Shown here: positions 1 through 64,000 of the stretch, piece by piece
How positions within the stretch are numbered: position 1 is the stretch's first letter
How the letters are laid out: the number at the start of each line of letters is the position of its first letter
Source: Bdellovibrionota bacterium
GTDB lineage: Bacteria > Bdellovibrionota > Bdellovibrionia > Bdellovibrionales > JAEYZS01
Direction: 5' to 3'
Length of the DNA: 64,000 nt
Assembly: GCA_040386775.1 (NCBI GenBank)
Contig: JAZKEU010000024.1
Location: forward strand, 1-64,000
The notes under the pieces: model-generated
What the model was told of the DNA's origin: nothing
What the model saw: the letters and a program-made list of their open reading frames with translations, nothing else
Database searches by the model: none
Translations under genes and position numbers: made by a program

Positions 1-540
1 CTTCCGAAGTAAAATCAAAATTTGTTCTTCATTTAAAACAGCTCTAATTTTTTCATTTACTTTGAATTTTATCACAGGCGTTGGATTGCGTTGTATTAAT
101 CCTCCACCAAGAGCGTAATTGAAAGCACCACGCACACCTTTCAAAATAAACTTTCGATGAGACTCAGAATTCTCACTCAATTTTTCTCTAAGAAGAGAAT
201 GAATGTCTTGAGTCGTTATCTCATCTATATATTTATTTTCCCATAAAGGAAGCGTGTGCCTTCTTAAAACTTTATCTCGCTTATATACAGTGTCTTTCGT
301 GAGAACATTTTCAATTGAAAGATCATTAATGTAATTATCAAGTACAACTGGCCAAGTCGGAACCGATCGTCTCTTTATAGCTTCATTTACTATAATAATT
401 AGTTGAGCTTCAGTACGCTTCGCTTCCGCTTTAGCTTTTATACCCTTTCTCACCCGGCTCACTGGCTGCCTTGTGATGGTGTGTCTCTTAGAATAAGACA
501 CTGTAAAGGTATTCGTTTTATTATCAAATTTAATTCCCAT
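1..540 (-). CDS. Tyrosine-type site-specific integrase, N-terminal 180 codons (runs off window)
   Basis: The reading frame opens with ATG at 540 and stays open to base 1, giving 180 residues beginning MGIKFDNKTNTFTVSYSKRH. It aligns along its length with the N-terminal half of the integrase at 50179-51276 (ITRQPVS, RKGIK, PTW, NPTP, and the ending NEEQILILLRK against TEEQVKALLLTAK). The visible part is the arm-binding and SAM-like core-binding regions. The catalytic R-H-R-Y domain lies outside the window. The start overlaps the excisionase stop by 11 bases, the same overlap as in island B, which supports this start and translational coupling. It should catalyse integration and excision of island A at the tRNA. 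Confidence 0.9.
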   Translation of the reverse strand, partial: MGIKFDNKTNTFTVSYSKRHTITRQPVSRVRKGIKAKAEAKRTEAQLIIIVNEAIKRRSVPTWPVVLDNYINDLSIENVLTKDTVYKRDKVLRRHTLPLWENKYIDEITTQDIHSLLREKLSENSESHRKFILKGVRGAFNYALGGGLIQRNPTPVIKFKVNEKIRAVLNEEQILILLRK

Positions 541-796
541 ATTGCTTTCCTCTTTTTTGTGAAAGCAACAGAGCTTCAAGTTCATCTTTGCGATAACGAT
601 TTCTGCGTCCCAATTTGTAAAAAGGGATCTGACCATTAGAAGTCATATTTCGCAGAGACTTTATAGACACTCGCAAAAACTCCGCTGACTCAGTCGTATC
701 TAACCATTCAATTTTCAAAGAACCTTCTCCGATGTCATGGGAAGATGCCGGAACTAAGTAGAATGCTGGAGAAGCAACAGAGTTTCTATTTCTCAT
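530..796 (-). CDS. Excisionase / AlpA-type helix-turn-helix DNA-binding protein
   Basis: 88 residues. The C-terminal half, from about residue 30, is a MerR/HTH_17-type excisionase fold: WLDTTESAEFLRVSIKSLRN, then a wing GQIPFYKLGRRNRYRKDELE. It is clearly homologous to the protein at 49836-50189 (WLDSREAAEFLRIS, GQIPFYKFGRRNRYRK). It sits directly upstream of the integrase with an 11-base overlap and probably acts as recombination directionality factor. It may also act as a transcriptional regulator, like AlpA or P4 Vis; the sequence does not separate these roles. The N-terminal 30 residues are poorly conserved between the two islands. Confidence 0.85.
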   Translation of the reverse strand: MRNRNSVASPAFYLVPASSHDIGEGSLKIEWLDTTESAEFLRVSIKSLRNMTSNGQIPFYKLGRRNRYRKDELEALLLSQKRGKQYGN

Positions 797-992
797 GGCG
801 ATCCCCCCATTGGCAATACAGTAATTTATATTGCTTTTTTTTGGGGGTGGGGCTCAGCTGACAAGGCACTAAATGCACTAAAGATTTTATTCCTTCTTTA
901 CATAAGTATATATTCCATTTTTTATCTTTACTTAAAACGCAAATAAATCTGTGCTTTCTGTGCGTTAGATTAAAGGTGACTTTAGATTTCAT
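786..992 (-). CDS. Small basic protein between primase and excisionase, unknown function
   Basis: 68 residues starting MKSKVTFNLTHRKHRF, Lys/Arg/Cys-rich, with cysteines near residues 20, 31, 44 and 58. The start is set by an ATGA overlap with the primase/helicase stop, and its stop overlaps the excisionase start by 11 bases. It therefore fits as a coupled member of the primase - small ORF - xis - int string. An upstream in-frame ATG at 1016 would lie inside the primase gene and is less likely. Island B has no equivalent: there the primase overlaps xis directly. No known domain is recognised. The call rests on gene packing rather than homology. Confidence 0.5.
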   Translation of the reverse strand: MKSKVTFNLTHRKHRFICVLSKDKKWNIYLCKEGIKSLVHLVPCQLSPTPKKKQYKLLYCQWGDRHEK

Positions 993-2392
993 TTTCTTAC
1001 CTTTATGTTTTCCCAAATACGAGATCGTCTTACGAAATTAGAATTATCTCTTACTTTAGTTGCCTTTGGGTGTCTAGAGAGCCGCGCCTGTGGAAAAACT
1101 CTTTTAACCTCACGAGTAAAATGCGATTTACCAAGAGGCTTTCCACCGTGCTCTTTTACGCAGTCGCTATATTGACGATAGAGTTGCTCTGAACAGGTAT
1201 TTCCACTTACTTTTATCATATAATTTTCGAGTAAAAATGTGACCGCAGGATTTGCCTCGGCTTTATATTCTTCTTTCATATCTAAGCTAGCTTTAGGTTC
1301 TAAAAAGTGTCCTCTATTAAGTAGGCTTAGAAGTCCTTCTAGCGCCCAATTCAAAATACCTTCGATTTCTCCCGATTTAATCCACCAATACTCATCCACA
1401 AAATTCTTATTCTGTTTTTTAGGGTCTAAAGTTTGAATAATGAACGGTAAAAAAATTATTCGTCTCCATAAACCATCACTTCTATCTCTGAAGCGAGGAA
1501 CGACATTCGTAGCAAAAGTAAGTTTAGTTTTAAACTTCATTAAAAATGGATCTTGGCCCTTCTTTTCAACAGATAGCTCGCCTCCGCCAACAATAATTTT
1601 AAGAATATCTTCTGCAACTTTGTCGACGTCACCAATCTCTTCTACAATGTTTGCGGTTTTTCCCAGCATTCCGGTGAGTGGAAATGTTCGTGTCGGATTA
1701 AGCTGCTCGAGGCCTACGCCAGATGTATTTTCTTTTCCATAAAGCGCTCTCATTACTGTACAAGCAATGGATTTTCCATTGGCTCCGGCGCCTACCATCA
1801 ACACAAACTTATGAAAACTTGTATCGTTTGTTAATCCATAACCCACCCATTCTTGAAAAGCATTCTGAACATCTAGGTCAGGCAGAATTTCATTAATAAG
1901 CTTTTTCCACTTTGGACACGTTGCTTTTGGCGAATACGAAAATTTTAGAGAATTAAGCGAAAAGAAATTGGGATTGTGCGGGAGTAACGGATTTTTTCCC
2001 TTTAGATAACGATCCAAATCAAAAATACCGTTTTTCATACTGATAAAATGGGAACTATTGTTTGTTGCTCCTCCTAATAAACATGGAATTTCAATATCAT
2101 CAGGTATCATTACTATAGCCGCAATATTTGTTAACACCTCTTTTGCAAAATGTGTTTTGGTTTTTTCTCCAAGGTCTGGTTGATCTTGAAGAAATCGAAT
2201 TACTTCCAAAAGCATGTTGTTGTTTGTTGTGGCTTTATAGTGTGTGCCGTAATAAATAAAAAACTGACCTTTATAATTTTTAATTTCGTATAACCCGTTT
2301 TTTAAATATCCCTCGCTATATAAAAATTCACGAGCCGCCTCATGGGGTGTGGCGGTTGACTTAAGTTTACTAAATTGTCTTTCTCTTTCCAT
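989..2392 (-). CDS. Phage/plasmid primase-helicase, D5/P4 type (SF3 helicase domain)
   Basis: 467 residues. The N-terminal half resembles the D5_N region seen before the helicase of P4-like primases (NGIFDLDRYLKGKNPLLPHNP). The helicase has a Walker A segment GAGANGKS near residue 203, an acidic Walker B-like segment NIVEEIGD, a sensor-type segment FATNVVPRFRDRSDGLWRR, and a C-terminal winged-helix-like tail. There is no obvious catalytic primase domain, so it may load or unwind only. A GGAGG ribosome site lies just upstream of the ATG. In such islands this protein drives autonomous replication after excision. It is transcribed toward xis and int and is divergent from the gene at 2506. Confidence 0.85.
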   Translation of the reverse strand: MERERQFSKLKSTATPHEAAREFLYSEGYLKNGLYEIKNYKGQFFIYYGTHYKATTNNNMLLEVIRFLQDQPDLGEKTKTHFAKEVLTNIAAIVMIPDDIEIPCLLGGATNNSSHFISMKNGIFDLDRYLKGKNPLLPHNPNFFSLNSLKFSYSPKATCPKWKKLINEILPDLDVQNAFQEWVGYGLTNDTSFHKFVLMVGAGANGKSIACTVMRALYGKENTSGVGLEQLNPTRTFPLTGMLGKTANIVEEIGDVDKVAEDILKIIVGGGELSVEKKGQDPFLMKFKTKLTFATNVVPRFRDRSDGLWRRIIFLPFIIQTLDPKKQNKNFVDEYWWIKSGEIEGILNWALEGLLSLLNRGHFLEPKASLDMKEEYKAEANPAVTFLLENYMIKVSGNTCSEQLYRQYSDCVKEHGGKPLGKSHFTREVKRVFPQARLSRHPKATKVRDNSNFVRRSRIWENIKVRK

Positions 2393-2458
2393 ATATCCTC
2401 CTGTTACGCTTCTAAGGCTTGTAGCACAAAAGTCTGGATTTCTAGATATCGCATTAAT

Positions 2459-2497
2459 ATCGGATTTAATTTGAAAAATTATCTATTTAAATCCGAT
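2459..2497. promoter_or_regulatory. 11-bp inverted repeat in the divergent promoter region of island A
   Basis: ATCGGATTTAA at 2459-2469 is mirrored exactly by TTAAATCCGAT at 2487-2497, with a 17-base AT-rich spacer. It lies between the divergently transcribed primase (start 2392) and the 286-aa gene (start 2506). The second arm ends 8 bases before that ATG. This is typical of an operator for a dimeric repressor. Which protein binds is not visible; the 286-aa product or the XRE regulator at 7536 are candidates. Confidence 0.5.
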
Positions 2498-2505
2498 AGG
2501 TTAAT

Positions 2506-3366
2506 ATGAGCAAAAACAAAAGCTTTGAAGCAGATTATCTGAATTCATGGAAAATAATTTTTGAGAAAGAATTAAGAAGAACTATCATTATAGAAATGGG
2601 TTACGGTGGATTGGATACGAATACCAATATTCGCTTTAAAAATGATCGTCAAAAAATCCATAGTAAGAAAATCGAAAGCAAAGACCTGATTAAATTCCAA
2701 CAATCCTTTAAGTCACTTTGTAAGAAGCATAATATATTTAAAGAAGGACCTCGAAATAAATTAGAAAATGGTCCTGTTAGAGTAGAATCAAAATCGGGTT
2801 TAGGTTGGTATGGGTTACCTCGGTTTTTAGTTGAAGATTGCAGCCGTCTTAATATCAAACTTGAGACTTATATTAATGAAATTAGCGAATCAATAAAGAA
2901 GAGACACCGAAGACGCATCCCTCTCGACGTTGCAACGTCTTTACTCTGCTTAATGCATAATTGCAGTAATGATAAAAGTAAGCTTGAGGATCTCAAAAAT
3001 CTTCTTAAGCCAAAAGGATATGTAGATAAGACCATTGGAAAAACTATAGAAATTATGCGGGATAAAGTTCTGAGTCAGAAATTAAATAGCTCAGAGGTAG
3101 CGCGTATTAAGAAATTTAAAATCACATGGAATCCTTGTGAAAGCTCAAAAGGAAGCCCATTTAATACGGTATGGATTAATCATCTAAAGCATCATTTAAT
3201 AAAAGTTATACTGTCTGAGGGAAAACCTAAAATTATTAAAAATTTCGATGGTGTAGAAGTTGAAAAACAAAAACTTCTGGAAAAAATTGAGCTTTTTGGT
3301 TTAAAAAAACCTAATGATGGACTAACTTTTCTTCATGAAATTGGAAAATGGGCACAAAACCTATAA
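2506..3366 (+). CDS. Unknown 286-aa island protein
   Basis: Lys-rich soluble protein of 286 residues with no signal peptide or membrane segment and no family I recognise. The middle (residues 75-130) contains VRVESKSGLGWYGLPRF and a basic SIKKRHRRRIPLD stretch; the remainder looks helical. It is the only gene on the + strand of island A. It is divergent from the primase across an 11-bp inverted repeat, the usual place for an element regulator or replication accessory protein. The gene at 47585 in island B holds the comparable position before the primase, but I see no convincing similarity between the two proteins. Confidence 0.75.
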   Translation: MSKNKSFEADYLNSWKIIFEKELRRTIIIEMGYGGLDTNTNIRFKNDRQKIHSKKIESKDLIKFQQSFKSLCKKHNIFKEGPRNKLENGPVRVESKSGLGWYGLPRFLVEDCSRLNIKLETYINEISESIKKRHRRRIPLDVATSLLCLMHNCSNDKSKLEDLKNLLKPKGYVDKTIGKTIEIMRDKVLSQKLNSSEVARIKKFKITWNPCESSKGSPFNTVWINHLKHHLIKVILSEGKPKIIKNFDGVEVEKQKLLEKIELFGLKKPNDGLTFLHEIGKWAQNL

Positions 3367-3496
3367 AGATATAACACCAATTAATCTATCTATGGCGATC
3401 TAGGCTAAAACTTTATTTGTGCAAAAATTCGACGACCACACGATAAGACGCTAAATAGCTGTTCGTTCATCTACTCCCCCTGGCTATTGTCTAAGA

Positions 3497-6091
3497 TTAT
3501 CTAGAAGTAACCCGTGATCTTGCTTGGATTGCTGCTTTTACTTCGTCATACACAGTTTGTACTACTCTATCTGCGGATTCTATTGTTACAGCCAAACCAT
3601 ATTTAATTTCAGAAGGTAATCGGCCTGCTTCGGCTTTGCAATTTACCATAATTTTCATTGCTTCCTCGGCGCTAAAGGTAGTGAGGTCTTCTCCCTCATA
3701 TATTTCGTGCTGTAAAGTACCTCTTCGGGCTGTTTGCCAAGCAACTTCTTGAGTTGATATGCGCAGAGGATTCTCAACTATCTTACCAGCTCGCGAAAAC
3801 CATAACTGAGCCTTTCTATAGCGCCTATTCATAATCTCTACAGGGGAAATCCAAGATAAAGTTACAACCATTCTTTTAATAGTCCTGACACCGCTCAAAC
3901 CTATCGGAAGAGGAATCTCAAAAATTTTTGCTTCATCTGCTCCAATCGAACCAAATCCTATTGTCGTAGCTCGATGATTCTCACAAAGTAATGATCTAGA
4001 TTCTTCAATTTCTCCATACCCTAAAAATCTAGTGACCCAATTTCTTAATCTTGTATTTCTGAATGCAGTAGGCGCTGTTGCTTCAATTAATTCTTTAGCT
4101 TCTTTCCACGAAGCACCATGGGCTAAGAGAGTTTTGGCGAGAACTGTGAAATATTCTTCAGGGATTTCATTTCCAATTGCTTCGTACTGCTCCAAGCTTT
4201 CTAAAATTTTTGCTCCTAGACGAGTTACCAAGGCCGCAGAGTTGCTAGTGCCATTACTATGGTTATAAAGGTTTAAAGCTCCCTGAGAATTAGATGGAGA
4301 CGCAACTTTTTGTCCAGGCGGTTTAGTTAAAGATTGAGATGGCCAATATTCTGTAGAATCTTGCTCAGTCTTACGAGCAGAGAACAACATTCTACCTCCG
4401 GGAGCTAAAATATCTGGCTTCACAGCATTTCTGTAACCTAACCCAAATGAAGAAAATGGGCTGAAAACCGAACTGTCTTTAAGTAAATCAATTCGCATAG
4501 GATCGGTAGCGAAAGTAGAATTATCAGAGTAGCTTGATCCAACAGTTAAACCGTTTAAAGATTCAGCTGGGGAAAGAATTTTTTTTGTTATAGTATCTTT
4601 TGTTAAATTTAAGAGAGCATGCTCTTGTCGATTCTCCAATGACAACAGTTCGATACTTCTTTTTGGAAGAGGAATTTTTATATCAGGATTGTAGTTGCCA
4701 GCACTAATAACAAAAAGAACATTATATTCCCAAGATAACCAATCTATAAGGCGCGCCAAAGGGCTCATAAAATGAAGAAAGGGCCGATACTTTTCGCAAA
4801 TGGATAAATTTATTATTTTTACTTTTTTTGCAGTAGGGGTAGACCCCTCGCCATCTCTAAACATGCGTATAACGGCCTGATGAATAATATCTACTACAAG
4901 TTTATTTTCTGGAACAATCTCTTCATTCATTGAGCCTTGAGACTTGGAAATCATAACTGGTCTTACGTAGATTGGTTTCTCTAGGCGATTTTGACCACTG
5001 TCATCATCTCCGTTGATAATAAGGCTGGCCATAGCAGTTCCATGATATCTTTGTTCAGTTGAAACTAACGAAGAAATTCCATCTGGATCATCAACAATAA
5101 TTCGATCTTTCAACCAACTATGATTTTGAATTGGCATTCCATCAATTAGAGCTACAACAGGCTCATAGGTGTTTGGATCATAGGGAAATTGTGTAGTAGA
5201 CGCAGGAGACTCTATTTCGGAATCAGTTTCGATTTTAATAAAGGACTGTCCTGTTGGCCTAAAAAACATAATTTGATCAGCTTTCGCTAAACTAATCTGC
5301 GGTTGAGTATGAAATAAATTTTCTATTGCCGAAATAGGCAGATTAACCAAAATAGAGTGATATCTGATTGATTCAATTTCACACGAAGTAATGTGCGTCC
5401 CTCCTGCTTCTTCAACAGCACTTAAGACATTTACCTCAGACTCTTCTCGAGCCTCCTGTGTTTTTCGAAACCATAATTCTATTTCTACATTAATATTTTC
5501 TTGATCAGTTTGAACTCGATCTTCCCAATCTTCTCGAAGACCAGTAGCCAAGAGTCGATCTTCAGTATCCCAAGTGCGGAGAGAATATAAATGCTCGAAA
5601 AGATCTCTCCATTTAGTTTTACCTCTACCATAATCGGCGGAATCACCATCTCGCTTATACTTTCTCCACATAGCCATTAGCTGGCGCATGCCCTCTTGAT
5701 TAGACATTACAAAATAAACACGGCGACTCAACTGCCCAATTTCCTGGTTTTCCTCATTTTCCCCTAGAATATGAAAATCTTCGTTTTCTGCGACTTCTTC
5801 CCCATTAAATTCAGTTAGCCATTCTAAACCTTCTATATTTTTTGAAGCCTTGTAAAAATCTTCAACGGAACCAATCGTTTCAAAAACAATTACATGTTCT
5901 GGTTCAATTGCATCTATGGAAGTAGTTAGCTGCATTTGGGACGATAGAATTTCAAAATTGCTATCTAGACGCTGCGCCTGTCTTACCTTACCCGGTAAAT
6001 ATAAACCGCCCCCCGAACCTCCCGGAGGCCGACCTCTTCTTGAATTTGTGGGCTTCGGTAAAATCAGAAGAGGCTTATTGGGTAGAGCCAT
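3497..6091 (-). CDS. ietS: IetS-like subtilisin (S8) protease of an ietAS defence pair
   Basis: 864 residues, no signal peptide. A long N-terminal region (1-305) precedes a subtilase domain with the catalytic set Asp317 (VVALIDG), His350 (RYHGTAMASL), oxyanion Asn466 (VISAGN) and Ser616 (NGTSNSAALV). A C-terminal beta-rich region of about 190 residues follows. The ATG overlaps the stop of the upstream AAA ATPase gene by one base (TAATG), so the two are co-translated. The S8 protease plus AAA ATPase pair is the ietAS arrangement, first described as a plasmid stability pair of Agrobacterium and later reported as anti-phage. The protease is expected to be the effector, kept inactive until triggered. 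Family assignment is from motifs and pairing. Confidence 0.85.
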   Translation of the reverse strand: MALPNKPLLILPKPTNSRRGRPPGGSGGGLYLPGKVRQAQRLDSNFEILSSQMQLTTSIDAIEPEHVIVFETIGSVEDFYKASKNIEGLEWLTEFNGEEVAENEDFHILGENEENQEIGQLSRRVYFVMSNQEGMRQLMAMWRKYKRDGDSADYGRGKTKWRDLFEHLYSLRTWDTEDRLLATGLREDWEDRVQTDQENINVEIELWFRKTQEAREESEVNVLSAVEEAGGTHITSCEIESIRYHSILVNLPISAIENLFHTQPQISLAKADQIMFFRPTGQSFIKIETDSEIESPASTTQFPYDPNTYEPVVALIDGMPIQNHSWLKDRIIVDDPDGISSLVSTEQRYHGTAMASLIINGDDDSGQNRLEKPIYVRPVMISKSQGSMNEEIVPENKLVVDIIHQAVIRMFRDGEGSTPTAKKVKIINLSICEKYRPFLHFMSPLARLIDWLSWEYNVLFVISAGNYNPDIKIPLPKRSIELLSLENRQEHALLNLTKDTITKKILSPAESLNGLTVGSSYSDNSTFATDPMRIDLLKDSSVFSPFSSFGLGYRNAVKPDILAPGGRMLFSARKTEQDSTEYWPSQSLTKPPGQKVASPSNSQGALNLYNHSNGTSNSAALVTRLGAKILESLEQYEAIGNEIPEEYFTVLAKTLLAHGASWKEAKELIEATAPTAFRNTRLRNWVTRFLGYGEIEESRSLLCENHRATTIGFGSIGADEAKIFEIPLPIGLSGVRTIKRMVVTLSWISPVEIMNRRYRKAQLWFSRAGKIVENPLRISTQEVAWQTARRGTLQHEIYEGEDLTTFSAEEAMKIMVNCKAEAGRLPSEIKYGLAVTIESADRVVQTVYDEVKAAIQARSRVTSR

Positions 6092-7071
6092 TATTTTTTA
6101 ATTTTTTTTGTGTTTAAAAATGATTCAGATTGGCGTTTTATAATTGATTCCATTTTAGAACTTGGCTGTTCAAGAATAAATCTTCTAAAAACATCTAAGC
6201 AGAAATTTTCGACATCAGAAAATGAAGATCCAGTCATCAATTTAGGTAAGCTTTTTTTCGACTGTCCAAATTTAAGCTGGAATCTACTTTCAAAAATTGT
6301 AAGAATTTTTTCAATTTGAGTTGTTGTTGGTAAATCTAATTCCAACTTGACTTGAAATCTTCTCCAAACGGCTCTGTCGAGTAGTTCAGGATGGTTGCTG
6401 GCAGCCATTACAATCACATGAGAAGGTAGGCTATCTATCTGCATTAATAAAGAACTAACGACTCTTTTTATTTCGCCCGTTTCATGCTCATCGCCGCGTT
6501 CTTTACCGACGGTATCGAACTCGTCGAAAAAGAGTACGCATCGCTGAGTTTTAGCGTAGTCAAAAATTTGTTTTAACCTTTGATTGGTCTCACCTAAAAA
6601 GCTGGTTATGAGGCCATCATATCGTACTGTAATAAAGGGTATAGAAAGAGCTTCAGCAACTGCTTCGGCCAAAGATGTTTTTCCGTTTCCCGGAGGACCC
6701 GATAGCAGGATTCTGTTTCTTGGTTCTATATTGTATGATTTTAGCAGGTCTGAGCGAATTTGTTCTTCTATTAACTCAACACAAGCAGAATGAATATTTT
6801 GGTTTAAAACCATTTTATCTAAAGATTTTTGTGGAATTGTTTCAAAAATTAATGATTGTAAACGAGAAGAGTTAGTTATGAAGCCGATATCTTTTGTCTC
6901 ACGTGGCTTAGCACTAGGAACTTTCATTTCAGCAATTAGTTGGTTAGCAAGAGTATGATGTTGTTTAGATCTTTCCTCTGCAATAATTGCTTCAACAGTT
7001 TGTTGAAAAAGACGTTCATCACCTCTGGTTTTAGAACGTATTAAATTAAGTAATAGATCAGATCTCGCCAT
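6091..7071 (-). CDS. ietA: IetA-like AAA+ ATPase of an ietAS defence pair
   Basis: 326 residues with one classical AAA module: Walker A GPPGNGKT (125-132), Walker B VLFFDEFD (179-186), a sensor-1 segment MAASNHPELLD near 222, and arginine fingers in the AVWRRF segment. The N-terminal 90 residues are helical with no recognised domain. The gene is immediately upstream of, and overlaps by one base, the S8 protease gene. AAA ATPases with this partner are IetA-type, and probably act as sensor or regulator of the protease. A spastin-like or generic AAA protease-partner role is an alternative, but the pairing and the position in a mobile island favour defence. Confidence 0.85.
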   Translation of the reverse strand: MARSDLLLNLIRSKTRGDERLFQQTVEAIIAEERSKQHHTLANQLIAEMKVPSAKPRETKDIGFITNSSRLQSLIFETIPQKSLDKMVLNQNIHSACVELIEEQIRSDLLKSYNIEPRNRILLSGPPGNGKTSLAEAVAEALSIPFITVRYDGLITSFLGETNQRLKQIFDYAKTQRCVLFFDEFDTVGKERGDEHETGEIKRVVSSLLMQIDSLPSHVIVMAASNHPELLDRAVWRRFQVKLELDLPTTTQIEKILTIFESRFQLKFGQSKKSLPKLMTGSSFSDVENFCLDVFRRFILEQPSSKMESIIKRQSESFLNTKKIKK

Positions 7072-7203
7072 TATGCATTGCCCCGTATGTATCTTTAAAA
7101 AAAATAAAATACTTTGCTAGTTTCTACAATACAAATTGACGTGCGGTACTTAAAGTATGTGGCGCGCTATGGTCATTCTGGATCGTGGGAGATATGGCTT
7201 CCC

Positions 7204-7539
7204 TTAAATTTCATAGTCCTGTCCTTCAATACGAATTCGGCCGTCTTCGCATTTAAACGTAGTTTTGGAATTCTGTCCCCATGCTTCAACTATAACTAGG
7301 TCTACCGACTCTTTAAGAATTTTTACAGGCCAACCTTCTTCCGCAAAACCGACACGCTGTTCGGACACAAACTTCTCACAGGCGTCCATTGGGAATTCCT
7401 TGTCACTAACTTGTACCACTCCAAGTTTAGGGTATTTCTTTTTTGATACCATTTTCTTAATTTCATCTTTTGTATAACTCTTAGCAAAAGCAATTTCTGA
7501 AGCTAGTAATACTAAAAGAAAAATTCTTTGAAATTTCAT
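7204..7539 (-). CDS. Small exported protein, second gene of the tRNA-proximal module (island A)
   Basis: 111 residues with a signal peptide (MKFQRIFLLVLLASEIAFAK, cleavage likely after AFA) and a mature part of about 90 residues with two cysteines (near 54 and 97) that could form a disulfide. No known family. It overlaps the XRE regulator stop by 4 bases (ATGA), exactly as the unrelated lipoprotein gene does in island B. It thus occupies a swap position downstream of a conserved regulator. A cell-surface role such as superinfection exclusion is possible but not shown. Confidence 0.75.
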   Translation of the reverse strand: MKFQRIFLLVLLASEIAFAKSYTKDEIKKMVSKKKYPKLGVVQVSDKEFPMDACEKFVSEQRVGFAEEGWPVKILKESVDLVIVEAWGQNSKTTFKCEDGRIRIEGQDYEI

Positions 7540-7823
7540 TTTTTCACCCTTCTTAAAACAACCTCAAAAATTCCAGCGTTAATTTCATCCTTAAAGACTT
7601 CAAGTTTGTCGGCTTCGACTTTTGATTTTGTTCCAAAACATAAATAATTAATATCAACTCCTAAACAATCGGCGACGGCTTTAAGTTGACGGATACTTTT
7701 GGGCTCACTTCCACTTAGCCAACCATGCAAAGTTTGAACAGGCACCTTTGACTTCTTGGACAAAGAAGTAATGGTTAGCCCTTTTTCTCGAATGATTTTA
7801 CGTAAGATTGTTTTCAAATCCAT
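7536..7823 (-). CDS. XRE (Cro/CI-type) helix-turn-helix regulator, island A
   Basis: 95 residues. The HTH spans about residues 17-60 (GLTITSLSKKSKVPVQTLHGWLSG as a split motif, then SIRQLKAVADCLGVDINYLCFG), followed by a short helical tail ending AGIFEVVLRRVKK. It is nearly identical to the protein at 40585-40872 in island B, differing mostly in the middle (residues 55-77). It is coupled to the 44-aa small ORF upstream (10-base overlap) and to the exported protein downstream (4-base overlap). It probably autoregulates this operon through the repeats at 8021-8078, but that is inference. Confidence 0.9.
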   Translation of the reverse strand: MDLKTILRKIIREKGLTITSLSKKSKVPVQTLHGWLSGSEPKSIRQLKAVADCLGVDINYLCFGTKSKVEADKLEVFKDEINAGIFEVVLRRVKK

Positions 7824-7948
7824 AGATCATCCTCGCTATGTATAGGCGGGAGTTGAAGACCATTTCCGGCCATCAATAGTAAAATCCCATCAACCATAAG
7901 AAAACCTATGGCCAAGCAAAGTATGTATGGACGTTTGATAGCGGTCAA
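7814..7948 (-). CDS. 44-aa membrane small ORF with TTG start, conserved between the two islands
   Basis: Starts with TTG at 7948 behind a strong AAGGAGG site with good spacing, and stops inside the XRE gene start (10-base overlap). Product: MTAIKRPYILCLAIGFLMVD followed by GILLLMAGNGLQLPPIHSEDDLWI. It has one hydrophobic segment (residues 8-27) and an acidic tail SEDDLW. The homologous ORF at 40460-40594 has the same length, same start codon and same overlap, with 25 of 44 residues identical. The conserved tail and start architecture argue for translation rather than chance. Function unknown; a small membrane partner or leader of the XRE operon. Confidence 0.72.
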   Translation of the reverse strand: MTAIKRPYILCLAIGFLMVDGILLLMAGNGLQLPPIHSEDDLWI

Positions 7949-8226
7949 AAATACCTCCTTTGATTAATCAAACGCTCGATGGAAATTGAATGGCGGATAG
8001 TTAGAGGCGACGTAATGATGACTCTGTAGTTGTTTTTGTAGTTTGTGAAACTACAAACTACAGCGCGAACTACAGAAGCATAGCAACTCACGTGATTTCG
8101 CGGGTTCTTGCGGGATATCCGAAAAGATGAAACTTTGAAGCAGATGTTGCTTAGTTAATTGAAATGATTTCGAATTTTTGAATTTGGAGCCACTTCTCTC
8201 ATTTCTTAAAAAGTGGCTTACAAATT
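7949..8226. promoter_or_regulatory. Conserved non-coding end of island A (attachment arm / control region)
   Basis: No gene is seen here. Read on the minus strand from the tRNA it contains: a CCACTT...AAGTGG hairpin (8190-8216); a 27-base block identical to island B (8144-8170); a related TATCCCG / ACCCGC block; nested CTGTAGTT repeats (8021-8078); and a GCGTTTGAT / ATCAAACG inverted repeat that brackets the ribosome site of the 44-aa ORF. Island B carries the same elements in the same order at 40178-40459. Likely roles are integrase/excisionase arm sites, the module promoter and possibly an origin for the primase/helicase. Confidence 0.6.
8021..8078. repeat. Nested inverted CTGTAGTT repeats, island A
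   Basis: On the minus strand the motif CTGTAGTT occurs twice in direct orientation and once inverted (AACTACAG). Inside it is a perfect 10-bp stem TTTGTAGTTT / AAACTACAAA with a 3-base loop. Island B has the same motif with inverted copies at 40321-40374. Repeated and mirrored copies fit a multi-subunit protein-binding site: operator, excisionase site or iteron-like origin. Confidence 0.6.
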
Positions 8227-8303
8227 TGGTAGGCCGTCCAGGACTTGAACCTGGGATCCTCCGGTTATGAGCCGGATGCTTTAACCAACTAAGCTAACGG
8301 CCC
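8227..8303 (-). tRNA. tRNA with CAT anticodon (elongator Met or Ile2)
   Basis: 77 nt including an encoded CCA. The cloverleaf reads: acceptor GGGCCGT / ACGGCCT, D arm, anticodon stem TCCGG / CCGGA with loop CTCATAA (anticodon CAT), T stem CCAGG / CCTGG. The paired acceptor end rules out initiator tRNA. Elongator tRNA-Met and lysidine-modified tRNA-Ile2 cannot be separated reliably by eye. It is the attachment gene of island A, whose conserved end begins right after its 3' end. Confidence 0.92.
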
Positions 8304-8354
8304 TCAGTTGATGATTCTTATAAAATCATAAAATAGTTCTCAAAGCAAGGCTGA

Positions 8355-8380
8355 CCCTAGTGTGTCGGAACACACTTGGG
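8355..8380. other. Hairpin downstream of the exported-protein gene
   Basis: CCCTAGTGTGT and ACACACTTGGG form an 11-position stem with one mismatch and a CGGA tetraloop. It sits after the stop of the gene at 8408-8707 and before the tRNA. There is no T run on either strand, so it may be a weak or factor-assisted terminator, or a processing element. Confidence 0.4.
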
Positions 8381-8407
8381 CCCATCAACGTTCACAAAGT
8401 TTTGGAT

Positions 8408-8707
8408 TTACTTTACAGTAGCTTCGCAGTTTGCATGCCAAATAAATTCAGATCCCGTAGAGTTTGCGTAAGGCCTAAAAGTATAAACCGGAAAACCCTT
8501 CTTAATCTTATCATCCACGTAGATTTGGCACTGACCAATAGCATTCGTTAATGCTTGGTCCGCAGTAGAGCCCACAGTGTCTCTAGGCATCAATTTCAAA
8601 ATCTTAGTCACAGGCAGAGGACTCACAATAATTTCATCGCCATAAATTCGAACAGCATAAGAAGAAAGACTCGCTAAAGAAATCGCACAAAAAACTAAAT
8701 ATTTCAT
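8408..8707 (-). CDS. Small exported protein, unknown function
   Basis: 99 residues with a signal peptide (MKYLVFCAISLASLSSYAV, cleavage after SYA). The mature part is about 80 residues with two cysteines (near 60 and 94), consistent with a periplasmic or secreted protein with one disulfide. No domain is recognised. It lies alone between the tRNA and the rpoD terminator. GGGG upstream of the ATG is a plausible ribosome site. Confidence 0.7.
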   Translation of the reverse strand: MKYLVFCAISLASLSSYAVRIYGDEIIVSPLPVTKILKLMPRDTVGSTADQALTNAIGQCQIYVDDKIKKGFPVYTFRPYANSTGSEFIWHANCEATVK

Positions 8708-8780
8708 AAAACCCCCTATTAAATTATGCGTAATTAAAAATTACTCAATATAGTTTGCATAAAATTTAAACAAAGTAACC

Positions 8781-8808
8781 AAAAAAAAGCGACATTTCTG
8801 TCGCTTTC
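8781..8808 (-). terminator. Rho-independent terminator of the dnaG-rpoD operon
   Basis: On the minus strand AAAGCGACA, a short loop and TGTCGCTTT are followed by a run of eight T. It begins 27 bases after the rpoD stop. Confidence 0.85.
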
Positions 8809-8834
8809 TTAAGTCATAGGAATTTTAAAAGTGA

Positions 8835-10658
8835 TTAATCAATGAAAGCCTTTAGCTTCTTAGACCTAGAAGGATGTCTAAGCTTACGCAAAGCCTTAGC
8901 CTCGATCTGACGGATACGTTCTCTCGTTACGTTAAAGTCCTGACCTACTTCTTCCAAAGTATGATCGGACTCTTCACCGATACCGAATCTCATACGCAAG
9001 ACTTTTTCTTCTCTTGGTGTAAGAGTCGCAAGAACACGTCTTGTTTGCTCAGCAAGGTTTAAGTTGATGATAGCTTCTGAAGGATTGATAACCTTTTTAT
9101 CTTCAATAAAGTCTCCAAGATGAGAATCTTCTTCTTCACCCACTGGAGTTTCTAGAGAAATAGGTTCTTTTGCAATCTTCAGAACTTTTCTAGCTTTCTC
9201 AACTGGCATTTCCATCTTCTCAGCAATTTCTTCTGGAGTTGGTTCTCTACCCAATTCTTGAACTAGATATCTCGAAGTTCTAACTAATTTGTTGATCGTT
9301 TCGATCATGTGAACAGGAATACGAATTGTTCTAGCTTGATCGGCAATTGCTCTTGTGATCGCTTGACGAATCCACCAAGTCGCGTAAGTCGAGAACTTGT
9401 ATCCTCTTCTATATTCAAACTTGTCCACGGCTTTCATCAAACCAATGTTACCTTCTTGGATTAAATCCAGGAATTGTAAACCACGATTTGTGTATTTCTT
9501 AGCGATAGAAACCACAAGTCTTAAGTTTGCTTCAACGAGTTCAGACTTAGCTCTGTCTGCTTCTCTCTCACCTCTCCAAATAGAAGTGTAAGTGTCTTGC
9601 AACCATCTGTGGTTCATTTCAGTTTCTACTAATAATCTTTCTAAACGCTTAGATGCATCCGCAGCTTGGATTGCAAACTGTCTGAAAGCATCGTAGCTGA
9701 GTCCCGTTTCACGGATGACTTTTGCTAGCTCTTGGTCACTCTTTTGTACCAATTGGAATTTTTGAACTAGATCAGCAACGTCTTTAGAGAACGTTCTCTC
9801 TACGCCAACTTTTACGCGTTTCTTCAATGTCGACATTCTTCCAGAGATGTTTTTGAACTTGATCACGATTCTGTTGATGATCTTTCTGTTGAAAGATACT
9901 TCTTCAAAGTTCGTCATTAGTTTTTCAACTTGCGTGTTTAATTCTTCGTTTAATTTTTTGTACTCAGCATCAGTGATTTTTTCTACTCTTAAAGCCTCGA
10001 ACGTGGGCTTCATTTTCTTTTCGAATTTTTTAACTTCGCCAATCAGCGTGTGAATTTTTTCGATGTATTCTTTTTCGTCGTATTGAGTTTCTTCGTCTTC
10101 AAGACCACGGAAGATAGCTTTAATTTTGATTCTGCCTTTAGTAAGATATTCACCCAACTGGATCAATTCAAAAGTACCCAACGGAGATAAAAGAATAGCT
10201 CTTACGATCTTTCTTTCACCTTCTTCGATACGTTGAGCGATCTCAACTTCACCTTCACGAGTTAAAAGTGAAACGCTACCCATCTTTCTAAGGTACAATC
10301 TTACGGGATCATTACCCTTAGCATCGGTCGCTTCTGCTTTTTCTTCTGCTTCGTCTTCATCATCATCGTCTTTGCCAGAATCGAGAGAGAACTCTTCCGA
10401 TTCTTTGTCTTTAATACCCGATACCTCAATAATTTTTACACTATGAGTATCCATACCAGTCATGAACATATCAAGGGCTTCAGCCGATGTAATATCCGGT
10501 GGTAAAAGTTCGTTGATCTCTTCGAATGTGAGAAACTCTTTTTGCTTAGCTAAAGCGATAAAGCGCTGAATTTCTTCGTGAACTAGCGTCTTTTGCTCTT
10601 CAACTGTAAGCTTTGATGTCTCAACATTTTCTGTATCCGATTTATTGTTTTTTGCCAT
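8835..10658 (-). CDS. rpoD: Primary RNA polymerase sigma factor RpoD (sigma-70)
   Basis: 607 residues from the ATG at 10658, chosen because GGAG lies 9 bases upstream; an in-frame TTG at 10673 is a less likely start. Order of domains: a short region 1.1 with an acidic linker ([17 protein letters not shown]), region 1.2 ([11 protein letters not shown]), a long non-conserved insert, regions 2.1-2.4 around 379-458 ([30 protein letters not shown]), region 3, and region 4 at 544-607 ([32 protein letters not shown]). This is the housekeeping sigma factor for -35/-10 promoters. It is 28 bases downstream of dnaG, the classical macromolecular-synthesis order. Confidence 0.98.
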
Positions 10659-10686
10659 TTTTAGGGACTCCAAATACGTCTATTTC

Positions 10687-12486
10687 TCAATCCTTGAGCT
10701 GTTTTATTGCATGTCTATTACGAATTACATTCATGAACTGTTCCAACTTTTGGGGATCGTTATCTAGCTTTATTTCGTTTACAAGGAAACGAGCTTCTTT
10801 TTGGCTAGAACGAGCTTCAACTCGCTGTAAACAGTCAGTTTTTAGCTTTTGGATATCTAAATTCGACTCCCAGTCTTGATCCAAATGCTTTGTAATGATC
10901 GAAGGATCATTAATGAGGGAACATAAATTGCTGGTCAGTGTAGCAAAAATTGCCGGATTTTGTCTATACTCATTCGCTGCCTTTTTGAAGACAATATCTA
11001 AACCTGACTTAGTTAATTTTTCTTCCAAACCCCATTCGATAAGTTCGTCCATCATTTCCTGTTTGGCAAGCGCAAGATTCACTAAGAAAACTTCTTCTTT
11101 GAGTGGATTCAAAACTTTGATTTTCTCGAATGGAATATCAATTGCTTTTTGCACTTCTGGCATAGAATTTGATTTAGAATTTGTAGCTTCTTGTACTTTT
11201 GTATTCTTTAAAGCCTTTAAAATCCAATCGGGAGTCACATTCAGATCCGTTGCAATTTCCTGAATGTAAAGTTCCTTCAAAGATTGATCTTGGATACTTA
11301 AAAAATATGAAGCGATGAGTTCAATTTTATGCACCTTGTCTGTCGGGCTATCAGAAAGACCTTTTGAAATTCTATTCCAGATTACGAGGAATAAATCCGT
11401 AGCAGCCTTCAATTTGTCTCTCAAAGAGTCTGCACCCAATGCTCTTAAGTACTCATCCGGATCTTTTTTATCGCCGAGGGAAATTGCCTTTGGCAAAAGC
11501 CCTTCGTTTAAAAGAATTGGAAGACTTCGTTCTTGAGCAAATAGCCCCGCTTGGTCTGAGTCAAAGAGTACGATTACGTTTTTAGTAGATCGTTTTAAAA
11601 GTTTTGCGTGATCAATTGTAAGTGCTGTCCCAAGTGAAGCCACTACGTTTTTAAAACCGTATTGGTAAAGCGTTACAAGGTCCATGTAGCCTTCAACCAC
11701 GATCACCTGGTCTTCGATGCGAATGTGTTTTGCGGCTTCATTAAGACCATAAAGAACTTTTCCTTTATGGAAAACTTCTGATTCTGGTGAGTTTAAATAT
11801 TTTGGATTTTCATTGGCAATTGTTCTTGCGCCAAAGCCCAAAACTTCCCCTTTTGGAGATAAAATTGGGAACATGATTCTGCTTCTGAAGATGTCGTAGT
11901 ATTCTTTTTTGTAGGGTTTTTGTCTTGTTAAGCCCAAGCTTTGAGTCAAATGCATAGGCGCTTTTTTAGACATGAAATACTTTACTAAATTATCCCAGCC
12001 TTCAGCGCTAAATCCGATTTTGAAAGTCTCGATAATCTCAGGAGTTAATCCACGATTCTTCAAATACACTTTTGCTGGATGAGTTTCGGGTAATTTTGCC
12101 AATTCATTTTTGAAATATGCCCCGGCCATTAAATTTAATTTTAGCAATGTGGTTTTGTCAGATTTCTTTTCATTCTTGTATGAATTTTCCTCAGGCAGCG
12201 CAATCGATGCACGATTTGCGAGATATTCCACCGACTCAGGGAAACTCATTCCGTTGTAGTCCATTAAAAAATTGATGATGTTTCCGGACTTCTTACATCC
12301 GAAGCAATAGTAAACTTGTTTGTTTTCAGAAACAGAGAAGCTTGGAGTTTTTTCTTTGTGATCTGGGAATGGACAGAGGCCCACATGGTCTCTTCCGGTA
12401 TGCTTGAAGGATGAGTATTGTGATAAGACATCGACAATATTATTCGCATCCCTGACTTTATCTACAAACTCAGGAGTAAACTTCAA
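10687..12486 (-). CDS. dnaG: DNA primase DnaG
   Basis: 599 residues. N-terminal CHC2 zinc ribbon (Cys38, His43, Cys61, Cys64); primase catalytic core with TOPRIM (VIVVEGYMD near 255 and IVLFDSDQAG near 305); C-terminal helical region for DnaB helicase binding. It makes RNA primers at the replication fork. The gene stands between yqeY and rpoD in one transcription unit starting at rpsU. Length is normal for the family. Confidence 0.98.
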   Translation of the reverse strand: MKFTPEFVDKVRDANNIVDVLSQYSSFKHTGRDHVGLCPFPDHKEKTPSFSVSENKQVYYCFGCKKSGNIINFLMDYNGMSFPESVEYLANRASIALPEENSYKNEKKSDKTTLLKLNLMAGAYFKNELAKLPETHPAKVYLKNRGLTPEIIETFKIGFSAEGWDNLVKYFMSKKAPMHLTQSLGLTRQKPYKKEYYDIFRSRIMFPILSPKGEVLGFGARTIANENPKYLNSPESEVFHKGKVLYGLNEAAKHIRIEDQVIVVEGYMDLVTLYQYGFKNVVASLGTALTIDHAKLLKRSTKNVIVLFDSDQAGLFAQERSLPILLNEGLLPKAISLGDKKDPDEYLRALGADSLRDKLKAATDLFLVIWNRISKGLSDSPTDKVHKIELIASYFLSIQDQSLKELYIQEIATDLNVTPDWILKALKNTKVQEATNSKSNSMPEVQKAIDIPFEKIKVLNPLKEEVFLVNLALAKQEMMDELIEWGLEEKLTKSGLDIVFKKAANEYRQNPAIFATLTSNLCSLINDPSIITKHLDQDWESNLDIQKLKTDCLQRVEARSSQKEARFLVNEIKLDNDPQKLEQFMNVIRNRHAIKQLKD

Positions 12487-12540
12487 ATTTAAATTCCGCC
12501 TATTTATTACTAAAGTGGTCGTCGTTCTTTTAAAAAATGA

Positions 12541-12987
12541 TTACGAAAGCTTTTCTTTGATGTACTGGCTTAGAAGTTTATTGTCGGCTCTGCCTTGTGC
12601 TTTCTCTGCTGCTAATTTCATAACTTTGCCCATATCTTTGATCGTTGAAGCGCCTGCTTCAGTGATCGATGCCTGAACAAGTTCTTTGACTTCGGCCTCA
12701 GAGAGTTGCTTCGGTAGATATTCCTTCAAAATCACTAATTCAGATTCTTCTTTCGATGCTAGGTCTTCGCGGTTTGCCGCTCGGAATTGCTCGATCGAAT
12801 CGATTCTTTGCTTAGTTAACTTTTGGATCACAACCATAACTTCTGAATCAGAAACTGGGTTGGGTCTAAGTTCGATTTCTCTGTTCTTGATTGCAGCGTT
12901 CAAAAAACGAAGCACCTCGAGGCGCTCCGGTTGTTTGGCTTTCATTGCAATCTTGATATCTTCTAACAGTCTCTCTTTGAGTGCCAT
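12541..12987 (-). CDS. yqeY: GatB/YqeY domain protein
   Basis: 148 residues, all helical, matching the YqeY family: MALKERLLEDIKIAMKAKQP at the N terminus, the LRFLNAAIKNREIELR segment, and the tail ITEAGASTIKDMGKVMKLAA. The domain resembles the C-terminal tail domain of GatB, which contacts tRNA, but the role of the stand-alone protein is unsettled. The position between rpsU and dnaG is the usual one in many bacteria. Confidence 0.93.
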   Translation of the reverse strand: MALKERLLEDIKIAMKAKQPERLEVLRFLNAAIKNREIELRPNPVSDSEVMVVIQKLTKQRIDSIEQFRAANREDLASKEESELVILKEYLPKQLSEAEVKELVQASITEAGASTIKDMGKVMKLAAEKAQGRADNKLLSQYIKEKLS

Positions 12988-13007
12988 AAATTCCTTGTAG
13001 ATTAATT

Positions 13008-13361
13008 TTAGTATCCGCCGCCGTTGTCGTCGAATCCGCCGCCACCGCCGAATCCTCCTCCTCCGCCGCCGCCGTAACCGCCGCCGCTTCCGCCACGACC
13101 TCCGCCTCTTCCAGGCTTATCGCCTCGATCAGGTTTCATGTCGTAAGAACCGCCGCCTTTTCTTGGTTCGCCAAATTTCTTTTGTTTTTTCAAAAGTCTT
13201 TTTTGAGCCGCGATAGATTTCTTTTTCAAACGTACGCTTGGTTTTTCGAAGTGTTCTTTCTTTTTAACATCAGAAAGAATTCCAGCCTTCTCACATTGTT
13301 TTTTGAATCTCTTCAAAAGTTGTTCAAAGCCTTCGCCTTCTCTAGATTTTACCATTGCCAC
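13008..13361 (-). CDS. rpsU: Ribosomal protein bS21 with a glycine-rich C-terminal extension
   Basis: 117 residues from a GTG at 13361 (AGGTG ribosome site with 6-base spacing; an ATG two codons on is spaced worse). Residues 1-65 are normal bS21: [40 protein letters not shown], and a basic helix. From about residue 68 there is an additional arm with RGG and poly-Gly/Phe/Tyr repeats ([16 protein letters not shown] type). bS21 is normally about 60-75 residues. The protein sits by the 16S 3' end in the small subunit. The tail resembles RNA-binding RGG domains. First gene of the yqeY-dnaG-rpoD unit. Confidence 0.95.
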
Positions 13362-13475
13362 TTAAATCACCTACTTCCAAATTTGTGGATAGAGATTGTT
13401 AACAAAATCGGCACTTTGAGTCAATGGAGCGGAACCTCGATTGACTTTAATAAGTAAATAACACATAGCATTGTT

Positions 13476-13946
13476 ATGGAATTGGATCAGCGAGATGAAT
13501 ATTGGATGGCGAGAGCCCTCGAAATGGCGGAAAAAGCCAAATATCTTGGGGAAATCCCTGTGGGCGCTGTGATTATCTCTGGCGATCAGCTCGTAGCCGA
13601 AGCCTACAACGAAAAAGAGCAAAATGCCGATTCGACAGCTCACGCAGAAGTGTTGGTGATTCAACGTGCTAGCAAAGAACTTAAGCGCTGGAGGCTTTCG
13701 GAATGCACGATGTATGTGACGCTGGAACCATGCTTGATGTGTTTGGGGGCTGTGATTTCTTCGCGTGTGGACCGCTTAGTGTATGGAGCTTTGGATAAAA
13801 AAGCAGGGGCCGTGGAATCCATTTATAAATTTGCCGAGACGACGCACTTTAACCATTATCCTAAACTAACTTCAGGTGTGCTTGCGGATCAATCTAGCCA
13901 ACTGATCAAAAATTTCTTTCTTGAGCTTCGTAATAAAAAATCTTGA
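13476..13946 (+). CDS. tadA: tRNA-specific adenosine deaminase TadA
   Basis: 156 residues with the zinc-dependent deaminase signature: His56-Ala-Glu58, then Pro85-Cys86-Leu-Met-Cys89. The segment GAVISSRVDRLVYGALDKKAGA is typical of TadA. It converts adenosine 34 to inosine in tRNA-Arg(ACG), allowing wobble reading of CGN codons. It is divergent from rpsU, with about 115 bases of shared promoter region. Of normal length. Confidence 0.96.
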   Translation: MELDQRDEYWMARALEMAEKAKYLGEIPVGAVIISGDQLVAEAYNEKEQNADSTAHAEVLVIQRASKELKRWRLSECTMYVTLEPCLMCLGAVISSRVDRLVYGALDKKAGAVESIYKFAETTHFNHYPKLTSGVLADQSSQLIKNFFLELRNKKS

Positions 13947-13964
13947 TTGCTTATTCAAATAATT

Positions 13965-14399
13965 TTAAGGATTTAAAAGAGACTTTTTAAAAATCTTGTC
14001 TAGAGAATCTCTCTCCGAAGTATTCATCAAAGTTTCAAAGCGATCATCATGCTTATTAAATATGGAAACCAGCTTTGGAACTATTTTTTTGCCCTTTTCC
14101 GTAATGATTAGCTTATATCTACGCTTATCTATTAAATTGATTGATCTCTTTAATAAACCCTCTGTTTCCAGTTTAGAGATTGCGTGGCTTATTAATGATT
14201 TTTGATATCCAAAGATTTTGGATATGTCTCCCAAGCGTATTTCATTTTCGTCCTCAGAATATAGAGCAATTAAACTTAATGATTCCGCTACGGAGAGTTT
14301 AAATTTTCTTAAGTCACTCACCAAGGGAGCTTCAAGTTCTCGAGATAATACAATAATTCTAAAAAAATAACTTTTCTTTCTGAAGGCTGTGATTTTCAT
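13965..14399 (-). CDS. MarR-family transcriptional regulator
   Basis: 144 residues with a winged helix at about 50-115: IRLGDISKIFGYQKSLISHA then LETEGLLKRSINLIDKRRYKLIITEKGKK. This is the MarR layout of recognition helix and beta wing. It is divergent from a small exported-protein gene at 14498. A perfect 10-bp inverted repeat lies directly before its start codon and is the likely self-operator. The ligand is unknown. Confidence 0.85.
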   Translation of the reverse strand: MKITAFRKKSYFFRIIVLSRELEAPLVSDLRKFKLSVAESLSLIALYSEDENEIRLGDISKIFGYQKSLISHAISKLETEGLLKRSINLIDKRRYKLIITEKGKKIVPKLVSIFNKHDDRFETLMNTSERDSLDKIFKKSLLNP

Positions 14400-14423
14400 G
14401 AATAGTTCAATACTGAACTATTC
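14400..14423. promoter_or_regulatory. Perfect palindrome, probable MarR operator
   Basis: GAATAGTTCA and TGAACTATTC are exact inverted copies separated by ATAC. They lie between the marR-type gene and the exported-protein gene, touching the marR start. A 10+4+10 arrangement fits a MarR dimer site controlling both directions. Confidence 0.6.
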
Positions 14424-14497
14424 AAGTTTAAACAATTGTTTTTTCTGTTTATTTTATTTTTTGTTGCTTCTATAAGGAATTCAACAAAGGAGTATCT

Positions 14498-14872
14498 ATG
14501 AAATTATTTATAGCGAGTTTAATATTTTTAAATTTTTCTAATATTGCATTGGCAGTAGGGCCCGATACAAAAGTCACATGCAAGATTAGCAATGGCTGGA
14601 CGATCAACACGGACTATTACTGGGATGGGCATCCACAAGGCCCAGGAGGATGGAGCGGAGTTTCGCAAATAAACGATTGGGGGAAATTCATCGTTACAGT
14701 AAATGAAATTCCAAATTGGAAAACTATGGGTCACACGACTGGACAAACTAGATTAGAAAATATCCAAGTTGAATATTCTCTAGACGAAAAAAAAGAAGGG
14801 TATATCAAACTAAAAACTACAGACGTCATGGGAAAAATTCATCACGAGCAACACACTTTAAAGTGTGAATGA
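14498..14872 (+). CDS. Exported protein of unknown function, possible MarR target
   Basis: 124 residues with a signal peptide (MKLFIASLIFLNFSNIALAV, cleavage after ALA) and a mature beta-rich part of about 105 residues. Two cysteines (near 28 and 123) bracket it and could form one disulfide. An AAAGGAG ribosome site precedes the ATG and a strong terminator follows. No family is recognised. Divergent from the MarR-type gene, so it may be regulated by it. Confidence 0.75.
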   Translation: MKLFIASLIFLNFSNIALAVGPDTKVTCKISNGWTINTDYYWDGHPQGPGGWSGVSQINDWGKFIVTVNEIPNWKTMGHTTGQTRLENIQVEYSLDEKKEGYIKLKTTDVMGKIHHEQHTLKCE

Positions 14873-14900
14873 TTAGAAAAAAATCCTGACCATTTGAGTC

Positions 14901-14935
14901 TTACCCATATCTTTTATAGGTATGGGTAATTTTTT
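14901..14935 (+). terminator. Rho-independent terminator after the exported-protein gene
   Basis: TTACCCATA and TATGGGTAA form a 9-bp stem followed by six T. A related hairpin in opposite orientation occurs at about 15770-15800. Confidence 0.85.
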
Positions 14936-15023
14936 GACACAAAACTTATAGCAGTTCACGACCATTTTTCACTGACTATCAAGTCAGCGTCTATTTGAAA
15001 ATATTTTGATTATAAAATCAGGG

Positions 15024-15515
15024 TCATTTTATTAAAATTTCAGTCGTCCCTTTCCAGTTACTTATGGCCACGTGTTGTGCTTCTATTTTAAGTGAATGCT
15101 GGTCGAGAGATGAGACTGTATAGCGGCCCCATATATATGATGTGCCATCATGACGCAACTTTGACCATGTTCCAGCAATTACGCCATTATTTACACTCTC
15201 TACGCAATAACGGTTACCCACAACATCCATGCCTTTTATAATTTCTTTATAAATAATGTCATAACAACCATCATAAACGACATAAACATAATTAGTAAAT
15301 TCATCTTTGTCGAAATCATCAATTGATTTTACAACAAGCATCTTTCCTGTATTGAGAAGGTAGCCAGTACCTGTAGCTTTTTCCGGAAGACCAGTATTAT
15401 CATCAATACTATACTTAATAGAGCCACTTACAACCTTCGTTGCGTCTCCTGCAAACGACAAACTCGAGAATAAAAACAAACTTAAACTTGCAAACAAAGC
15501 AAATAGCATTTTCAT
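15024..15515 (-). CDS. Exported protein of unknown function
   Basis: 163 residues with a signal peptide (MKMLFALFASLSLFLFSSLS, cleavage after SFA near residue 22). The mature part has a beta-rich look, with two cysteines near 84 and 103. No known domain. Ribosome site AAGGAGA lies just before the ATG. It stands alone between two convergent or divergent hairpins of the same family. Confidence 0.7.
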   Translation of the reverse strand: MKMLFALFASLSLFLFSSLSFAGDATKVVSGSIKYSIDDNTGLPEKATGTGYLLNTGKMLVVKSIDDFDKDEFTNYVYVVYDGCYDIIYKEIIKGMDVVGNRYCVESVNNGVIAGTWSKLRHDGTSYIWGRYTVSSLDQHSLKIEAQHVAISNWKGTTEILIK

Positions 15516-15841
15516 AAATCTCCTTTTAACACGTGTATGACGTTCTGAAAGTTTGTTGGATATTTCCGCTATTCAAACTGAACGACTCATTATAATAGCG
15601 GGTAATTTAACAGATTAAATTGAAATAAGATAGATGTAATGATTCTGACATTATGACGATAAATGGCACCTTCAAAGGAAATAATTTTAGGCCTAAAATT
15701 AGCTTAAAACTTATAGACTAAATTGGCGCAATGACAGTACGAAAAACCAAGGGGTACATTTTGTCGCTAAGAATACCCATACCTAACAAAAGATATGGGC
15801 ATATAGTAAGATCATTTGAGTTAGCATTTTATTTTTTAAAA
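15516..15841. other. Intergenic region without a gene
   Basis: 326 bases. Its left part should hold the promoter of the exported-protein gene at 15024-15515. Near 15770-15800 there is a hairpin (ATACCCATA ... TATGGGCAT) whose stem and loop closely match the inverse of the terminator at 14901. It probably ends transcription of the DUF1579 gene at 15842. Short open frames here lack a ribosome site, and I see no convincing gene. Confidence 0.5.
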
Positions 15842-16438
15842 TTATTTCTTACGTTTATAAACCATTTCCATGGATTTATATTCTTTTCCGCCAGCATCTT
15901 TAGAGTACATGGTATAAGTATGTTCGTTTTTGTCTTTGATTTTTAATTCCGTGCGGAACCAATGATTCTTTTCATTTTTGTAAGGATTAGAAGCAGTGCC
16001 TTCTTCTTTGATTGTTTTGGTCGTTGGAGAGTTTGCTCCTTTTGTTAACATGATCGCCGTGCTCATATTGTCGACCCATGTGCTTTGGAATTCACCGGTG
16101 AAATTATCGTAACCTGTCATCCCGATACCTTCAAAGTCTTGTCCCATAGCGCGGCCTTTGACTTCTTGCTGAACAAATCTTCCGCCCAAAATCCATTTGT
16201 TTTCGCTTGTTCCGGTCTCTTGTTCTGGTTTGGCCTTAGGGTCCATCCACATTTTGATTGTGTAAGTGAAACTTCCTACAACATTTTCTAAAGTTTTTTT
16301 GTGCGCTTCTCCTGGTTGCGTGTACTTCATCCATTCTGGTGGCGCTTGAGTGGTTGTCGTTGATGTCGACGTTGAATCTTGAGCATTGGCCATAGAGGCT
16401 GCGAATGTAAGCATAGCTGTAATGAGTAGTGTTTTCAT
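15842..16438 (-). CDS. DUF1579-family exported protein
   Basis: 198 residues from the ATG at 16438, chosen because AAGGAG stands just before it and a signal peptide follows (MKTLLITAMLTFAASMANAQ). The mature protein starts with a Ser/Thr-rich linker, then the DUF1579 pattern: a GSFTYTIKMW core, GGRFVQQEVKGRAMGQDFEG, and MTGYDNFTGEFQSTWVD. The family is thought to form a small beta-barrel-like fold of unknown function. An in-frame upstream ATG at 16489 has no such support. Confidence 0.82.
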   Translation of the reverse strand: MKTLLITAMLTFAASMANAQDSTSTSTTTTQAPPEWMKYTQPGEAHKKTLENVVGSFTYTIKMWMDPKAKPEQETGTSENKWILGGRFVQQEVKGRAMGQDFEGIGMTGYDNFTGEFQSTWVDNMSTAIMLTKGANSPTTKTIKEEGTASNPYKNEKNHWFRTELKIKDKNEHTYTMYSKDAGGKEYKSMEMVYKRKK

Positions 16439-16550
16439 GAATCTCCTTCGTTGATTAAATTGGAATAGAAAGTTTATTCTCTCAAGCAAGACTCGAGCAA
16501 CGGATTTAGTGTTAACTTTTGTACAAGAATTTTATTTATTTGCGTAATTA

Positions 16551-17339
16551 TTAAGACGAAGCCGAGCTATAGCTCTTTAGACCGAAGTTCCAAATTTTTA
16601 CCATTACAAAGTGCAGAACCAAAACAACAGCTACACAATATCCTGCCACTTCCCAAGTATTTTCTTGGAAAAGGGCCCGCGCCGGAAACGAACTCATAAT
16701 GGCAAACGGCATAATCGAAACTAAAACTAATCTCACCACTCCTCTAAAAATTCCGTCAGGACGCTCGCCAAATTTTGTCAATGTCCAGTAGATCATTTCT
16801 AATCCGCGACCAGAGTGCGTCCAAAAGATTGGAGCAAGAGCTATAATTCTCATTTGGAAAAACAAGTATGTTCCATTCAAAGTTAAAAATAAAAATATTA
16901 AAATTTTATAAAGTGGATAAGTCACAGGGCTAGTCACAAACGCCCAAACCAAAATACCTGCTGCCACGAGAACGTTGATGAAGGAATCAAAGGCAAAGCT
17001 TCTTGTCGATAGAAAAAATAAAGATGAAACAGGTCTCAATAAATAATAATCCAACTCACCTTTATTCACCAAACCCGGAATCATCCAGCAACCACTAGAA
17101 ATAACCGTCATCTGAATGGCGTCTACCATTAGAAATCCGGCTAAGAAAATCATCACCTGAGACTCAGACCAGCCCGCAAGCCCACCCGTATGAGCGAAAA
17201 GAATTTTGTAAAACAAAATATTCACAAGATAGAAAATGCAATCCATCGCAATTTTAAAAAAGAAATCAAAACGGAATTGCATCGCTTGCATCAGAGAAAA
17301 CTTAACAAAATGTTTATAGAGTCTAAGATATCTCATCAT
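16551..17339 (-). CDS. ABC-2 type exporter permease (COG3694-like)
   Basis: 262 residues, six predicted membrane segments and no extracytoplasmic domain. Typical ABC-2 permease features are present: the LVNKGELDYYLLRPVSSLFF segment after the second helix, and MPFAIMSSFPARALF in the last third. Its start overlaps the second permease stop by 4 bases. Together with the genes at 17336 and 18154 it forms the ATPase plus two-permease exporters of the COG4586/COG4587/COG3694 type. The substrate is unknown. Confidence 0.87.
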   Translation of the reverse strand: MMRYLRLYKHFVKFSLMQAMQFRFDFFFKIAMDCIFYLVNILFYKILFAHTGGLAGWSESQVMIFLAGFLMVDAIQMTVISSGCWMIPGLVNKGELDYYLLRPVSSLFFLSTRSFAFDSFINVLVAAGILVWAFVTSPVTYPLYKILIFLFLTLNGTYLFFQMRIIALAPIFWTHSGRGLEMIYWTLTKFGERPDGIFRGVVRLVLVSIMPFAIMSSFPARALFQENTWEVAGYCVAVVLVLHFVMVKIWNFGLKSYSSASS

Positions 17340-18133
17340 ATGCCGATACCCGAATATTGTCTTAAGCCTTTGCGGTAGGTTCCAAGCATAATGAGGGCCA
17401 TAGGAATAACCCAGAGTAAGGTGATTCCTATTCCTTCTAATGATTGATAGAATGTGTTCTCACCAATAAAAGTTTTGATCGTATTTGAAAATAAGTATGG
17501 AAACGGCGTCATCATTAAGATTTTTAATGACCACTCCGGAAACATATTCAAAGGAATAAATGCTCCGCCAAAAAACATAGCGATAAATCTCAGCATGACA
17601 CCCAAACTCCAAACCGAGTCGGCCCAAAAGGCAATCATTTCCAGAGTCATCAGCATCATCCCGTAAAGCAACATCGAAGCATAAGCAGCAACTATGCCTA
17701 AAGCAAAATTTGAAATATCAAAGTTCACTTTGATTCCTATGATGTACGCCACGATAAAAATACCTAAGAACGACTGCAAAATCGCAAGCGACGTATACAC
17801 AACTTTCTGCATGATTTTATATTGAATGAAAGAAAGTGGATAAATTAAAAATTTGTTGAGTCCGCCCTCTCGAATTTCGGTGGCAAGTGAGAAATCTTCT
17901 AAAGATTTTACCATTCTTCCCACAAAGGGAACAAAAAGATAATACATCAGCATTTGGTGAAAAGTATATCCACCGATGACCGTCGTAAGACTGCCTTGAT
18001 AAATCGCTTCCCACAAAAAATAGGCCACGGTGATTTCTGCCATCACATTCACCGCAAATTGCAGCCAGAAGTCTACCCGATAGGATAAAAATCTTTTCGC
18101 TTCTAATTTTCCTGCTTCTAGTACCCAAGACAT
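17336..18133 (-). CDS. ABC-2 type exporter permease (COG4587-like)
   Basis: 265 residues, six membrane segments. The REGGLNKFLIYPLSFIQYKI element is the ABC-2 counterpart of the coupling region, and FFGGAFIPLNMFPEWSLKIL is typical of the fourth to fifth helix. It overlaps the next permease by 4 bases and follows the ATPase gene by 20 bases. It is expected to pair with the permease at 16551 as a heterodimeric membrane part. Confidence 0.87.
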   Translation of the reverse strand: MSWVLEAGKLEAKRFLSYRVDFWLQFAVNVMAEITVAYFLWEAIYQGSLTTVIGGYTFHQMLMYYLFVPFVGRMVKSLEDFSLATEIREGGLNKFLIYPLSFIQYKIMQKVVYTSLAILQSFLGIFIVAYIIGIKVNFDISNFALGIVAAYASMLLYGMMLMTLEMIAFWADSVWSLGVMLRFIAMFFGGAFIPLNMFPEWSLKILMMTPFPYLFSNTIKTFIGENTFYQSLEGIGITLLWVIPMALIMLGTYRKGLRQYSGIGI

Positions 18134-18153
18134 ATTTATCTCTTCATCCGATC

Positions 18154-19134
18154 TTATCTTTTCATGAGTGCTTCAATAATATTTTCGATATCTTCTTCTT
18201 CGATTTTAACGTCGCTCACATCGAATTTTTTTACGATTTCCGTCAGTGCGCTGCCAACGTCATCTTTGGAAACTTTAAATTTTGCTGTAGATCCATCTCT
18301 ACTTAATAATTCTGAATTCTTCATTTTAAAATTTTCCAAATCCATATCTTTCAAAGTATCCGGATTAATTTGCACACTCAGAACTTTAGACTGGCTGTGC
18401 TTGTCTAAAACTTTCTGCAAAGATCCATCGTAAACAAACTCCCCATTCTTCATGATGATGATTCTTTCACAAAGTTTTTTGATATCTTCCATGTAATGAG
18501 ATGTCAGAATCATTGCCGGTTTATGTTTTTTTCTGTACTCGGCCAAGAAATCTCTCACAGCTTTTTGCGCGGTGATGTCCAATCCAATCGTAGGCTCATC
18601 TAAGAAAACAACCTTAGGCTGATGAAGAAGAGCTGCTATCAGCTCCATCTTCATTCTTTCACCCAATGAAAGTCTGCGGATTTGAATATTAAGAACATGT
18701 CTGACATCTAGAGCCTCAACCAGTTCATTTAAATTCTTTTTGTATTCATCATCTGGAAGCTGATAAATTTCTTTGAGTAAAACAAAGCAGTCCTCTGCGG
18801 GTAAATCCCACCAGAGTTGAGCCTTTTGTCCCATGATCAAAGAAATTTGTTTTCTGTAATCATTTTTTCTTTCCCAGGGCTTAAATCCAAGAACACTCAC
18901 CTCGCCACCAGATGGGTGGATAATTCCTGAAAGAATTTTTACCAGCGTGGTCTTACCGGCTCCGTTAGCTCCAACCAAACCCACGAGTTCTCCGGGCTTG
19001 ATTTCAAAAGATGCACTTTTTAAAGCGGCTTTCTCGGTCCATTCTCTCCAGAAAAGAGATTTAATGGAATTTAAGAGTCCTGGTTGCTTCTTGTGGACTT
19101 TGAATGTTTTAGATAGGTTTTTAGCTTGAATCAT
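18154..19134 (-). CDS. ABC transporter ATP-binding protein (COG4586-like)
   Basis: 326 residues. Walker A GANGAGKTT near 60, Q-loop, signature LSLGERMKMELIAALLH, Walker B KVVFLDEPTIGLD, and H-loop TSHYMED are all intact. A C-terminal extension of about 90 residues (from VLSVQINPDTL) is characteristic of this exporter class. First gene of the operon ATPase - permease - permease. Divergent from the exported-protein gene at 19216. Confidence 0.93.
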   Translation of the reverse strand: MIQAKNLSKTFKVHKKQPGLLNSIKSLFWREWTEKAALKSASFEIKPGELVGLVGANGAGKTTLVKILSGIIHPSGGEVSVLGFKPWERKNDYRKQISLIMGQKAQLWWDLPAEDCFVLLKEIYQLPDDEYKKNLNELVEALDVRHVLNIQIRRLSLGERMKMELIAALLHQPKVVFLDEPTIGLDITAQKAVRDFLAEYRKKHKPAMILTSHYMEDIKKLCERIIIMKNGEFVYDGSLQKVLDKHSQSKVLSVQINPDTLKDMDLENFKMKNSELLSRDGSTAKFKVSKDDVGSALTEIVKKFDVSDVKIEEEDIENIIEALMKR

Positions 19135-19215
19135 AAGTCGTCGACCTTAGCATTGAACTTTCCTTTGCGCAAAAGTTCTCCTTTAAGTTACGATTATTTA
19201 CATACAGGGGTTTGA

Positions 19216-19650
19216 GTGAAAATTAATACGATTTTATTTCTGATGGTTTTTGGTTTTCTAAACATTGCCAACGCATCTGTGGATGGAAAGTGGCGCGGTT
19301 GGGCTTATTGGAAGTATGACGGTGACGGCCCCAAATGCATAGCTCACATGATTTTTAAAGAAACGGCAGAAAGCTTTTCGATGATTATGGGTGATTTGGA
19401 TTGTGACTTTGTCGCTATGCAGATTCCTGAGCGTCATTTTGTAAAAGAAAATGGCAAGCTCATGCTGGATGGAGAACCTGTCGGCCAATTCACCACAAAT
19501 ACTTTTGCCTGGTCGGAAAGATACAATGAACGTACAGTGATCAATGTATCCATCAAAGTTAACGGAACAAATCTTGATTACGTAGAAAAATGGATTCAAG
19601 ACGAAGAAAAATTACTGTATGACATTTCTGGCAGACTCTTTAAAGATTAA
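19216..19650 (+). CDS. Small exported protein, unknown function
   Basis: 144 residues from GTG, with a signal peptide (MKINTILFLMVFGFLNIANA). The mature part has two cysteines (near 36 and 57) and a beta-rich, lipocalin-like or META-like look (GKWRGWAYWKYDG). No family is assigned with confidence. A short 3' gap separates it from the convergent flavin reductase gene. Confidence 0.72.
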   Translation: MKINTILFLMVFGFLNIANASVDGKWRGWAYWKYDGDGPKCIAHMIFKETAESFSMIMGDLDCDFVAMQIPERHFVKENGKLMLDGEPVGQFTTNTFAWSERYNERTVINVSIKVNGTNLDYVEKWIQDEEKLLYDISGRLFKD

Positions 19651-19660
19651 AGTGTCCTCT

Positions 19661-20194
19661 CTAAATAAAATCAGAAAGATATTTTATATTTTTGACGATA
19701 AAATCTTTGGTTTTATCTGAAGCAAAGTCTCCCGTCTCGCTAAGGGTCTCGCTCTGAATTAAATAGATTTCTTTGGGCATAACGAGAATTCCTAAGTTCA
19801 TTAATATTGTTCTTAAATGAAGTTGAGCCGAAGTTGTTCCAGCTTTTCCAGGGCTGATTCCCATGATCAGTGCTTTTTTATCTTTCCAAACGCTTTTCCC
19901 GTAGGGTCTCGATGCCCAATCAATGGCATTTTTTAGTACACCCGGAATGGAGCGATTGTACTCTGGTGTGATAAATAAGATACCATCGGCAGCTTCAATC
20001 TTAGATTTTAGATCTACGACCGACGGAGGAGGATCGTTTTCGATATCTTGAGAAAAGAAAGGCAAAGTACTTATGTCGAAATCTGAGAACTCAACTCCTT
20101 CTGGTGCCGCTTTTTTTAGCGCCCGATAAAGTTTTTGGTTTATAGAGCCCTTACTGATACCACCGACGAGGGTTAGGATTTTGTGCGTTTTCAT
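19661..20194 (-). CDS. NADPH-dependent FMN reductase family protein
   Basis: 177 residues with a flavodoxin-like fold. The phosphate-binding GGISKGSINQKLYRALK N terminus and the family motif FITPEYNRSIPGVLKNAIDW near 76-95 are complete. Such proteins (ChrR/SsuE/azoreductase group) reduce quinones, azo dyes or metals using FMN. The substrate cannot be told. Single gene. The start ATG is followed by a typical short basic N terminus. Confidence 0.9.
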   Translation of the reverse strand: MKTHKILTLVGGISKGSINQKLYRALKKAAPEGVEFSDFDISTLPFFSQDIENDPPPSVVDLKSKIEAADGILFITPEYNRSIPGVLKNAIDWASRPYGKSVWKDKKALIMGISPGKAGTTSAQLHLRTILMNLGILVMPKEIYLIQSETLSETGDFASDKTKDFIVKNIKYLSDFI

Positions 20195-20377
20195 TTAGTA
20201 TTCACCTTAATTGTTATAACGTTGCTATGACAGTTACAGATTACGCTGCTAGACCGCAAAAGAGTATGAATATTTCTTTAAGAAATTACTTTTGATTGAA
20301 AATACAAATAATTGAAGTTTAACTATTTACTTCTGTATTTTCGTAACGAACAGAAACAACTTTAAGGAGAATTTTAA

Positions 20378-20959
20378 ATGAAATTATTTATCGCACTTGC
20401 ATTAGCTTTTGCCGGACAAGCAAACGCTGAAGTTTTAAAAGTAGACACAACCGCTAGTAACGTAGAGTGGAAAGGCACAAAGAAAATTGGAAGCTTTCAC
20501 GCAGGTAACGTAGCGGTGAAAGAAGGCCAAGTAGAAACAAACGAAAAAGGTGATATCACCGGCGGAAACTTCGTTTTGGATATGACTAAAATCACAAACA
20601 CAGATCTAGCTGCAGATCCTGACTCACAAAAAAAATTAGTAGGTCATCTATCTAGCCCAGATTTCTTTAATGTTGCCAGTCACCCAACCTCTACTTTCAA
20701 GATCACGAGCGTGACTAAAAAAGGCAAAGAGCATCTAGTAAAGGGTGATTTAACTATTCTTGGAAAAACAAATCCAATTGAGTTCCCTGCAAAGATCACA
20801 ACTACTGCAACGTCAGCGACGGCCGATGCTAAAGTTAAAATTGATCGTACAAAATGGGATCTAAAATACGGATCTGGAAATTTCTTTAAAGAGTTAACTG
20901 CAGATAAAATCATCAATAACGATATCGAGCTCACTTTAAAATTAGCAGCTAAGAAATAA
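20378..20959 (+). CDS. YceI-family periplasmic lipid-binding protein
   Basis: 193 residues with a signal peptide (MKLFIALALAFAGQANAEVL). The YceI domain fills the rest: DTTASNVEWKGTKKIGSFHA, GGNFVLDMTKITNTDL, HLSSPDFFNVASHPTSTFKI, and the RTKWDLKYGSGNFF ending. Lipocalin-like barrels of this family bind isoprenoid or quinone-like lipids. AAGGAGA lies before the ATG and a strong terminator follows. Confidence 0.95.
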   Translation: MKLFIALALAFAGQANAEVLKVDTTASNVEWKGTKKIGSFHAGNVAVKEGQVETNEKGDITGGNFVLDMTKITNTDLAADPDSQKKLVGHLSSPDFFNVASHPTSTFKITSVTKKGKEHLVKGDLTILGKTNPIEFPAKITTTATSATADAKVKIDRTKWDLKYGSGNFFKELTADKIINNDIELTLKLAAKK

Positions 20960-21010
20960 TTTTTTAGATAGAACTTATTAGATAGATTTAGTTTAGCAAC
21001 TATAAAAAGA

Positions 21011-21034
21011 GGATGCATTGTGCATCCTTTTTTT
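21011..21034 (+). terminator. Rho-independent terminator after the YceI gene
   Basis: GGATGCA and TGCATCC form a 7-bp stem with a TTG loop followed by seven T. The A run on the other side may let it serve the convergent metalloprotease gene too. Confidence 0.88.
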
Positions 21035-21037
21035 ATT

Positions 21038-21754
21038 TTAGTTACAGTGAGTGCGCTTTAAAATTTGATAGTAGTGATATTCTCTAGGGCGTCCCTCAGT
21101 GTCATCGCACATCAACGATCTTTCATTGCAACGATCATGTATCAACACTGTTCCATACTCATCATCAAGACCCATCATATGTCCAATCTCGTGGGCATAC
21201 ATGGCTGGCTGCCACAGATTGCTCCATTCTGAATAATAAGGACCGCGGCTAATTTTTCCTGTTAAACGAACCGAAAAATCGGCTTCCTTTGCATTTTTCA
21301 CAACCAAAAATTTAAATTGAAAGAGATCGTTTGGTACTTTTTCGCGCCAAATTTCTGCGGCCAGATTAAGGTTTGTTTGAATTTCACCTAGAACTTGCGC
21401 ACCAAATAGATTTTGATTCTTAAAGTGGACTTTAACTACAATTTCATAACCATGAACTTTAGAAGGAGTAACACTGTAGGAATATTTCGCCGGCCAAACT
21501 CCTTCATATAAAATATGTCCTGTAATTTTTTTTGTTCTGCTTAATAGAGGATCGCCAAAGGCAACTTCCTTTTTGGGCTGGCAAATCTTTGTATCTCTTA
21601 AAATATTTTGTTGATAATAAACACAATCGTAATCACGACACTTTTCTGCAAGCGCCTTGAGAGCTTCCGTAATGTGATTATCAACGGCAAATGATTTTGA
21701 AAAAGAGAAAATAATAAAAAATGATACTAATAAAAAACTAAGTTTTTTCCCCAC
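21038..21754 (-). CDS. Exported zinc metalloprotease-like protein (metzincin motif)
   Basis: 238 residues with a signal peptide (MGKKLSFLLVSFFIIFSFSK, cleavage near SFA). The C-terminal third has HEIGHMMGLDDEYG, the HExxHxxG metzincin motif with Asp as third-ligand variant. Cysteines near 38, 43, 53, 209, 216 and 237 suggest disulfides. A beta-rich N-terminal region precedes the catalytic helix. It is likely secreted. Neighbours give no pathway. The canonical Met-turn is not clear, so the sub-family is open. Confidence 0.82.
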   Translation of the reverse strand: MGKKLSFLLVSFFIIFSFSKSFAVDNHITEALKALAEKCRDYDCVYYQQNILRDTKICQPKKEVAFGDPLLSRTKKITGHILYEGVWPAKYSYSVTPSKVHGYEIVVKVHFKNQNLFGAQVLGEIQTNLNLAAEIWREKVPNDLFQFKFLVVKNAKEADFSVRLTGKISRGPYYSEWSNLWQPAMYAHEIGHMMGLDDEYGTVLIHDRCNERSLMCDDTEGRPREYHYYQILKRTHCN

Positions 21755-21889
21755 TCTATCCCCCCGGATAAATACCCTCTAATGATTGGATATATGAAAG
21801 TAGGGAAATTAAAGCATCGGGAAACTAGGCATTATACCTTTTTACTTAGCGGGTGCGTTTGATTTAAGGGAAAACTTTCCTAGCAGGAC

Positions 21890-22789
21890 TTAACTTCTCG
21901 ATAGTTCGATTTTTTTAGCGGCAATCGAGCGTCTTCTGATGTCGTAAATATTCATGCAAAGGCCCGTGATCACCAGTAAACCCGCATGAATTTTCCAATC
22001 TGTGATTTCTTCTTTTAAAATTATAGCCGAACCCAAAAATCCAAACACCGGTACAAGTAAGGTGAACGGCGCAACATTAGAAGCGCTATAGCGTTCCAAT
22101 AGCCAACTCCATAATGAAAAACCAACGTGCGTAGAGATATAAACGATATAAACTAGCGCCCACCAAGTGCTGGATGAAATCGCGGAGATGTTGGTGAAAA
22201 GAAGCTGATCGGCTCCTTCCGCGAAGTAAGCCAAAATACCTAAGAATGGAAATGCCACCAACCCACCCCAAACCACAAGCGCAAAAGAGTTTACCGGCCC
22301 TAAACTTTTTGAAATGATATTTCCTGAAGCCCAAGAAAATGCACCCAAGATCAACATAAGCAACCCTAAAATATTCACCTCTTTGCTAGTATGAAGACCA
22401 ATCATGGCAACACCAGCAAAGGCCACAACTGCACCGATAATCTTGAGAGGACCCGGTCGTTCTTTAAATACGATGGATGCAAGTCCGATGGTGAAGAAAA
22501 CTTGAACCTGCAACACCATCGAAGACAACCCTGCCGACATTCCCAATCTCATACCCGTAAATAGAAAACCAAATTGCAATGCAAATATAGTGATCCCGTA
22601 GCCCGCAAGCGCAATCCATTTTACTTTGGGTCGTGGAATAAAGAAAACAAACGGAAGTGCCGTAAAGAAAAACCTTAAAAACCCCAAGGTGATTGGCGGA
22701 ATATCATGGAGTGCTAGTTTTATCGAAACAAAGTTAAAACCCCAAACTGCCACGGTAAGAATCGCAATTAGGATATGTTTGAATGGCAT
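21890..22789 (-). CDS. EamA-family (DMT) transporter
   Basis: 299 residues, ten membrane helices in two EamA repeats: VWGFNFVSIKLALHDIPPIT near the N terminus and GAFSWASGNIISKSLG at the second repeat. The group includes exporters of amino acids and metabolites (YdcZ/RhaT/PecM type). It lies 8 bases downstream of a second EamA gene. Both are divergent from an Lrp-type regulator, which suggests amino acid export. Confidence 0.88.
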   Translation of the reverse strand: MPFKHILIAILTVAVWGFNFVSIKLALHDIPPITLGFLRFFFTALPFVFFIPRPKVKWIALAGYGITIFALQFGFLFTGMRLGMSAGLSSMVLQVQVFFTIGLASIVFKERPGPLKIIGAVVAFAGVAMIGLHTSKEVNILGLLMLILGAFSWASGNIISKSLGPVNSFALVVWGGLVAFPFLGILAYFAEGADQLLFTNISAISSSTWWALVYIVYISTHVGFSLWSWLLERYSASNVAPFTLLVPVFGFLGSAIILKEEITDWKIHAGLLVITGLCMNIYDIRRRSIAAKKIELSRS

Positions 22790-22797
22790 TAGCTCTC

Positions 22798-23733
22798 CTA
22801 GCTGACTTTGACTGTGGCGATTTTTTTATCTGTAGATGTTTTTGGCTTGAAGATCACAAAATACAATCCCACCAAAACAACTAAGGAATAAAGCATAGTA
22901 TTTAAGTCCACATGTTCATCTGCAATGGCCCAGCCCAACCATACCGCTACGACAGGATTTACCACGGCATAAGTGGTAACTTTCGAAGGCTCCACGTTTC
23001 TACTCAACCAAACGTATGACGAGTAGGCCACCGCAGAACCAAAGAAAATCAGATAGAGCACGGCGAGCACGCCCGTTGTAGTGATTTTAGAAACATCGAA
23101 CTGAGCCAATTCACCACGAGTCGCTCCCAGTATTCCTACCAAAAATGAACCAATCAAAAGTTGATAGCCTGAGAAGGTAAAAATATTTCTAAGTTTCCCA
23201 GCTTTTCTTTGCATTAGGGTTCCTATGGCCCAACTGAGAATTGCAATTCCTAAAAGCCCTACGCCTACAAGTTGTGTCGAATCCGCGGAAGACATATCAC
23301 CTTTGGTGAGCATCACGATTCCAGCTAGAGAAACTAAAATTCCAAATACTTGTCTAATCTGTGGAACAGATTTTTCAAAGAAAAACCAATTCAGTAACAT
23401 GACAAATATAGGAGTTGTGCCGATAATGATGGCTGCAAACCCTGAGGGAATTGTCATCTCGGCGATACACACAAAACCATTTCCTAAAACCAAAAGCATT
23501 CCACTGATGCCTGCGATTTTTTTGTCTGCCGGTAAAAGCTTTTCTTCTTTTCTAATTTTTCCAATCGCAAACATCACAAGTGCTGCTAAGAAAAATCTCA
23601 TTGAAGACATTAGCAATGGCGGAAAGGAAAGGACCGCGTATTTGATCGCAAGATAGGTCGATCCCCATACGATGTAGACGCTTAAGAAATTTAGGATGAT
23701 GCTGGTTCTAGAGGGAGTAGAGAGATTATTCAT
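22798..23733 (-). CDS. EamA-family (DMT) transporter, YedA-like
   Basis: 311 residues from the ATG at 23733; a further upstream in-frame ATG (23799) would add a stretch with no homology look. Ten helices, two EamA domains: IVWGSTYLAIKYAVLSFPPL and SWAIGTLMQRKAGKL. It resembles YedA exporters. It is probably co-transcribed with the next EamA gene, and the divergent Lrp-type gene at 23880 is a likely regulator. Substrate unknown. Confidence 0.87.
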   Translation of the reverse strand: MNNLSTPSRTSIILNFLSVYIVWGSTYLAIKYAVLSFPPLLMSSMRFFLAALVMFAIGKIRKEEKLLPADKKIAGISGMLLVLGNGFVCIAEMTIPSGFAAIIIGTTPIFVMLLNWFFFEKSVPQIRQVFGILVSLAGIVMLTKGDMSSADSTQLVGVGLLGIAILSWAIGTLMQRKAGKLRNIFTFSGYQLLIGSFLVGILGATRGELAQFDVSKITTTGVLAVLYLIFFGSAVAYSSYVWLSRNVEPSKVTTYAVVNPVVAVWLGWAIADEHVDLNTMLYSLVVLVGLYFVIFKPKTSTDKKIATVKVS

Positions 23734-23879
23734 GCTCAGTGTGCCTTTGAGAATTGCTTTGATGTAGCTTGATGCAGTTAATATAGATATGTTATACACT
23801 TAATGAGCTTCGGCCGAAATAGCGATTATTCGTTATTTGTTAAATATAAACCGTATTAGGCAAAGTAGGGGGAGATCCC

Positions 23880-24326
23880 ATGATGTTGGACCAAGTAGAC
23901 AAAAAGCTATTAAGTTTATTGAACCAGAATGCTAGACAACAGTACTCGGACCTAGGGAAAGCTTTACACCTTTCGGCGCCGGCGGTGCACGCTAGAGTGA
24001 AGCGCTTAGAAAAAGAAGGCGTCATCGAAAACTTCACCATTCGAATTCGGCCGGAGGCTGCAAATAAATCTGTTTGCGCTTTTGTGAGAGTGAATGCCGG
24101 AAGTGAATCTTGTATAGACACGGCAAAATTTTTAGAAAAATTCCCCGAGATCGAAGAGTGTCATAGTGTGGCTGGAGAAGACTGTGTGTTGTTGAAAGTG
24201 CGCGTGGGCACTCCGGGTGAATTGGATGAATTGTTGCAAAAAGTAAGAAAGGCTCCGGGCTTTCAAAGAACACTCACGACAGTGGTTTTGAAGAGTCACT
24301 TTGAAAGAGGAACAACTATTTCTTAA
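23880..24326 (+). CDS. Lrp/AsnC-family transcriptional regulator
   Basis: 148 residues. N-terminal HTH (LDQVDKKLLSLLNQNARQQY, LGKALHLSAPAVHARVKRLE) followed by the RAM effector domain (VCAFVRVNAG, CHSVAGEDCVLLKV). Lrp-type proteins sense amino acids and often control an adjacent exporter. Here it is divergent from two EamA transporter genes, so local control is likely. Its 3' end overlaps the convergent DUF4442 gene by four bases. Confidence 0.93.
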   Translation: MMLDQVDKKLLSLLNQNARQQYSDLGKALHLSAPAVHARVKRLEKEGVIENFTIRIRPEAANKSVCAFVRVNAGSESCIDTAKFLEKFPEIEECHSVAGEDCVLLKVRVGTPGELDELLQKVRKAPGFQRTLTTVVLKSHFERGTTIS

Positions 24327-24784
24327 GAGGGTTTTTTGATTTTATCTTTTCGTTTTACATAAATCAGGCGATCAACTTCGGCAATCACATTGCCTTCATC
24401 GTCTTTGATTTCCACTAAAAATGTTGGCTCGTATTTTGGATTTTCATCGGCAAATTTTTTGATCTCGGCGATTTTTTCTTTGGCTAATTCAAACGTTGCG
24501 TAGACGGTGTCCTTAGCAGGTTTTTTGTAACGAATTGCTCCGGCCTTATCCCACACGATGTATTGCTTTCCTAAATGTTCGATGAGCATCAGCATGTAAA
24601 ACGGATCAGTCATTGAAAAAAGTGAGCCGCCATATTGTGTACCTACGTAATTTTGACTCCAAGGTCTGCGCTTCATTTGGACCACTATGCGCGTGAGGTC
24701 TTTATTCATTTCTTTGATGCTGATACTTGAACCTAAGAAGGGCGGCCAGAGCCACATCCATTGGAATACGTTTTTAAGTTTCAT
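24323..24784 (-). CDS. DUF4442 hotdog-fold protein (putative thioesterase)
   Basis: 153 residues. The order of features fits DUF4442: a hydrophobic helix at the start (FQWMWLWPPFLGSS), QNYVGTQYGGSLFSMTDPFYM as central helix, KAGAIRYKKPAKDTVYATFE and AEVDRLIYVKRK strands. Family members resemble PaaI-type acyl-CoA thioesterases; the activity here is unproven. It is 2 bases downstream of the SMR gene and probably co-transcribed. Confidence 0.83.
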   Translation of the reverse strand: MKLKNVFQWMWLWPPFLGSSISIKEMNKDLTRIVVQMKRRPWSQNYVGTQYGGSLFSMTDPFYMLMLIEHLGKQYIVWDKAGAIRYKKPAKDTVYATFELAKEKIAEIKKFADENPKYEPTFLVEIKDDEGNVIAEVDRLIYVKRKDKIKKPS

Positions 24785-24786
24785 CT

Positions 24787-25113
24787 TTAAACTCCACTCG
24801 TTATTTTAAGGCCGATGATGGAAGCTACCAATAGCACGAGGAAAAAAATTCTCCAAGTAGTCACCGGTTCCTGGAAAAGAATTATTCCTAAAATTGCTGC
24901 ACCCGTCGCACCAATCCCAACCCAAACTCCGTACGCCGTCCCAATCGGAATTTCTTTTGCCGCCAAAGCCAAAAGATACATACTGCCGGCCAAAGAAAGA
25001 GCCACCAGGAGGCTGGGAAGGAGTCTTGTGAAACCATAGGTGTATTTGAGTCCCACGGCCCAACCAATTTCGAGCAGGCCTGCAAAACCTAATAAAATCC
25101 ATGGATTCGACAT
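24787..25113 (-). CDS. gdx: SMR-family exporter, Gdx/SugE type (guanidinium)
   Basis: 108 residues, four helices. The conserved Glu is in AGLLEIGWAVGLKYTYGF, and YGVWVGIGATGAAILGI matches the Gdx/SugE subtype rather than the EmrE type. Known Gdx proteins export guanidinium by proton antiport. The 64-base leader back to tRNA-Ser holds no recognisable guanidine riboswitch. The gene starts just upstream of the tRNA-Ser gene on the opposite strand. Confidence 0.88.
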   Translation of the reverse strand: MSNPWILLGFAGLLEIGWAVGLKYTYGFTRLLPSLLVALSLAGSMYLLALAAKEIPIGTAYGVWVGIGATGAAILGIILFQEPVTTWRIFFLVLLVASIIGLKITSGV

Positions 25114-25177
25114 AAATACTCCTTGATGTTGCTATGATAGTTTTATAAAAAATGAAGCTCAAGAAGTTTTCTGATAC

Positions 25178-25267
25178 GGAGAGGTGGCCGAGTGGCTGAA
25201 GGCGCACGCTTGGAAAGCGTGTTTACGGTTAAACGTAACGTGAGTTCGAATCTCACTCTCTCCGCCA
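25178..25267 (+). tRNA. tRNA-Ser (GGA)
   Basis: 90 nt including CCA. Acceptor GGAGAGG / TCTCTCC, anticodon stem CACGC / GCGTG with loop TTGGAAA (anticodon GGA), a long variable arm (TACGGTTAAACGTA) typical of serine tRNA, T stem GTGAG / CTCAC. The 3' end and following bases recur at 28268-28288, making it the attachment gene of the sulfide islet. Confidence 0.96.
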
Positions 25268-25279
25268 CTATTTCGAATC
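25259..25279 (+). repeat. Left copy of the 21-bp repeat at the tRNA-Ser 3' end (attL-like)
   Basis: The last 9 bases of tRNA-Ser plus 12 flanking bases are repeated exactly at 28268-28288 in the same orientation. Weaker similarity continues about 60 bases further, through a following hairpin. Confidence 0.8.
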
Positions 25280-25316
25280 TCTTTCTTTGCCCCGTGCTAT
25301 AATAGAAAATAAAAAA

Positions 25317-25340
25317 GGGCTGATTATTAGTCAGCCTTTT
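25317..25340 (+). terminator. Terminator of tRNA-Ser
   Basis: GGGCTGA and GTCAGCC-type arms form a stem around TTATTA, followed by TTTT, 50 bases after the tRNA. A degenerate copy (GGACT ... AGTCAG, then five T) follows the right repeat near 28331-28355. Confidence 0.75.
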
Positions 25341-25473
25341 CACAACTCATACTCAATAAACAAGTGTATTAGATTCCTTTTAATAAAATGCGTTATTCAT
25401 CACCAAAAAATGGGTTCTCTATACTTAGTATAATTCTATCAACTTTGAACTTTGCCTTTTTAATTAAGTAATT

Positions 25474-25674
25474 TTATTTAGGCTTTGTAGCCAGCGGGCA
25501 AGTATCTAGTCCTAATATTTTGTATAGAGGACAGAATCCGATTATTCCTGTTAAAAGTGGAACTATACCAATCAGGCCCCACATTGTTTGTGGTCCAATA
25601 AATATTAGGGAAAGCAATCCCACCCCTACTACAATACGAATAATTCTATCAATTTTACCTTCATTTTTTTTCAT
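25474..25674 (-). CDS. DUF2892 membrane protein (YgaP-like domain)
   Basis: 66 residues from the ATG at 25674, selected by AAGGAAG six bases upstream. One or two hydrophobic helices (IIRIVVGVGLLSLIFIGPQT and LIGIVPLLTGIIGF) and a CPLYKILGLDTCPL tail define DUF2892, the membrane anchor often found next to or fused with rhodanese domains (YgaP). Here the rhodanese is a separate gene at 27432. Last gene of the minus-strand sulfide operon. Confidence 0.85.
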   Translation of the reverse strand: MKKNEGKIDRIIRIVVGVGLLSLIFIGPQTMWGLIGIVPLLTGIIGFCPLYKILGLDTCPLATKPK

Positions 25675-25694
25675 ATTACTTCCTTTTGTTAAGA

Positions 25695-26132
25695 TTAAAA
25701 TTTTGCAAAACCTTCGCCGACTTCTTTTCCATTTAGAACAACGTGGTATTCGATCGGAAAAGATTTTGATAGCATTGCACTTACTCCGCAATATTTGGTC
25801 TGCGAAAGTTTAATAGCTTCAGTGAGTTTCTCTGCATCCACAGCCCCATCCACTACAAAATTCAAAATCGCTTTTTCAAATACGATTGGATTAGCACCAG
25901 TTGAAGCTATTATTTCAACATCTACGCGAAAGGCCGCAGGCAGTTGCTTATACTTTTTCAAAAGGGCAATCACGTCCATAGCAGTGCATCCGCCCAAGCC
26001 CATCGCCACGAGTTCTTTCGGAGTAGCAGCAGAATCTTTTCCAATGGGCGACTTGGCGTCCATTGGAACAATGTGATTGCTTTCTATTCCGTCAAAACTC
26101 ATTCCATCTTTCCAAATTACAGTAGTCTTCAT
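25695..26132 (-). CDS. OsmC-family peroxiredoxin-like protein
   Basis: 145 residues from the ATG at 26132 with GGAG just upstream. The two family cysteines are present, in LGGCTAMDVIALLKKY and TKYCGVSAMLSKSFP. OsmC/YhfA proteins reduce organic hydroperoxides or react with persulfides and occur frequently in BigR-type sulfide clusters. Its placement between the dioxygenase and DUF2892 genes supports a sulfane-sulfur role, which is an inference. Confidence 0.88.
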   Translation of the reverse strand: MKTTVIWKDGMSFDGIESNHIVPMDAKSPIGKDSAATPKELVAMGLGGCTAMDVIALLKKYKQLPAAFRVDVEIIASTGANPIVFEKAILNFVVDGAVDAEKLTEAIKLSQTKYCGVSAMLSKSFPIEYHVVLNGKEVGEGFAKF

Positions 26133-26237
26133 TTTTAACTCCAATACTCCACTTAAAAGCAATTTATAGGCCATTCAAACCGAACATTGTGGTGGCTTAC
26201 GTTTCATCTTTGAGCCAACTTGTCTCAAAATGTGCTA

Positions 26238-26264
26238 GAATGTCTCAACTCAGTTGAGGCATTC
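26238..26264 (-). terminator. Hairpin after the persulfide dioxygenase-like gene
   Basis: GAATG-T-CTCAACT and AGTTGAG-G-CATTC form a 13-position stem with a single central base as loop. It sits immediately after the stop at 26265. No long T run follows, so it may attenuate rather than stop transcription into osmC. Confidence 0.5.
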
Positions 26265-27122
26265 TCAGCTGATCGGAATACGCAAATATCTTTTACCATT
26301 TTTTGCTGGCGCTGGAAGATGGCCCGCATCGATGTTGACCTGAACCGATGGCAAAAGCAGTTTCGGCACGGCAAGAGTACGGTCCCGTTCCGTACGAAAG
26401 CGAACAAACTCTTCAAGTGAAGTCTCTGCATTAAGCTGAATATTTTCCTTTTTTTCTTCTTCGATCGTCGCCATAAATTTCAGTGGACGACCATTTGGAA
26501 GATAATCGTGGCCTGTATAAACTTTTGTATTCTCAGGCAGTTCGTAGATTCGCCCATGCACCGATTGATAAAGTTCAACAGCACTTCCTGCTGGAAAATC
26601 ACATCGGCCTGTTCCGTAATCAGGCATGAATAAGGCATCGCCAACAAATACGTTTCCATCAATATAGTATGAAGCACATGCCGGTGTGTGGCCGGGTGTA
26701 AAGATTGTTTTTATTTTTATCGATCCAGCACTAAACTCTTCACCGTCCTTGAGTAGTCGATCAAATTGTGAGCCATCGGTTTTGAAATCTTGTGGCAAAC
26801 CAAATACATCTTTAAAAATTTCTTGAACCTTCGTGATCTTTTCTCCAATCGCAATATAAGCATTTGGAAATTCTTTTTTAATGATTTGTGAGCCGCTAAG
26901 ATGATCCGCATGGGCATGAGTTTCTAGAATAAAATGAAGCTTGAGTTCCTTCAAGTGCAAGAATTCGATAACAGCCTTTGCCGATTCCTCCGTTGTCTTG
27001 GATGAGGCTGGATCGTAATCCAAGACCGGGTCGATAACGATCGCATCTCTAGTTTTCTCATCCCACAGAACGTAAGTGAGAGTCCAAGTGTTCTTGTCGA
27101 AAAATTCTCTGATTTGAGTCAT
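26265..27122 (-). CDS. MBL-fold persulfide dioxygenase-like protein (ETHE1/Blh group)
   Basis: 285 residues. Metal-binding motif ETHAHADHLSG (His69, His71, Asp73, His74), then FTPGHTPAC, VFVGDALFMPDYGTGRCDFP and TGHDYLPNG: the glyoxalase-II-like order of ETHE1/Blh proteins. These iron enzymes oxidise glutathione persulfide to sulfite. A C-terminal extension of about 60 residues ends LPAPAKNGKRYLRIPI, as in Blh (beta-lactamase hydrolase-like) members of bigR operons. Downstream of the broken transporter gene by 16 bases. Confidence 0.9.
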   Translation of the reverse strand: MTQIREFFDKNTWTLTYVLWDEKTRDAIVIDPVLDYDPASSKTTEESAKAVIEFLHLKELKLHFILETHAHADHLSGSQIIKKEFPNAYIAIGEKITKVQEIFKDVFGLPQDFKTDGSQFDRLLKDGEEFSAGSIKIKTIFTPGHTPACASYYIDGNVFVGDALFMPDYGTGRCDFPAGSAVELYQSVHGRIYELPENTKVYTGHDYLPNGRPLKFMATIEEEKKENIQLNAETSLEEFVRFRTERDRTLAVPKLLLPSVQVNIDAGHLPAPAKNGKRYLRIPIS

Positions 27123-27137
27123 GATGTTTCTCCTTTG

Positions 27138-27432
27138 TTATAAATAAAGATGACGAAATTGCTCGATCAAAATAGTTGTTCCTAGAACGAGAACAAACCA
27201 TCCGAAAGCGGTTTTTAAAGTTTGTTCTTTGACTTTGTGTGCGATCATAGAACCCGCAACAATTCCTGCGACTGCAACTGCTGCGATAATCCCCTTTACT
27301 TGGTCTTGAAAGAGATGAAGCCAGGATACCGCTGATTCCCGTAACCCTGCCATTAAAGAGCAACATCAGAGTTACAGATACGCCGATGAGAGCGCCCCCA
27401 AGAAAAGAATAAAGTGTTGAGTTGCGTTCCAT
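27138..27432 (-). pseudogene. YeeE/YedE - TauE/SafE fusion remnant (frameshifted transporter)
   Basis: The ATG at 27432 overlaps the rhodanese stop (TAATG) and starts a YeeE/YedE-type N terminus: MERNSTLYSFLGGALIGVSV, then LLFNGRVTGISGI. About 27330 the coding signal moves to another frame, which reads LHLFQDQVKGIIAAVAVAGI, MIAHKVKEQTLKTAFGWFVL and LGTTILIEQF. That is the usual C-terminal part of a TauE/SafE sulfite exporter. One internal deletion that fused the start of a thiosulfate/sulfur importer gene to the end of an exporter gene explains both the chimeric content and the frame shift. Neither product can be functional. Confidence 0.7.
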
Positions 27433-27803
27433 TATTTGACTCCTGCTTTTTGTTTTTCGACTGGATATTTTCGTTCGTTCCAAAGAAGCATCCCACCCTG
27501 AAGATTAACGCTCTTAGAAAAACCCATGGTGCGGCTTTGTAAAGTTGCTCGACCTGACCGTGCCCCGCTTCTGCACACAAATACAATTTCATCGTCTTTA
27601 TCATGAGTGCTTAGAAAGGCATCCAAATCTGGACCAAGCGTAATGAGCTTTGCTCCCGGAATATGTGAAAGCTCACCGTCAAACTCATCGGGACGACGGA
27701 CGTCTATAAGAGTAATTTTGCCTGTGTAATTTTTAAATGCTTTAGGCGTTATCTCAGGTACGCCCTCAACTAACGTTGGATTAAAAATTTGTTTAGAGGC
27801 CAT
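27432..27803 (-). CDS. Rhodanese-like sulfurtransferase
   Basis: 123 residues, single rhodanese domain with the active loop VCRSGARSGRA (Cys77) and the LIDVRRPDEFDGELSHIPGA N-terminal signature. It transfers sulfane sulfur, here probably between persulfides and the dioxygenase. First gene of the minus-strand operon, divergent from the BigR-like regulator, with a TCTCC-type ribosome site (GGAGA) ahead of the ATG. Confidence 0.93.
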   Translation of the reverse strand: MASKQIFNPTLVEGVPEITPKAFKNYTGKITLIDVRRPDEFDGELSHIPGAKLITLGPDLDAFLSTHDKDDEIVFVCRSGARSGRATLQSRTMGFSKSVNLQGGMLLWNERKYPVEKQKAGVK

Positions 27804-27839
27804 GTTTATCTCCTAATTTTACTTGCTTCTTACTTTAAT

Positions 27840-27859
27840 ATATTATAATATCATAATAT
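27840..27859. promoter_or_regulatory. Near-perfect 20-bp palindrome, probable BigR-type operator
   Basis: ATATTATAATATCATAATAT reads the same on both strands at 18 of 20 positions. It includes a TATAAT-like -10 box and the first two bases of the regulator's ATG. It lies in the only gap between rhodanese and regulator, so it can control both operons. Confidence 0.65.
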
Positions 27860-28172
27860 GAAAAGTCAAGATAAAGCTAAATCACTTTCTAAACTGAGAC
27901 AACAAAGCAAAGATGTGGCAGCATTACTCAAACAACTTTCACATCCCCAAAGACTACTCATTCTATGCAGTATGGCCGAGGACGAGAAATCAGTGAGTGA
28001 AATTGAAGAGGCCTGTGGAGCCTCACAGTCGGCTGTATCTCAATTTTTAAAGGGAATGCGCCTAGAAGGACTAATTGAATCTCGACGTGAGGGTAAACAA
28101 GTTTACTATAAAATTTTAGATAAAAGAGTTCTAAGCCTTATAAGATCTCTTTATCTTATCTTCTGTCGCTAG
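27858..28172 (+). CDS. ArsR/SmtB-family persulfide sensor, BigR/SqrR type
   Basis: 104 residues, winged helix (LSHPQRLLILCSMAEDEKSV, CGASQSAVSQFLKGMRLEGL, ESRREGKQVYYKI). Cys37 in LILC and Cys103 in LYLIFCR match the two cysteines that form a tetrasulfide or disulfide switch in BigR/SqrR; Cys53 is extra. It represses sulfide-detoxification genes until persulfide is present. It lies divergent to a rhodanese/dioxygenase operon with a palindromic operator at the start codon. No ribosome site precedes the ATG, so a leaderless transcript is likely. Confidence 0.88.
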   Translation: MKSQDKAKSLSKLRQQSKDVAALLKQLSHPQRLLILCSMAEDEKSVSEIEEACGASQSAVSQFLKGMRLEGLIESRREGKQVYYKILDKRVLSLIRSLYLIFCR

Positions 28173-28267
28173 ACTCTAATTGCCTCATGTTTATTGACGC
28201 CATAGCTCGAAAGTATCTCTGCCGATACCGCAAATATCAAACATTAAGTTATAAAATCATCTACTCG

Positions 28268-28288
28268 TCTCCGCCACTATTTCGAATC
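28268..28288 (+). repeat. Right copy of the 21-bp tRNA-Ser end repeat (attR-like)
   Basis: Exact copy of 25259-25279, followed by a degenerate copy of the tRNA-Ser terminator. The bases before it do not continue the tRNA, so only the 3' end was duplicated. The remaining gap 28173-28377 shows no gene. Confidence 0.8.
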
Positions 28289-28377
28289 CCTTTCTCTGTC
28301 TCGTGTTAATTTTAGCTTAGAAAATAAAAAAGGACTCATTTTTAAGTCAGTCTTTTTGATACAAGGTTTGAATTGTA

Positions 28378-29622
28378 CTAAATTCCAAAAAGAGACTTGC
28401 ATGTGATTTGATTAGTAAGCAATCTAGGCTTTTCTCCTGCTGATATAAGCGCAGTTTTTAGTTTCGCAGTAGATATATAAGGTAAATCACGAAACTCTGG
28501 TAAACTTCGCATTGTTTGTGACCAAGGAGCAGAACTGCTATCAAATTGAATTTGATCTAATCTCGCTAAAGTAGCTTGATCAGCTACTAAAATTAATTGT
28601 TTCATAAGCTGAATTCCTTCAGGTAAATTACGCCAAGTTTCACTTCGTACAAATTTACCTGTATGATCTACAATAGGCATATCACCAGCCAATCCCAATG
28701 ATTGGGCTACTTGAGCACTATATCCTAGCTCAAGAAATTTACGTAAAATTTTTGCACCACGCTTATTAACCCATTGAGGGTAATAGAAAAATGCACCAAT
28801 TCCATGATTAACAATTTTATTATTTTTAGAAATAATCTCTAATAATAAATCTTCATGTTGATCCCAACCCGGGATATTAAGCATGCTCATCACGACTTGT
28901 CTTAAAAGAAATGGATTACCAGTTCTTATTACAATTTTTACGGTGTCTATATCTGTTGGCCACAAATAAAAGTCTTCTACAGAATCAACCCATATCCTAC
29001 CTTTAGAATTATAATTGGGATCAAATGGATCGTAGTAAGGATGGCCTTTACTTACGACATAGTCTCTAAATTTCAATGCCGCTTCTCTCAACTTTTCAGC
29101 TTCTGCGGGATACTGCAAATCAAAATTTTTTCCCAACTCCTGATATTTTTGGTATTGTTTTATTACTTCTTCAGGGATTCCTTGTTTTATCCATTTACTT
29201 AAAACGTACTCTCCTAAGCTTTGTAACTCAGGATGTTTTTCCATTAGACGAAAGATTTTCTCTTGTTCCTTCCTATAATCAAAATCCTCAGGAAGCCAAC
29301 TATCAGCTTTCATGTCGTGTGTATTTGGTCTTAGTACTGTATCATATTGCGCACGCTTTGCTGAATTGCTTAAAGTATCATAGGCTTCTTGAATTTTTTT
29401 AAATGGCTCAGTAACTTCTTCTTCACTACCGAGGTTGCGATCTGGATGTAACTTGAATGCTAATTTTCTATATGCCGTTTTAATCTGTGCGGTAGTTGCA
29501 TTTTGCTCAATTCCTAATCTTATGTAGAGATTTGGTGAAAAATATTGATCATAACTTTTTTTAGCTGCAAATGCATTTGGTGCTAAAATTATAAAAGAAA
29601 AAATTATTACCAATGCCTTCAT
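28378..29622 (-). CDS. Exported J-domain (DnaJ-like) protein
   Basis: 414 residues from the ATG at 29622 with AGAGG five bases upstream. A signal peptide (MKALVIIFSFIILAPNAFAA) is followed at once by a J domain with an intact HPD (LYIRLGIEQNATTAQIKTAY, FKLHPDRN, IQEAYDTLSNSAKRAQYD). About 300 residues with no known domain follow. J domains normally act on cytosolic Hsp70, so a secreted copy is unusual. It probably forms an operon with the exported protein at 29642. Confidence 0.85.
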   Translation of the reverse strand: MKALVIIFSFIILAPNAFAAKKSYDQYFSPNLYIRLGIEQNATTAQIKTAYRKLAFKLHPDRNLGSEEEVTEPFKKIQEAYDTLSNSAKRAQYDTVLRPNTHDMKADSWLPEDFDYRKEQEKIFRLMEKHPELQSLGEYVLSKWIKQGIPEEVIKQYQKYQELGKNFDLQYPAEAEKLREAALKFRDYVVSKGHPYYDPFDPNYNSKGRIWVDSVEDFYLWPTDIDTVKIVIRTGNPFLLRQVVMSMLNIPGWDQHEDLLLEIISKNNKIVNHGIGAFFYYPQWVNKRGAKILRKFLELGYSAQVAQSLGLAGDMPIVDHTGKFVRSETWRNLPEGIQLMKQLILVADQATLARLDQIQFDSSSAPWSQTMRSLPEFRDLPYISTAKLKTALISAGEKPRLLTNQITCKSLFGI

Positions 29623-29641
29623 AGTCACCTCTTAAATAAAT

Positions 29642-30430
29642 CTAAAGAAACATTTTTGTACAAACACTTTTGTCTGATTCGGTCGGGTTTTTGGTTTTTA
29701 CAAATATTAGTGCGTCTGCGCTTTCTGTGCTCCGAAGAAGCTTATTATATTCTAGTTGCCATCCTTCTAATGCTTTTCTCTCTCGCTTTAGGGCGGCTTC
29801 AAAATCATTCAGCACGCTAGATGGTAAACTTGAATGAAACTTTTCTATGAATTGTTCAATAAACTGGATACCCGCTTTATAGGCATGAATTTCCGATTCT
29901 ATCTGTATCGATTTTTCGCCCAAAGATGAAACTGATGAAGATAGTTTTCCACTTTTTATATCCTTATTTAATCGGAAAACATTCCCATACAATTCATGAG
30001 CAAGAGTCACAGTCAACCGAACTAATCCATCCGCTAATTCACGTTGAGATTTATCATATAATATTTTATCCCAAATCAGTCGAACCAGTAATACGGTATT
30101 TCCCTCTACGGAGATTACCACGGTGTAGGCGTCAGCTGAATCAACTCCCACCGCTCCGTTTTTTTCTAAATTTTTATTAAACTCTTTAACTTTCTGGGAG
30201 TCTGTAATTTCAATTATAAAATCCAATTGCTTTGCCTGGTCTTGAGTAAAAGCTACGCCATTCACAGGAGCTGCTTTAATTAGATTCATTGACGTTGAAA
30301 GAAATTTCAAAGTGGTATCTTGATCTAATTGAATTGCATTATTAAACATCAAATCAAAATACAGAGTCTCTTGTGGAGACCCAAATGAAATAGAACTATA
30401 AAATAAAATAAATAAGCTTATTTTTTTCAC
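29642..30430 (-). CDS. Exported protein of unknown function, partner of the J-domain gene
   Basis: 262 residues with a short signal peptide (MKKISLFILFYSSISFGSPQ). The central segment LTVTLAHELYGNVFRLN has an HE..N arrangement reminiscent of gluzincin-like helices, but lacks the second His, so activity is doubtful. Predicted helical otherwise, with long Lys/Glu-rich stretches. It ends 19 bases before the J-domain gene on the same strand. Confidence 0.72.
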   Translation of the reverse strand: MKKISLFILFYSSISFGSPQETLYFDLMFNNAIQLDQDTTLKFLSTSMNLIKAAPVNGVAFTQDQAKQLDFIIEITDSQKVKEFNKNLEKNGAVGVDSADAYTVVISVEGNTVLLVRLIWDKILYDKSQRELADGLVRLTVTLAHELYGNVFRLNKDIKSGKLSSSVSSLGEKSIQIESEIHAYKAGIQFIEQFIEKFHSSLPSSVLNDFEAALKRERKALEGWQLEYNKLLRSTESADALIFVKTKNPTESDKSVCTKMFL

Positions 30431-30635
30431 ACAAAGGGTTTAATAGCATTTTTTATGCCACGCCCAACTTAACCTATTAAAAATTCAAGGTAAAAAACTG
30501 CCTAACAGAGTTTTTTTGAAGCGTAAAACGGCACCCTGATAATGTTGCAAAAATGTTGTGTTAATCTCCTTCTCCCACTGGCCAGATGGAATAAATGCTG
30601 TATTTGAGTTCAACTTGCTCACCGCTAAAGGCCTA

Positions 30636-31328
30636 CTAGATAGACTGATATATCGAAAAATAAATATATGATCTAGGCAGCGCCCGCTTGGCAAGCCAAG
30701 GATGGTAGGCCTTAATGAAATCTCTCGAATCACGTCCTCGAGCAACTACCGTAATAGGTTTCTCTAGAGCTATCTTTTTTAGGTCAACGAGAGTCTTCTG
30801 AATGGCATCGGTGGTCCCGTAATCGTATATAAAATAATAATCCGCAGTGACGGGCTGAAATTCCGTAGAACTCAAATCCGCATGCTTAAACTTCACAAAG
30901 GGATGGTTAAGGCGCTTTAGGCATTTACTACTTTCTTTGACCCGTTCACCGACATACTCGTATCCGATAAATTTTATTTTTGGATAATGTCTCCCTACAA
31001 CAAATCCCATTCGCCCGTAACCCGCGCCTAAATCAACAATCGTAGAACCTGGTTTGGGCTCGAGTAATGAAAGCATACTTCTAATTTCGGTGTAGGGAGT
31101 GAGAAACCGCTTCGCCGCCAATCCGATCCACAATTCCTGTGGTTTTCCAGAAAAATCCGAAGCCTTTAATTTGCATCCGTCGATGCGAAGTTTTTTTTCA
31201 ACTTCTTCGATTTGCATGCCAAGATACGCATCTACTTGATCGGAATGAGCTCGTATCCTCGCTGGGGTGATGCTTTTATCAGTGGATCTAAGGAGTGGAA
31301 ATGGATTTCTTGAGCTAAACTTCAGCAT
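30636..31328 (-). CDS. Class I SAM-dependent methyltransferase
   Basis: 230 residues. SAM-binding motif I IVDLGAGYGRMGFVVG (near 96-111), the acidic GYEYVGERVKESS strand 2 end, and motif around VKFKHADLSS are typical of Rossmann-fold methyltransferases. The catalytic-side segment DYYFIYDYGTTDAIQ is not diagnostic, so the substrate is unknown. No operon partner. The 200 bases on its 3' side to the next gene show nothing further. Confidence 0.85.
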   Translation of the reverse strand: MLKFSSRNPFPLLRSTDKSITPARIRAHSDQVDAYLGMQIEEVEKKLRIDGCKLKASDFSGKPQELWIGLAAKRFLTPYTEIRSMLSLLEPKPGSTIVDLGAGYGRMGFVVGRHYPKIKFIGYEYVGERVKESSKCLKRLNHPFVKFKHADLSSTEFQPVTADYYFIYDYGTTDAIQKTLVDLKKIALEKPITVVARGRDSRDFIKAYHPWLAKRALPRSYIYFSIYQSI

Positions 31329-31508
31329 TCAAAATCGTACTGCTCTTCGTGATCGGTTACAAGAATTGAATCGCCGCCAAATTAACAGAGGTCGTTCTAG
31401 AAAGCCTTTACTTACAATCTCACTCTCTTACAAAGCAATAGTTTGACCGCGAGACTTTATTAAGATTAAAAGTAGGGTTGAAATAACTTAACAAAACTGG
31501 AGTACAAA

Positions 31509-31742
31509 ATGGCAGACAAAGCAGTAAAAGAAAAAAAAGTTCCTAAAGTAAAAGTAACTGGATTTGCACCTATGAAATTCAAAGATTTTACAATTACACA
31601 AAAAGGCTCTGGACGTTATGCAATTGTTAACAGCAAAGGTAAAAACGTAAATGGATTAGAAAAAGAAAAGCTTTTGGTAGAAGCAAAATTACTAAAAGGC
31701 TCATTTAAAAAAGCCGCAACGGCAGAAGTTCCTACAACATAA
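31509..31742 (+). CDS. Small Lys-rich protein of unknown function
   Basis: 77 residues, strongly basic (MADKAVKEKKVPKVKVTGFA). The core FKDFTITQKGSGRYAIVNSK looks like a short beta meander; there is no signal peptide. A GGAG ribosome site precedes the ATG (ACTGGAGTACAAAATG). A 7-8 bp hairpin follows the stop. Probably a cytoplasmic nucleic-acid or ribosome-associated protein, but this is a guess from charge. Confidence 0.7.
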   Translation: MADKAVKEKKVPKVKVTGFAPMKFKDFTITQKGSGRYAIVNSKGKNVNGLEKEKLLVEAKLLKGSFKKAATAEVPTT

Positions 31743-31754
31743 ATAAATCTTAAA

Positions 31755-31778
31755 TAGGGAGTCTGACTTGACTCCCTA
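31755..31778. terminator. Hairpin after the small basic gene
   Basis: TAGGGAGT and ACTCCCTA make an 8-bp stem with an 8-base loop. Only a short A/T run follows, so it is a weak terminator candidate. Confidence 0.5.
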
Positions 31779-31913
31779 AAATTCCAAACATTGAGTTAAA
31801 AGCTCACTTTTAATTCAAAGCTGACAAAAAAGGTCCCCTCAAGTTAATCCATTATCATGCCGATAAGTACTGAATATAAATTGTACATAAAAATCTTTAA
31901 TTCAGGAGAGAAA

Positions 31914-32465
31914 ATGCAGCAAAAAAAATCAAGTAAATTTTATTTAATATTTTTTTTGTTTTTAAGCCTCATTTTAACAAATCTTTTATTTGTTAATTGT
32001 GGAGGATCTAGAACCGCATCTAATAGCAATACAAATAATGGTGACTCTTTACAAAACATATCTTCACTTGATGGAACGTGGGTCCAGGACTTTTGTTCCT
32101 CTCAAGGTGGACAGTCAAATAAAAATGTTCAAATATTGAATCAGATAGATAACAAAAGCATAACCCTTAATGTCGATGTACTGGCTTATTTTAATTCTAA
32201 TTGCGGTGGCTCTGGAAATCTGGTTGGAAGTTCGTCATATGGAACTATTGTGTTTTCAAGCACAGCTATTGATGGCGTTGGAAATTATTTTCGTGGCACG
32301 TGGACATCACCTACTTCTACTACAAAAATTATATATGCTTTAAAAAACTCAACAACTCTTTGCATTATCGGTGACATTGAGCCAACAGTTTTTCCGAGCT
32401 CTGCTAGTATCACAGATCAGGTAAATCTAATGGTAAGTCAAAATATCTGCTATAAAAAAATATAG
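31914..32465 (+). CDS. Lipoprotein of unknown function
   Basis: 183 residues from the ATG at 31914, preceded by AGGAGAG. Hydrophobic leader FYLIFFLFLSLILTNLLF and a Cys in LFVNCGG give a lipobox, followed by a Ser/Asn-rich linker. The mature domain has four further cysteines (near 59, 98, 149, 180), likely paired. No family recognised. Envelope localisation is the only safe claim. Confidence 0.75.
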   Translation: MQQKKSSKFYLIFFLFLSLILTNLLFVNCGGSRTASNSNTNNGDSLQNISSLDGTWVQDFCSSQGGQSNKNVQILNQIDNKSITLNVDVLAYFNSNCGGSGNLVGSSSYGTIVFSSTAIDGVGNYFRGTWTSPTSTTKIIYALKNSTTLCIIGDIEPTVFPSSASITDQVNLMVSQNICYKKI

Positions 32466-32514
32466 ATGAAGATCTGAAGTCTCCTTTATTAGACTGAGTC
32501 AGGATTAAATTAAA

Positions 32515-33909
32515 ATGCAATCACACAACTTTATCCACTTGGCTTTACGGTCGGAGCTTCAGGCCGCAATCAAGCAACTGGGTTACGCAAAGATGACACC
32601 GATCCAGGCGACAAGCATTCCGCTTTTGCTTGAAGGCTACGACCTTATCGGGCGATCGCAAACAGGCACGGGCAAGACTGCGGCGTTTGCATTGCCTATT
32701 TTACAGAAAATCAACGCAACAGAGAAACATCCGCAGGCTTTGATCTTGGCTCCGACACGCGAACTCTGTGAACAGATCCTGCAAGAGATTAAAAAATTAT
32801 CCAATGGACTCGCCGGAGTCTTATCCATGACGCTCGTGGGAGGTCAGTCCGCTGCCGCTCAAATGAATTTACTAAATCTCGGCGCGCAAGTGATCGTGGG
32901 AACTCCGGGTCGCACGCTCGAATTTTTGAACAATCGAAATTTCGATCCGCGACGTTTGAAAACGCTCGTCTTAGATGAAGCCGACCGCATGCTTGATGAG
33001 GGCTTCACAGAAGAAGTCGCGCAGATCATTGACCTTTTACCTACTGATCGGCAGACGGTGTTTTTCTCGGCGACGTATCCGGAGAGCATTGATCTTTTGA
33101 GTCGCACTTACCAAAAAAATCCAAAAACGGTAAGCGCGCTGACTGAAACCGACTCAGGCCCGCAGATCAAACAATTTCTTTACTCAGGCGAGAAGGCTGA
33201 GAAAATTAGAATGCTCATGAACATTCTAGGGCAACACCCCGCTAACAGCGTTTTAATTTTTTGCCGAATGAAAGTCACTGTCGACGAAATCAATGATCTG
33301 TTAAATGAAGCAGGTGTAGCCACACGTGCAATTCACGGTGATCTTGAGCAGGCGCAGCGGAATCAAACGATGGCTCTGTTTCGCAGCGGAAGCTTGCGCG
33401 TGCTGGTTGCTACCGATATTGCCGCACGCGGGATCGACATCGATCATCTCGAGCTCGTCATCAATTTCGATCTCCCTTCGAGCCCTGACGTTTACCTTCA
33501 CCGCATTGGCCGCACCGGGCGCGCCGGCAAGACCGGGACTGCCGTTTCAATCGCTGAGCCCGCTGAATCGCTAAAAGTAAGTGCGATAGAGGCTGCGATT
33601 GGTGAGAGCTTGATCCGCGACGAATTAAATTCTGAAAAGACCACGGCCGTTACAAGTCTTTTGCAACAGCCAAAAATGAAAACGATCTATATTTCCGGTG
33701 GTCGCAAAGACAAAATCCGCGCAGGCGATATCGTTGGCGCACTGACATCGGCCCCGACGATAATCTCTGCTACTGATATTGGAAAAATCGACCTTCACGA
33801 CACATTTACCTACGTCGCGGTCTCATTTGAGTTTGCCGAAAAGGTTCTGCAAAAACTCAGCTCCAGCAAAATCAAAGGCCGCAAATTCAAAGTATCTTAC
33901 GTAAAATAA
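32515..33909 (+). CDS. dbpA: DEAD-box RNA helicase DbpA
   Basis: 464 residues. Q motif, motif I QTGTGKTAAFALP, PTRELCEQ, DEAD in LDEADRMLDEGF, SAT in FFSATYPE, and the helicase C part with ATDIAARGIDID and HRIGRTGRAG are complete. The last 75 residues form the DbpA C-terminal RNA-binding domain (TIYISGGRKDKIRAGDIVGA, KIKGRKFKVSYVK). DbpA unwinds 23S rRNA helix 92 during 50S assembly. The gene uses visibly more G and C at third positions than its neighbours, a possible sign of later acquisition. Confidence 0.95.
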   Translation: MQSHNFIHLALRSELQAAIKQLGYAKMTPIQATSIPLLLEGYDLIGRSQTGTGKTAAFALPILQKINATEKHPQALILAPTRELCEQILQEIKKLSNGLAGVLSMTLVGGQSAAAQMNLLNLGAQVIVGTPGRTLEFLNNRNFDPRRLKTLVLDEADRMLDEGFTEEVAQIIDLLPTDRQTVFFSATYPESIDLLSRTYQKNPKTVSALTETDSGPQIKQFLYSGEKAEKIRMLMNILGQHPANSVLIFCRMKVTVDEINDLLNEAGVATRAIHGDLEQAQRNQTMALFRSGSLRVLVATDIAARGIDIDHLELVINFDLPSSPDVYLHRIGRTGRAGKTGTAVSIAEPAESLKVSAIEAAIGESLIRDELNSEKTTAVTSLLQQPKMKTIYISGGRKDKIRAGDIVGALTSAPTIISATDIGKIDLHDTFTYVAVSFEFAEKVLQKLSSSKIKGRKFKVSYVK

Positions 33910-34032
33910 AAAAGTTATAAACACTATTAAGTTTGAGTCTATCCTTTTCTCCTTACTGTAAAATCGACTTATAGGGGATTTACCCACAATACGCGTGTAT
34001 GACACTAAAAAATATTTTTTTGTTCTTGCCAC

Positions 34033-35079
34033 CTACTTAATGATCCTTACAAAGGTGGCGCCCACCGCTATTGATATGATTCCGACAAAGCCACTAAGGT
34101 AAATATGGGCCGAGTAATCTCGGCTGAGATAAACTGTGATGAATGAGCCAACACCGACCATGATTTCTTTATAAAAAAGATATCCGTAATCCTTTGCTAA
34201 TTTGTCGTAGCGACTTAGCGCGCATTCGCCTAAAGTCAAAAGCAATAGCCAAATTACAGCCATCCCAATTTGTTCAACATGCATAACCGCGGGCATAGCC
34301 AATAGGGCCATCGCAGAAATTGAAAATACAAAAGTCATATTTTTTTTTGATTTACCTAAGTAATTTAAAATTTTATGCTGAAAAAAAATAACTCCCACGC
34401 TGTTCAATATAATCATGGAACCATACCAAGAGGGCAAAGAACCTGTTTTGTGAATTAGATATTGAGGCAAGATCGAAAAAATCCCGGTTAACTTTATTCC
34501 TGTGGCAACTCCAATTAAAATCCAACCTACCAATGGTACCATTTGCACTTTGGTTTTTATTTCTAAATTTTCCGTAGCTTTTTCAGATTCTAATATTTTA
34601 TTCCAAGGAATTTTCATTGCTAAATAAAATCCATACAAAAGTAGCACAATTGATCCGCTCAAAAGTAAAGATTTATCTGCACTAAGTGCCACCAACCCTC
34701 CCGCAATTAAACTCCCGACATTCAAAGAAACTTTATTGTCTGCAGCCCCTCGACTCGTGTTGGAATTAACATATTTAGAAATATATCCCGAAACCGCCAT
34801 ACTGAGAGCGAATAAACCCATAGCAATATAATTAAAAGAATAAAGCGAGAACCCTAAAGCTAGCGCACCAATAAGAAGTGAAGATCTCATTCCATTTGCT
34901 ATTCCAAAATACATAAAAAATGGAGCCGCTAAAAGAAAGGTACGATATCCTACCGCTAAAACAAGGTGCGTTTTTGTATCTGCCCATAAGTTGGCTTTAG
35001 CAAGCACCATAAATAAAACGATGGCAGTAATAACTCTTATCAACATGAATTGATTTCTCATTAAGATACCTCGATACAA
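34033..35079 (-). CDS. Polytopic membrane protein, MFS-like exporter of the oxygenase/ATP-grasp cluster
   Basis: 348 residues with about ten to eleven hydrophobic segments, slightly short for a 12-helix MFS protein. The start lies inside the 3' end of the ATP-grasp gene (19-base overlap), so it is tightly coupled. Sequence motifs are too weak for a firm family, but an MFS-type fold is most likely. With an oxygenase and a ligase upstream, it probably exports the cluster's product. Confidence 0.72.
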   Translation of the reverse strand: MYRGILMRNQFMLIRVITAIVLFMVLAKANLWADTKTHLVLAVGYRTFLLAAPFFMYFGIANGMRSSLLIGALALGFSLYSFNYIAMGLFALSMAVSGYISKYVNSNTSRGAADNKVSLNVGSLIAGGLVALSADKSLLLSGSIVLLLYGFYLAMKIPWNKILESEKATENLEIKTKVQMVPLVGWILIGVATGIKLTGIFSILPQYLIHKTGSLPSWYGSMIILNSVGVIFFQHKILNYLGKSKKNMTFVFSISAMALLAMPAVMHVEQIGMAVIWLLLLTLGECALSRYDKLAKDYGYLFYKEIMVGVGSFITVYLSRDYSAHIYLSGFVGIISIAVGATFVRIIK

Positions 35080-36302
35080 TTTAAAATAATTTTTTCGGCT
35101 AGTTCTAGATCGCTAAGGAGCTTTTCATAGTTTTTATTTTTAATAGCGATAAAAGCTAAAAAATCAGAATTGTCTCTAGGCTCTTTTCTGACGATAGACT
35201 TTTCTTCTTTCAAAAAAGACAATCTAAAATTGTCTCCGAATATTTTTGCTAATTCTTTTGCAGCCCTTTCTTTTTGCAGAAAATGAATGGCTCCATCTTT
35301 TTTAGAAATAACGCCTCTTACTCCAGCAAAATTGTTTTTCTTTAAATCTACGCCTTTAGGATTTCTATTTGAGCATAGGTCTATCCATTGTTCCCATGGG
35401 TTAAACCCATCGAAGGCCCATGAAGCCAAGTCCCAAAGCCACATCCCAGCGGGTCGGCGATTTGGTTCTACGCTAGCCACTCGATTATCATCCAAGATGA
35501 AAAATTCGTGATGAAATGCTCCGCCATTTGAACCCAATTTTTTTAAGAAAGGTGTGAGTATAGAGTAAATTCTATTATTTTCTTCTGTATTGAATGGTGC
35601 CGGTACAACGTGTTGGTATTCTGCTCTGTAAGAGCCCTCCGTTGTGAATTTTTTTGTAATCCAATAGGCTCCATTCACACCATCAAAACTATATTCATTT
35701 TTGTTGCTCAGCACTTCTTCACAAATTACTCCCACCTTTAAAGAGTTCGAATGATCTATCATCCAAATATCTAAATCACGAGTGGTTTCAATCTTCATGC
35801 AACCACGGCTATTGCCTTCGTTAGTGGGCTTTAAAAAATAAGGTCCTACCTTGCTCAGCAATGCTTCCAATTCTTTTTTAGAATGCAAAATATAAAAGAA
35901 CGGCTTTTTATATTCTTCCGCATTCATTTCAATTTTTTGTTCTAGCTTTCTGAATTCTAATTTGTCGAGCATGGCCAACGATGTGGCTTCACTATCTCCA
36001 AATAAATTTAATTTTTTTGCGACGTGTGCAGCACCAACAACGCCTTTATCAGAAAATGGCAAGCAACCAATCAAATCTAAAGAGTTCTTATCCAGATAAT
36101 TCATTAAAGGCAGAACGATTTCATGGTCGCTGGGCTCAAAATCAAAACAATATGGACTGACGTCTCTATCTAAAGAGGTGATATTTTTTTTGATCAAAAC
36201 AATTTCTGCATTACATTTATTTTTTACTAGATCTTTGATTTTATAAACATCATATATACGATTGTTATTGTAACCAAATACTGCTACTACTTTTGTTTTC
36301 AT
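35061..36302 (-). CDS. ATP-grasp ligase (amino-acid/peptide ligase-like)
   Basis: 413 residues. An N-terminal Rossmann-like domain (KVVAVFGYNNNRIYDVYKIK) precedes an ATP-grasp domain: GPYFLKPTNEGNSRG (nucleotide-binding loop), ICEEVLSNKNEYSFDG, and the metal-binding end ASVEPNRRPAGMW. Such enzymes join a carboxylate to an amine through an acyl-phosphate, as in dipeptide antibiotic or carnosine-like pathways. Five bases follow the oxygenase gene and it overlaps the transporter gene. The substrates cannot be read from sequence. Confidence 0.85.
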   Translation of the reverse strand: MKTKVVAVFGYNNNRIYDVYKIKDLVKNKCNAEIVLIKKNITSLDRDVSPYCFDFEPSDHEIVLPLMNYLDKNSLDLIGCLPFSDKGVVGAAHVAKKLNLFGDSEATSLAMLDKLEFRKLEQKIEMNAEEYKKPFFYILHSKKELEALLSKVGPYFLKPTNEGNSRGCMKIETTRDLDIWMIDHSNSLKVGVICEEVLSNKNEYSFDGVNGAYWITKKFTTEGSYRAEYQHVVPAPFNTEENNRIYSILTPFLKKLGSNGGAFHHEFFILDDNRVASVEPNRRPAGMWLWDLASWAFDGFNPWEQWIDLCSNRNPKGVDLKKNNFAGVRGVISKKDGAIHFLQKERAAKELAKIFGDNFRLSFLKEEKSIVRKEPRDNSDFLAFIAIKNKNYEKLLSDLELAEKIILNCIEVS

Positions 36303-36307
36303 AAAAC

Positions 36308-37264
36308 CTACTTAATTCCTTTACTGCGATACAAAATGCGAGATGATTCACCCTCATACAACATCATCGGGTTAAGCGACGATCTGCCATGCAATACCTT
36401 AAAGTTAGATAAGATGGAAACCGACCCTGTTGACGGATTGGCTGACAAAGGTTTAATTGTTTTAAATCCTTCTCTTATTTTTGTTATTATGTTTTTTATA
36501 TTTTCATCTTCAAATCTCATTCTTGGTCCAATTGAATCATCCACTCTAAAATCCAATCGAAGCCCCAATCCTTCGACTTTATCTTGTCTTAGAATTGGTT
36601 TCTTATTTTCAAGGGTAAGTCCTTCAACATTTGTCCCAGAATAAAAATTAGCCTCGGCTAAAGCCAAAACACCCAACTCTTCATTTGTGATTGATGCAAT
36701 CACATCTTTGATTTGCCAAAACCAGGTAGGAGTCTTAGAGGTGTCCTTGCACACTGTTAAGCTCATGATGTTGATGTCCCGTGGTTCGTAGAGATCATCA
36801 CTGTGTGGACGGATAATTCCCAAACCTTTGCCCCAGTCACTGGCTAGAGAATCATTTTGCTTAGGAAATAATTCTTTATGTTCTTCGTAAGGATATTTTA
36901 TATCAATGATACCGCCTATTTTTGACATTGCTTCGTGGACAAGCTGTGCCAATTCTTTGGATGGAATATTAAAAATGTATTCCATAAATACCGCTGAAAT
37001 TTTTTTGTTATCACAACCCACGGATTGAATGATCTCCAAATCTTCGCTCTTTAAAGTTTCAATAATCAGAGTGTAAAGTTTAGCGAGCGCAACTTCGGAT
37101 TTTAAAGTGCTTCCGCCCTCGTCCCACCATTGATCAATCCCTGAGGATAGATAAGATAAATTCAATCGTTTGATTTGTTCTTTTTGAAATTCTCGGCGAA
37201 GAATACCGCCTATGATTTCGTAGTTGTTCATCGCCCTTGTTTCGCTCCAAAGCTCATTTTCCAT
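36308..37264 (-). CDS. Fe(II)/2-oxoglutarate-dependent oxygenase (TauD/AsnO-like)
   Basis: 318 residues from the ATG at 37264, where GGAG stands 7 bases upstream; in-frame ATGs at 37270 and 37300 are spaced worse. Motifs: RPHSDDLYEPRDINIMSL (His-x-Asp iron ligands) and the distal VLHGRSSLNP (iron His and 2-oxoglutarate Arg). The sequence resembles clavaminate-synthase-like hydroxylases acting on free or carrier-bound amino acids. First gene of the oxygenase - ATP-grasp - transporter unit, so it may supply a hydroxylated amino acid. Confidence 0.82.
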   Translation of the reverse strand: MENELWSETRAMNNYEIIGGILRREFQKEQIKRLNLSYLSSGIDQWWDEGGSTLKSEVALAKLYTLIIETLKSEDLEIIQSVGCDNKKISAVFMEYIFNIPSKELAQLVHEAMSKIGGIIDIKYPYEEHKELFPKQNDSLASDWGKGLGIIRPHSDDLYEPRDINIMSLTVCKDTSKTPTWFWQIKDVIASITNEELGVLALAEANFYSGTNVEGLTLENKKPILRQDKVEGLGLRLDFRVDDSIGPRMRFEDENIKNIITKIREGFKTIKPLSANPSTGSVSILSNFKVLHGRSSLNPMMLYEGESSRILYRSKGIK

Positions 37265-37460
37265 TTGCATACTCCTTCTTCCGTATTTCGGATATTGCAA
37301 TGGATGGACCAGGAGAGATTAAGTCTTAAGTATTTAATATTACAGCGCTTAGGCACTATTCGAACGTCCAAGATTACGGACACATCCAAGATATTAGATA
37401 GGAATTAAGATTGAATTAGAACGGTCGTCCATAGGGGTTTGCTACGGGGCAGATCTTGCG

Positions 37461-37501
37461 ATTAGTAATTTGACCTTGTTTGATGTAAGATCATTACTAA
37501 T
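37461..37501. other. Inverted repeat between two genes
   Basis: ATTAGTAAT at 37461-37469 and ATTACTAAT at 37493-37501 are inverted copies with a 23-base spacer, just past the stop of the kinase-like gene on the minus strand. Either a weak terminator stem or a binding site. Confidence 0.3.
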
Positions 37502-37510
37502 GAACCTGGA

Positions 37511-38434
37511 TTATTTTATATATTGAGACATCTTTTTAACATAATGATCCCGGCGTAAGATTAGATTTTCAATTTCTTGCTTTGGTAGTTTTGTATGAAA
37601 GTGATTACGAATTTCCCCACTGGTTGGCGCTTTAAGCTTAGCGAAGACTTCCCGGGATGGCGCAATATCTTTTAGTGATAGTTTTTCTTTATTTAGCGCA
37701 TAAAGCAATGTTTCCCATTCTTGCGCTAGAGCCTTGTTTCCAGATTGCCAGTCTGTATTAAATCCAGAAGCATTATCGATTAGAATTTGTCGGTCTTGGT
37801 TATCTAAAAGATAATTGTCGGCCTTATTACGAAATCGACTAGAAACCATATCTGAATATGCAATTAAATAATCCGTTAACCACGACTCTGGATGATAGCG
37901 ATGGCTTCTCGAAAATCCGTTTGGCAAATCTCGAACAAAATATTGCACCGACATTTGCTGGCCTCTGATTTTTCTCTTCACCGTCATCGGTACGTTGTGG
38001 AGTTGAAATAATTGACTTACTTCGTAGGCTGCAATCTCACTTCGTGGAGCATTTCTGTTTTCTCCGTCACCTCTTTTATATTTTGCAACGGCTGAAACTC
38101 CTGAGTGAAAAAGAATATGCAGCGCCTCGGTAGTCCCATCATTTTCACTTAATATCTCACCCAGAAAATGAATTCTTTTAATTTTATCTGTCACGAGAAT
38201 GCTTCTCAACTGAGATTCTAATTTCTTTGCATCATCAGGAAATCCCTGCCTTCTGATTTCCCAGATAGCTTCTTGCAATTTATTCTGAGAAATTAAAGAA
38301 GAGATAGATTCATCAAACGAACTATTGGAAGTTGAAAACAAACTCACACAAGCCTGTTCGGCTCGCGCAGTTAGAGCAAAGATAAAAAGAAATATGAATA
38401 ATACAACTATACTTTTCATGCCTGATAGTAACAT
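37511..38434 (-). CDS. Exported protein with a possible kinase-like (FAM20/HipA-type) domain
   Basis: 307 residues with a signal peptide (MKSIVVLFIFLFIFALTARA from the second Met). From about residue 105 the pattern VSAVAKYKRGDGENRNAPRS, EIAAYEVSQLFQLHNVPMTV, then NKADNYLLDNQDRQILIDNA and SGFN recalls the nucleotide-binding lysine, acidic helix and metal-binding IDNG segments of secreted FAM20C-like and HipA-like kinases. The usual catalytic Asp/His set is not clear, so it could be a pseudokinase. Neighbouring genes give no pathway. Confidence 0.6.
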   Translation of the reverse strand: MLLSGMKSIVVLFIFLFIFALTARAEQACVSLFSTSNSSFDESISSLISQNKLQEAIWEIRRQGFPDDAKKLESQLRSILVTDKIKRIHFLGEILSENDGTTEALHILFHSGVSAVAKYKRGDGENRNAPRSEIAAYEVSQLFQLHNVPMTVKRKIRGQQMSVQYFVRDLPNGFSRSHRYHPESWLTDYLIAYSDMVSSRFRNKADNYLLDNQDRQILIDNASGFNTDWQSGNKALAQEWETLLYALNKEKLSLKDIAPSREVFAKLKAPTSGEIRNHFHTKLPKQEIENLILRRDHYVKKMSQYIK

Positions 38435-38511
38435 GCTCTAGAAAACAACATAAGTGTCAGATTTTGATCAGCTAAAAGTTACAGTGTCCCATCAAAAAAT
38501 CTCAGCTACCC

Positions 38512-39135
38512 CTAAGGATTTGAGTTGTTATAACAGCTGATGACGTCTTGTCGTCCCATTACGTTATTAAAAACAGTTAGATCTAACTCATATCTATTCT
38601 TGGGTTTCGAGTGAATGTACATTTCTCTGATGTAAACAATTGGACTTATTGAATCATTTAGTGAGTTTGTACTTTTAGTTAAATATTTAGTTATGAATTT
38701 TTCTCTGAATTCAGCATCAAGGTTCAAAGCATTAATTTTTTCAATGATATATTTGGTTTCTACTTCAGAGAGTTTTTCTCTTTCTCTCTTCGGCGTCCAT
38801 CCCCAGCTCCATACATACTTGAATTTTACTGGCGAGAAATTCCCGGCCTTAACCCCATTGTAAATTAAGTTTGCCCAAAAGTTTCCAGCAACGTCTCTGA
38901 CGCATTCTCTCAGTTGCACGTCAGAAAACTTTTTATCTTCCCCTGCTCCGCCGAACCAATATCTTAAATCATGTTCAAAGCAACAATGCGCCCATAGATC
39001 CGGCTTATCAGATGGCCCGTCTACAAACATTGTGCAGCCATCGGTTTCAAAATCTTCTAGAATTTTTGGAGTTTCTTTCGCATTAGCAAAAGCAGATAAA
39101 GACAAAACAAATAAAAGGCCAACTTTAAATCTCAC
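38512..39135 (-). CDS. Exported phospholipase-A2-like protein
   Basis: 207 residues from a GTG at 39135 with GGGGGA upstream and a signal peptide (VRFKVGLLFVLSLSAFANAK). The core DGCTMFVDGPSD, LWAHCCFEHDLRYWFGG contains the CCxxHDxxY arrangement of phospholipase A2, with the catalytic His-Asp pair intact. Several cysteines support an extracytoplasmic, disulfide-bearing fold. The C-terminal 110 residues are of unknown type. A lipid-acting secreted enzyme would suit a predatory lifestyle, which is inference. Confidence 0.68.
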   Translation of the reverse strand: MRFKVGLLFVLSLSAFANAKETPKILEDFETDGCTMFVDGPSDKPDLWAHCCFEHDLRYWFGGAGEDKKFSDVQLRECVRDVAGNFWANLIYNGVKAGNFSPVKFKYVWSWGWTPKREREKLSEVETKYIIEKINALNLDAEFREKFITKYLTKSTNSLNDSISPIVYIREMYIHSKPKNRYELDLTVFNNVMGRQDVISCYNNSNP

Positions 39136-39211
39136 GAAAATTTCCCCCACATCAAAATTGTAGCCATATAAAGACCGTGACTGCAAATCATAAAAACACT
39201 ATAAAATCTAA

Positions 39212-40039
39212 ATGGGTTTATTTTTTAGAGTTTCAATAATGATAGTAGCAATGGCGAGTGTGGTTTTCGTAATGTGGAAACTCAATACTGCTGGCATTGA
39301 TACATCAGTCTTTCACCTGGATTCCGGCTATTCGAATTCTTTTGATCCCGCTGAGGTAACTCGTTTTGAATGGAAGAGCGTAAATAAGATCTTCTCGTAT
39401 GACAGAGATAACGGCGGCAGGTGGTTGCCTCAAAAGAACGAGGAAAGCCTAAAATCCCTACTGAAATTCTTGTCGCAAATCCAACTGAATCAAGTTACGC
39501 AAAAAGGAAAATCCTCTTTGAATGTCTCCCTAGATATTAAAGGAAAACGCTGGGATGGGTCTTGGGATGGACTTTCTTTTGTGTGGAAAACCGGTCCCAA
39601 CACCGGTAAGGGCGAGATCTTGAATGAACAAAAAAACATGGTTTTTTTTAAGGGCGCTCATATTTTTGAAACCGCAAGTATTGATCTGTGTAAAAATCGA
39701 ATCACAAGAATCCTTATCCAAGCACATGGAAAAAACTATCAAGTAGATCAAGTCGGCAGAGGCTGGCAGGTTATGCGGCCAACGCCTCAAACTCTGGACC
39801 CTATTTTCATAGAAAAATGGCTTATTGGGCTTTGCAATGTGAAGGCAAAGACCATTCTTGATTTGAGTTATGCGCAGAGCAATACAAAACAAGGTGCCGT
39901 TACTTTTGAGTTCGTAGATGGTGAAAAATTAAGCCTTCTACAGGTGGAAAAGGACTTTTTCGTGTTAGATGAAATGGGCTTGGTTCTGGAACAGCTTAAT
40001 AACTCTCTGGAAGAACTCAAAAAACAATTGCAACCTTAG
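39212..40039 (+). CDS. Membrane-anchored DUF4340-like protein
   Basis: 275 residues with one N-terminal membrane helix (SIMIVAMASVVFVMWKLNTA) and an extracytoplasmic region. The order FEWKSVNKIFSYDRDNGGRW, NVSLDIKGKRWDGSW, and RGWQVMRPTPQTLDP resembles DUF4340 repeats, found in gliding/ABC-associated proteins. Fit is partial. It stands alone and ends 60 bases before tRNA-Asn. Confidence 0.6.
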   Translation: MGLFFRVSIMIVAMASVVFVMWKLNTAGIDTSVFHLDSGYSNSFDPAEVTRFEWKSVNKIFSYDRDNGGRWLPQKNEESLKSLLKFLSQIQLNQVTQKGKSSLNVSLDIKGKRWDGSWDGLSFVWKTGPNTGKGEILNEQKNMVFFKGAHIFETASIDLCKNRITRILIQAHGKNYQVDQVGRGWQVMRPTPQTLDPIFIEKWLIGLCNVKAKTILDLSYAQSNTKQGAVTFEFVDGEKLSLLQVEKDFFVLDEMGLVLEQLNNSLEELKKQLQP

Positions 40040-40098
40040 ACCAATCCTTGACAAAAAGACCCAAAATCTATTGAATGGGCACTTCATCTACTTTCTGT

Positions 40099-40173
40099 TC
40101 AGGCGTAGCTCAGTGGTAGAGCAACCGGCTGTTAACCGGTTGGTCGCAGGTTCGAGTCCTGCCGCCTGAGCCA
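40099..40173 (+). tRNA. tRNA-Asn (GTT)
   Basis: 75 nt with CCA. Acceptor TCAGGCG / CGCCTGA, anticodon stem ACCGG / CCGGT with loop CTGTTAA (anticodon GTT), T stem GCAGG / CCTGC. Its last 12 bases and 4 flanking bases are duplicated at 51345-51360, marking it as the attachment gene of island B. Confidence 0.96.
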
Positions 40174-40177
40174 TTTT
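40162..40177 (+). repeat. attL core of island B
   Basis: CCGCCTGAGCCATTTT, comprising the tRNA-Asn acceptor end and CCA plus TTTT. It recurs exactly at 51345. Confidence 0.9.
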
Positions 40178-40459
40178 CAATCCCCACTTTTTAAGAAATG
40201 ATCTAAGTGGGTAGAATTAAAAAATTCCAAATCATTTCAATTAACTAAGCAACATTTTGCTAAACTCTCATCTTTTCGAATATCCCGTGAAAACCCGCAA
40301 AATCATGCGAGTTGATGTCATTCTGTAGTTATCGTTGTAGTTACTAACAAAAAAACTGCAAAGTAACTACAGAACCGTCATCCTCGTCATGCCTGTCACC
40401 TCCGACTATCAACCATTCTTTTTTCATCGAGCGTTTGATTTTTATATTTGGAGGTAGAT
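40178..40459. promoter_or_regulatory. Conserved non-coding end of island B
   Basis: No gene. It shares with island A, in order: hairpin CCACTT...AAGTGG (40184-40210), a 27-base identical block (40229-40255), a TATCCCG / ACCCGC block, CTGTAGTT repeats (40321-40374) and the arm GCGTTTGAT near 40432 that pairs with ATCAAACG inside the 44-aa ORF. This is the segment best conserved between the islands, and likely contains integrase arm sites and the module promoter. Confidence 0.6.
40321..40374. repeat. Nested inverted CTGTAGTT repeats, island B
   Basis: TTCTGTAGTTA at 40321 is mirrored by TAACTACAGAA near 40364, and TGTAGTTACT by AGTAACTACA inside it. The two stems compete, as expected of mirrored protein sites rather than of one RNA hairpin. 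Same motif as at 8021-8078. Confidence 0.6.
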
Positions 40460-40594
40460 TTGTTTCTCATCAAACGTCTGTTCTATTTCCTGTTAGCCAT
40501 AGTTTTTAATATGGTTGACCGGATTTTTATATCCTTAGAAGGAAATGGTCTTCAACTCTCGGTTATTCGTAGCGAGGATGATCTATGGAGTTGA
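40460..40594 (+). CDS. 44-aa membrane small ORF with TTG start (island B copy)
   Basis: TTG at 40460 follows GGAGGT with 5-base spacing; stop at 40592-40594 inside the XRE gene start (10-base overlap). Product begins MFLIKRLFYFLLAIVFNMVD and ends EGNGLQLSVIRSEDDLWS. One hydrophobic segment (7-26) and an acidic tail. Length, start codon, overlap and 25 of 44 residues match the copy at 7814-7948 (IKR, LAI, MVD, GNGLQL, SEDDLW). Its start lies within a potential ATCAAACG hairpin that may control translation. Function unknown. Confidence 0.72.
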   Translation: MFLIKRLFYFLLAIVFNMVDRIFISLEGNGLQLSVIRSEDDLWS

Positions 40595-40872
40595 AAACAA
40601 TTTTACGAAAAATCATTCGAGAGAAAGGACTTACAATCACTTCTTTATCAAAGAAGTCGAAGGTTCCTGTTCAAACTCTTCATGGCTGGTTAAGTGGGAG
40701 CGAGCCCAAAAGTATTCGACAATTAAAGGCTGTCGCGGATTGCTTGAGTGTCGACCTCGATTATCTCTGCTTTGGAATTAAATCTAAAACAGAAAAAGAT
40801 AAAATTGAAGTATTCCAGGATGAAATCAATGCTGGAATTTTTGAAGTTGTTTTAAGAAGGGTAAAGAAATGA
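40585..40872 (+). CDS. XRE (Cro/CI-type) helix-turn-helix regulator, island B
   Basis: 95 residues, almost the same as the island A regulator (7536-7823): identical through the HTH (residues 3-54) and the tail DEINAGIFEVVLRRVKK, with changes around 55-77. Coupled upstream to the 44-aa ORF and downstream by a 4-base ATGA overlap to a lipoprotein gene. With the HTH unchanged, the two islands may recognise each other's operators, which would allow cross-talk or immunity between them. Confidence 0.9.
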   Translation: MELKTILRKIIREKGLTITSLSKKSKVPVQTLHGWLSGSEPKSIRQLKAVADCLSVDLDYLCFGIKSKTEKDKIEVFQDEINAGIFEVVLRRVKK

Positions 40873-41552
40873 ATAGAATTGTTTTTCTTATATTAATACT
40901 TTTATTATCTTCCTGCGCACACAGAAATATGACTCGCGAGGAGTGGCTAGAGGTGGGTCAAAGAACCTATTCCAATACCACAAAAGAACAGCTTATTAAA
41001 AATGCTGAAAAGATTTTAGTTTTAGCAGACGGCGATGACTTTAAATTTATTCATAAGCCTAACGGGTTTGTGGCCTCTAGAAGTTGGCTAATATACTTGG
41101 TTATCTCAGCCACTATGGGGACAGATCATTGGAATTTTGAAGTTCAAGAAAAGGATGGAAAACTAATTGCTACTGTTAACGCTTCACAAACAGCGGGGTC
41201 TGTCACTGGCTATGCCGTTAATAATCAAGCTGGAACTGTCACAACACCAACTATGGGAACGCCAATACAAGGAACCGCAATATACGATACCTTTTGGAAT
41301 CGACTAGATTACCTTCAAGGATTAAAAAATGATTGGATGGATTGCAAGAGGGCAAACCGCAAGATCAAAGACAAAGAAACATGGGGCAACATTGAACCGC
41401 TTTGTTTATCTATTAACGTAAAAGATGATTTACCTAACGATCTTTCTGATATCGAAGTAGATCGCATTTTTAAACAAACCAGTCTTGACGATGATCGTCC
41501 TGCTCGGGCAAAGAAAAAATATCTTAAGAATCGAAACAAGGAACACCGATAA
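40869..41552 (+). CDS. Lipoprotein, second gene of the tRNA-proximal module (island B)
   Basis: 227 residues. Leader MNRIVFLILILLLSSCAHRN has a lipobox (LSSC) at residue 16. The mature part is soluble and acidic to basic, with a Gly/Thr-rich stretch (VNNQAGTVTTPTMGTPIQGT) and a Lys-rich end. No family recognised. It is unrelated to the exported protein at the same slot of island A, so this slot accepts different envelope proteins. Confidence 0.77.
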   Translation: MNRIVFLILILLLSSCAHRNMTREEWLEVGQRTYSNTTKEQLIKNAEKILVLADGDDFKFIHKPNGFVASRSWLIYLVISATMGTDHWNFEVQEKDGKLIATVNASQTAGSVTGYAVNNQAGTVTTPTMGTPIQGTAIYDTFWNRLDYLQGLKNDWMDCKRANRKIKDKETWGNIEPLCLSINVKDDLPNDLSDIEVDRIFKQTSLDDDRPARAKKKYLKNRNKEHR

Positions 41553-41673
41553 TACGAGTATCCAAGTGAATCCTAAGAAAACTGACATCCAATATCCAGA
41601 CCAATTGATAGTCGTAATAAAATTTATTTAATTAATTGAATGTTTACCTGTATCTTATTTATGGGAGAAAAAC

Positions 41674-43179
41674 ATGAATCGATATATTAAGTTATCAGAA
41701 ATAAATTTTGGGAGCCTTGATGCGGAAACCGAAGTCACTTTAGAACATGGGAAGTATTTTGATATTGTATATCACGATCCATTTAATACAAAAGATAGAA
41801 TTCGAAATGGTAAAATTATAGTACACGGACGAAAGGGAACTGGAAAATCGGCTCTCGCTTGCTATCTACAAAGATCCTCAGGGCCCAACTTATTTGTACA
41901 AAAATTTGAATATTCAATGAAGGATCTTGAGCAAATTGTGCAAATACCAGATGTTGAAGATCCTTCTGCATCAATGTCTCAATCTTTATGGCACTGGATA
42001 TTTCTTTGTGCTCTGGGTAAATTTATTTTAGATGATCAAAGTATAGCGCTATCTTCTGCTCAAAGAGAGGAATTTGGTCGATTTTATAAAATTAATCAGG
42101 GTTATTGTTCTCCCGGGTCTCTAGAGTTAAAACAACAAGTCGAAAGCGAAAAACTACAGGTACGCATCGCCGCGCTAAACAGACTCCTTAGTATGTCTGG
42201 AATATCAGAGGTAGAGTCTATTCAAGGACGTGCAAGTTTTTTGAAAATCATCAACCCCTTGCAAGAACTTATGAAAAATACTTTTATGTCTTGTAAAAGG
42301 GATGTAAAAAATGAGTATTTTATAATAATTGATAATCTAGATATTGAATACACTGGAACTGAGAATCAAAAAAATGCGCTGCTGGGCTTGATTCGAGCTG
42401 CAAAGAATCTTTTCACCACTTTTCGTGAATACGGAGTGCGTATTTGTCCAATTGTACTGATCAGATCGGATATGCTAGAAGAACTAAAATACGAAGCAGA
42501 TACTAATAAAATTGCTTTAGCAAATGGCTTGAAACTCAATTGGTACGACCATGATACTTATTTAGGTGACGAGCAAAATGTTCCGCTGCGAAATCTTATT
42601 TCATCTCGTATAAAATATTCTTATAAGAAATCATCAATTTCAATTACCGATGGCTGGCATGAACTATTTAGAGATTGGAATCATGATAAACCCAGTTTTA
42701 AATACTTAATTGATAAAACACTCTATCGTCCTCGAGATTTAATTTGCCTGTTTAATTTATTAAGCGAGAAGTTTCCAAAAGCCGATGCTGTCACAAAAGA
42801 AATGGTTGATAAAACATCTAAGGAGTTTGCCGCTTACATGGTAGGAGAATGGCAGAATGAGCTCTCTGCCCACCTAAGCTCTGAAAAAATAAATAAATTA
42901 TTTGATTCTTTAAAGCTCGTATCAAATAATAAGTTTACATTTGAAACTTTCAAACAAAAAAACCAGTTTGATAATCCTACGGCAGTTGAATTTTTAGAAA
43001 CCGCATTCATATTTGGATTAATCTGTGCCTACCCGGTTTCTAATAAAATTGCCTGGTCACATCGCCCAAGCCCCGATTTTGATAACTTAGATTTAACAAG
43101 TGGTATTGAAATGGGTCTTCATTTTGCTTTCAATGATCATTTTGTTAAACCTTCCAGAAGAACTTTTTGGACTCTATAA
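41674..43179 (+). CDS. P-loop ATPase, Sll1717/ORC-CDC6-like
   Basis: 501 residues. It starts with the family-type SEINFGSLDAETE segment, then Walker A HGRKGTGKSALACYL (Gly52-Ser59) and Walker B EYFIIIDNLD (214-223). The remainder is helical, with a winged-helix-like C terminus. This pattern fits the Sll1717-type P-loop ATPases, related to STAND/ORC ATPases and often found in mobile and defence regions. No effector domain is visible. It points toward the NACHT gene on the opposite strand, so they are convergent and not one operon. Confidence 0.75.
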   Translation: MNRYIKLSEINFGSLDAETEVTLEHGKYFDIVYHDPFNTKDRIRNGKIIVHGRKGTGKSALACYLQRSSGPNLFVQKFEYSMKDLEQIVQIPDVEDPSASMSQSLWHWIFLCALGKFILDDQSIALSSAQREEFGRFYKINQGYCSPGSLELKQQVESEKLQVRIAALNRLLSMSGISEVESIQGRASFLKIINPLQELMKNTFMSCKRDVKNEYFIIIDNLDIEYTGTENQKNALLGLIRAAKNLFTTFREYGVRICPIVLIRSDMLEELKYEADTNKIALANGLKLNWYDHDTYLGDEQNVPLRNLISSRIKYSYKKSSISITDGWHELFRDWNHDKPSFKYLIDKTLYRPRDLICLFNLLSEKFPKADAVTKEMVDKTSKEFAAYMVGEWQNELSAHLSSEKINKLFDSLKLVSNNKFTFETFKQKNQFDNPTAVEFLETAFIFGLICAYPVSNKIAWSHRPSPDFDNLDLTSGIEMGLHFAFNDHFVKPSRRTFWTL

Positions 43180-43194
43180 CCACCATAAATTTGC

Positions 43195-46100
43195 TTAACT
43201 TCTAAATGTACAATCAAGAAGTATTGTTTCAATGGCCACCTGCTCTTGCTCCGTAGCTAGATTTTCTATCTTAGAAAAATTCGCTCTAACTTCATTTCTC
43301 TTCGATTTATTTTTTCTTAAATCTTCATCGGTCCATCTTTCGCATAGGCAATCTGCAACTACATATATCCCATGCCTAGTTGAATTTTGTTTCAAATATC
43401 GATCTACAAGTTGCGTCTGCAGTGCTTCGTATACACCATCATTCCAGCATCCCTTTACTTCTACTATAACAGTTAGGATATCGATGCCATCTTTACCTTT
43501 TATTGTCGCATCAATCTGAATATCTGTTCTCTGGCCGGTTCCAGGTCCCACGCTCGGACGTATTTGAACCTCTCGATTTGCAATAATGCCCTTCGATTTA
43601 ATGTCTCTATCAAAATGCCTCTTGAGATGATCAGAAATTTCATTTTCGTCTTTTGGTCGACATTTATCTCGCTCAGTATTCCAAATATCTGGAGTGCTTG
43701 GTGGAGTCCCTTGTAAAGACTCTTGATAGCGTAGTATCGACTCCAGTATTACTTGCATGAGTTCTTCTTGGTTTCTAACTAGCCTCTTAGATTTATTTGT
43801 TATGGTTAACAGTAAATGACTTGGCTCAGGAGAAACCCATTCAAGCGATCGATTACGTTTCTCCGCCTCTGTTAAATGGTAGTTCAACCACGGAAGTTCT
43901 TTATGTCTTTGAACCATTTTTTTCAAGGCATCACAACTAGATCGAGTTCCTCTATTCACTAATATCCTAAAGCATGCGTCTCTAATATCACCCGCTCGCT
44001 CCTTCGGTCCAATAGCCCCGCCCATTCTGGCCGAGTAAGGAAATAAATCGATCATCCATGAATAAAAATCTACTAACTGCTCGTCCGATAATTTTTCGAC
44101 AAAAGCAGTCTCATGAGCATTTTTGGCTACAATATCTAAGATTAATTCTTGCCCGAATTCTTTATCTTTTTCAAGAATCGGCCATAAAATATTCCATCCT
44201 GATTTTGAAGATTCAGCTACTAAATTCCTTGCGGCAGCTAAGACGATATCTCTTTGCTCTCGATCTTTAGGCAAAGGAGAAGAAATATAACTTGCCAATA
44301 AATGTTCGGCTTCAGAATAACCTAAACTTAAAATTTCACCCAATAGAGCTATCGCTGAAAGAGGGGGTAATGAACGCGCAAGAATATGAAGTTTTTCTTG
44401 TAGGTCTCTGTTTATGTAGGAACTAAACCTACTTATAACAAAGATATTGCCGTTACCCTCTCGCCCCTCTTTATCTGCAACTTTTAATATCGTTTCTTCA
44501 AAAACGTCTTGTGCATATGGATACCCGATTTTGAGAGCATTTTTTTGAGATTCTACTTCGTCTGCTCCAAAGGTTGGGTAGGCTACAATTGGAGATAACC
44601 ATTTAGGCCATATGCCCTTACCCTTCTGGGACAAAAATTCTGGCGAATACTTATTTATCAACGAAATTGCCTTAATACCTGCTGACACTACAAACTCTAT
44701 CGAGTTTTTCTTTAGATATGACTCAATATTTGGCTCAACCTCTTCCAAAAATTTCTTTGCGTAGGAAATAATTTTTTCTTGTTTTCTATTGTCCAAAGAA
44801 AGCCAGGAAGGCGAATCCTCTATATGTTCATCTCTTAAAGCATATTCACCCGTCTCTTGGTTAGCAGTTAACAGGCGAGCTAGATGATAAAAATGCTCAA
44901 TCTTTCCTTCTTCGATTTCTTCTATGGTTTCATTAATAAAACCAGAAATTTTGTTCGCCCAGTCGACTTTATCTTTTTTCTTACTTAGATTCTTGAGCTC
45001 TATTCCCTGTTCATGCAATTTTCTCATTCTCTTTTCGTCTTCGCTTTGAAGAATAATCGGTCCATACAATGATTTGAATTTCTCATTTACAGATGAATTA
45101 TTCTGATAAAGCGGGAAAAGCGCGTCTGTGTGATCTGTATTGGCCCAATCAAAAACAAATCTTAAGGTTTCTATAATTTTCTCAAATTTTGAAGGATCTA
45201 ACTCTTTATTAGCTAATTCTAATAGCCAAAAAAAATCTCTATTATCGAGTAGGCGCTGGGCGTGGACTGCTTTAAAATCATCTAATGGAATCTGAATAAT
45301 AGATAAAAATATTTTCCTCCGTTTTTCTACTGCTTCGTAAAACTCCTGGGCATATTCTTTAGATTCAAATCTACTCGCTATTGGGAGGTGCTTATCCAGC
45401 CTCTTATAAGCTACTTTCGCAAAATTTGGATATAAATCAATCGCATCAAGCTTATTCCAGCAATGATAAATAATTTTTTCTATGGCCCTTCCCATTTTGC
45501 TGTGATTTGTATGTTTATCTGCGTGCTCCTCAACCCAAGCCAGTGCTATGGGTAAAGCATCGTCGGGCATCTCCTCTATTAAGTCATAAGATATGAAGTG
45601 TGCATATGAACCATGGTAAAAATCGTTTTTCGGTGGGATTATATACTTAAACAGCTCTTCAGCAGTTATTTGCTCTGGCCACAGTGACTGCAAAGCATAT
45701 CCCTTTAGCTGGTCGTTTGGATCTTCTTCTTCGAGAAGTTTTTTTAACTCTGCCTTAGTTTTTGTGTCTCCCAAAATACTTATCGTGCTCGCTGAATTAA
45801 CACGTAATTGGTAATCCTCAGATTTATCTAAAGCTTGCTCCAGTAAAACTGGCATTAATGTATGTAGCTCACAGATTTCTGCAATATCGACAGCCAGTTT
45901 GCGGAGATTAAAAGACAGCTTTTTATCTAAAATAATTATAGCTAATTTATCATCTAGCCCCTCGTACTTTAAACCCTTAAATCGCTCACGAAATCCCAAA
46001 TCAATATGCAAATAACTATTGCCAGTTTCTTCTGCCTCCAAAATTTTTTGAACAGTTTGTTTTTTATATTCCTCAGGTAATCCAGATAAGTCACATTGAA

Positions 46101-47340
46101 GTAAAACTTCAGGGTCTTTATTTAGAATAAGATTAAAAAAATCTCTATTCATCGACGCAAGGAAAGCAGCTCCTTGCTGTAATTGTGGAACTAGCTTTGG
46201 GTTAGATGGATTTGGATTAAAAAATAATGAATTCAATTTATTAGTCTCAATCTTAAAATTATTCAGTCCTTGAGCCATTAAAAATTCTGCATATGTTTGA
46301 TGAGCCCATCCCATTCTATTTATTCCACGAGATGTAAATAGGCCAGAATCTAGCGTTTGCAATAGCTCCTCTGCAGTTATTCGATCTAAGCCATCCAAGT
46401 CTTCAGCTATATCCTTTATTGTTAAATCGTTTTGATCTCGTTCATGTTCAGGCCCCAACCAAATTGAATTTTTATTGGATAGAATTGATAAGATTGCTAT
46501 TCTCTCAGCTATAGCCAATTTTTGTGTGCCCTCCATTCCTTTTGTTTTCGGAGACACTAATCGACTTTTGCTCTGTTCTTCACAAAGCTGTAAACACCCA
46601 ACAGAATATATAGTTTTTTGATCGTCTGCTAATTTTTGCTTTGATTTAAAAGTGTTTAATAAAAATTTTAAAGTAACAGGCTTTATCGCCAATGGAACCA
46701 CTCCTCGCTCTTTGACTTCCTTAATAAAACTTGCTGGGTCTACTCCTTCGTTCTCGCAGGCAACAACAATATCTTTTTCTAGCAACGGAACCATTTCGTA
46801 AACTGATAAGGAGCCAGGAAATATTGTTTCTAATTCTTTTTCTAAATATTGTGGCCATACTCCAGTTCTACAGGATATTCGAACAAACAATCTTTCTTTA
46901 GGTAGTTTCGAAATTTCTCGTGCTAAAATGTGAGATACTGTATCAACTCTTAATAAGCATTCATCCAAACTATCTATATATAAATAAAGATTTTTTCCGT
47001 TATTTTTCCACTCTTCTATTTCTGCAGAATGAAAAATCTCTCTAATCAAGCGTTCTTCTGAGCCGAAGTTGTTCAAATTTTCATGTATTATTATAGTATT
47101 TGCATCAGCTTTAGGCCTCTTTCCTGAAACGGTATCTAGTAAAATCTGTGACTTTCCTATGCCTGGCTCACCAAGATAGATTGTGCATTTAGACTCTTCT
47201 GCTTTTTCAATTGTATTAAGGTTCGGCTGCAGATCTTTTCCATATTTAGTTTCTGGGTCGATGATAAATCCATCTGGATCTGTGTGATAAGACCCCTCTC
47301 TTGAACAAACATATCGTTGCCATAAATAAGATTTACTCAT
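43195..47340 (-). CDS. NACHT/STAND NTPase with C-terminal PD-(D/E)XK nuclease-like domain (putative anti-phage)
   Basis: 1381 residues from the ATG at 47340, with GGGGAG seven bases upstream; the in-frame ATG at 47394 lacks a site. Walker A YLGEPGIGKSQ (57-64) and Walker B LYLYIDSLDE (118-127) with following arginine segment mark a NACHT-type NTPase. A long helical-repeat region of about 900 residues follows and could be the sensor. Near the C terminus QRTDIQIDATIKG and LTVIVEVKGCWND (Asp1273, Glu1294-x-Lys1296) fit a PD-(D/E)XK nuclease core. Related Avs-type proteins usually carry the nuclease at the N terminus. Single gene, own promoter. Confidence 0.82.
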   Translation of the reverse strand: MSKSYLWQRYVCSREGSYHTDPDGFIIDPETKYGKDLQPNLNTIEKAEESKCTIYLGEPGIGKSQILLDTVSGKRPKADANTIIIHENLNNFGSEERLIREIFHSAEIEEWKNNGKNLYLYIDSLDECLLRVDTVSHILAREISKLPKERLFVRISCRTGVWPQYLEKELETIFPGSLSVYEMVPLLEKDIVVACENEGVDPASFIKEVKERGVVPLAIKPVTLKFLLNTFKSKQKLADDQKTIYSVGCLQLCEEQSKSRLVSPKTKGMEGTQKLAIAERIAILSILSNKNSIWLGPEHERDQNDLTIKDIAEDLDGLDRITAEELLQTLDSGLFTSRGINRMGWAHQTYAEFLMAQGLNNFKIETNKLNSLFFNPNPSNPKLVPQLQQGAAFLASMNRDFFNLILNKDPEVLLQCDLSGLPEEYKKQTVQKILEAEETGNSYLHIDLGFRERFKGLKYEGLDDKLAIIILDKKLSFNLRKLAVDIAEICELHTLMPVLLEQALDKSEDYQLRVNSASTISILGDTKTKAELKKLLEEEDPNDQLKGYALQSLWPEQITAEELFKYIIPPKNDFYHGSYAHFISYDLIEEMPDDALPIALAWVEEHADKHTNHSKMGRAIEKIIYHCWNKLDAIDLYPNFAKVAYKRLDKHLPIASRFESKEYAQEFYEAVEKRRKIFLSIIQIPLDDFKAVHAQRLLDNRDFFWLLELANKELDPSKFEKIIETLRFVFDWANTDHTDALFPLYQNNSSVNEKFKSLYGPIILQSEDEKRMRKLHEQGIELKNLSKKKDKVDWANKISGFINETIEEIEEGKIEHFYHLARLLTANQETGEYALRDEHIEDSPSWLSLDNRKQEKIISYAKKFLEEVEPNIESYLKKNSIEFVVSAGIKAISLINKYSPEFLSQKGKGIWPKWLSPIVAYPTFGADEVESQKNALKIGYPYAQDVFEETILKVADKEGREGNGNIFVISRFSSYINRDLQEKLHILARSLPPLSAIALLGEILSLGYSEAEHLLASYISSPLPKDREQRDIVLAAARNLVAESSKSGWNILWPILEKDKEFGQELILDIVAKNAHETAFVEKLSDEQLVDFYSWMIDLFPYSARMGGAIGPKERAGDIRDACFRILVNRGTRSSCDALKKMVQRHKELPWLNYHLTEAEKRNRSLEWVSPEPSHLLLTITNKSKRLVRNQEELMQVILESILRYQESLQGTPPSTPDIWNTERDKCRPKDENEISDHLKRHFDRDIKSKGIIANREVQIRPSVGPGTGQRTDIQIDATIKGKDGIDILTVIVEVKGCWNDGVYEALQTQLVDRYLKQNSTRHGIYVVADCLCERWTDEDLRKNKSKRNEVRANFSKIENLATEQEQVAIETILLDCTFRS

Positions 47341-47584
47341 AGTAATTCTCCCCTTGCCCACCGTAAGGTATATTACCACAAAATATAAAAACATTAACTA
47401 TTAAGATTAGACCTCTCTAGGGGGAGCCAACGAACAATCACGCATTCAACTCCCTATCGTGTGGACCTCGAATCTTTGTGAAAAATGAATTTTGGCTAAT
47501 TTCGCCCACCTTGATATATAGTAAAAATGATAATTCCTATATATTAGGTATTCAATAGCCGTCCTTTACTTTATCCACTTCCAT

Positions 47585-48310
47585 ATGAAGAAACATAAGA
47601 CATTGAACAATGAATTTGCTTTAACAGCAATTTTTAGTAAAGATTTTCAACTTAGCAAATCCTTCTTATCTATGGATGAGTCGGAATTTTTTTCTGAACT
47701 AACACTCCTATTTGAATATGAAATCAATCAAATCGCCGCGTTCCTAGTCCATGAAATATTCTCAGGTGAAACCACAATATTTTTTAATAAGATTAAGGAG
47801 ATGTCAGAGCGTCTCACAAAAAATAATAGTTTAAAAATAGACAAAAAAGCTTTTAAAAAGGCCGAGTGGGATTTAAAAACTAAAGATTTTAATGATATTA
47901 ACTTTATACTACCTTGGAATGAACCCACGTATTTACTTTCTGATGTCTTTACGAAATCATTTGAATACTTAAAAGAAATTGAAAATAAAATTGAACGAAA
48001 GCCTTACAAAGGAAAACCATTCTCCTCTCCTCGGACTTATACTAAATACGAATTCTATCGAAATTTATGCTTAGTTGAAATCGCCATGAAGAAAAAGCTT
48101 GGCAGTAAGCAGGACGATTCATTCAAACGTTTTGTGGAAGAAAATGTTTTACAATATAAAGACTATTGCCTTGTCCTGCGAGACGGAGAACGAACCAGCA
48201 CAGATGACAATGATGACGGTTTAATATCTTACGATAATTTTAGAAGGTCCTTTAGAAGATACGCCCGAGAGCATTTCAGAGATTTACAGAAAAAAGCGGA
48301 CAGAAGCTAG
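47585..48310 (+). CDS. Unknown island protein before the primase
   Basis: 241 residues, soluble and charged, mostly helical, ending FRRYAREHFRDLQKKADRS. No recognised domain. Divergent from the NACHT gene and 81 bases upstream of the primase/helicase on the same strand. Replication accessory or regulator is possible, but nothing in the sequence shows it. Confidence 0.7.
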   Translation: MKKHKTLNNEFALTAIFSKDFQLSKSFLSMDESEFFSELTLLFEYEINQIAAFLVHEIFSGETTIFFNKIKEMSERLTKNNSLKIDKKAFKKAEWDLKTKDFNDINFILPWNEPTYLLSDVFTKSFEYLKEIENKIERKPYKGKPFSSPRTYTKYEFYRNLCLVEIAMKKKLGSKQDDSFKRFVEENVLQYKDYCLVLRDGERTSTDDNDDGLISYDNFRRSFRRYAREHFRDLQKKADRS

Positions 48311-48363
48311 TCTCTTTTTCTTTCCACTGTCCGTGATAACTCAATTTGTTTCACATATATACC

Positions 48364-48385
48364 CCTCCTAACAAACCAAAGGAGG
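48364..48385 (+). promoter_or_regulatory. Hairpin that pairs with the ribosome site of the primase gene
   Basis: CCTCCT (48364-48369) is complementary to AGGAGG (48380-48385), with a 10-base loop; the ATG follows at 48392. In an mRNA starting upstream, the ribosome site would be hidden. Confidence 0.4.
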
Positions 48386-48391
48386 TATTGT

Positions 48392-49846
48392 ATGGCTGAA
48401 TCAACAGTCGAATTAAAAGAAATTCTCGATGTATTAACAGAAGAATTGTCAGCAAAACTTTTTCGTGGCGATAATGGCGAGTCCTGCATCACGATAAACG
48501 ACGATAGCAAACAGAAAACATTTATACTCAGCTCTTCCCAATGGAGAGACTGGTTTATTCAATTCGTGCGCAAGAGAGAGTGGGGCGTATCATCGTATCT
48601 CAGAGACGAGCTTATTGAGGAATTGTTGGCACTAGCAAGTGTACATATAGAACAGGTCAATGTGCGCATTGGGAGAACAGAAGAAGCTATTCAAATTGAT
48701 TTAAACGACGACTCGTATAATGTTGTTTCTATCAACGAAAAAGGGTTTAGAGTTCAACAACCGAAAAATGTTCATTTTCTTCGTCCAAACAAACAGCAAC
48801 CTTTACCAATTCCCATTAAAACCGACAAAAAGATCTTCATCCCATTATTACAAACAATATTTCCAGTATCTTTTGATATGTTGATTTTGATTTTAACTTT
48901 TATGTTGAAAGCTATTGATCGTGATCGTGGTTCTTTTGCTCATTTAGTTGTTGAAGGGCCTCAAGGATCTGGAAAAAGCATGCTGTCCAAGAGAATAAAG
49001 GCTTTGATCGACCCCGCGTCTCCGTGTTTTTTTTCATCTCCTAAAGATGTGAGCGACATTTTAGTGGCCTCAGTTCACTCTTATTTATTAGTCTTTGATA
49101 ATCTTTCAGGGCTTACACACTTTATGGCAGATGTTTTTTGCAGACTCTCCACGGGTGGAGGACTTTCAAAAAGAAAACTATACTTTGACCACGAGGAAAT
49201 GTTCTACAAGCTGCATCGCTCATGTATTCTTAACGGCATTGATGAGCCTAGCAATAGACCCGACTTTCTAGATAGATGCATCACCGTTCAGTTAAAAGAA
49301 TTTAAGAATAAAAATAGAGTTGCTGAATCAGAGCTTGATCGTCAGTTTGAAGAAAATAGACCGCAACTCCTTGGCGGACTTTACGGGCTCTTATCAGAAT
49401 GTTTGCGCGTGCTACCCTCAATCCCAAACAATAATCTTCCTAGAATGACGGATTTTTGCCGCATGGGTTTAGCATTGGAAAAAGTTTTGAAGCTTGCTCC
49501 TGGTTCGTTTATGGAAGCCTACGAAAAAAATCGCTCAGAGCAGACTGAAAATGCATTCTGGGGAGACGAGCTCTGTTGTGCTATTTTTGATAGACTCCAA
49601 CGCGAGGAAAAAGGAGCCATAGAAGGAACCGCTCACTCGCTAATGGGACGTTTGTTTAGAGACCGTCGTAAAACTGGAGGGCCACGCAGCCCGAGAGCCT
49701 TTTCTGGATGGCTAAAAAGAGTTGAGCCCTTATTAAAAACAAAAGGAATATTGGTTAAGCGTCTACCACGCACGGCTGACGAAAGAACAATTAGAATATA
49801 CTTTAAAAATCCTCCAGAGCGCAAAGAGGTTAGTTATGAGTATTAA
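48392..49846 (+). CDS. Island replication ATPase/helicase (SF3-like)
   Basis: 484 residues. Walker A EGPQGSGKSMLSKR near residue 190 and Walker B SYLLVFDNLSG near 230, then a sensor LNGIDEPSNRPDFLDRC typical of primase-associated SF3-like helicases of phages and islands. The N-terminal 180 residues are of unknown type. It holds the same slot as the primase/helicase of island A but is only distantly similar. Overlaps the excisionase start by 11 bases. Confidence 0.8.
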   Translation: MAESTVELKEILDVLTEELSAKLFRGDNGESCITINDDSKQKTFILSSSQWRDWFIQFVRKREWGVSSYLRDELIEELLALASVHIEQVNVRIGRTEEAIQIDLNDDSYNVVSINEKGFRVQQPKNVHFLRPNKQQPLPIPIKTDKKIFIPLLQTIFPVSFDMLILILTFMLKAIDRDRGSFAHLVVEGPQGSGKSMLSKRIKALIDPASPCFFSSPKDVSDILVASVHSYLLVFDNLSGLTHFMADVFCRLSTGGGLSKRKLYFDHEEMFYKLHRSCILNGIDEPSNRPDFLDRCITVQLKEFKNKNRVAESELDRQFEENRPQLLGGLYGLLSECLRVLPSIPNNNLPRMTDFCRMGLALEKVLKLAPGSFMEAYEKNRSEQTENAFWGDELCCAIFDRLQREEKGAIEGTAHSLMGRLFRDRRKTGGPRSPRAFSGWLKRVEPLLKTKGILVKRLPRTADERTIRIYFKNPPERKEVSYEY

Positions 49847-50189
49847 AATTTCAAGCAATCTCCATAATGACGAACCTGACAATTATGACGATTGTAAAAC
49901 CGCACCTTCTATGAGAAATAAGATTACTCAAGTATGGGGGCTCAGCGCGCCCCCTGAGCTTAATATTTTATACGCATCAAATGACGACATCTGTGAAAGT
50001 TCTTTGAAAACTGAATGGTTAGATAGTCGTGAGGCCGCCGAATTTTTAAGAATTTCGGTGAAGGCTTTACGGAATGCGAGTTCCAATGGCCAAATTCCAT
50101 TTTATAAGTTTGGTCGAAGAAATCGTTATCGAAAAGAAGAACTCAGCAAATTGTTGCTTACTCACAGAAGAGGTAAGCATGAATATTAA
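49836..50189 (+). CDS. Excisionase / AlpA-type helix-turn-helix protein, island B
   Basis: 117 residues from the ATG at 49836 (AGAGG six bases upstream, 11-base overlap with the primase gene). A second in-frame ATG at 49911 aligns with the start of the island A homologue, so the shorter form cannot be excluded. The C-terminal half carries the HTH_17 fold: WLDSREAAEFLRISVKALRN and GQIPFYKFGRRNRYRKEEL. Overlaps the integrase start by 11 bases. Probably the directionality factor of excision. Confidence 0.85.
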   Translation: MSIKISSNLHNDEPDNYDDCKTAPSMRNKITQVWGLSAPPELNILYASNDDICESSLKTEWLDSREAAEFLRISVKALRNASSNGQIPFYKFGRRNRYRKEELSKLLLTHRRGKHEY

Positions 50190-51276
50190 ATTTGACCCAG
50201 AGACCGAAGCTTATTCGGTTTCTTTCTCTAAGAGAAACCCAATTACTCGTCAGCCAGTTAGCTTGCGAAGAAAGGGGATTAAAAGCAAAGTAGAAGCTCA
50301 AAGAGTTTATCGAGAGCTCGTGATCGAAGTTGAAAAAAGAATTCAAGGGCAACAAATCCCTACTTGGGAGCTTATGATATCTGAGTTTCTTGAAGATATG
50401 AGAGAACGCGGCCTACTTGAGAGAACAATCCATACTTATGGTTTTTGCCTTCGAGCCCATACTTTAGAAGAGTGGGGTGAGCGTTTAATAAATGAAATAA
50501 CAACTCACGAGATTAGAATTCTAGTACAAAAGCGTGTTGGCCACAAATCCGTAGCCCATCAACAAAATCTTGTGAAATTCATTAAAGCAGTCTTTGTCTG
50601 TGCGATTGAACGCGGGTACATCAAGTCCAATCCAACACCCAGATATCGCTTTAAAATTAGTGATCGAGTTAAAAAAGTTCTAACCGAAGAACAAGTTAAA
50701 GCACTTTTATTAACAGCAAAAGAATTTGGAAGTGAATGGTATGAAACATGGGTTTTAGCAGTTTACACCGGCCTTAGAAGCGGTGAGCTTTATTCTTTAA
50801 CTTGGGATAAAATCAATTTTGAAACCAAGCAGATTACCGTTGATACTGCTTGGAACTCGAAAGATGGATTTAAATCAACTAAATCGGGACACGAGAGGGT
50901 TGTTCCTATTAATGAACATCTTTTATTAATTTTAAAAGAACTAAAATTATCAAAAAACTCTACTCCTTTTGTTCTCCCCCGCAATCCTTATTGGGATAAG
51001 GGTGGGCAGGCCAAAGAGCTTCAAAAGTTTTTGATCGGTCACAATCTCCCTCCAATTCGCTTCCACGATTTAAGAGCTACTTGGGCCACTATGCTATTAG
51101 GAAAAGGTGTCCCTCCTGCTCAAGTGATGAAAATGGGTGGATGGAAGGATATGACCACGATGATGATCTATATGCGTATGGCTGGAATTGACGTGCAGGG
51201 CGCCACAGATTGCTTGAATTTTTATCAGAAACCGACAGATGGGCAGGTTTTAAGCCTATCCAACGCTAATTTATAG
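50179..51276 (+). CDS. Tyrosine-type site-specific integrase, island B
   Basis: 365 residues from the ATG at 50179, which gives the same N terminus and the same 11-base overlap as in island A; a longer in-frame start at 50074 lies inside the excisionase gene. Catalytic residues: Arg200 (TGLRSGELYSL), His296 and Arg299 (FHDLRATWAT), Trp322 in the GGWK position, and Tyr331 (MIYMRM). The gene ends 68 bases before attR. It recombines the island at tRNA-Asn. Confidence 0.95.
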   Translation: MNIKFDPETEAYSVSFSKRNPITRQPVSLRRKGIKSKVEAQRVYRELVIEVEKRIQGQQIPTWELMISEFLEDMRERGLLERTIHTYGFCLRAHTLEEWGERLINEITTHEIRILVQKRVGHKSVAHQQNLVKFIKAVFVCAIERGYIKSNPTPRYRFKISDRVKKVLTEEQVKALLLTAKEFGSEWYETWVLAVYTGLRSGELYSLTWDKINFETKQITVDTAWNSKDGFKSTKSGHERVVPINEHLLLILKELKLSKNSTPFVLPRNPYWDKGGQAKELQKFLIGHNLPPIRFHDLRATWATMLLGKGVPPAQVMKMGGWKDMTTMMIYMRMAGIDVQGATDCLNFYQKPTDGQVLSLSNANL

Positions 51277-51344
51277 GACTCAGTAGTTATTCGTAGTTGC
51301 CTTAAATTTTTGTTCAATATAAACAATTATTTATAAGCGGCTCA

Positions 51345-51360
51345 CCGCCTGAGCCATTTT
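51345..51360 (+). repeat. attR core of island B
   Basis: Exact second copy of the 16-bp tRNA-Asn end sequence found at 40162. Following it, GGTCC and GGACC near 51366-51380 form a small hairpin that could be the displaced tRNA-Asn terminator. Confidence 0.9.
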
Positions 51361-51508
51361 TTTGCGGTCCATACTGGACCACTTCTTCTATTCAGTCAGA
51401 TCAAAATACAAGTCGTTGTTAATTCACAAGGCTCATATTGATATTTATCAACAGACATACCCTTTATCATATGGAAGCATAACTTAAATGCACATAAGGG
51501 GAAAAATT

Positions 51509-51643
51509 ATGAGAAATTTATTTTTAATACTTGCGGTTACTATCTTCGGAAACTTTGCTTGGGCAGGTTGCAATCCCTGTATCTGCCAACCCGAAGAATT
51601 TCCTGAGTGTTCTAAAAAAATTCATATCCTAGAAACAAAATAG
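51509..51643 (+). CDS. 44-aa secreted Cys-rich peptide
   Basis: MRNLFLILAVTIFGNFAWAG is a clear signal peptide, followed by a short mature peptide CNPCICQPEEFPECSKK and a few more residues. Four cysteines are in 14 residues. A GGGGAAAAATT ribosome site precedes the ATG. There is no homologue I recognise. It is immediately outside island B, in the 500-base gap before uppP. Confidence 0.6.
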   Translation: MRNLFLILAVTIFGNFAWAGCNPCICQPEEFPECSKKIHILETK

Positions 51644-51782
51644 ACTGCGAACAGCCCGTCTGTTTTCGGATTCTAATTCACTTTTCGGACACAATTTATT
51701 CTATTAGAGAATCCATTGAGTTATACCTAGGCCCTTAAAATGCAAGAAGGAAGCTTGCTTAGCAAGCTCCCTCCTTGGATGA

Positions 51783-51811
51783 ACCTCATTTGTTTCGCAA
51801 ACAAAGGAGGT
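51783..51811 (+). promoter_or_regulatory. Strong hairpin enclosing a ribosome-binding site
   Basis: ACCTC-A-TTTGTTT pairs with AAACAAA-G-GAGGT around a CGC loop: twelve pairs with one mismatch. The 3' arm contains the full GGAGG that would serve the 37-aa ORF starting at 51816. A second upstream CCTCCTT offers an alternative partner. This is the geometry of a translational on/off switch. Confidence 0.55.
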
Positions 51812-51815
51812 CCGA

Positions 51816-51929
51816 ATGAATAAACAACTATTGATTATTCTTCGGCATATTTTAGAGATTATTAAATCTGTCCTTTGGATAGTTTTTTACATCACAAAAA
51901 GACAGATGATGGCCCATATCCATACGTAG
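51816..51929 (+). CDS. 37-aa hydrophobic small ORF
   Basis: ATG at 51816, five bases after GGAGG. Product MNKQLLIILRHILEIIKSVL then WIVFYITKRQ and a short tail. One amphipathic or membrane helix with basic ends, similar in kind to type I toxin peptides (Ldr/Fst-like), but no homology is claimed. The ORF overlaps the 3' end of uppP on the other strand. Confidence 0.45.
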   Translation: MNKQLLIILRHILEIIKSVLWIVFYITKRQMMAHIHT

Positions 51930-52711
51930 GCTGCGAAAAGTTCTAATCTGTTTTTCTTTACCGCAGCCAATACTACTTTTAATCCGATCAATCCAAAAAT
52001 AAATGAAGCAACAAAACCTATCGAATAACTTGGTAGGCGCTCACCTAGATTTTCTACCTCGCTGAGCTTTAAGACCGCTGCTCCCAGAATTGTTGGGATA
52101 GATAGCATAAAACTAAACACACTCGCCGCTCCGCCAGTCATTCCAGCAAACAATCCCGCAGCGATAGTCATTCCAGATCTGCTCACTCCTGGCAAAAGAG
52201 CTAAACATTGAAAACATCCAACGATCAGAGCTTTACCATAAGACACTGTTTCGAATTCTTTTAAGAGTTGGTCGGGAGCATCGGAAATCATATTGATGGA
52301 CTTAGATTTAATTCTTCTTGTTAGAAAAAGAATCAATCCCGTCCAAATAAATCCGTAGCCTAGCACCGTAATGTTTCCAAAAAGACTTTCAAAAAATGAT
52401 TTGAATTTCAAGCCAATAATTCCAGCAGGAACTGTCGCAAACGCAACCATCAGCGCAAGCCTCATACCGGCATTCATTTTTCTTTCTTTGATCGATATCC
52501 AACACTGAGCAATCAGATGAGCTAAGAATTTCCTGAAAACTACGAAGATCGCAAGTAATGTAGCAAGGTGAAGAACAAGATCGTAGGCAAGGTCGTGAAC
52601 CTCGTAACCCAAAAATTTTTGAGCTAAAACTAAATGGCCTTTACTAGAGATTGGCAAAAATTCTGCCAAACCCTGAACAATACCCAGAATAATATCGCCG
52701 ATGATACCCAT
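51887..52711 (-). CDS. uppP: Undecaprenyl-diphosphatase UppP (BacA)
   Basis: 274 residues, seven to eight helices. The (E/Q)xxxE motif (IVQGLAEFLPISSKGHL) and the PGxSRSxxT motif (LPGVSRSGMTIAAG) are both present. It dephosphorylates undecaprenyl pyrophosphate for cell-wall and polymer synthesis and gives bacitracin tolerance. Single gene, normal length. Confidence 0.96.
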   Translation of the reverse strand: MGIIGDIILGIVQGLAEFLPISSKGHLVLAQKFLGYEVHDLAYDLVLHLATLLAIFVVFRKFLAHLIAQCWISIKERKMNAGMRLALMVAFATVPAGIIGLKFKSFFESLFGNITVLGYGFIWTGLILFLTRRIKSKSINMISDAPDQLLKEFETVSYGKALIVGCFQCLALLPGVSRSGMTIAAGLFAGMTGGAASVFSFMLSIPTILGAAVLKLSEVENLGERLPSYSIGFVASFIFGLIGLKVVLAAVKKNRLELFAAYVWIWAIICLFVM

Positions 52712-52815
52712 GATGTTTCTCCATCTTTAATAAAACTATATATAAGAAGAATAAATCCTTACATATATATAAGAGAAGTAAATAGTACTTTCCATTAGAA
52801 AGTACTGCATCAGGC

Positions 52816-53196
52816 CTAGCGTAAAACATCCTCAGGGCTTGCCTCAGATTGCGTATATTGAATGTCCTTGTTCTTTTTATTTACAAAGTCAGCACATCTC
52901 TTGCTCAAACCCACAAGACTTACAGGTTCATTTATTTTCAAAGATGCTCTTTCGCAAGCTTGATCGAGGATTTCCTCTTTTTCTTTCGTGTGCTTTAATC
53001 GATAACAAGATTTAGGAATCATTTCAGAGGAAAGTTCAAACCCACAAGCTACTTCAGTTTTTTTAAGCCCATTCATAGAGTTGATCTTTATCTTTAAGCT
53101 TTTGACATCTCTGGCAGACAATAGCATCTGCGCGCGATCATCCAGAGTCGAAGCTTTGCCCGCAAAGCTAATTAAAACCAGTATAATTAAATACAT
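52816..53196 (-). CDS. Exported protein next to tadB-tadC, unknown function
   Basis: 126 residues with a short signal peptide (MYLIILVLISFAGKAST). The mature part is helical, with four cysteines (near 53, 64, 82, 104). Position after the TadC-like gene on the same strand suggests a role with the pilus or secretion pair, which is an inference. No domain recognised. Confidence 0.6.
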   Translation of the reverse strand: MYLIILVLISFAGKASTLDDRAQMLLSARDVKSLKIKINSMNGLKKTEVACGFELSSEMIPKSCYRLKHTKEKEEILDQACERASLKINEPVSLVGLSKRCADFVNKKNKDIQYTQSEASPEDVLR

Positions 53197-53237
53197 CTGT
53201 ATCCTCTTTTTCTTTTTGGCCGTAATTCCTACGACAA

Positions 53238-53666
53238 TTAAAGTTCTCTTAAAAACAAATTTAAAATCGGCCCCAACAACAAAAGTAAATAAGCTGGGAA
53301 CATAAATAATAAAAGCGGGATCATCAGCACATAAGGAAGTTTATCCAGCTCCCTTTGAAACTCATCCTTACAAACCTCAATGAACTCTTCTTCCACGGCC
53401 TTGATTCTTTCATAAATAGAATGTCCTGCGAGCCCTTGAGAAAGAATCTCCAGAAAGATTTGCGTATGATGATTAGCAAAAAAGCTCTCCGCTTGGTTCT
53501 CACCGTCTGATTGATCAAAATGCGTCAGCCATTGTTTGAGTTTGAGATGATGAATAGAATCTTCTAAATCCCCAAATCGGAGGATAGAAACACGCAAAGC
53601 TTCTCCTCCCTCGATCGAAACACGTACATGCAAGCACAATTTTAGTAAAAAACTTAAATCTTCCAT
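53238..53666 (-). CDS. tadC: TadC-like inner-membrane platform protein (type II secretion F domain)
   Basis: 142 residues, short for TadC: a T2SF domain (LSFLLKLCLHVRVSIEGGEA, LAGHSIYERIKAVEEEFIEV) and a C-terminal double helix LPYVLMIPLLLFMFPAYLLL with a short tail. TadB and TadC form the platform for Flp-type pilus assembly. Overlaps tadB by 13 bases. No tadA ATPase or pilin lies nearby in this window. Confidence 0.72.
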   Translation of the reverse strand: MEDLSFLLKLCLHVRVSIEGGEALRVSILRFGDLEDSIHHLKLKQWLTHFDQSDGENQAESFFANHHTQIFLEILSQGLAGHSIYERIKAVEEEFIEVCKDEFQRELDKLPYVLMIPLLLFMFPAYLLLLLGPILNLFLREL

Positions 53667-54391
53667 TGCTTTTTAACTCCTAAATAGAAAAACCCTGCCA
53701 TCCCAACGGCAAAAAGCGCCATCGACCATAAAATAATTTTCATATTCTCGATAAAACCAAACCTCATGCCGACAAAAATCATCACTCCTACATACATAAT
53801 GAACAAAAAAGTGATTTGTATGCGCACTTGTCTAACAATTCGGCCGGACCTACGTCGAAAATCATCTTCAATTTTAATTTTTCTGCGAAATGCGCATAGC
53901 CGATCCAATGTTTTATGTGGAAAACGCTGCACTGAGCTCAATTCCTCGAAGATTTCGCGCACAAAAGCGTTTGAAGTTTCTATTTTTTGAGAAAAATGTA
54001 CTACTTCGATTATTTTTTCGATCTTTAAACGACTTGATGAAGGTGTTTTTGTGTTGGAAACCTCTAGTGAATTACGAAAACTGCTCCCTGATCGTACCTG
54101 AAGTATCAATCGATCAATGAAATCGACAAAATCTTGACGAAATTTTCTCTCGCGAAAGTGTGCGGTGACAAAAATTGTAACTACTATCGAAAGAATTGCT
54201 ACAACAACAGCGATCCATGCGAAAAAATATCTATCAAACAACATCGAACAACACAAAAGTGTCAAAAACACGATAATCGTGAGTGAGTTTTTAAGTATTT
54301 GATTATCAAAAATGCGATTTCGCTCGTTGAAAATGTAAATTCGAAGTACGAACAACAATCCGAAAATCAAAATTAGCGCGTGAATAATCAT
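53654..54391 (-). CDS. tadB: TadB-like inner-membrane platform protein
   Basis: 245 residues. Three membrane segments at the start, a cytoplasmic T2SF-type helical domain (FVDFIDRLILQVRSGSSFRN) and two C-terminal segments (FLFIMYVGVMIFVGMRFGFI). Motif QVRSGSSF matches TadB. Forms a two-gene unit with the TadC-like gene. The presence of other tad genes elsewhere is expected but not visible. Confidence 0.75.
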   Translation of the reverse strand: MIIHALILIFGLLFVLRIYIFNERNRIFDNQILKNSLTIIVFLTLLCCSMLFDRYFFAWIAVVVAILSIVVTIFVTAHFRERKFRQDFVDFIDRLILQVRSGSSFRNSLEVSNTKTPSSSRLKIEKIIEVVHFSQKIETSNAFVREIFEELSSVQRFPHKTLDRLCAFRRKIKIEDDFRRRSGRIVRQVRIQITFLFIMYVGVMIFVGMRFGFIENMKIILWSMALFAVGMAGFFYLGVKKQWKI

Positions 54392-54451
54392 GCAAAGGTC
54401 CTCTTTTTGATAGAAGATGCAAAAAAAAGACTAAAAAATTAAAATTTACTA

Positions 54452-54479
54452 TTGACGATAAGGGTCACGAGTGTAAACT
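54452..54479 (+). promoter_or_regulatory. Sigma-70-like promoter of the 26-aa basic gene
   Basis: TTGACG, 16-base spacer, TAAACT. About 60 bases before the ATG at 54542. An AACATTG / CAATGTT inverted pair (54495-54517) lies in the predicted leader. Confidence 0.55.
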
Positions 54480-54541
54480 AAACCTAGATTGAACAACATT
54501 GAACTAACAACAATGTTAAAACCACCATAGGGAGGAAAACC

Positions 54542-54622
54542 ATGGCTAAGAAGAAAAAAGCTACTAAGAAAGCTACAAAGAAAAAAGCTACTAAGAAGAA
54601 AGCTAAGAAAAAGAAGAAGTAA
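54542..54622 (+). CDS. 26-aa Lys/Ala/Thr protein resembling a histone H1 tail
   Basis: MAKKKKATKKATKKKATKKK, then AKKKKK: 17 of 26 residues are lysine in KKAT-type repeats, like the tail of H1-type nucleoid proteins. A GGGAGG ribosome site precedes the ATG, and a strong terminator follows at 54648, so a dedicated short transcription unit is likely. It may compact DNA or bind polyanions. No function is proven. Confidence 0.75.
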   Translation: MAKKKKATKKATKKKATKKKAKKKKK

Positions 54623-54647
54623 TCTAACGATTACTTTTCGTCTTGAA

Positions 54648-54679
54648 AGCCTCTAGGGAAACTTAGAGGCTTTTTTTTT
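54648..54679 (+). terminator. Rho-independent terminator after the 26-aa gene
   Basis: AGCCTCTA and TAGAGGCT form an 8-bp stem with an 8-base loop followed by nine T. Confidence 0.93.
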
Positions 54680-54911
54680 ACCCTCCGCCCGTCCGAGTAT
54701 CGAATCTTTCCTATGCGCAAGTTTCTACCATGAGAACTGTCTGAAGGCTTTCTGTCAGCGTGGTCTTCGTAAGAATGGACCTACGCCTGAAGTCATTGTT
54801 TGTTTATGTCTGAAGATTTGATATCCTTAGCTGATTCCAAAATTCATTCTATTCAGGGTTATTACCCTCTAGAAAAACACAGCATTAGATATTAAGTCGA
54901 AGGAGACTATT

Positions 54912-55853
54912 ATGTTACACCGTAGAAAGAAAATTTCGGTTATTGGAGCAGGCTTTGTGGGTTCAACCTGTGCTCACTGGGCGGCGCAAAAAGAATTAGG
55001 AGACGTTGTTCTTCTTGATGTGAACGAAGGAGCTGCAAAAGGTAAGGCTCTTGATCTCTATGAATCCTCTCCCGTAGAAGGTTTCGATTCTAAGATTACA
55101 GGAACTTCAGATTATAAAGATATCGCAGATTCTGATGTTGTGATTATTACGGCAGGAATTCCAAGAAAGCCAGGAATGTCGAGAGATGACTTACTTGCTA
55201 CAAACTCAAAAATCATGAAAGAAGTTTGCCAAGGTGTAAGACAATACGCTCCAAACTCAGTGGCGATCATTGTTTCTAATCCACTTGATGCTATGGCTTT
55301 TGTTGCAAAAGAAACTTTGGGCTTCCCACGTGAACGTGTTATCGGGATGGCCGGAGTTCTCGATGGCGCAAGATTTAGAACTTTTATTTCTGAAGAATTA
55401 AATGTTTCAGTAAAAGACGTTCAAGCTTTCGTACTGGGTGGTCATGGTGACACAATGGTTCCGATGCCAAGACATTGTTCGGTTGGCGGAGTTCCCTTAA
55501 CAGAGATGTTACCAAAAGAAAGAGTTGATGCTCTTGTGAAGAGAGCTCGCGAAGGTGGAGCAGAAATCGTTGGTCTTCTAAAGACTGGCTCTGCTTACTA
55601 CGCGCCAAGCGCCTCAGCAGTGCAAATGGCTGAAGCTATTCTCAAAGATCAAAAAAGAATTCTTCCATGCGCGGCTCTACTTGATGGCGAATACGGAGTA
55701 AAAGGTTTATTCGTAGGCGTTTTATGTGTATTGGGCGGAAAAGGTATGGAAAAAGTTATTGAAATCAAATTGAACGAAGAAGAAAAGAAAATGCTCGACC
55801 ACTCAGTTGGAGCAGTTAAAGAACTCGTTGAAGCCCTTAAAAAAATTAGTTAA
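54912..55853 (+). CDS. mdh: Malate dehydrogenase (LDH-like type)
   Basis: 313 residues. Rossmann [14 protein letters not shown], substrate Arg pair in [23 protein letters not shown], active His in [13 protein letters not shown]. The Arg/Met loop and [10 protein letters not shown] identify malate rather than lactate dehydrogenase. Oxidises malate to oxaloacetate in the TCA cycle. First gene of mdh-sucC-sucD-ndk, 19 bases before sucC. AAGGAG precedes the ATG. Confidence 0.96.
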
Positions 55854-55872
55854 GCAAAAGATCGGATGATAA

Positions 55873-57039
55873 ATGAACATACATGAATACCAAGCCAAAT
55901 CTCTTTTAAAAGATTTCGGCGTAAAAATTTTAAAAAGTGGAATTGCAAAGACTGCAGAAGATGCAGTTAAAGTTGCTCAAGGTCTCGGCGGAAGTGTTTG
56001 GGTTGTAAAAGCTCAGATTCATGCAGGTGGTAGAGGTAAGGGCGGCGGCGTAAAGGTTGCAAAATCTTTAGACGAAGTTAGAACTCATGCTAAGAACATT
56101 ATTGGAATGACTTTGGTGACTCCGCAAACGGGTCCCGAAGGAAAACTGGTAAACCAAGTTCTTATCGAACAAGGTTGCGACATTAAAAAAGAATATTACA
56201 TCGCATGTCTCGTAGACAGAGCGACTAGCCACGTGGCAATGATGGCCTCTTCTGAAGGTGGAATGGACATCGAAGAAGTTGCGCACAACACTCCAGAAAA
56301 AATCATCACAGTAACTATTGACCCAGCGGCAGGGTTTCAACCTTTCCACTCTAGAAAATTAGCTTACGCAATCGGCATTCCTCAAGAACTTCACAAGCAA
56401 GCTTTCCAATTTATGAAAGGTCTTTACGACTGTTTCGTAGCAAAAGATTCTGCGATGCTTGAGATCAACCCACTTGTTGAGACAAAAGACGGAAATCTTT
56501 TAGCTCTCGATGCAAAAACGGGATTTGATTCGAACGCTCTTTACAGACATCCAGAAGTTGTAGAAATGAGAGATCTTTCAGAAGAAAACCCAGAAGAAAT
56601 CGAAGCCAGCAAATACGATCTTGCCTTCATTAAGTTAGATGGCGAAATCGGATGCTTAGTTAACGGTGCGGGCCTTGCTATGTCGACGATGGACATCATC
56701 CAATTGCACGGAGGAAGTCCTGCGAACTTCCTCGATGTGGGCGGTGGCGCTAATAAAGAGAAAGTGACGGCGGCTTTCAAAATTATTCTTAAAGACAAAA
56801 ACGTAAAAGCAATTCTCGTTAACATCTTCGGTGGAATCATGAAATGTGACATCATCGCTGAAGGCGTGATAGCTGCTTCAAAAGAAGTAGGATTAAAAGT
56901 TCCATTGGTTGTAAGACTTGAAGGAACAAACGTGGAACTTGGTAAAAAGATGTTAAAAGAAAGCGGTCTCAACTTGATCACAGCGGATGGATTAACTGAT
57001 GCTGCGAAAAAAGTTGTCGCAAGCGTGAAAGGGAAATAA
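55873..57039 (+). CDS. sucC: Succinyl-CoA synthetase beta subunit
   Basis: 388 residues. N-terminal ATP-grasp domain ([33 protein letters not shown]) and C-terminal CoA-ligase domain ([31 protein letters not shown]). Forms succinyl-CoA ligase with SucD and carries the nucleotide and specificity regions. Two bases separate it from sucD. Confidence 0.97.
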
Positions 57040-57041
57040 TC

Positions 57042-57908
57042 ATGGCCATTTTAATCGACGGAAATACAAAAGTAATTTGCCAAGGTTTTACTGGCGCCCA
57101 AGGAACTTTCCACTCTCAACAAGCAGTTGAATATGGAACAAAAATGGTTGGCGGAGTAACTCCCGGAAAAGGTGGGACTCAGCATATCGGACTTCCAGTT
57201 TTCAACACGGTTCAAGAGGCAAAAGACAAAACAAAATGTAATGCTTCTGTGATCTACGTTCCACCTCCATTTGCAGCGGATGCAATCTTGGAAGCGATCG
57301 ACGCACAAATTGAACTTATCATCTGTATCACGGAAGGAATTCCTGTTTTAGATATGGTGAAAGTAAAAAAAGCTCTTCTGACTTCTAAATCAAGACTTGT
57401 AGGACCAAACTGCCCAGGAGTTATTACTCCGGGACAATGTAAAATCGGGATTATGCCTGGATATATTCATAAGCCAGGAAAAATCGGCGTTCTTTCAAGA
57501 TCTGGAACTTTAACTTACGAAGCGGTTCATCAATTGTCTGTTCTAGGACTTGGTCAAAGCACTTGCGTAGGTATCGGCGGTGACCCTGTGAATGGAACAA
57601 ACTTCATTGATGTATTGGAACTTTATAACAAAGATCCAAACACAGAAGCTGTTATTATGATTGGGGAAATCGGCGGATCTGCTGAAGAAGAAGCGGCTGA
57701 ATACATCAAGCGCGAATTCAAAAAACCAGTGACATGTTTTATCGCAGGTAGTACAGCTCCTAAAGGTAAAAGAATGGGTCACGCTGGTGCAATCATCAGT
57801 GGCGGAAAAGGAACTGCTGAGGCGAAGTTTGAAGCACTTCAATCTGCAGGATGTAAGATCGCAAGATCACCTGCTGACCTAGGAACAACATTAAAAGCGT
57901 CATTATAA
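57042..57908 (+). CDS. sucD: Succinyl-CoA synthetase alpha subunit
   Basis: 288 residues. CoA-binding [20 protein letters not shown] and the phosphohistidine segment [12 protein letters not shown] are both intact. Works with SucC to convert succinyl-CoA to succinate with ATP or GTP formation. 12 bases upstream of ndk, consistent with one transcript and nucleoside diphosphate exchange. Confidence 0.97.
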
Positions 57909-57920
57909 AAGGAGACATTC

Positions 57921-58352
57921 ATGGCATTAGAGAAAACATTTTCAATCATCAAGCCTAACGCGATCAAAAAGAACGCAATCGGCGATATCATTTCAATGTT
58001 TGAAGCAAACGGACTAACTGTTGCTGCTGCAAAATTGACCGTATTAACAAAAGGTAAAGCGGAAGAATTCTACGCTGAACACAAAGCTCGTCCATTCTTC
58101 GGTGAATTGGTTAGCTTTATGACTTCAGGTCCGGTTCTACTTATGTGTTTATCTGGTGAAAACGCAGTTGCGAAAAACAGAGAAATCATGGGCGCAACTG
58201 ATCCAAAGAAAGCTACTGTTGGTACAGTGAGAGCAAAATTCGGGGACAACATGGGCGAAAATGCTGTCCACGGCTCTGACTCTCCAACTTCAGCAGAGAG
58301 AGAACTCTCTCTCTTCTTCGAAAAAAACGAAATCTGCAATCTTAGTAATTAA
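57921..58352 (+). CDS. ndk: Nucleoside diphosphate kinase
   Basis: 143 residues, normal for the family. Active-site His117 in NAVHGSDS, and the ferredoxin-like core [20 protein letters not shown]. Balances NTP pools by phosphate exchange. Last gene of the mdh-sucC-sucD operon. GGAGAC precedes the ATG. Confidence 0.97.
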
Positions 58353-58367
58353 ACTATTTCTAAATGA

Positions 58368-58470
58368 ATTCTTGAAACTTTACACCGAAGGAGCCACGCC
58401 CGGATGGCGTGGGTTTCAAGAATCGTCAACCACGGACGGGCGACAGTCTTTACGGACTTCGCAATCTACA
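58368..58470 (+). ncRNA. Strongly structured intergenic element, RNA candidate
   Basis: ATTCTTGAAAC (58368-58378) pairs exactly with GTTTCAAGAAT (58413-58423). Inside it CCACGCC (58394-58400) pairs with GGCGTGG (58406-58412) directly stacked on the outer stem, leaving a 15-base purine-containing bulge (ACACCGAAGGAG type) on the 5' side. A further AGTC-TTTACG-GACT hairpin follows near 58445-58458. It lies between ndk and the pilF-like gene. No known riboswitch family fits. It may be a leader, a 3'-end-processed RNA or a structured terminator without T run. Confidence 0.45.
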
Positions 58471-58559
58471 TAGCCTTTGGTCCTAACACACCTTATCTAA
58501 AAAACCTCACATCCATCAACCGTGTTGTAAGTACCCTCAGCTCTTGATAAAAATATAGA

Positions 58560-59327
58560 GTGAGAACAAAAACTTTTCTCCTTATTTATATAGGTCTTTT
58601 TGCAACAACATTAACTTCGTGCGCGACGTCAGAAAAAGATGAGGGTAAAGCTGCCTTATATCTACAAATTGGAAACGATCTTCTCGCGCAAAATAATTAT
58701 CCCGAAGCTCTCACCAATCTTCTACAAGCTGAACGGTTTGCCCCCGATAATCCTGTTGTTTTAAATTCTTTAGGAATGCTTTATTTTGCTAGAGAAAAAT
58801 ACACAACAGCTGCAGATTATATTCAGAGATCTTTGAAGGCAGAACCAAGATACACAGATGCCCGTACAAATCTAGGCCGCGTTTACATTGCCCAAGGCAA
58901 ATATAACAAAGCGATCATAGAAATCAAAACAGCCCTTAAAGATTTAACTTACAATCAGCCAGAAAAAGTACAAACAAACTTAGGTTTAGCATACTTGAGA
59001 AAAAATAATTATCTTGCTGCCAAAGAACAACTTCACTCTGCGATCAAGCTAAACAAAGATTATTGTCCTGCCTACAATTACTATGGACAAACTTTGATGA
59101 AGCTTAAAGATTACGACTCTGCTGGAGGAGTATTTGATCGTGGCATTAAAGTGTGCCAGAATAACCCTGAAGAGGTACATTTTTTAAGTGGTTTAAGTTA
59201 TTACCAGATGGGAAGAAAAGAAATGGCCTTAGTTCGCTTGAGAGAAGTTTCAAAACTTTATCCTGCAAGTGAATATGCAGAGAAATCTCGCTCACTGCTT
59301 AAAGTGATTGAACAGGATAAGAAATGA
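58560..59327 (+). CDS. PilF/PilW-like TPR lipoprotein
   Basis: 255 residues from a GTG with leader VRTKTFLLIYIGLFATTLTS and lipobox LTSC (Cys21). Six or so TPR units follow (NYPEALTNLLQAERFAPDNP, YTTAADYIQRSLKAEPRYTD, YNKAIIEIKTALKDL, and others). Matches PilF/PilW pilotins for type IV pilus secretin assembly. Overlaps the RodZ-like gene by 4 bases. AGAG-type ribosome sequence only, so expression may depend on the upstream leader. Confidence 0.85.
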   Translation: MRTKTFLLIYIGLFATTLTSCATSEKDEGKAALYLQIGNDLLAQNNYPEALTNLLQAERFAPDNPVVLNSLGMLYFAREKYTTAADYIQRSLKAEPRYTDARTNLGRVYIAQGKYNKAIIEIKTALKDLTYNQPEKVQTNLGLAYLRKNNYLAAKEQLHSAIKLNKDYCPAYNYYGQTLMKLKDYDSAGGVFDRGIKVCQNNPEEVHFLSGLSYYQMGRKEMALVRLREVSKLYPASEYAEKSRSLLKVIEQDKK

Positions 59328-60340
59328 AAGAAATTGGAAACCAACTCAAAGAAGCTAGAGAAAAAAAGAAATTATCCATTCACGATGTAGCCATCGCGAC
59401 TAAAATAAATAACAAGATCATTACTGCCATTGAAAATGGTGACGAAGATACGCTTCCTGCAAAACCTTTCTTAAGAGGGTTTGTGCAAACTTACGCAAGA
59501 TATTTAGAACTCAATGTTGACGATGTCATGAAGAGGTTTCTTGAAGCTCATGGGTCTACAAAACCAAAGCCCCAAATTACGGAAGACGGAACTTCATCTC
59601 AAGTTTCTCATGAAGAAGTTCAAAACAAATTTGAAATGTACAAAAAGATCGCTTACACAGTTGCAGCTATCGTTGCAATTGTATTTATCTACTTTATTCA
59701 AAAAGTTGTTAGCAAATATGAGCAAGAATCAAAAATTGCTAAAGAACAAAAAGAAGTCGTTAAATCTCAACTTCCCACCGAAATTGTCGAGACTCCTGCT
59801 ACCCCAACTACGGAAGGTCCTATAAATGATCCTAACACTGCAGTCACAACACCTGCAGAAGTCAAAACGGACATCAAACCTATCGAAGTAAAACCAGAAG
59901 AAACAAAGCCTGAGGAGAAAAAACCAGAACCCAAACTCGTTGAAGCCATAAAACCTCCGCTCTCTCCAACTCCACTTGTAACAGCACCAGCTGCTCCCGT
60001 TATTCCACCAAAACCCAGTGCTCCTGCCGTGGTCGCTCCTTTAAATCCGATTGAGATAAAGCCTGCGGAAGTAAAACCCGTGGAAGAGAAAAAAATTGTC
60101 GCTGGTAAACCTCAACAGCTTATTATCGAGGCTTTAGATAATGTAGAAATTAGATATTCTAAAGACGGCGAAAGTGAGCGCACAGTAAAGCTCAAGCCCG
60201 AACAATTCTTAACAATCAAAGCGGGCACAAAGATCAACCTTAACGTGAGTGATAGCGGAGCTATCAACATCATTCACAACGGGAGAGACAAAGGAGTTCC
60301 AGGGAATTTGGGGCAACCTACTAAGATCAGTTATCCGTGA
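59324..60340 (+). CDS. rodZ: RodZ-like HTH membrane protein
   Basis: 338 residues: N-terminal HTH_25 (LKEAREKKKLSIHDVAIATK, ITAIENGDEDTLPAKPFLRG), one membrane helix (IAYTVAAIVAIVFIYFIQK), a Pro/Lys/Glu-rich periplasmic linker with repeats of KPEETKPEEK type, and a C-terminal DUF4115 beta domain. RodZ couples MreB filaments to the elongasome. It follows the pilF-like gene with a 4-base overlap and overlaps the PHP gene start. Confidence 0.87.
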   Translation: MKEIGNQLKEAREKKKLSIHDVAIATKINNKIITAIENGDEDTLPAKPFLRGFVQTYARYLELNVDDVMKRFLEAHGSTKPKPQITEDGTSSQVSHEEVQNKFEMYKKIAYTVAAIVAIVFIYFIQKVVSKYEQESKIAKEQKEVVKSQLPTEIVETPATPTTEGPINDPNTAVTTPAEVKTDIKPIEVKPEETKPEEKKPEPKLVEAIKPPLSPTPLVTAPAAPVIPPKPSAPAVVAPLNPIEIKPAEVKPVEEKKIVAGKPQQLIIEALDNVEIRYSKDGESERTVKLKPEQFLTIKAGTKINLNVSDSGAINIIHNGRDKGVPGNLGQPTKISYP

Positions 60341-61548
60341 AAAAGTTATTTGTCTTTAGCATTTTTGTACTCGCCTTTCTACTCTATGGAATATTCTTAA
60401 GCCTCTATCAGTTTAAAATTGTGGTGCCCGAGATCAATTCCAAAAATCCTCCAGGATATTATGATTACCGTGGTGTCACGAATGTCCACTCTAACGCAAG
60501 CACAGGTAGTGCCGGCTATAGCGACGTACTTCAATACGCAAAAAATTCTAAGTTAGATTGGATTATTTTAACAGAAGTAAACCTACCTTCCCGTCCAGAA
60601 TTTATTGAAGGTTATTTTCAAGATATGCTGGTGCTAACAGGTGGAGAATATTCTTATTTTGATTCTCGTCTCCTTTATTACGGAGCAAGAAATAATGACG
60701 AGCCCCCTGCTGGGCAATCTCAGACTCAAGTTTTCTTTGCAGATATTTTATCTCAGAGCCAAAGACCCCAAAATGATTTTATTGTACTCGCCCATCCCTA
60801 CTACTCGAGATACAATTGGAAAAATGACTATCCGATTGGTCTTAACGGTGTAGAGGTTATCAATCTAAAAAGTGTGTTGGATAAAACTTGGAAAGAAGCA
60901 AAAACTAGAACTCTTATGAGTTTAGTACTTTACTCTTTTAATCCCAGCATGGCTTTCTTGAGTATTTATTCAAATCCCGAAGATGAATTGGCACTTTGGG
61001 ATCAGTTGAACAAAAAACAAAAGATAGTTGGTTTTGCTGGAAACGACACAACCGCCAGAGTTCCAATCTCAGATGAGAAATATTTAAAATTCCCGAGCTA
61101 TGAAACTTCTTTTGGACTCCTAAGCAATCACGTCCTCTTAAATACTGAACTCACCGGCGATTACAAAAAAGACAAACAAAAAATTTTCAAAGCTCTAAGA
61201 GATGGACAGTTCTATATGTCTTTGGATTTTTTGGGCTCACCTAAAGGATTTTATGTAGAAATTCGCGATGGGGAAAAAGATTATCCACTCGGTTCAGAGG
61301 TTATTCTCAAAAAAGATTTAAAACTCATTATTGAATTACCGCAGGGAATGAAGGCTCCATTCCAAATCACCATTAAAAAAGATGGAGAAAATTATTCTTC
61401 TTCAACGTCTCTCAAAACAGTTCTAAACATTTCAACTCCAGGAGCCTACAGAATTGAAGTGCGCGTAAATCCGAAACTTCCAATCCCTAGAGGAAATAGA
61501 TGGGTTCCGTGGATTTACACCAACAATATAATTGTAAAAGAAAATTAA
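60337..61548 (+). CDS. Membrane-anchored PHP-domain-like metal hydrolase
   Basis: 403 residues from a GTG overlapping the RodZ stop by 4 bases. One N-terminal helix, then a PHP-type core: VTNVHSNASTGSAGYSDVLQ (His-x-Asn variant of the HxH motif), DWIILTEVNLPSRPEF, TGGEYSYFD, IVLAHPYYSR. PHP proteins are phosphoesterases or polymerase-linked nucleases. The first motif is altered, so activity is uncertain. Co-transcribed with a pilotin and RodZ gene, hence an envelope role is likely. Confidence 0.75.
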   Translation: MKKLFVFSIFVLAFLLYGIFLSLYQFKIVVPEINSKNPPGYYDYRGVTNVHSNASTGSAGYSDVLQYAKNSKLDWIILTEVNLPSRPEFIEGYFQDMLVLTGGEYSYFDSRLLYYGARNNDEPPAGQSQTQVFFADILSQSQRPQNDFIVLAHPYYSRYNWKNDYPIGLNGVEVINLKSVLDKTWKEAKTRTLMSLVLYSFNPSMAFLSIYSNPEDELALWDQLNKKQKIVGFAGNDTTARVPISDEKYLKFPSYETSFGLLSNHVLLNTELTGDYKKDKQKIFKALRDGQFYMSLDFLGSPKGFYVEIRDGEKDYPLGSEVILKKDLKLIIELPQGMKAPFQITIKKDGENYSSSTSLKTVLNISTPGAYRIEVRVNPKLPIPRGNRWVPWIYTNNIIVKEN

Positions 61549-62156
61549 AAACTAAGTAGATCTAGCTGTTTGTGAGTTCTCTCAATTTGAGGAAACTTAA
61601 GGGGTTTACCGCTCAATTGCATCAACGTTTCAAGTGATGGCATTTGGTTGTTCACCGTCATTCTTTGAATGATGTTATTGAACAAGTGTCCGCAATAAGT
61701 AGCATCGTGCTGAGCTCTATGGAAAACTTCTGTATTGATTTTTAAATGCTGAACAATTGTTCCAAGTTTATAATTCATTAAACCTGGAATTGTTTTTCTA
61801 GAGAGCGCTAAAGTATCTAAAACAAAACCTTTGGGTGCACGAGATTCATGCTTTTGAATATCCGCCGCCAAGAATTGAAAATCGAAGTTGGCATTATGGG
61901 CAACGATGATGTCGTCGGCACAAAAATCTGCAAAAGAATCCAATAGCGCATCTATACCAGGCTTATCTTGAACCATTTCTGGTGTAATTCCTGTGATTCT
62001 TTGAACTTCCTCGGGAATAGATCTTTTAGGATTAACTAATGTTGAAAATAAACCCGCAGGTTCTCCATCAATAAATTTAACAGCAGCAATTTCTGTAATT
62101 TGATCAACACCCGCAATAAAGCCAGTCGTTTCTAAATCGAAAGAAATAAAGTTCAC
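61545..62156 (-). CDS. DnaQ-like 3'-5' exonuclease (DEDD family)
   Basis: 203 residues from a GTG at 62156 with AGGGG upstream; an in-frame ATG at 62237 gives an N-terminal stretch that does not resemble the family. Exo I FISFDLETTGF, Exo II VAHNANFDFQFL, and HRAQHDATYCGHLF (ExoIII with active His and Asp) are complete. Related to DNA polymerase III epsilon and to ribonuclease T type enzymes. Convergent with the PHP gene. Confidence 0.92.
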   Translation of the reverse strand: MNFISFDLETTGFIAGVDQITEIAAVKFIDGEPAGLFSTLVNPKRSIPEEVQRITGITPEMVQDKPGIDALLDSFADFCADDIIVAHNANFDFQFLAADIQKHESRAPKGFVLDTLALSRKTIPGLMNYKLGTIVQHLKINTEVFHRAQHDATYCGHLFNNIIQRMTVNNQMPSLETLMQLSGKPLKFPQIERTHKQLDLLSF

Positions 62157-62292
62157 AAACGCACCCCTAATAAAAAAGACATTAAAATCTATAGTATGTT
62201 CTTTCAAGTTTTTTGATCTCAAGTCACATTTTTTCAAAGCTAGGCGTCATATATTTTTGTATAAACAAGCCAAACATGGCATATATTTGCTT

Positions 62293-62577
62293 ATGAGCCA
62301 GCAAATAACCATCGTTAACGACGATTTAGACCTCTCTTTTAAGAACGAAGCCTCTATCCTTGAACTCTTACTTAAGCATGACATCAATATTGATCATTCT
62401 TGTGGCGGCATGGGAAGCTGTGGAACTTGCCGTATTTTAGTAAAATCTGATCTTAAAGTTTTGCCCGAGAGAAATGAAGTTGAACTAGAGCGTGCCGAGG
62501 ATTTGCAATTTGAAGCTGACGAGAGACTTGCTTGTCAGCTTTGTCCTTTAAATAATCTAAAGATTGAGATTCCTTAG
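62293..62577 (+). CDS. [2Fe-2S] ferredoxin
   Basis: 94 residues from the ATG at 62293 (a TTG at 62257 would add 12 residues with no match). Plant-type cluster ligands: HSCGGMGSCGTCRIL (Cys37, Cys43, Cys46) and LACQLC (Cys81). It carries electrons, partner unknown. Its stop overlaps the convergent lipoprotein gene by 4 bases. Confidence 0.93.
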   Translation: MSQQITIVNDDLDLSFKNEASILELLLKHDINIDHSCGGMGSCGTCRILVKSDLKVLPERNEVELERAEDLQFEADERLACQLCPLNNLKIEIP

Positions 62578-63089
62578 TTTTGCGGAATGAATTTTACTTT
62601 TAATAGTGGTGACATTTTTTGAATGTCATCGATTTCCACCACTGATTTTTTCCATTCATTCTTAGCTACCATTTTCTTTTTCACAGAGCTTGTCTTTCTT
62701 TTTTGCTCTTCTTTACTTACGCAAGAAAGAAAATATTGATGGTAAGAAGATTCAGACAAAACCAATTCGCTAGTCTCACCTCTATATCCCACAACCGTTA
62801 AAACGGTGTTCGACGTTAGATCACTAAACTTAGTTTTATCAAAAGTTGTTGATAGGCTACATCTTTTTACAGGTGAAAGCTCAATATTGATTTGATTGTC
62901 TTTTTCAGTGAAGTGTTTTGCCGAAGTGAATATGAGTTCCGTTCCGCTCGGTACAAAGTTTGAGTGCGGAGAAACCTCTGTTGGATTTGAGTTATTAAGA
63001 ACTTTCCATTTTGCTTTAGGTTCTTTAATCTGTGTAGTGGTGCAACCCACCAAATATATAGCAACTAGTATAACAAATAGTTTAGACAT
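62574..63089 (-). CDS. Lipoprotein of unknown function
   Basis: 171 residues. Leader MSKLFVILVAIYLVGCTTTQ has a lipobox (LVGC, Cys16). The mature protein is beta-rich and basic, with a Lys-rich KEEQKRKTSSVKKKMVAKNE segment near residue 130. Two further cysteines. No family recognised. GGGG before the ATG. Confidence 0.75.
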   Translation of the reverse strand: MSKLFVILVAIYLVGCTTTQIKEPKAKWKVLNNSNPTEVSPHSNFVPSGTELIFTSAKHFTEKDNQINIELSPVKRCSLSTTFDKTKFSDLTSNTVLTVVGYRGETSELVLSESSYHQYFLSCVSKEEQKRKTSSVKKKMVAKNEWKKSVVEIDDIQKMSPLLKVKFIPQN

Positions 63090-63125
63090 AAAATCCCCTC
63101 TTAATATTTATTATACGTATAGAAA

Positions 63126-64000
63126 TTAAATTTTCCAAGTGATTGGATATCGTCGTCCAGTGCCAAAGGCATGATCGCTCACCTTTAAAATAGGAGCTGC
63201 CTGCCACCGTTTAAATTCAGCTCTCATTATTCGGTTAAAAATATCTTTTTCGAAATCGTTCTTAGGAGGTTCACAATTAACTATGAACTTTTCTACTAAT
63301 TTATCTAGAACAGGGTACGGAGGAAGCGAATCCTGATCCTTTTGATTTTCTCTAAGCTCTGCAGTTGGAGCTCTTGTGATGATTTCTTCAGGAATAATTT
63401 GAGAATTCTTGTTGTAATGGTGTGACAAATCATAAACCTGCCCCTTTAGTAGGTCTCCGATTGGGGCAAGACCACCACACATATCTCCATACAGGGTTGA
63501 GTAGCCCATGGCATATTCCGATTTATTTCCTGTCGTAAGTAAAAGACTATTTGTTGCATTAGAATAAGCCATCAAAGTCATACCGCGAAGTCGTGACTGG
63601 AGATTCTCGTGCATAAGACCAAATTCTTTTACACCCAAACTTACTTCGAACTCATCGATAGCCGTTCTGTAGATGCCATTGATATCAACATTTGTGAACT
63701 GGCACTTTAAATTTTGAGCAAGCTGCAAAGCCAAGTCAAAACTCACCTGAGAACTGAATGGACCAGGAAGCGCAATGGTAGTTACACGATTAGGGCCCAA
63801 AGCATCACAAGCTAGGCATGCGACAAGAGCCGAATCAATTCCGCCACTCAGCCCTAGGTGAATTTTCTTAAACCCATTCTTATTACAATAATCTTTGATT
63901 CCTAAAACTAGGGCATTCCTGAGCTTCACTATTTCGATCTCAGATGGCAGGCGGCTTCCACTTTTTTTGTTTTTGAAATCAATAACGCTGAGATCTTCCT
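63126..64000 (-). CDS. nadE: Glutamine-dependent NAD+ synthetase, C-terminal part (5' end off window)
   Basis: The frame remains open to base 64000 (DLSVIDFKNKKSGSRLPSEI before the synthetase domain), so the N-terminal nitrilase-like glutaminase domain should lie outside. The visible synthetase domain has the PP-loop LGLSGGIDSALVACLA, TTGNKSEYAMGYSTLYGDM, and DLLKGQVYDLS, all as in NadE. Amidates nicotinic acid adenine dinucleotide to NAD+. A GTG at 63929 should not be taken as start because the linker upstream is in frame. Confidence 0.93.
   Translation of the reverse strand, partial: EDLSVIDFKNKKSGSRLPSEIEIVKLRNALVLGIKDYCNKNGFKKIHLGLSGGIDSALVACLACDALGPNRVTTIALPGPFSSQVSFDLALQLAQNLKCQFTNVDINGIYRTAIDEFEVSLGVKEFGLMHENLQSRLRGMTLMAYSNATNSLLLTTGNKSEYAMGYSTLYGDMCGGLAPIGDLLKGQVYDLSHHYNKNSQIIPEEIITRAPTAELRENQKDQDSLPPYPVLDKLVEKFIVNCEPPKNDFEKDIFNRIMRAEFKRWQAAPILKVSDHAFGTGRRYPITWKI

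Follow-up and report, generated by a model that had tools for sequence, protein, structure and literature searches.

A recurring small hydrophobic ORF overlapping an XRE repressor gene in tRNA-integrating defense islands of Bdellovibrionota: a candidate coupled leader

Layout of the small ORF and its islands

We ask what role can be assigned to a 44-codon ORF lying directly before an XRE regulator gene in two islands of the same Bdellovibrionota contig, of which the first 64,000 nucleotides (the window) were analyzed. The first-pass annotation had described a TTG start, a strong ribosome site and a 10-base overlap with the XRE gene, all of which are present in both copies. Copy A (40460-40594, plus strand) encodes 44 aa with a hydrophobic core at about residues 7-27, and follows a Shine-Dalgarno sequence, GGAGG (40450-40454, plus strand), located 5 nt 5' of the TTG. 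Its stop codon TGA (40592-40594) lies just inside the XRE gene, whose ATG begins at 40585, making an overlap of 10 bases. Copy B had been placed at 7814-7948 with its strand omitted: the 44-aa, TTG-start ORF is there, on the minus strand (the region contains stops if read on the plus strand), with GGAGG at 7954-7958 (minus strand) at the same 5-nt spacing, and it precedes an XRE gene running from 7823 to 7536. A domain search assigns the XRE protein of island 2 (95 aa; 40585-40872, plus strand) to HTH_3 of the Cro/C1 type, and its 95-aa counterpart in island 1 (7536-7823, minus strand) is 91% identical. The XRE gene has a Shine-Dalgarno sequence of its own, GAGGA (40574-40578, plus strand), located 6 nt before the ATG inside the SEDD codons of the small ORF and kept in the other copies (as GAGGT in G128). 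No sigma-70-type promoter stands out above shuffled sequences in either window leader, and the small ORF had no matches in PHROGs (both copies) or NCBIfam (copy B).

Each copy occupies the tRNA-proximal end of an integrative element that also encodes an integrase, an AlpA/Xis protein and anti-phage cargo. Island 2, about 11.2 kb long (40162-51360), is complete and lies in tRNA-Asn (40099-40173, plus strand). Its 16-bp attL core (CCGCCTGAGCCATTTT; 40162-40177, plus strand) lies at the tRNA end and is repeated exactly, in direct orientation, as attR (51345-51360, plus strand). It encodes a tyrosine integrase (50074-51276, plus strand) with homologues in island 1 and in a further element described below (G056), an AlpA/Xis-like HTH_17 protein (49836-50189, plus strand), a Sll1717-family P-loop ATPase (41674-43179) and an EruA-like NACHT antiphage protein (43195-47394, minus strand) whose match falls below the curated cut-off. 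Island 1 (1-8226) adjoins tRNA-Met (8227-8303, minus strand) and carries the anti-phage genes IetS (3497-6091) and IetA (6091-7071), together spanning 3497-7071 on the minus strand, an AlpA-like protein, a P4-family primase C-terminal/D5 helicase (989-2392, minus strand), and an integrase homologous to the one in island 2, of which the contig start (position 1) leaves only the N-terminus. The primase-helicase of G056 is 52% identical to that of island 1; none was recognized in island 2, where the protein at 48392-49846 was examined. Integration at a tRNA with an integrase and direct att repeats, as is typical of satellites, is seen in island 2 and in G056, where the end of a tRNA-Ser is repeated.

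The att-side leader (40174-40410 and 7990-8226) is common to elements in tRNA-Asn, tRNA-Met and tRNA-Ser. In the window the two leaders have a 26-bp identical block, AAATCATTTCAATTAACTAAGCAACA, as well as GTAGTT/AACTAC repeats (40323-40371, plus strand; also 51283-51298 and 8026-8073) that are probably integrase arm sites. The leaders of G056 and G116 contain CGTCA direct repeats about 11 bp apart, perhaps Xis/AlpA sites.

Residue identity does not exceed DNA identity

The first-pass annotation had named purifying selection at the protein level as the support to look for, and the codon-level analysis does not show it. The reported counts are right (25/44 residues agree, with SEDDLW and GNGLQL identical), and they do not rise above chance given the DNA: the copies agree at 98/135 nucleotides, for which column shuffles yield a mean of 21.2 identical residues (P = 0.06). 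Reading the whole ORF in its two other frames gives 24/43 identical residues each, and with the tail removed the ORF frame keeps 19/37, the others 18/36 each. The ORF body (68% nucleotide identity) is less similar than the non-coding leader before it (74%). Differences fall evenly over the three codon positions of the ORF (11/13/13) versus 11/3/42 in XRE, and dN/dS (NG86) is 0.82 versus 0.04 in the adjacent XRE gene. Other pairs of copies for which dN/dS was computed range from 0.60 to 0.89, so that values well below 1 are not observed for the small ORF. Moreover, where the residue is invariant over four copies, 8/10 degenerate codons are also invariant in nucleotides, versus 20/66 in XRE (three copies). 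Taken together, the frame-independent identity, the dN/dS of 0.82 and the excess of invariant codons mean that peptide identity is not what has been kept: the amino acids of the small ORF are no more conserved than DNA identity by itself would produce.

Part of the ORF sequence is instead held for nucleotide reasons, namely the XRE ribosome site, the XRE start and an inverted repeat. SEDDLW, taken before as a conserved protein tail, results from out-of-frame reading of the XRE Shine-Dalgarno (GAGGA) together with the XRE start, and the ORF stop is shared because of the first XRE codons (MEL/MDL-K). More generally, where a ribosome site and start codon overlap an upstream frame, they can give the false impression of a conserved peptide tail. 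The DNA encoding GNGLQL is identical over 18 nt. The inverted repeat, GCCATA...TATGGT, lies inside the ORF (40496-40515, plus strand) and is present in 4/4 copies (GCCATA/TATGGY); it may form an RNA hairpin or be an operator. Its 6-bp arms are nearly invariant over the four copies and hence without covariation. We rejected RNA structure as the main conserved feature, since this repeat is the only one that the four copies have in common. Structure prediction likewise shows no burial of the XRE ribosome site common to all four copies, with predicted unpaired probabilities of 0.39 (copy A), 0.04 (copy B), 0.03 (G056) and 0.73 (G128). An intrinsic terminator inside the ORF was also rejected; it was flagged in copy A only, with a weak stem and a distant T-run.

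Further copies and the hydrophobic core

A profile of the ORF was searched in 144 genomes of the class and 369 genomes of the phylum. Among the 369 phylum genomes there are four full-length copies in total (A, B, G056 and G128) plus one remnant (G116), all of which adjoin a tRNA and an XRE gene of this type. Weaker matches were rejected because of stops in frame or because tRNA and XRE neighbors were missing. Scans of IMG/VR with XRE and with the ORF alignment gave no match, and phage and plasmid records returned distant XRE repressors only.

The ORF frame overlaps the XRE start in all four full-length copies. In G056 it belongs to a complete 7.7-kb element at a tRNA-Ser site with integrase, D5 helicase and lipoprotein. 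G128 (tRNA-Met site) has an assembly gap adjoining the ORF and an in-frame TGA in XRE. In the G116 remnant (tRNA-Met) a deletion fuses the first codons of the ORF to XRE, leaving a start region that reads AGGAG, 5 nt, GTG and then ALLKRPKAF. A start with its ribosome-site spacing is therefore kept in A, B and G116, including a change from TTG to GTG. An own ribosome site and start with a stop overlapping the next start, as in a leader ORF, are found in both window copies; the G056 copy has CTT at the start position. The expectation that frame-disrupting indels would count against the ORF is borne out in part by G056, which carries two extra nucleotides between its ribosome site and the N-terminus and lacks ATG, GTG or TTG at the start; within the 44 codons none of the four copies has an indel, compared with 5 gap events in the leaders of A and B. 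Two further loci (G118 and G013) have only the att-side leader in common, there without XRE, and the ORF is missing at the loci of XRE relatives with about 50% identity, both at tRNA-Asp and tRNA-Cys (G097, G076 and G133) and in G108.

None of the four full-length copies has a stop in frame over its 44 codons (column-shuffle P = 0.005). This signal is weaker when an open ancestor is assumed, since the observed substitutions, placed at random, would then leave the frame intact with P = 0.40, 0.48 and 0.15 in the individual comparisons. T is enriched at codon position 2 over the four copies (column shuffle, P = 0.0014) and better retained there (64% versus 32% and 47% elsewhere), a signal that drops to P = 0.06 on variable columns alone. 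Compared with simulated descendants, the maximal KD19 hydrophobicity is significant in B (2.57) and G056 (2.94; P about 0.002 each) and not in A (2.01) or G128 (1.57), whose cores contain charged or polar residues. KR residues precede the core in A, B, G128 and the G116 remnant. The T bias suggests that hydrophobicity of the peptide matters and supports, over four copies, the earlier proposal of a hydrophobic segment kept as a property, individually significant in 2/4 of them. Hydrophobic character is thus kept loosely, while the exact residues are not.

Candidate roles and comparison with known systems

The explanation we place first, at slightly under an even chance, is that the small ORF serves as a hydrophobic leader whose translation is coupled to that of XRE, in the way that cbrX is coupled to cbrA. 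The small ORF would be the first cistron of a repressor operon at the tRNA end of tRNA-integrating defense islands. Ribosomes would load at its Shine-Dalgarno and make a short hydrophobic peptide, termination would occur just inside the XRE gene, and reinitiation on the overlapping XRE start would be possible. Leader translation may in this way contribute to the amount of repressor, a role that CbrX plays for CbrA and ORF-11 for first integron cassettes. The ORF, its ribosome site, the overlap, the recurrence, the element context and the lack of selection on residues are seen in the sequences; translation, coupling and the effect on XRE level are inferred. XRE has its own Shine-Dalgarno, and coupling therefore need not be obligate; as no common structure hides that site, it may be partial. 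Against coupling stand the XRE relatives that manage without such an ORF, as well as the CTT start of G056 and the two extra bases behind its ribosome site, and the enrichment of T at position 2 is a hydrophobicity signal that coupling alone does not require.

This last signal speaks for a true small membrane protein with a single pass, selected weakly and at the level of its properties and made with XRE and the neighboring exported protein, a reading that we consider distinctly less probable and rank second. Such a peptide might anchor XRE, serve as its sensor or have a role in the envelope. The real frame, recurring without internal stops or indels and with its hydrophobic core kept, means that a small membrane peptide is possible; the significant KD19 values of B and G056, the KR residues before the core and the lipoprotein or exported protein encoded after XRE in several elements point the same way. 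It is weakened by the lack of purifying selection on residues, the polar cores of A and G128, the missing start codon of G056, the absence of the ORF from related elements and the loss of strength of the T signal on variable columns. Of the small membrane partner or sensor proposed earlier, the recurring frame and hydrophobic core stand, whereas nothing links the peptide to sensing or to XRE binding, and a sensor role has no support. Rather unlikely, and third in our ranking, is that there is no functional ORF at all and that a conserved cis element (operator, RNA hairpin or XRE ribosome site) happens to be open and T-rich. The even spread of substitutions over codon positions, synonymous sites more constrained than in XRE, the inverted repeat, the probability that the frame stays open by random substitution and the non-canonical start of G056 would all be expected of such an element; the ribosome site and start spacing kept in three copies, the absence of indels in four, the T bias at codon position 2 and the four open frames would not. 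A more elaborate form of the leader, quite improbable in our view, would tie repressor supply to co-translational membrane insertion of the peptide, such that envelope disturbance (e.g., phage entry) would stall or release the leader and so switch the defense island under XRE control.

The closest parallel in layout is cbrX-cbrA of Pseudomonas putida, in which a small ORF of membrane type runs 17 nt into the regulator gene and CbrA remains high when the CbrX peptide is altered with translation kept, so that only translation matters (PMC6591292). As in that system, the ORF studied here is of membrane type, has its own ribosome site and overlaps the regulator start in another frame (by 10 nt, versus 17 nt for CbrX). 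A recognizable Shine-Dalgarno is missing from cbrA and present in XRE; CbrX is chromosomally encoded and its sequence is highly conserved, whereas the small ORF is not conserved in its residues and resides on mobile elements. In class 1 integrons, ORF-11 is a translated leader that acts likewise for first cassettes, and ORF-11 and ORF-17 at attI1 encode short peptides beside the recombination site that lack a function of their own and raise translation of the next gene (PMC8876359). They are much shorter (11-17 aa), however, and located inside attI itself, and the gene that follows them is exchangeable cargo, while the small ORF is always followed by the XRE repressor. CutF is an exported leader protein acting in cis, with a membrane-targeted product encoded upstream of the controlled gene (PMC9973294), as is proposed here for XRE; it differs in being DUF2946-like with a stem-loop and with CxxxC and proline-rich motifs, both absent from the small ORF.

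The islands themselves resemble P4-type and PICI-like satellites and other tRNA-integrating defense islands in their tRNA att site, tyrosine integrase, AlpA-like protein, P4-family primase-helicase (island 1 and G056), Cro/C1-type repressor and anti-phage cargo. They differ from P4/PICI satellites in that no packaging, capsid-interference or helper-hijacking genes were recognized among the ORFs scanned, another ATPase takes the place of the primase in island 2, and the repressor is located at the attL end behind the small ORF. We found no description of this tRNA-integrating island family in the literature searched. The small ORF marks the regulatory head of a family that swaps anti-phage cargo (IetAS, EruA-like NACHT protein), and together with XRE it makes a simple, testable unit of repressor control. 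Arguably, the defense-island family is more interesting than the small ORF.

In several elements (40869-41552; L081:10164-10877; L004 at about 6359), XRE is directly followed by a gene for a lipoprotein or an exported protein, which sometimes overlaps the XRE stop by 4 nt and is possibly an exclusion or immunity factor. In island 2 it is a 227-aa lipoprotein (40869-41552, plus strand) that starts 4 nt before the end of the XRE stop and is 40% identical to the gene at the same place in G056; in island 1 it is a 111-aa exported protein (7204-7539, minus strand) that overlaps the XRE stop. The XRE family has a very conserved C-terminal motif, (E/D)EINAGIFEVVLRR(V/I)K(K/R) (e.g., 40810-40869). Upstream of XRE relatives at tRNA-Cys/Asp elements there are several palindromic CTCTTNAGAG-like sites (L008:200-320, L009-L011:1440-1500), which are probable operators.
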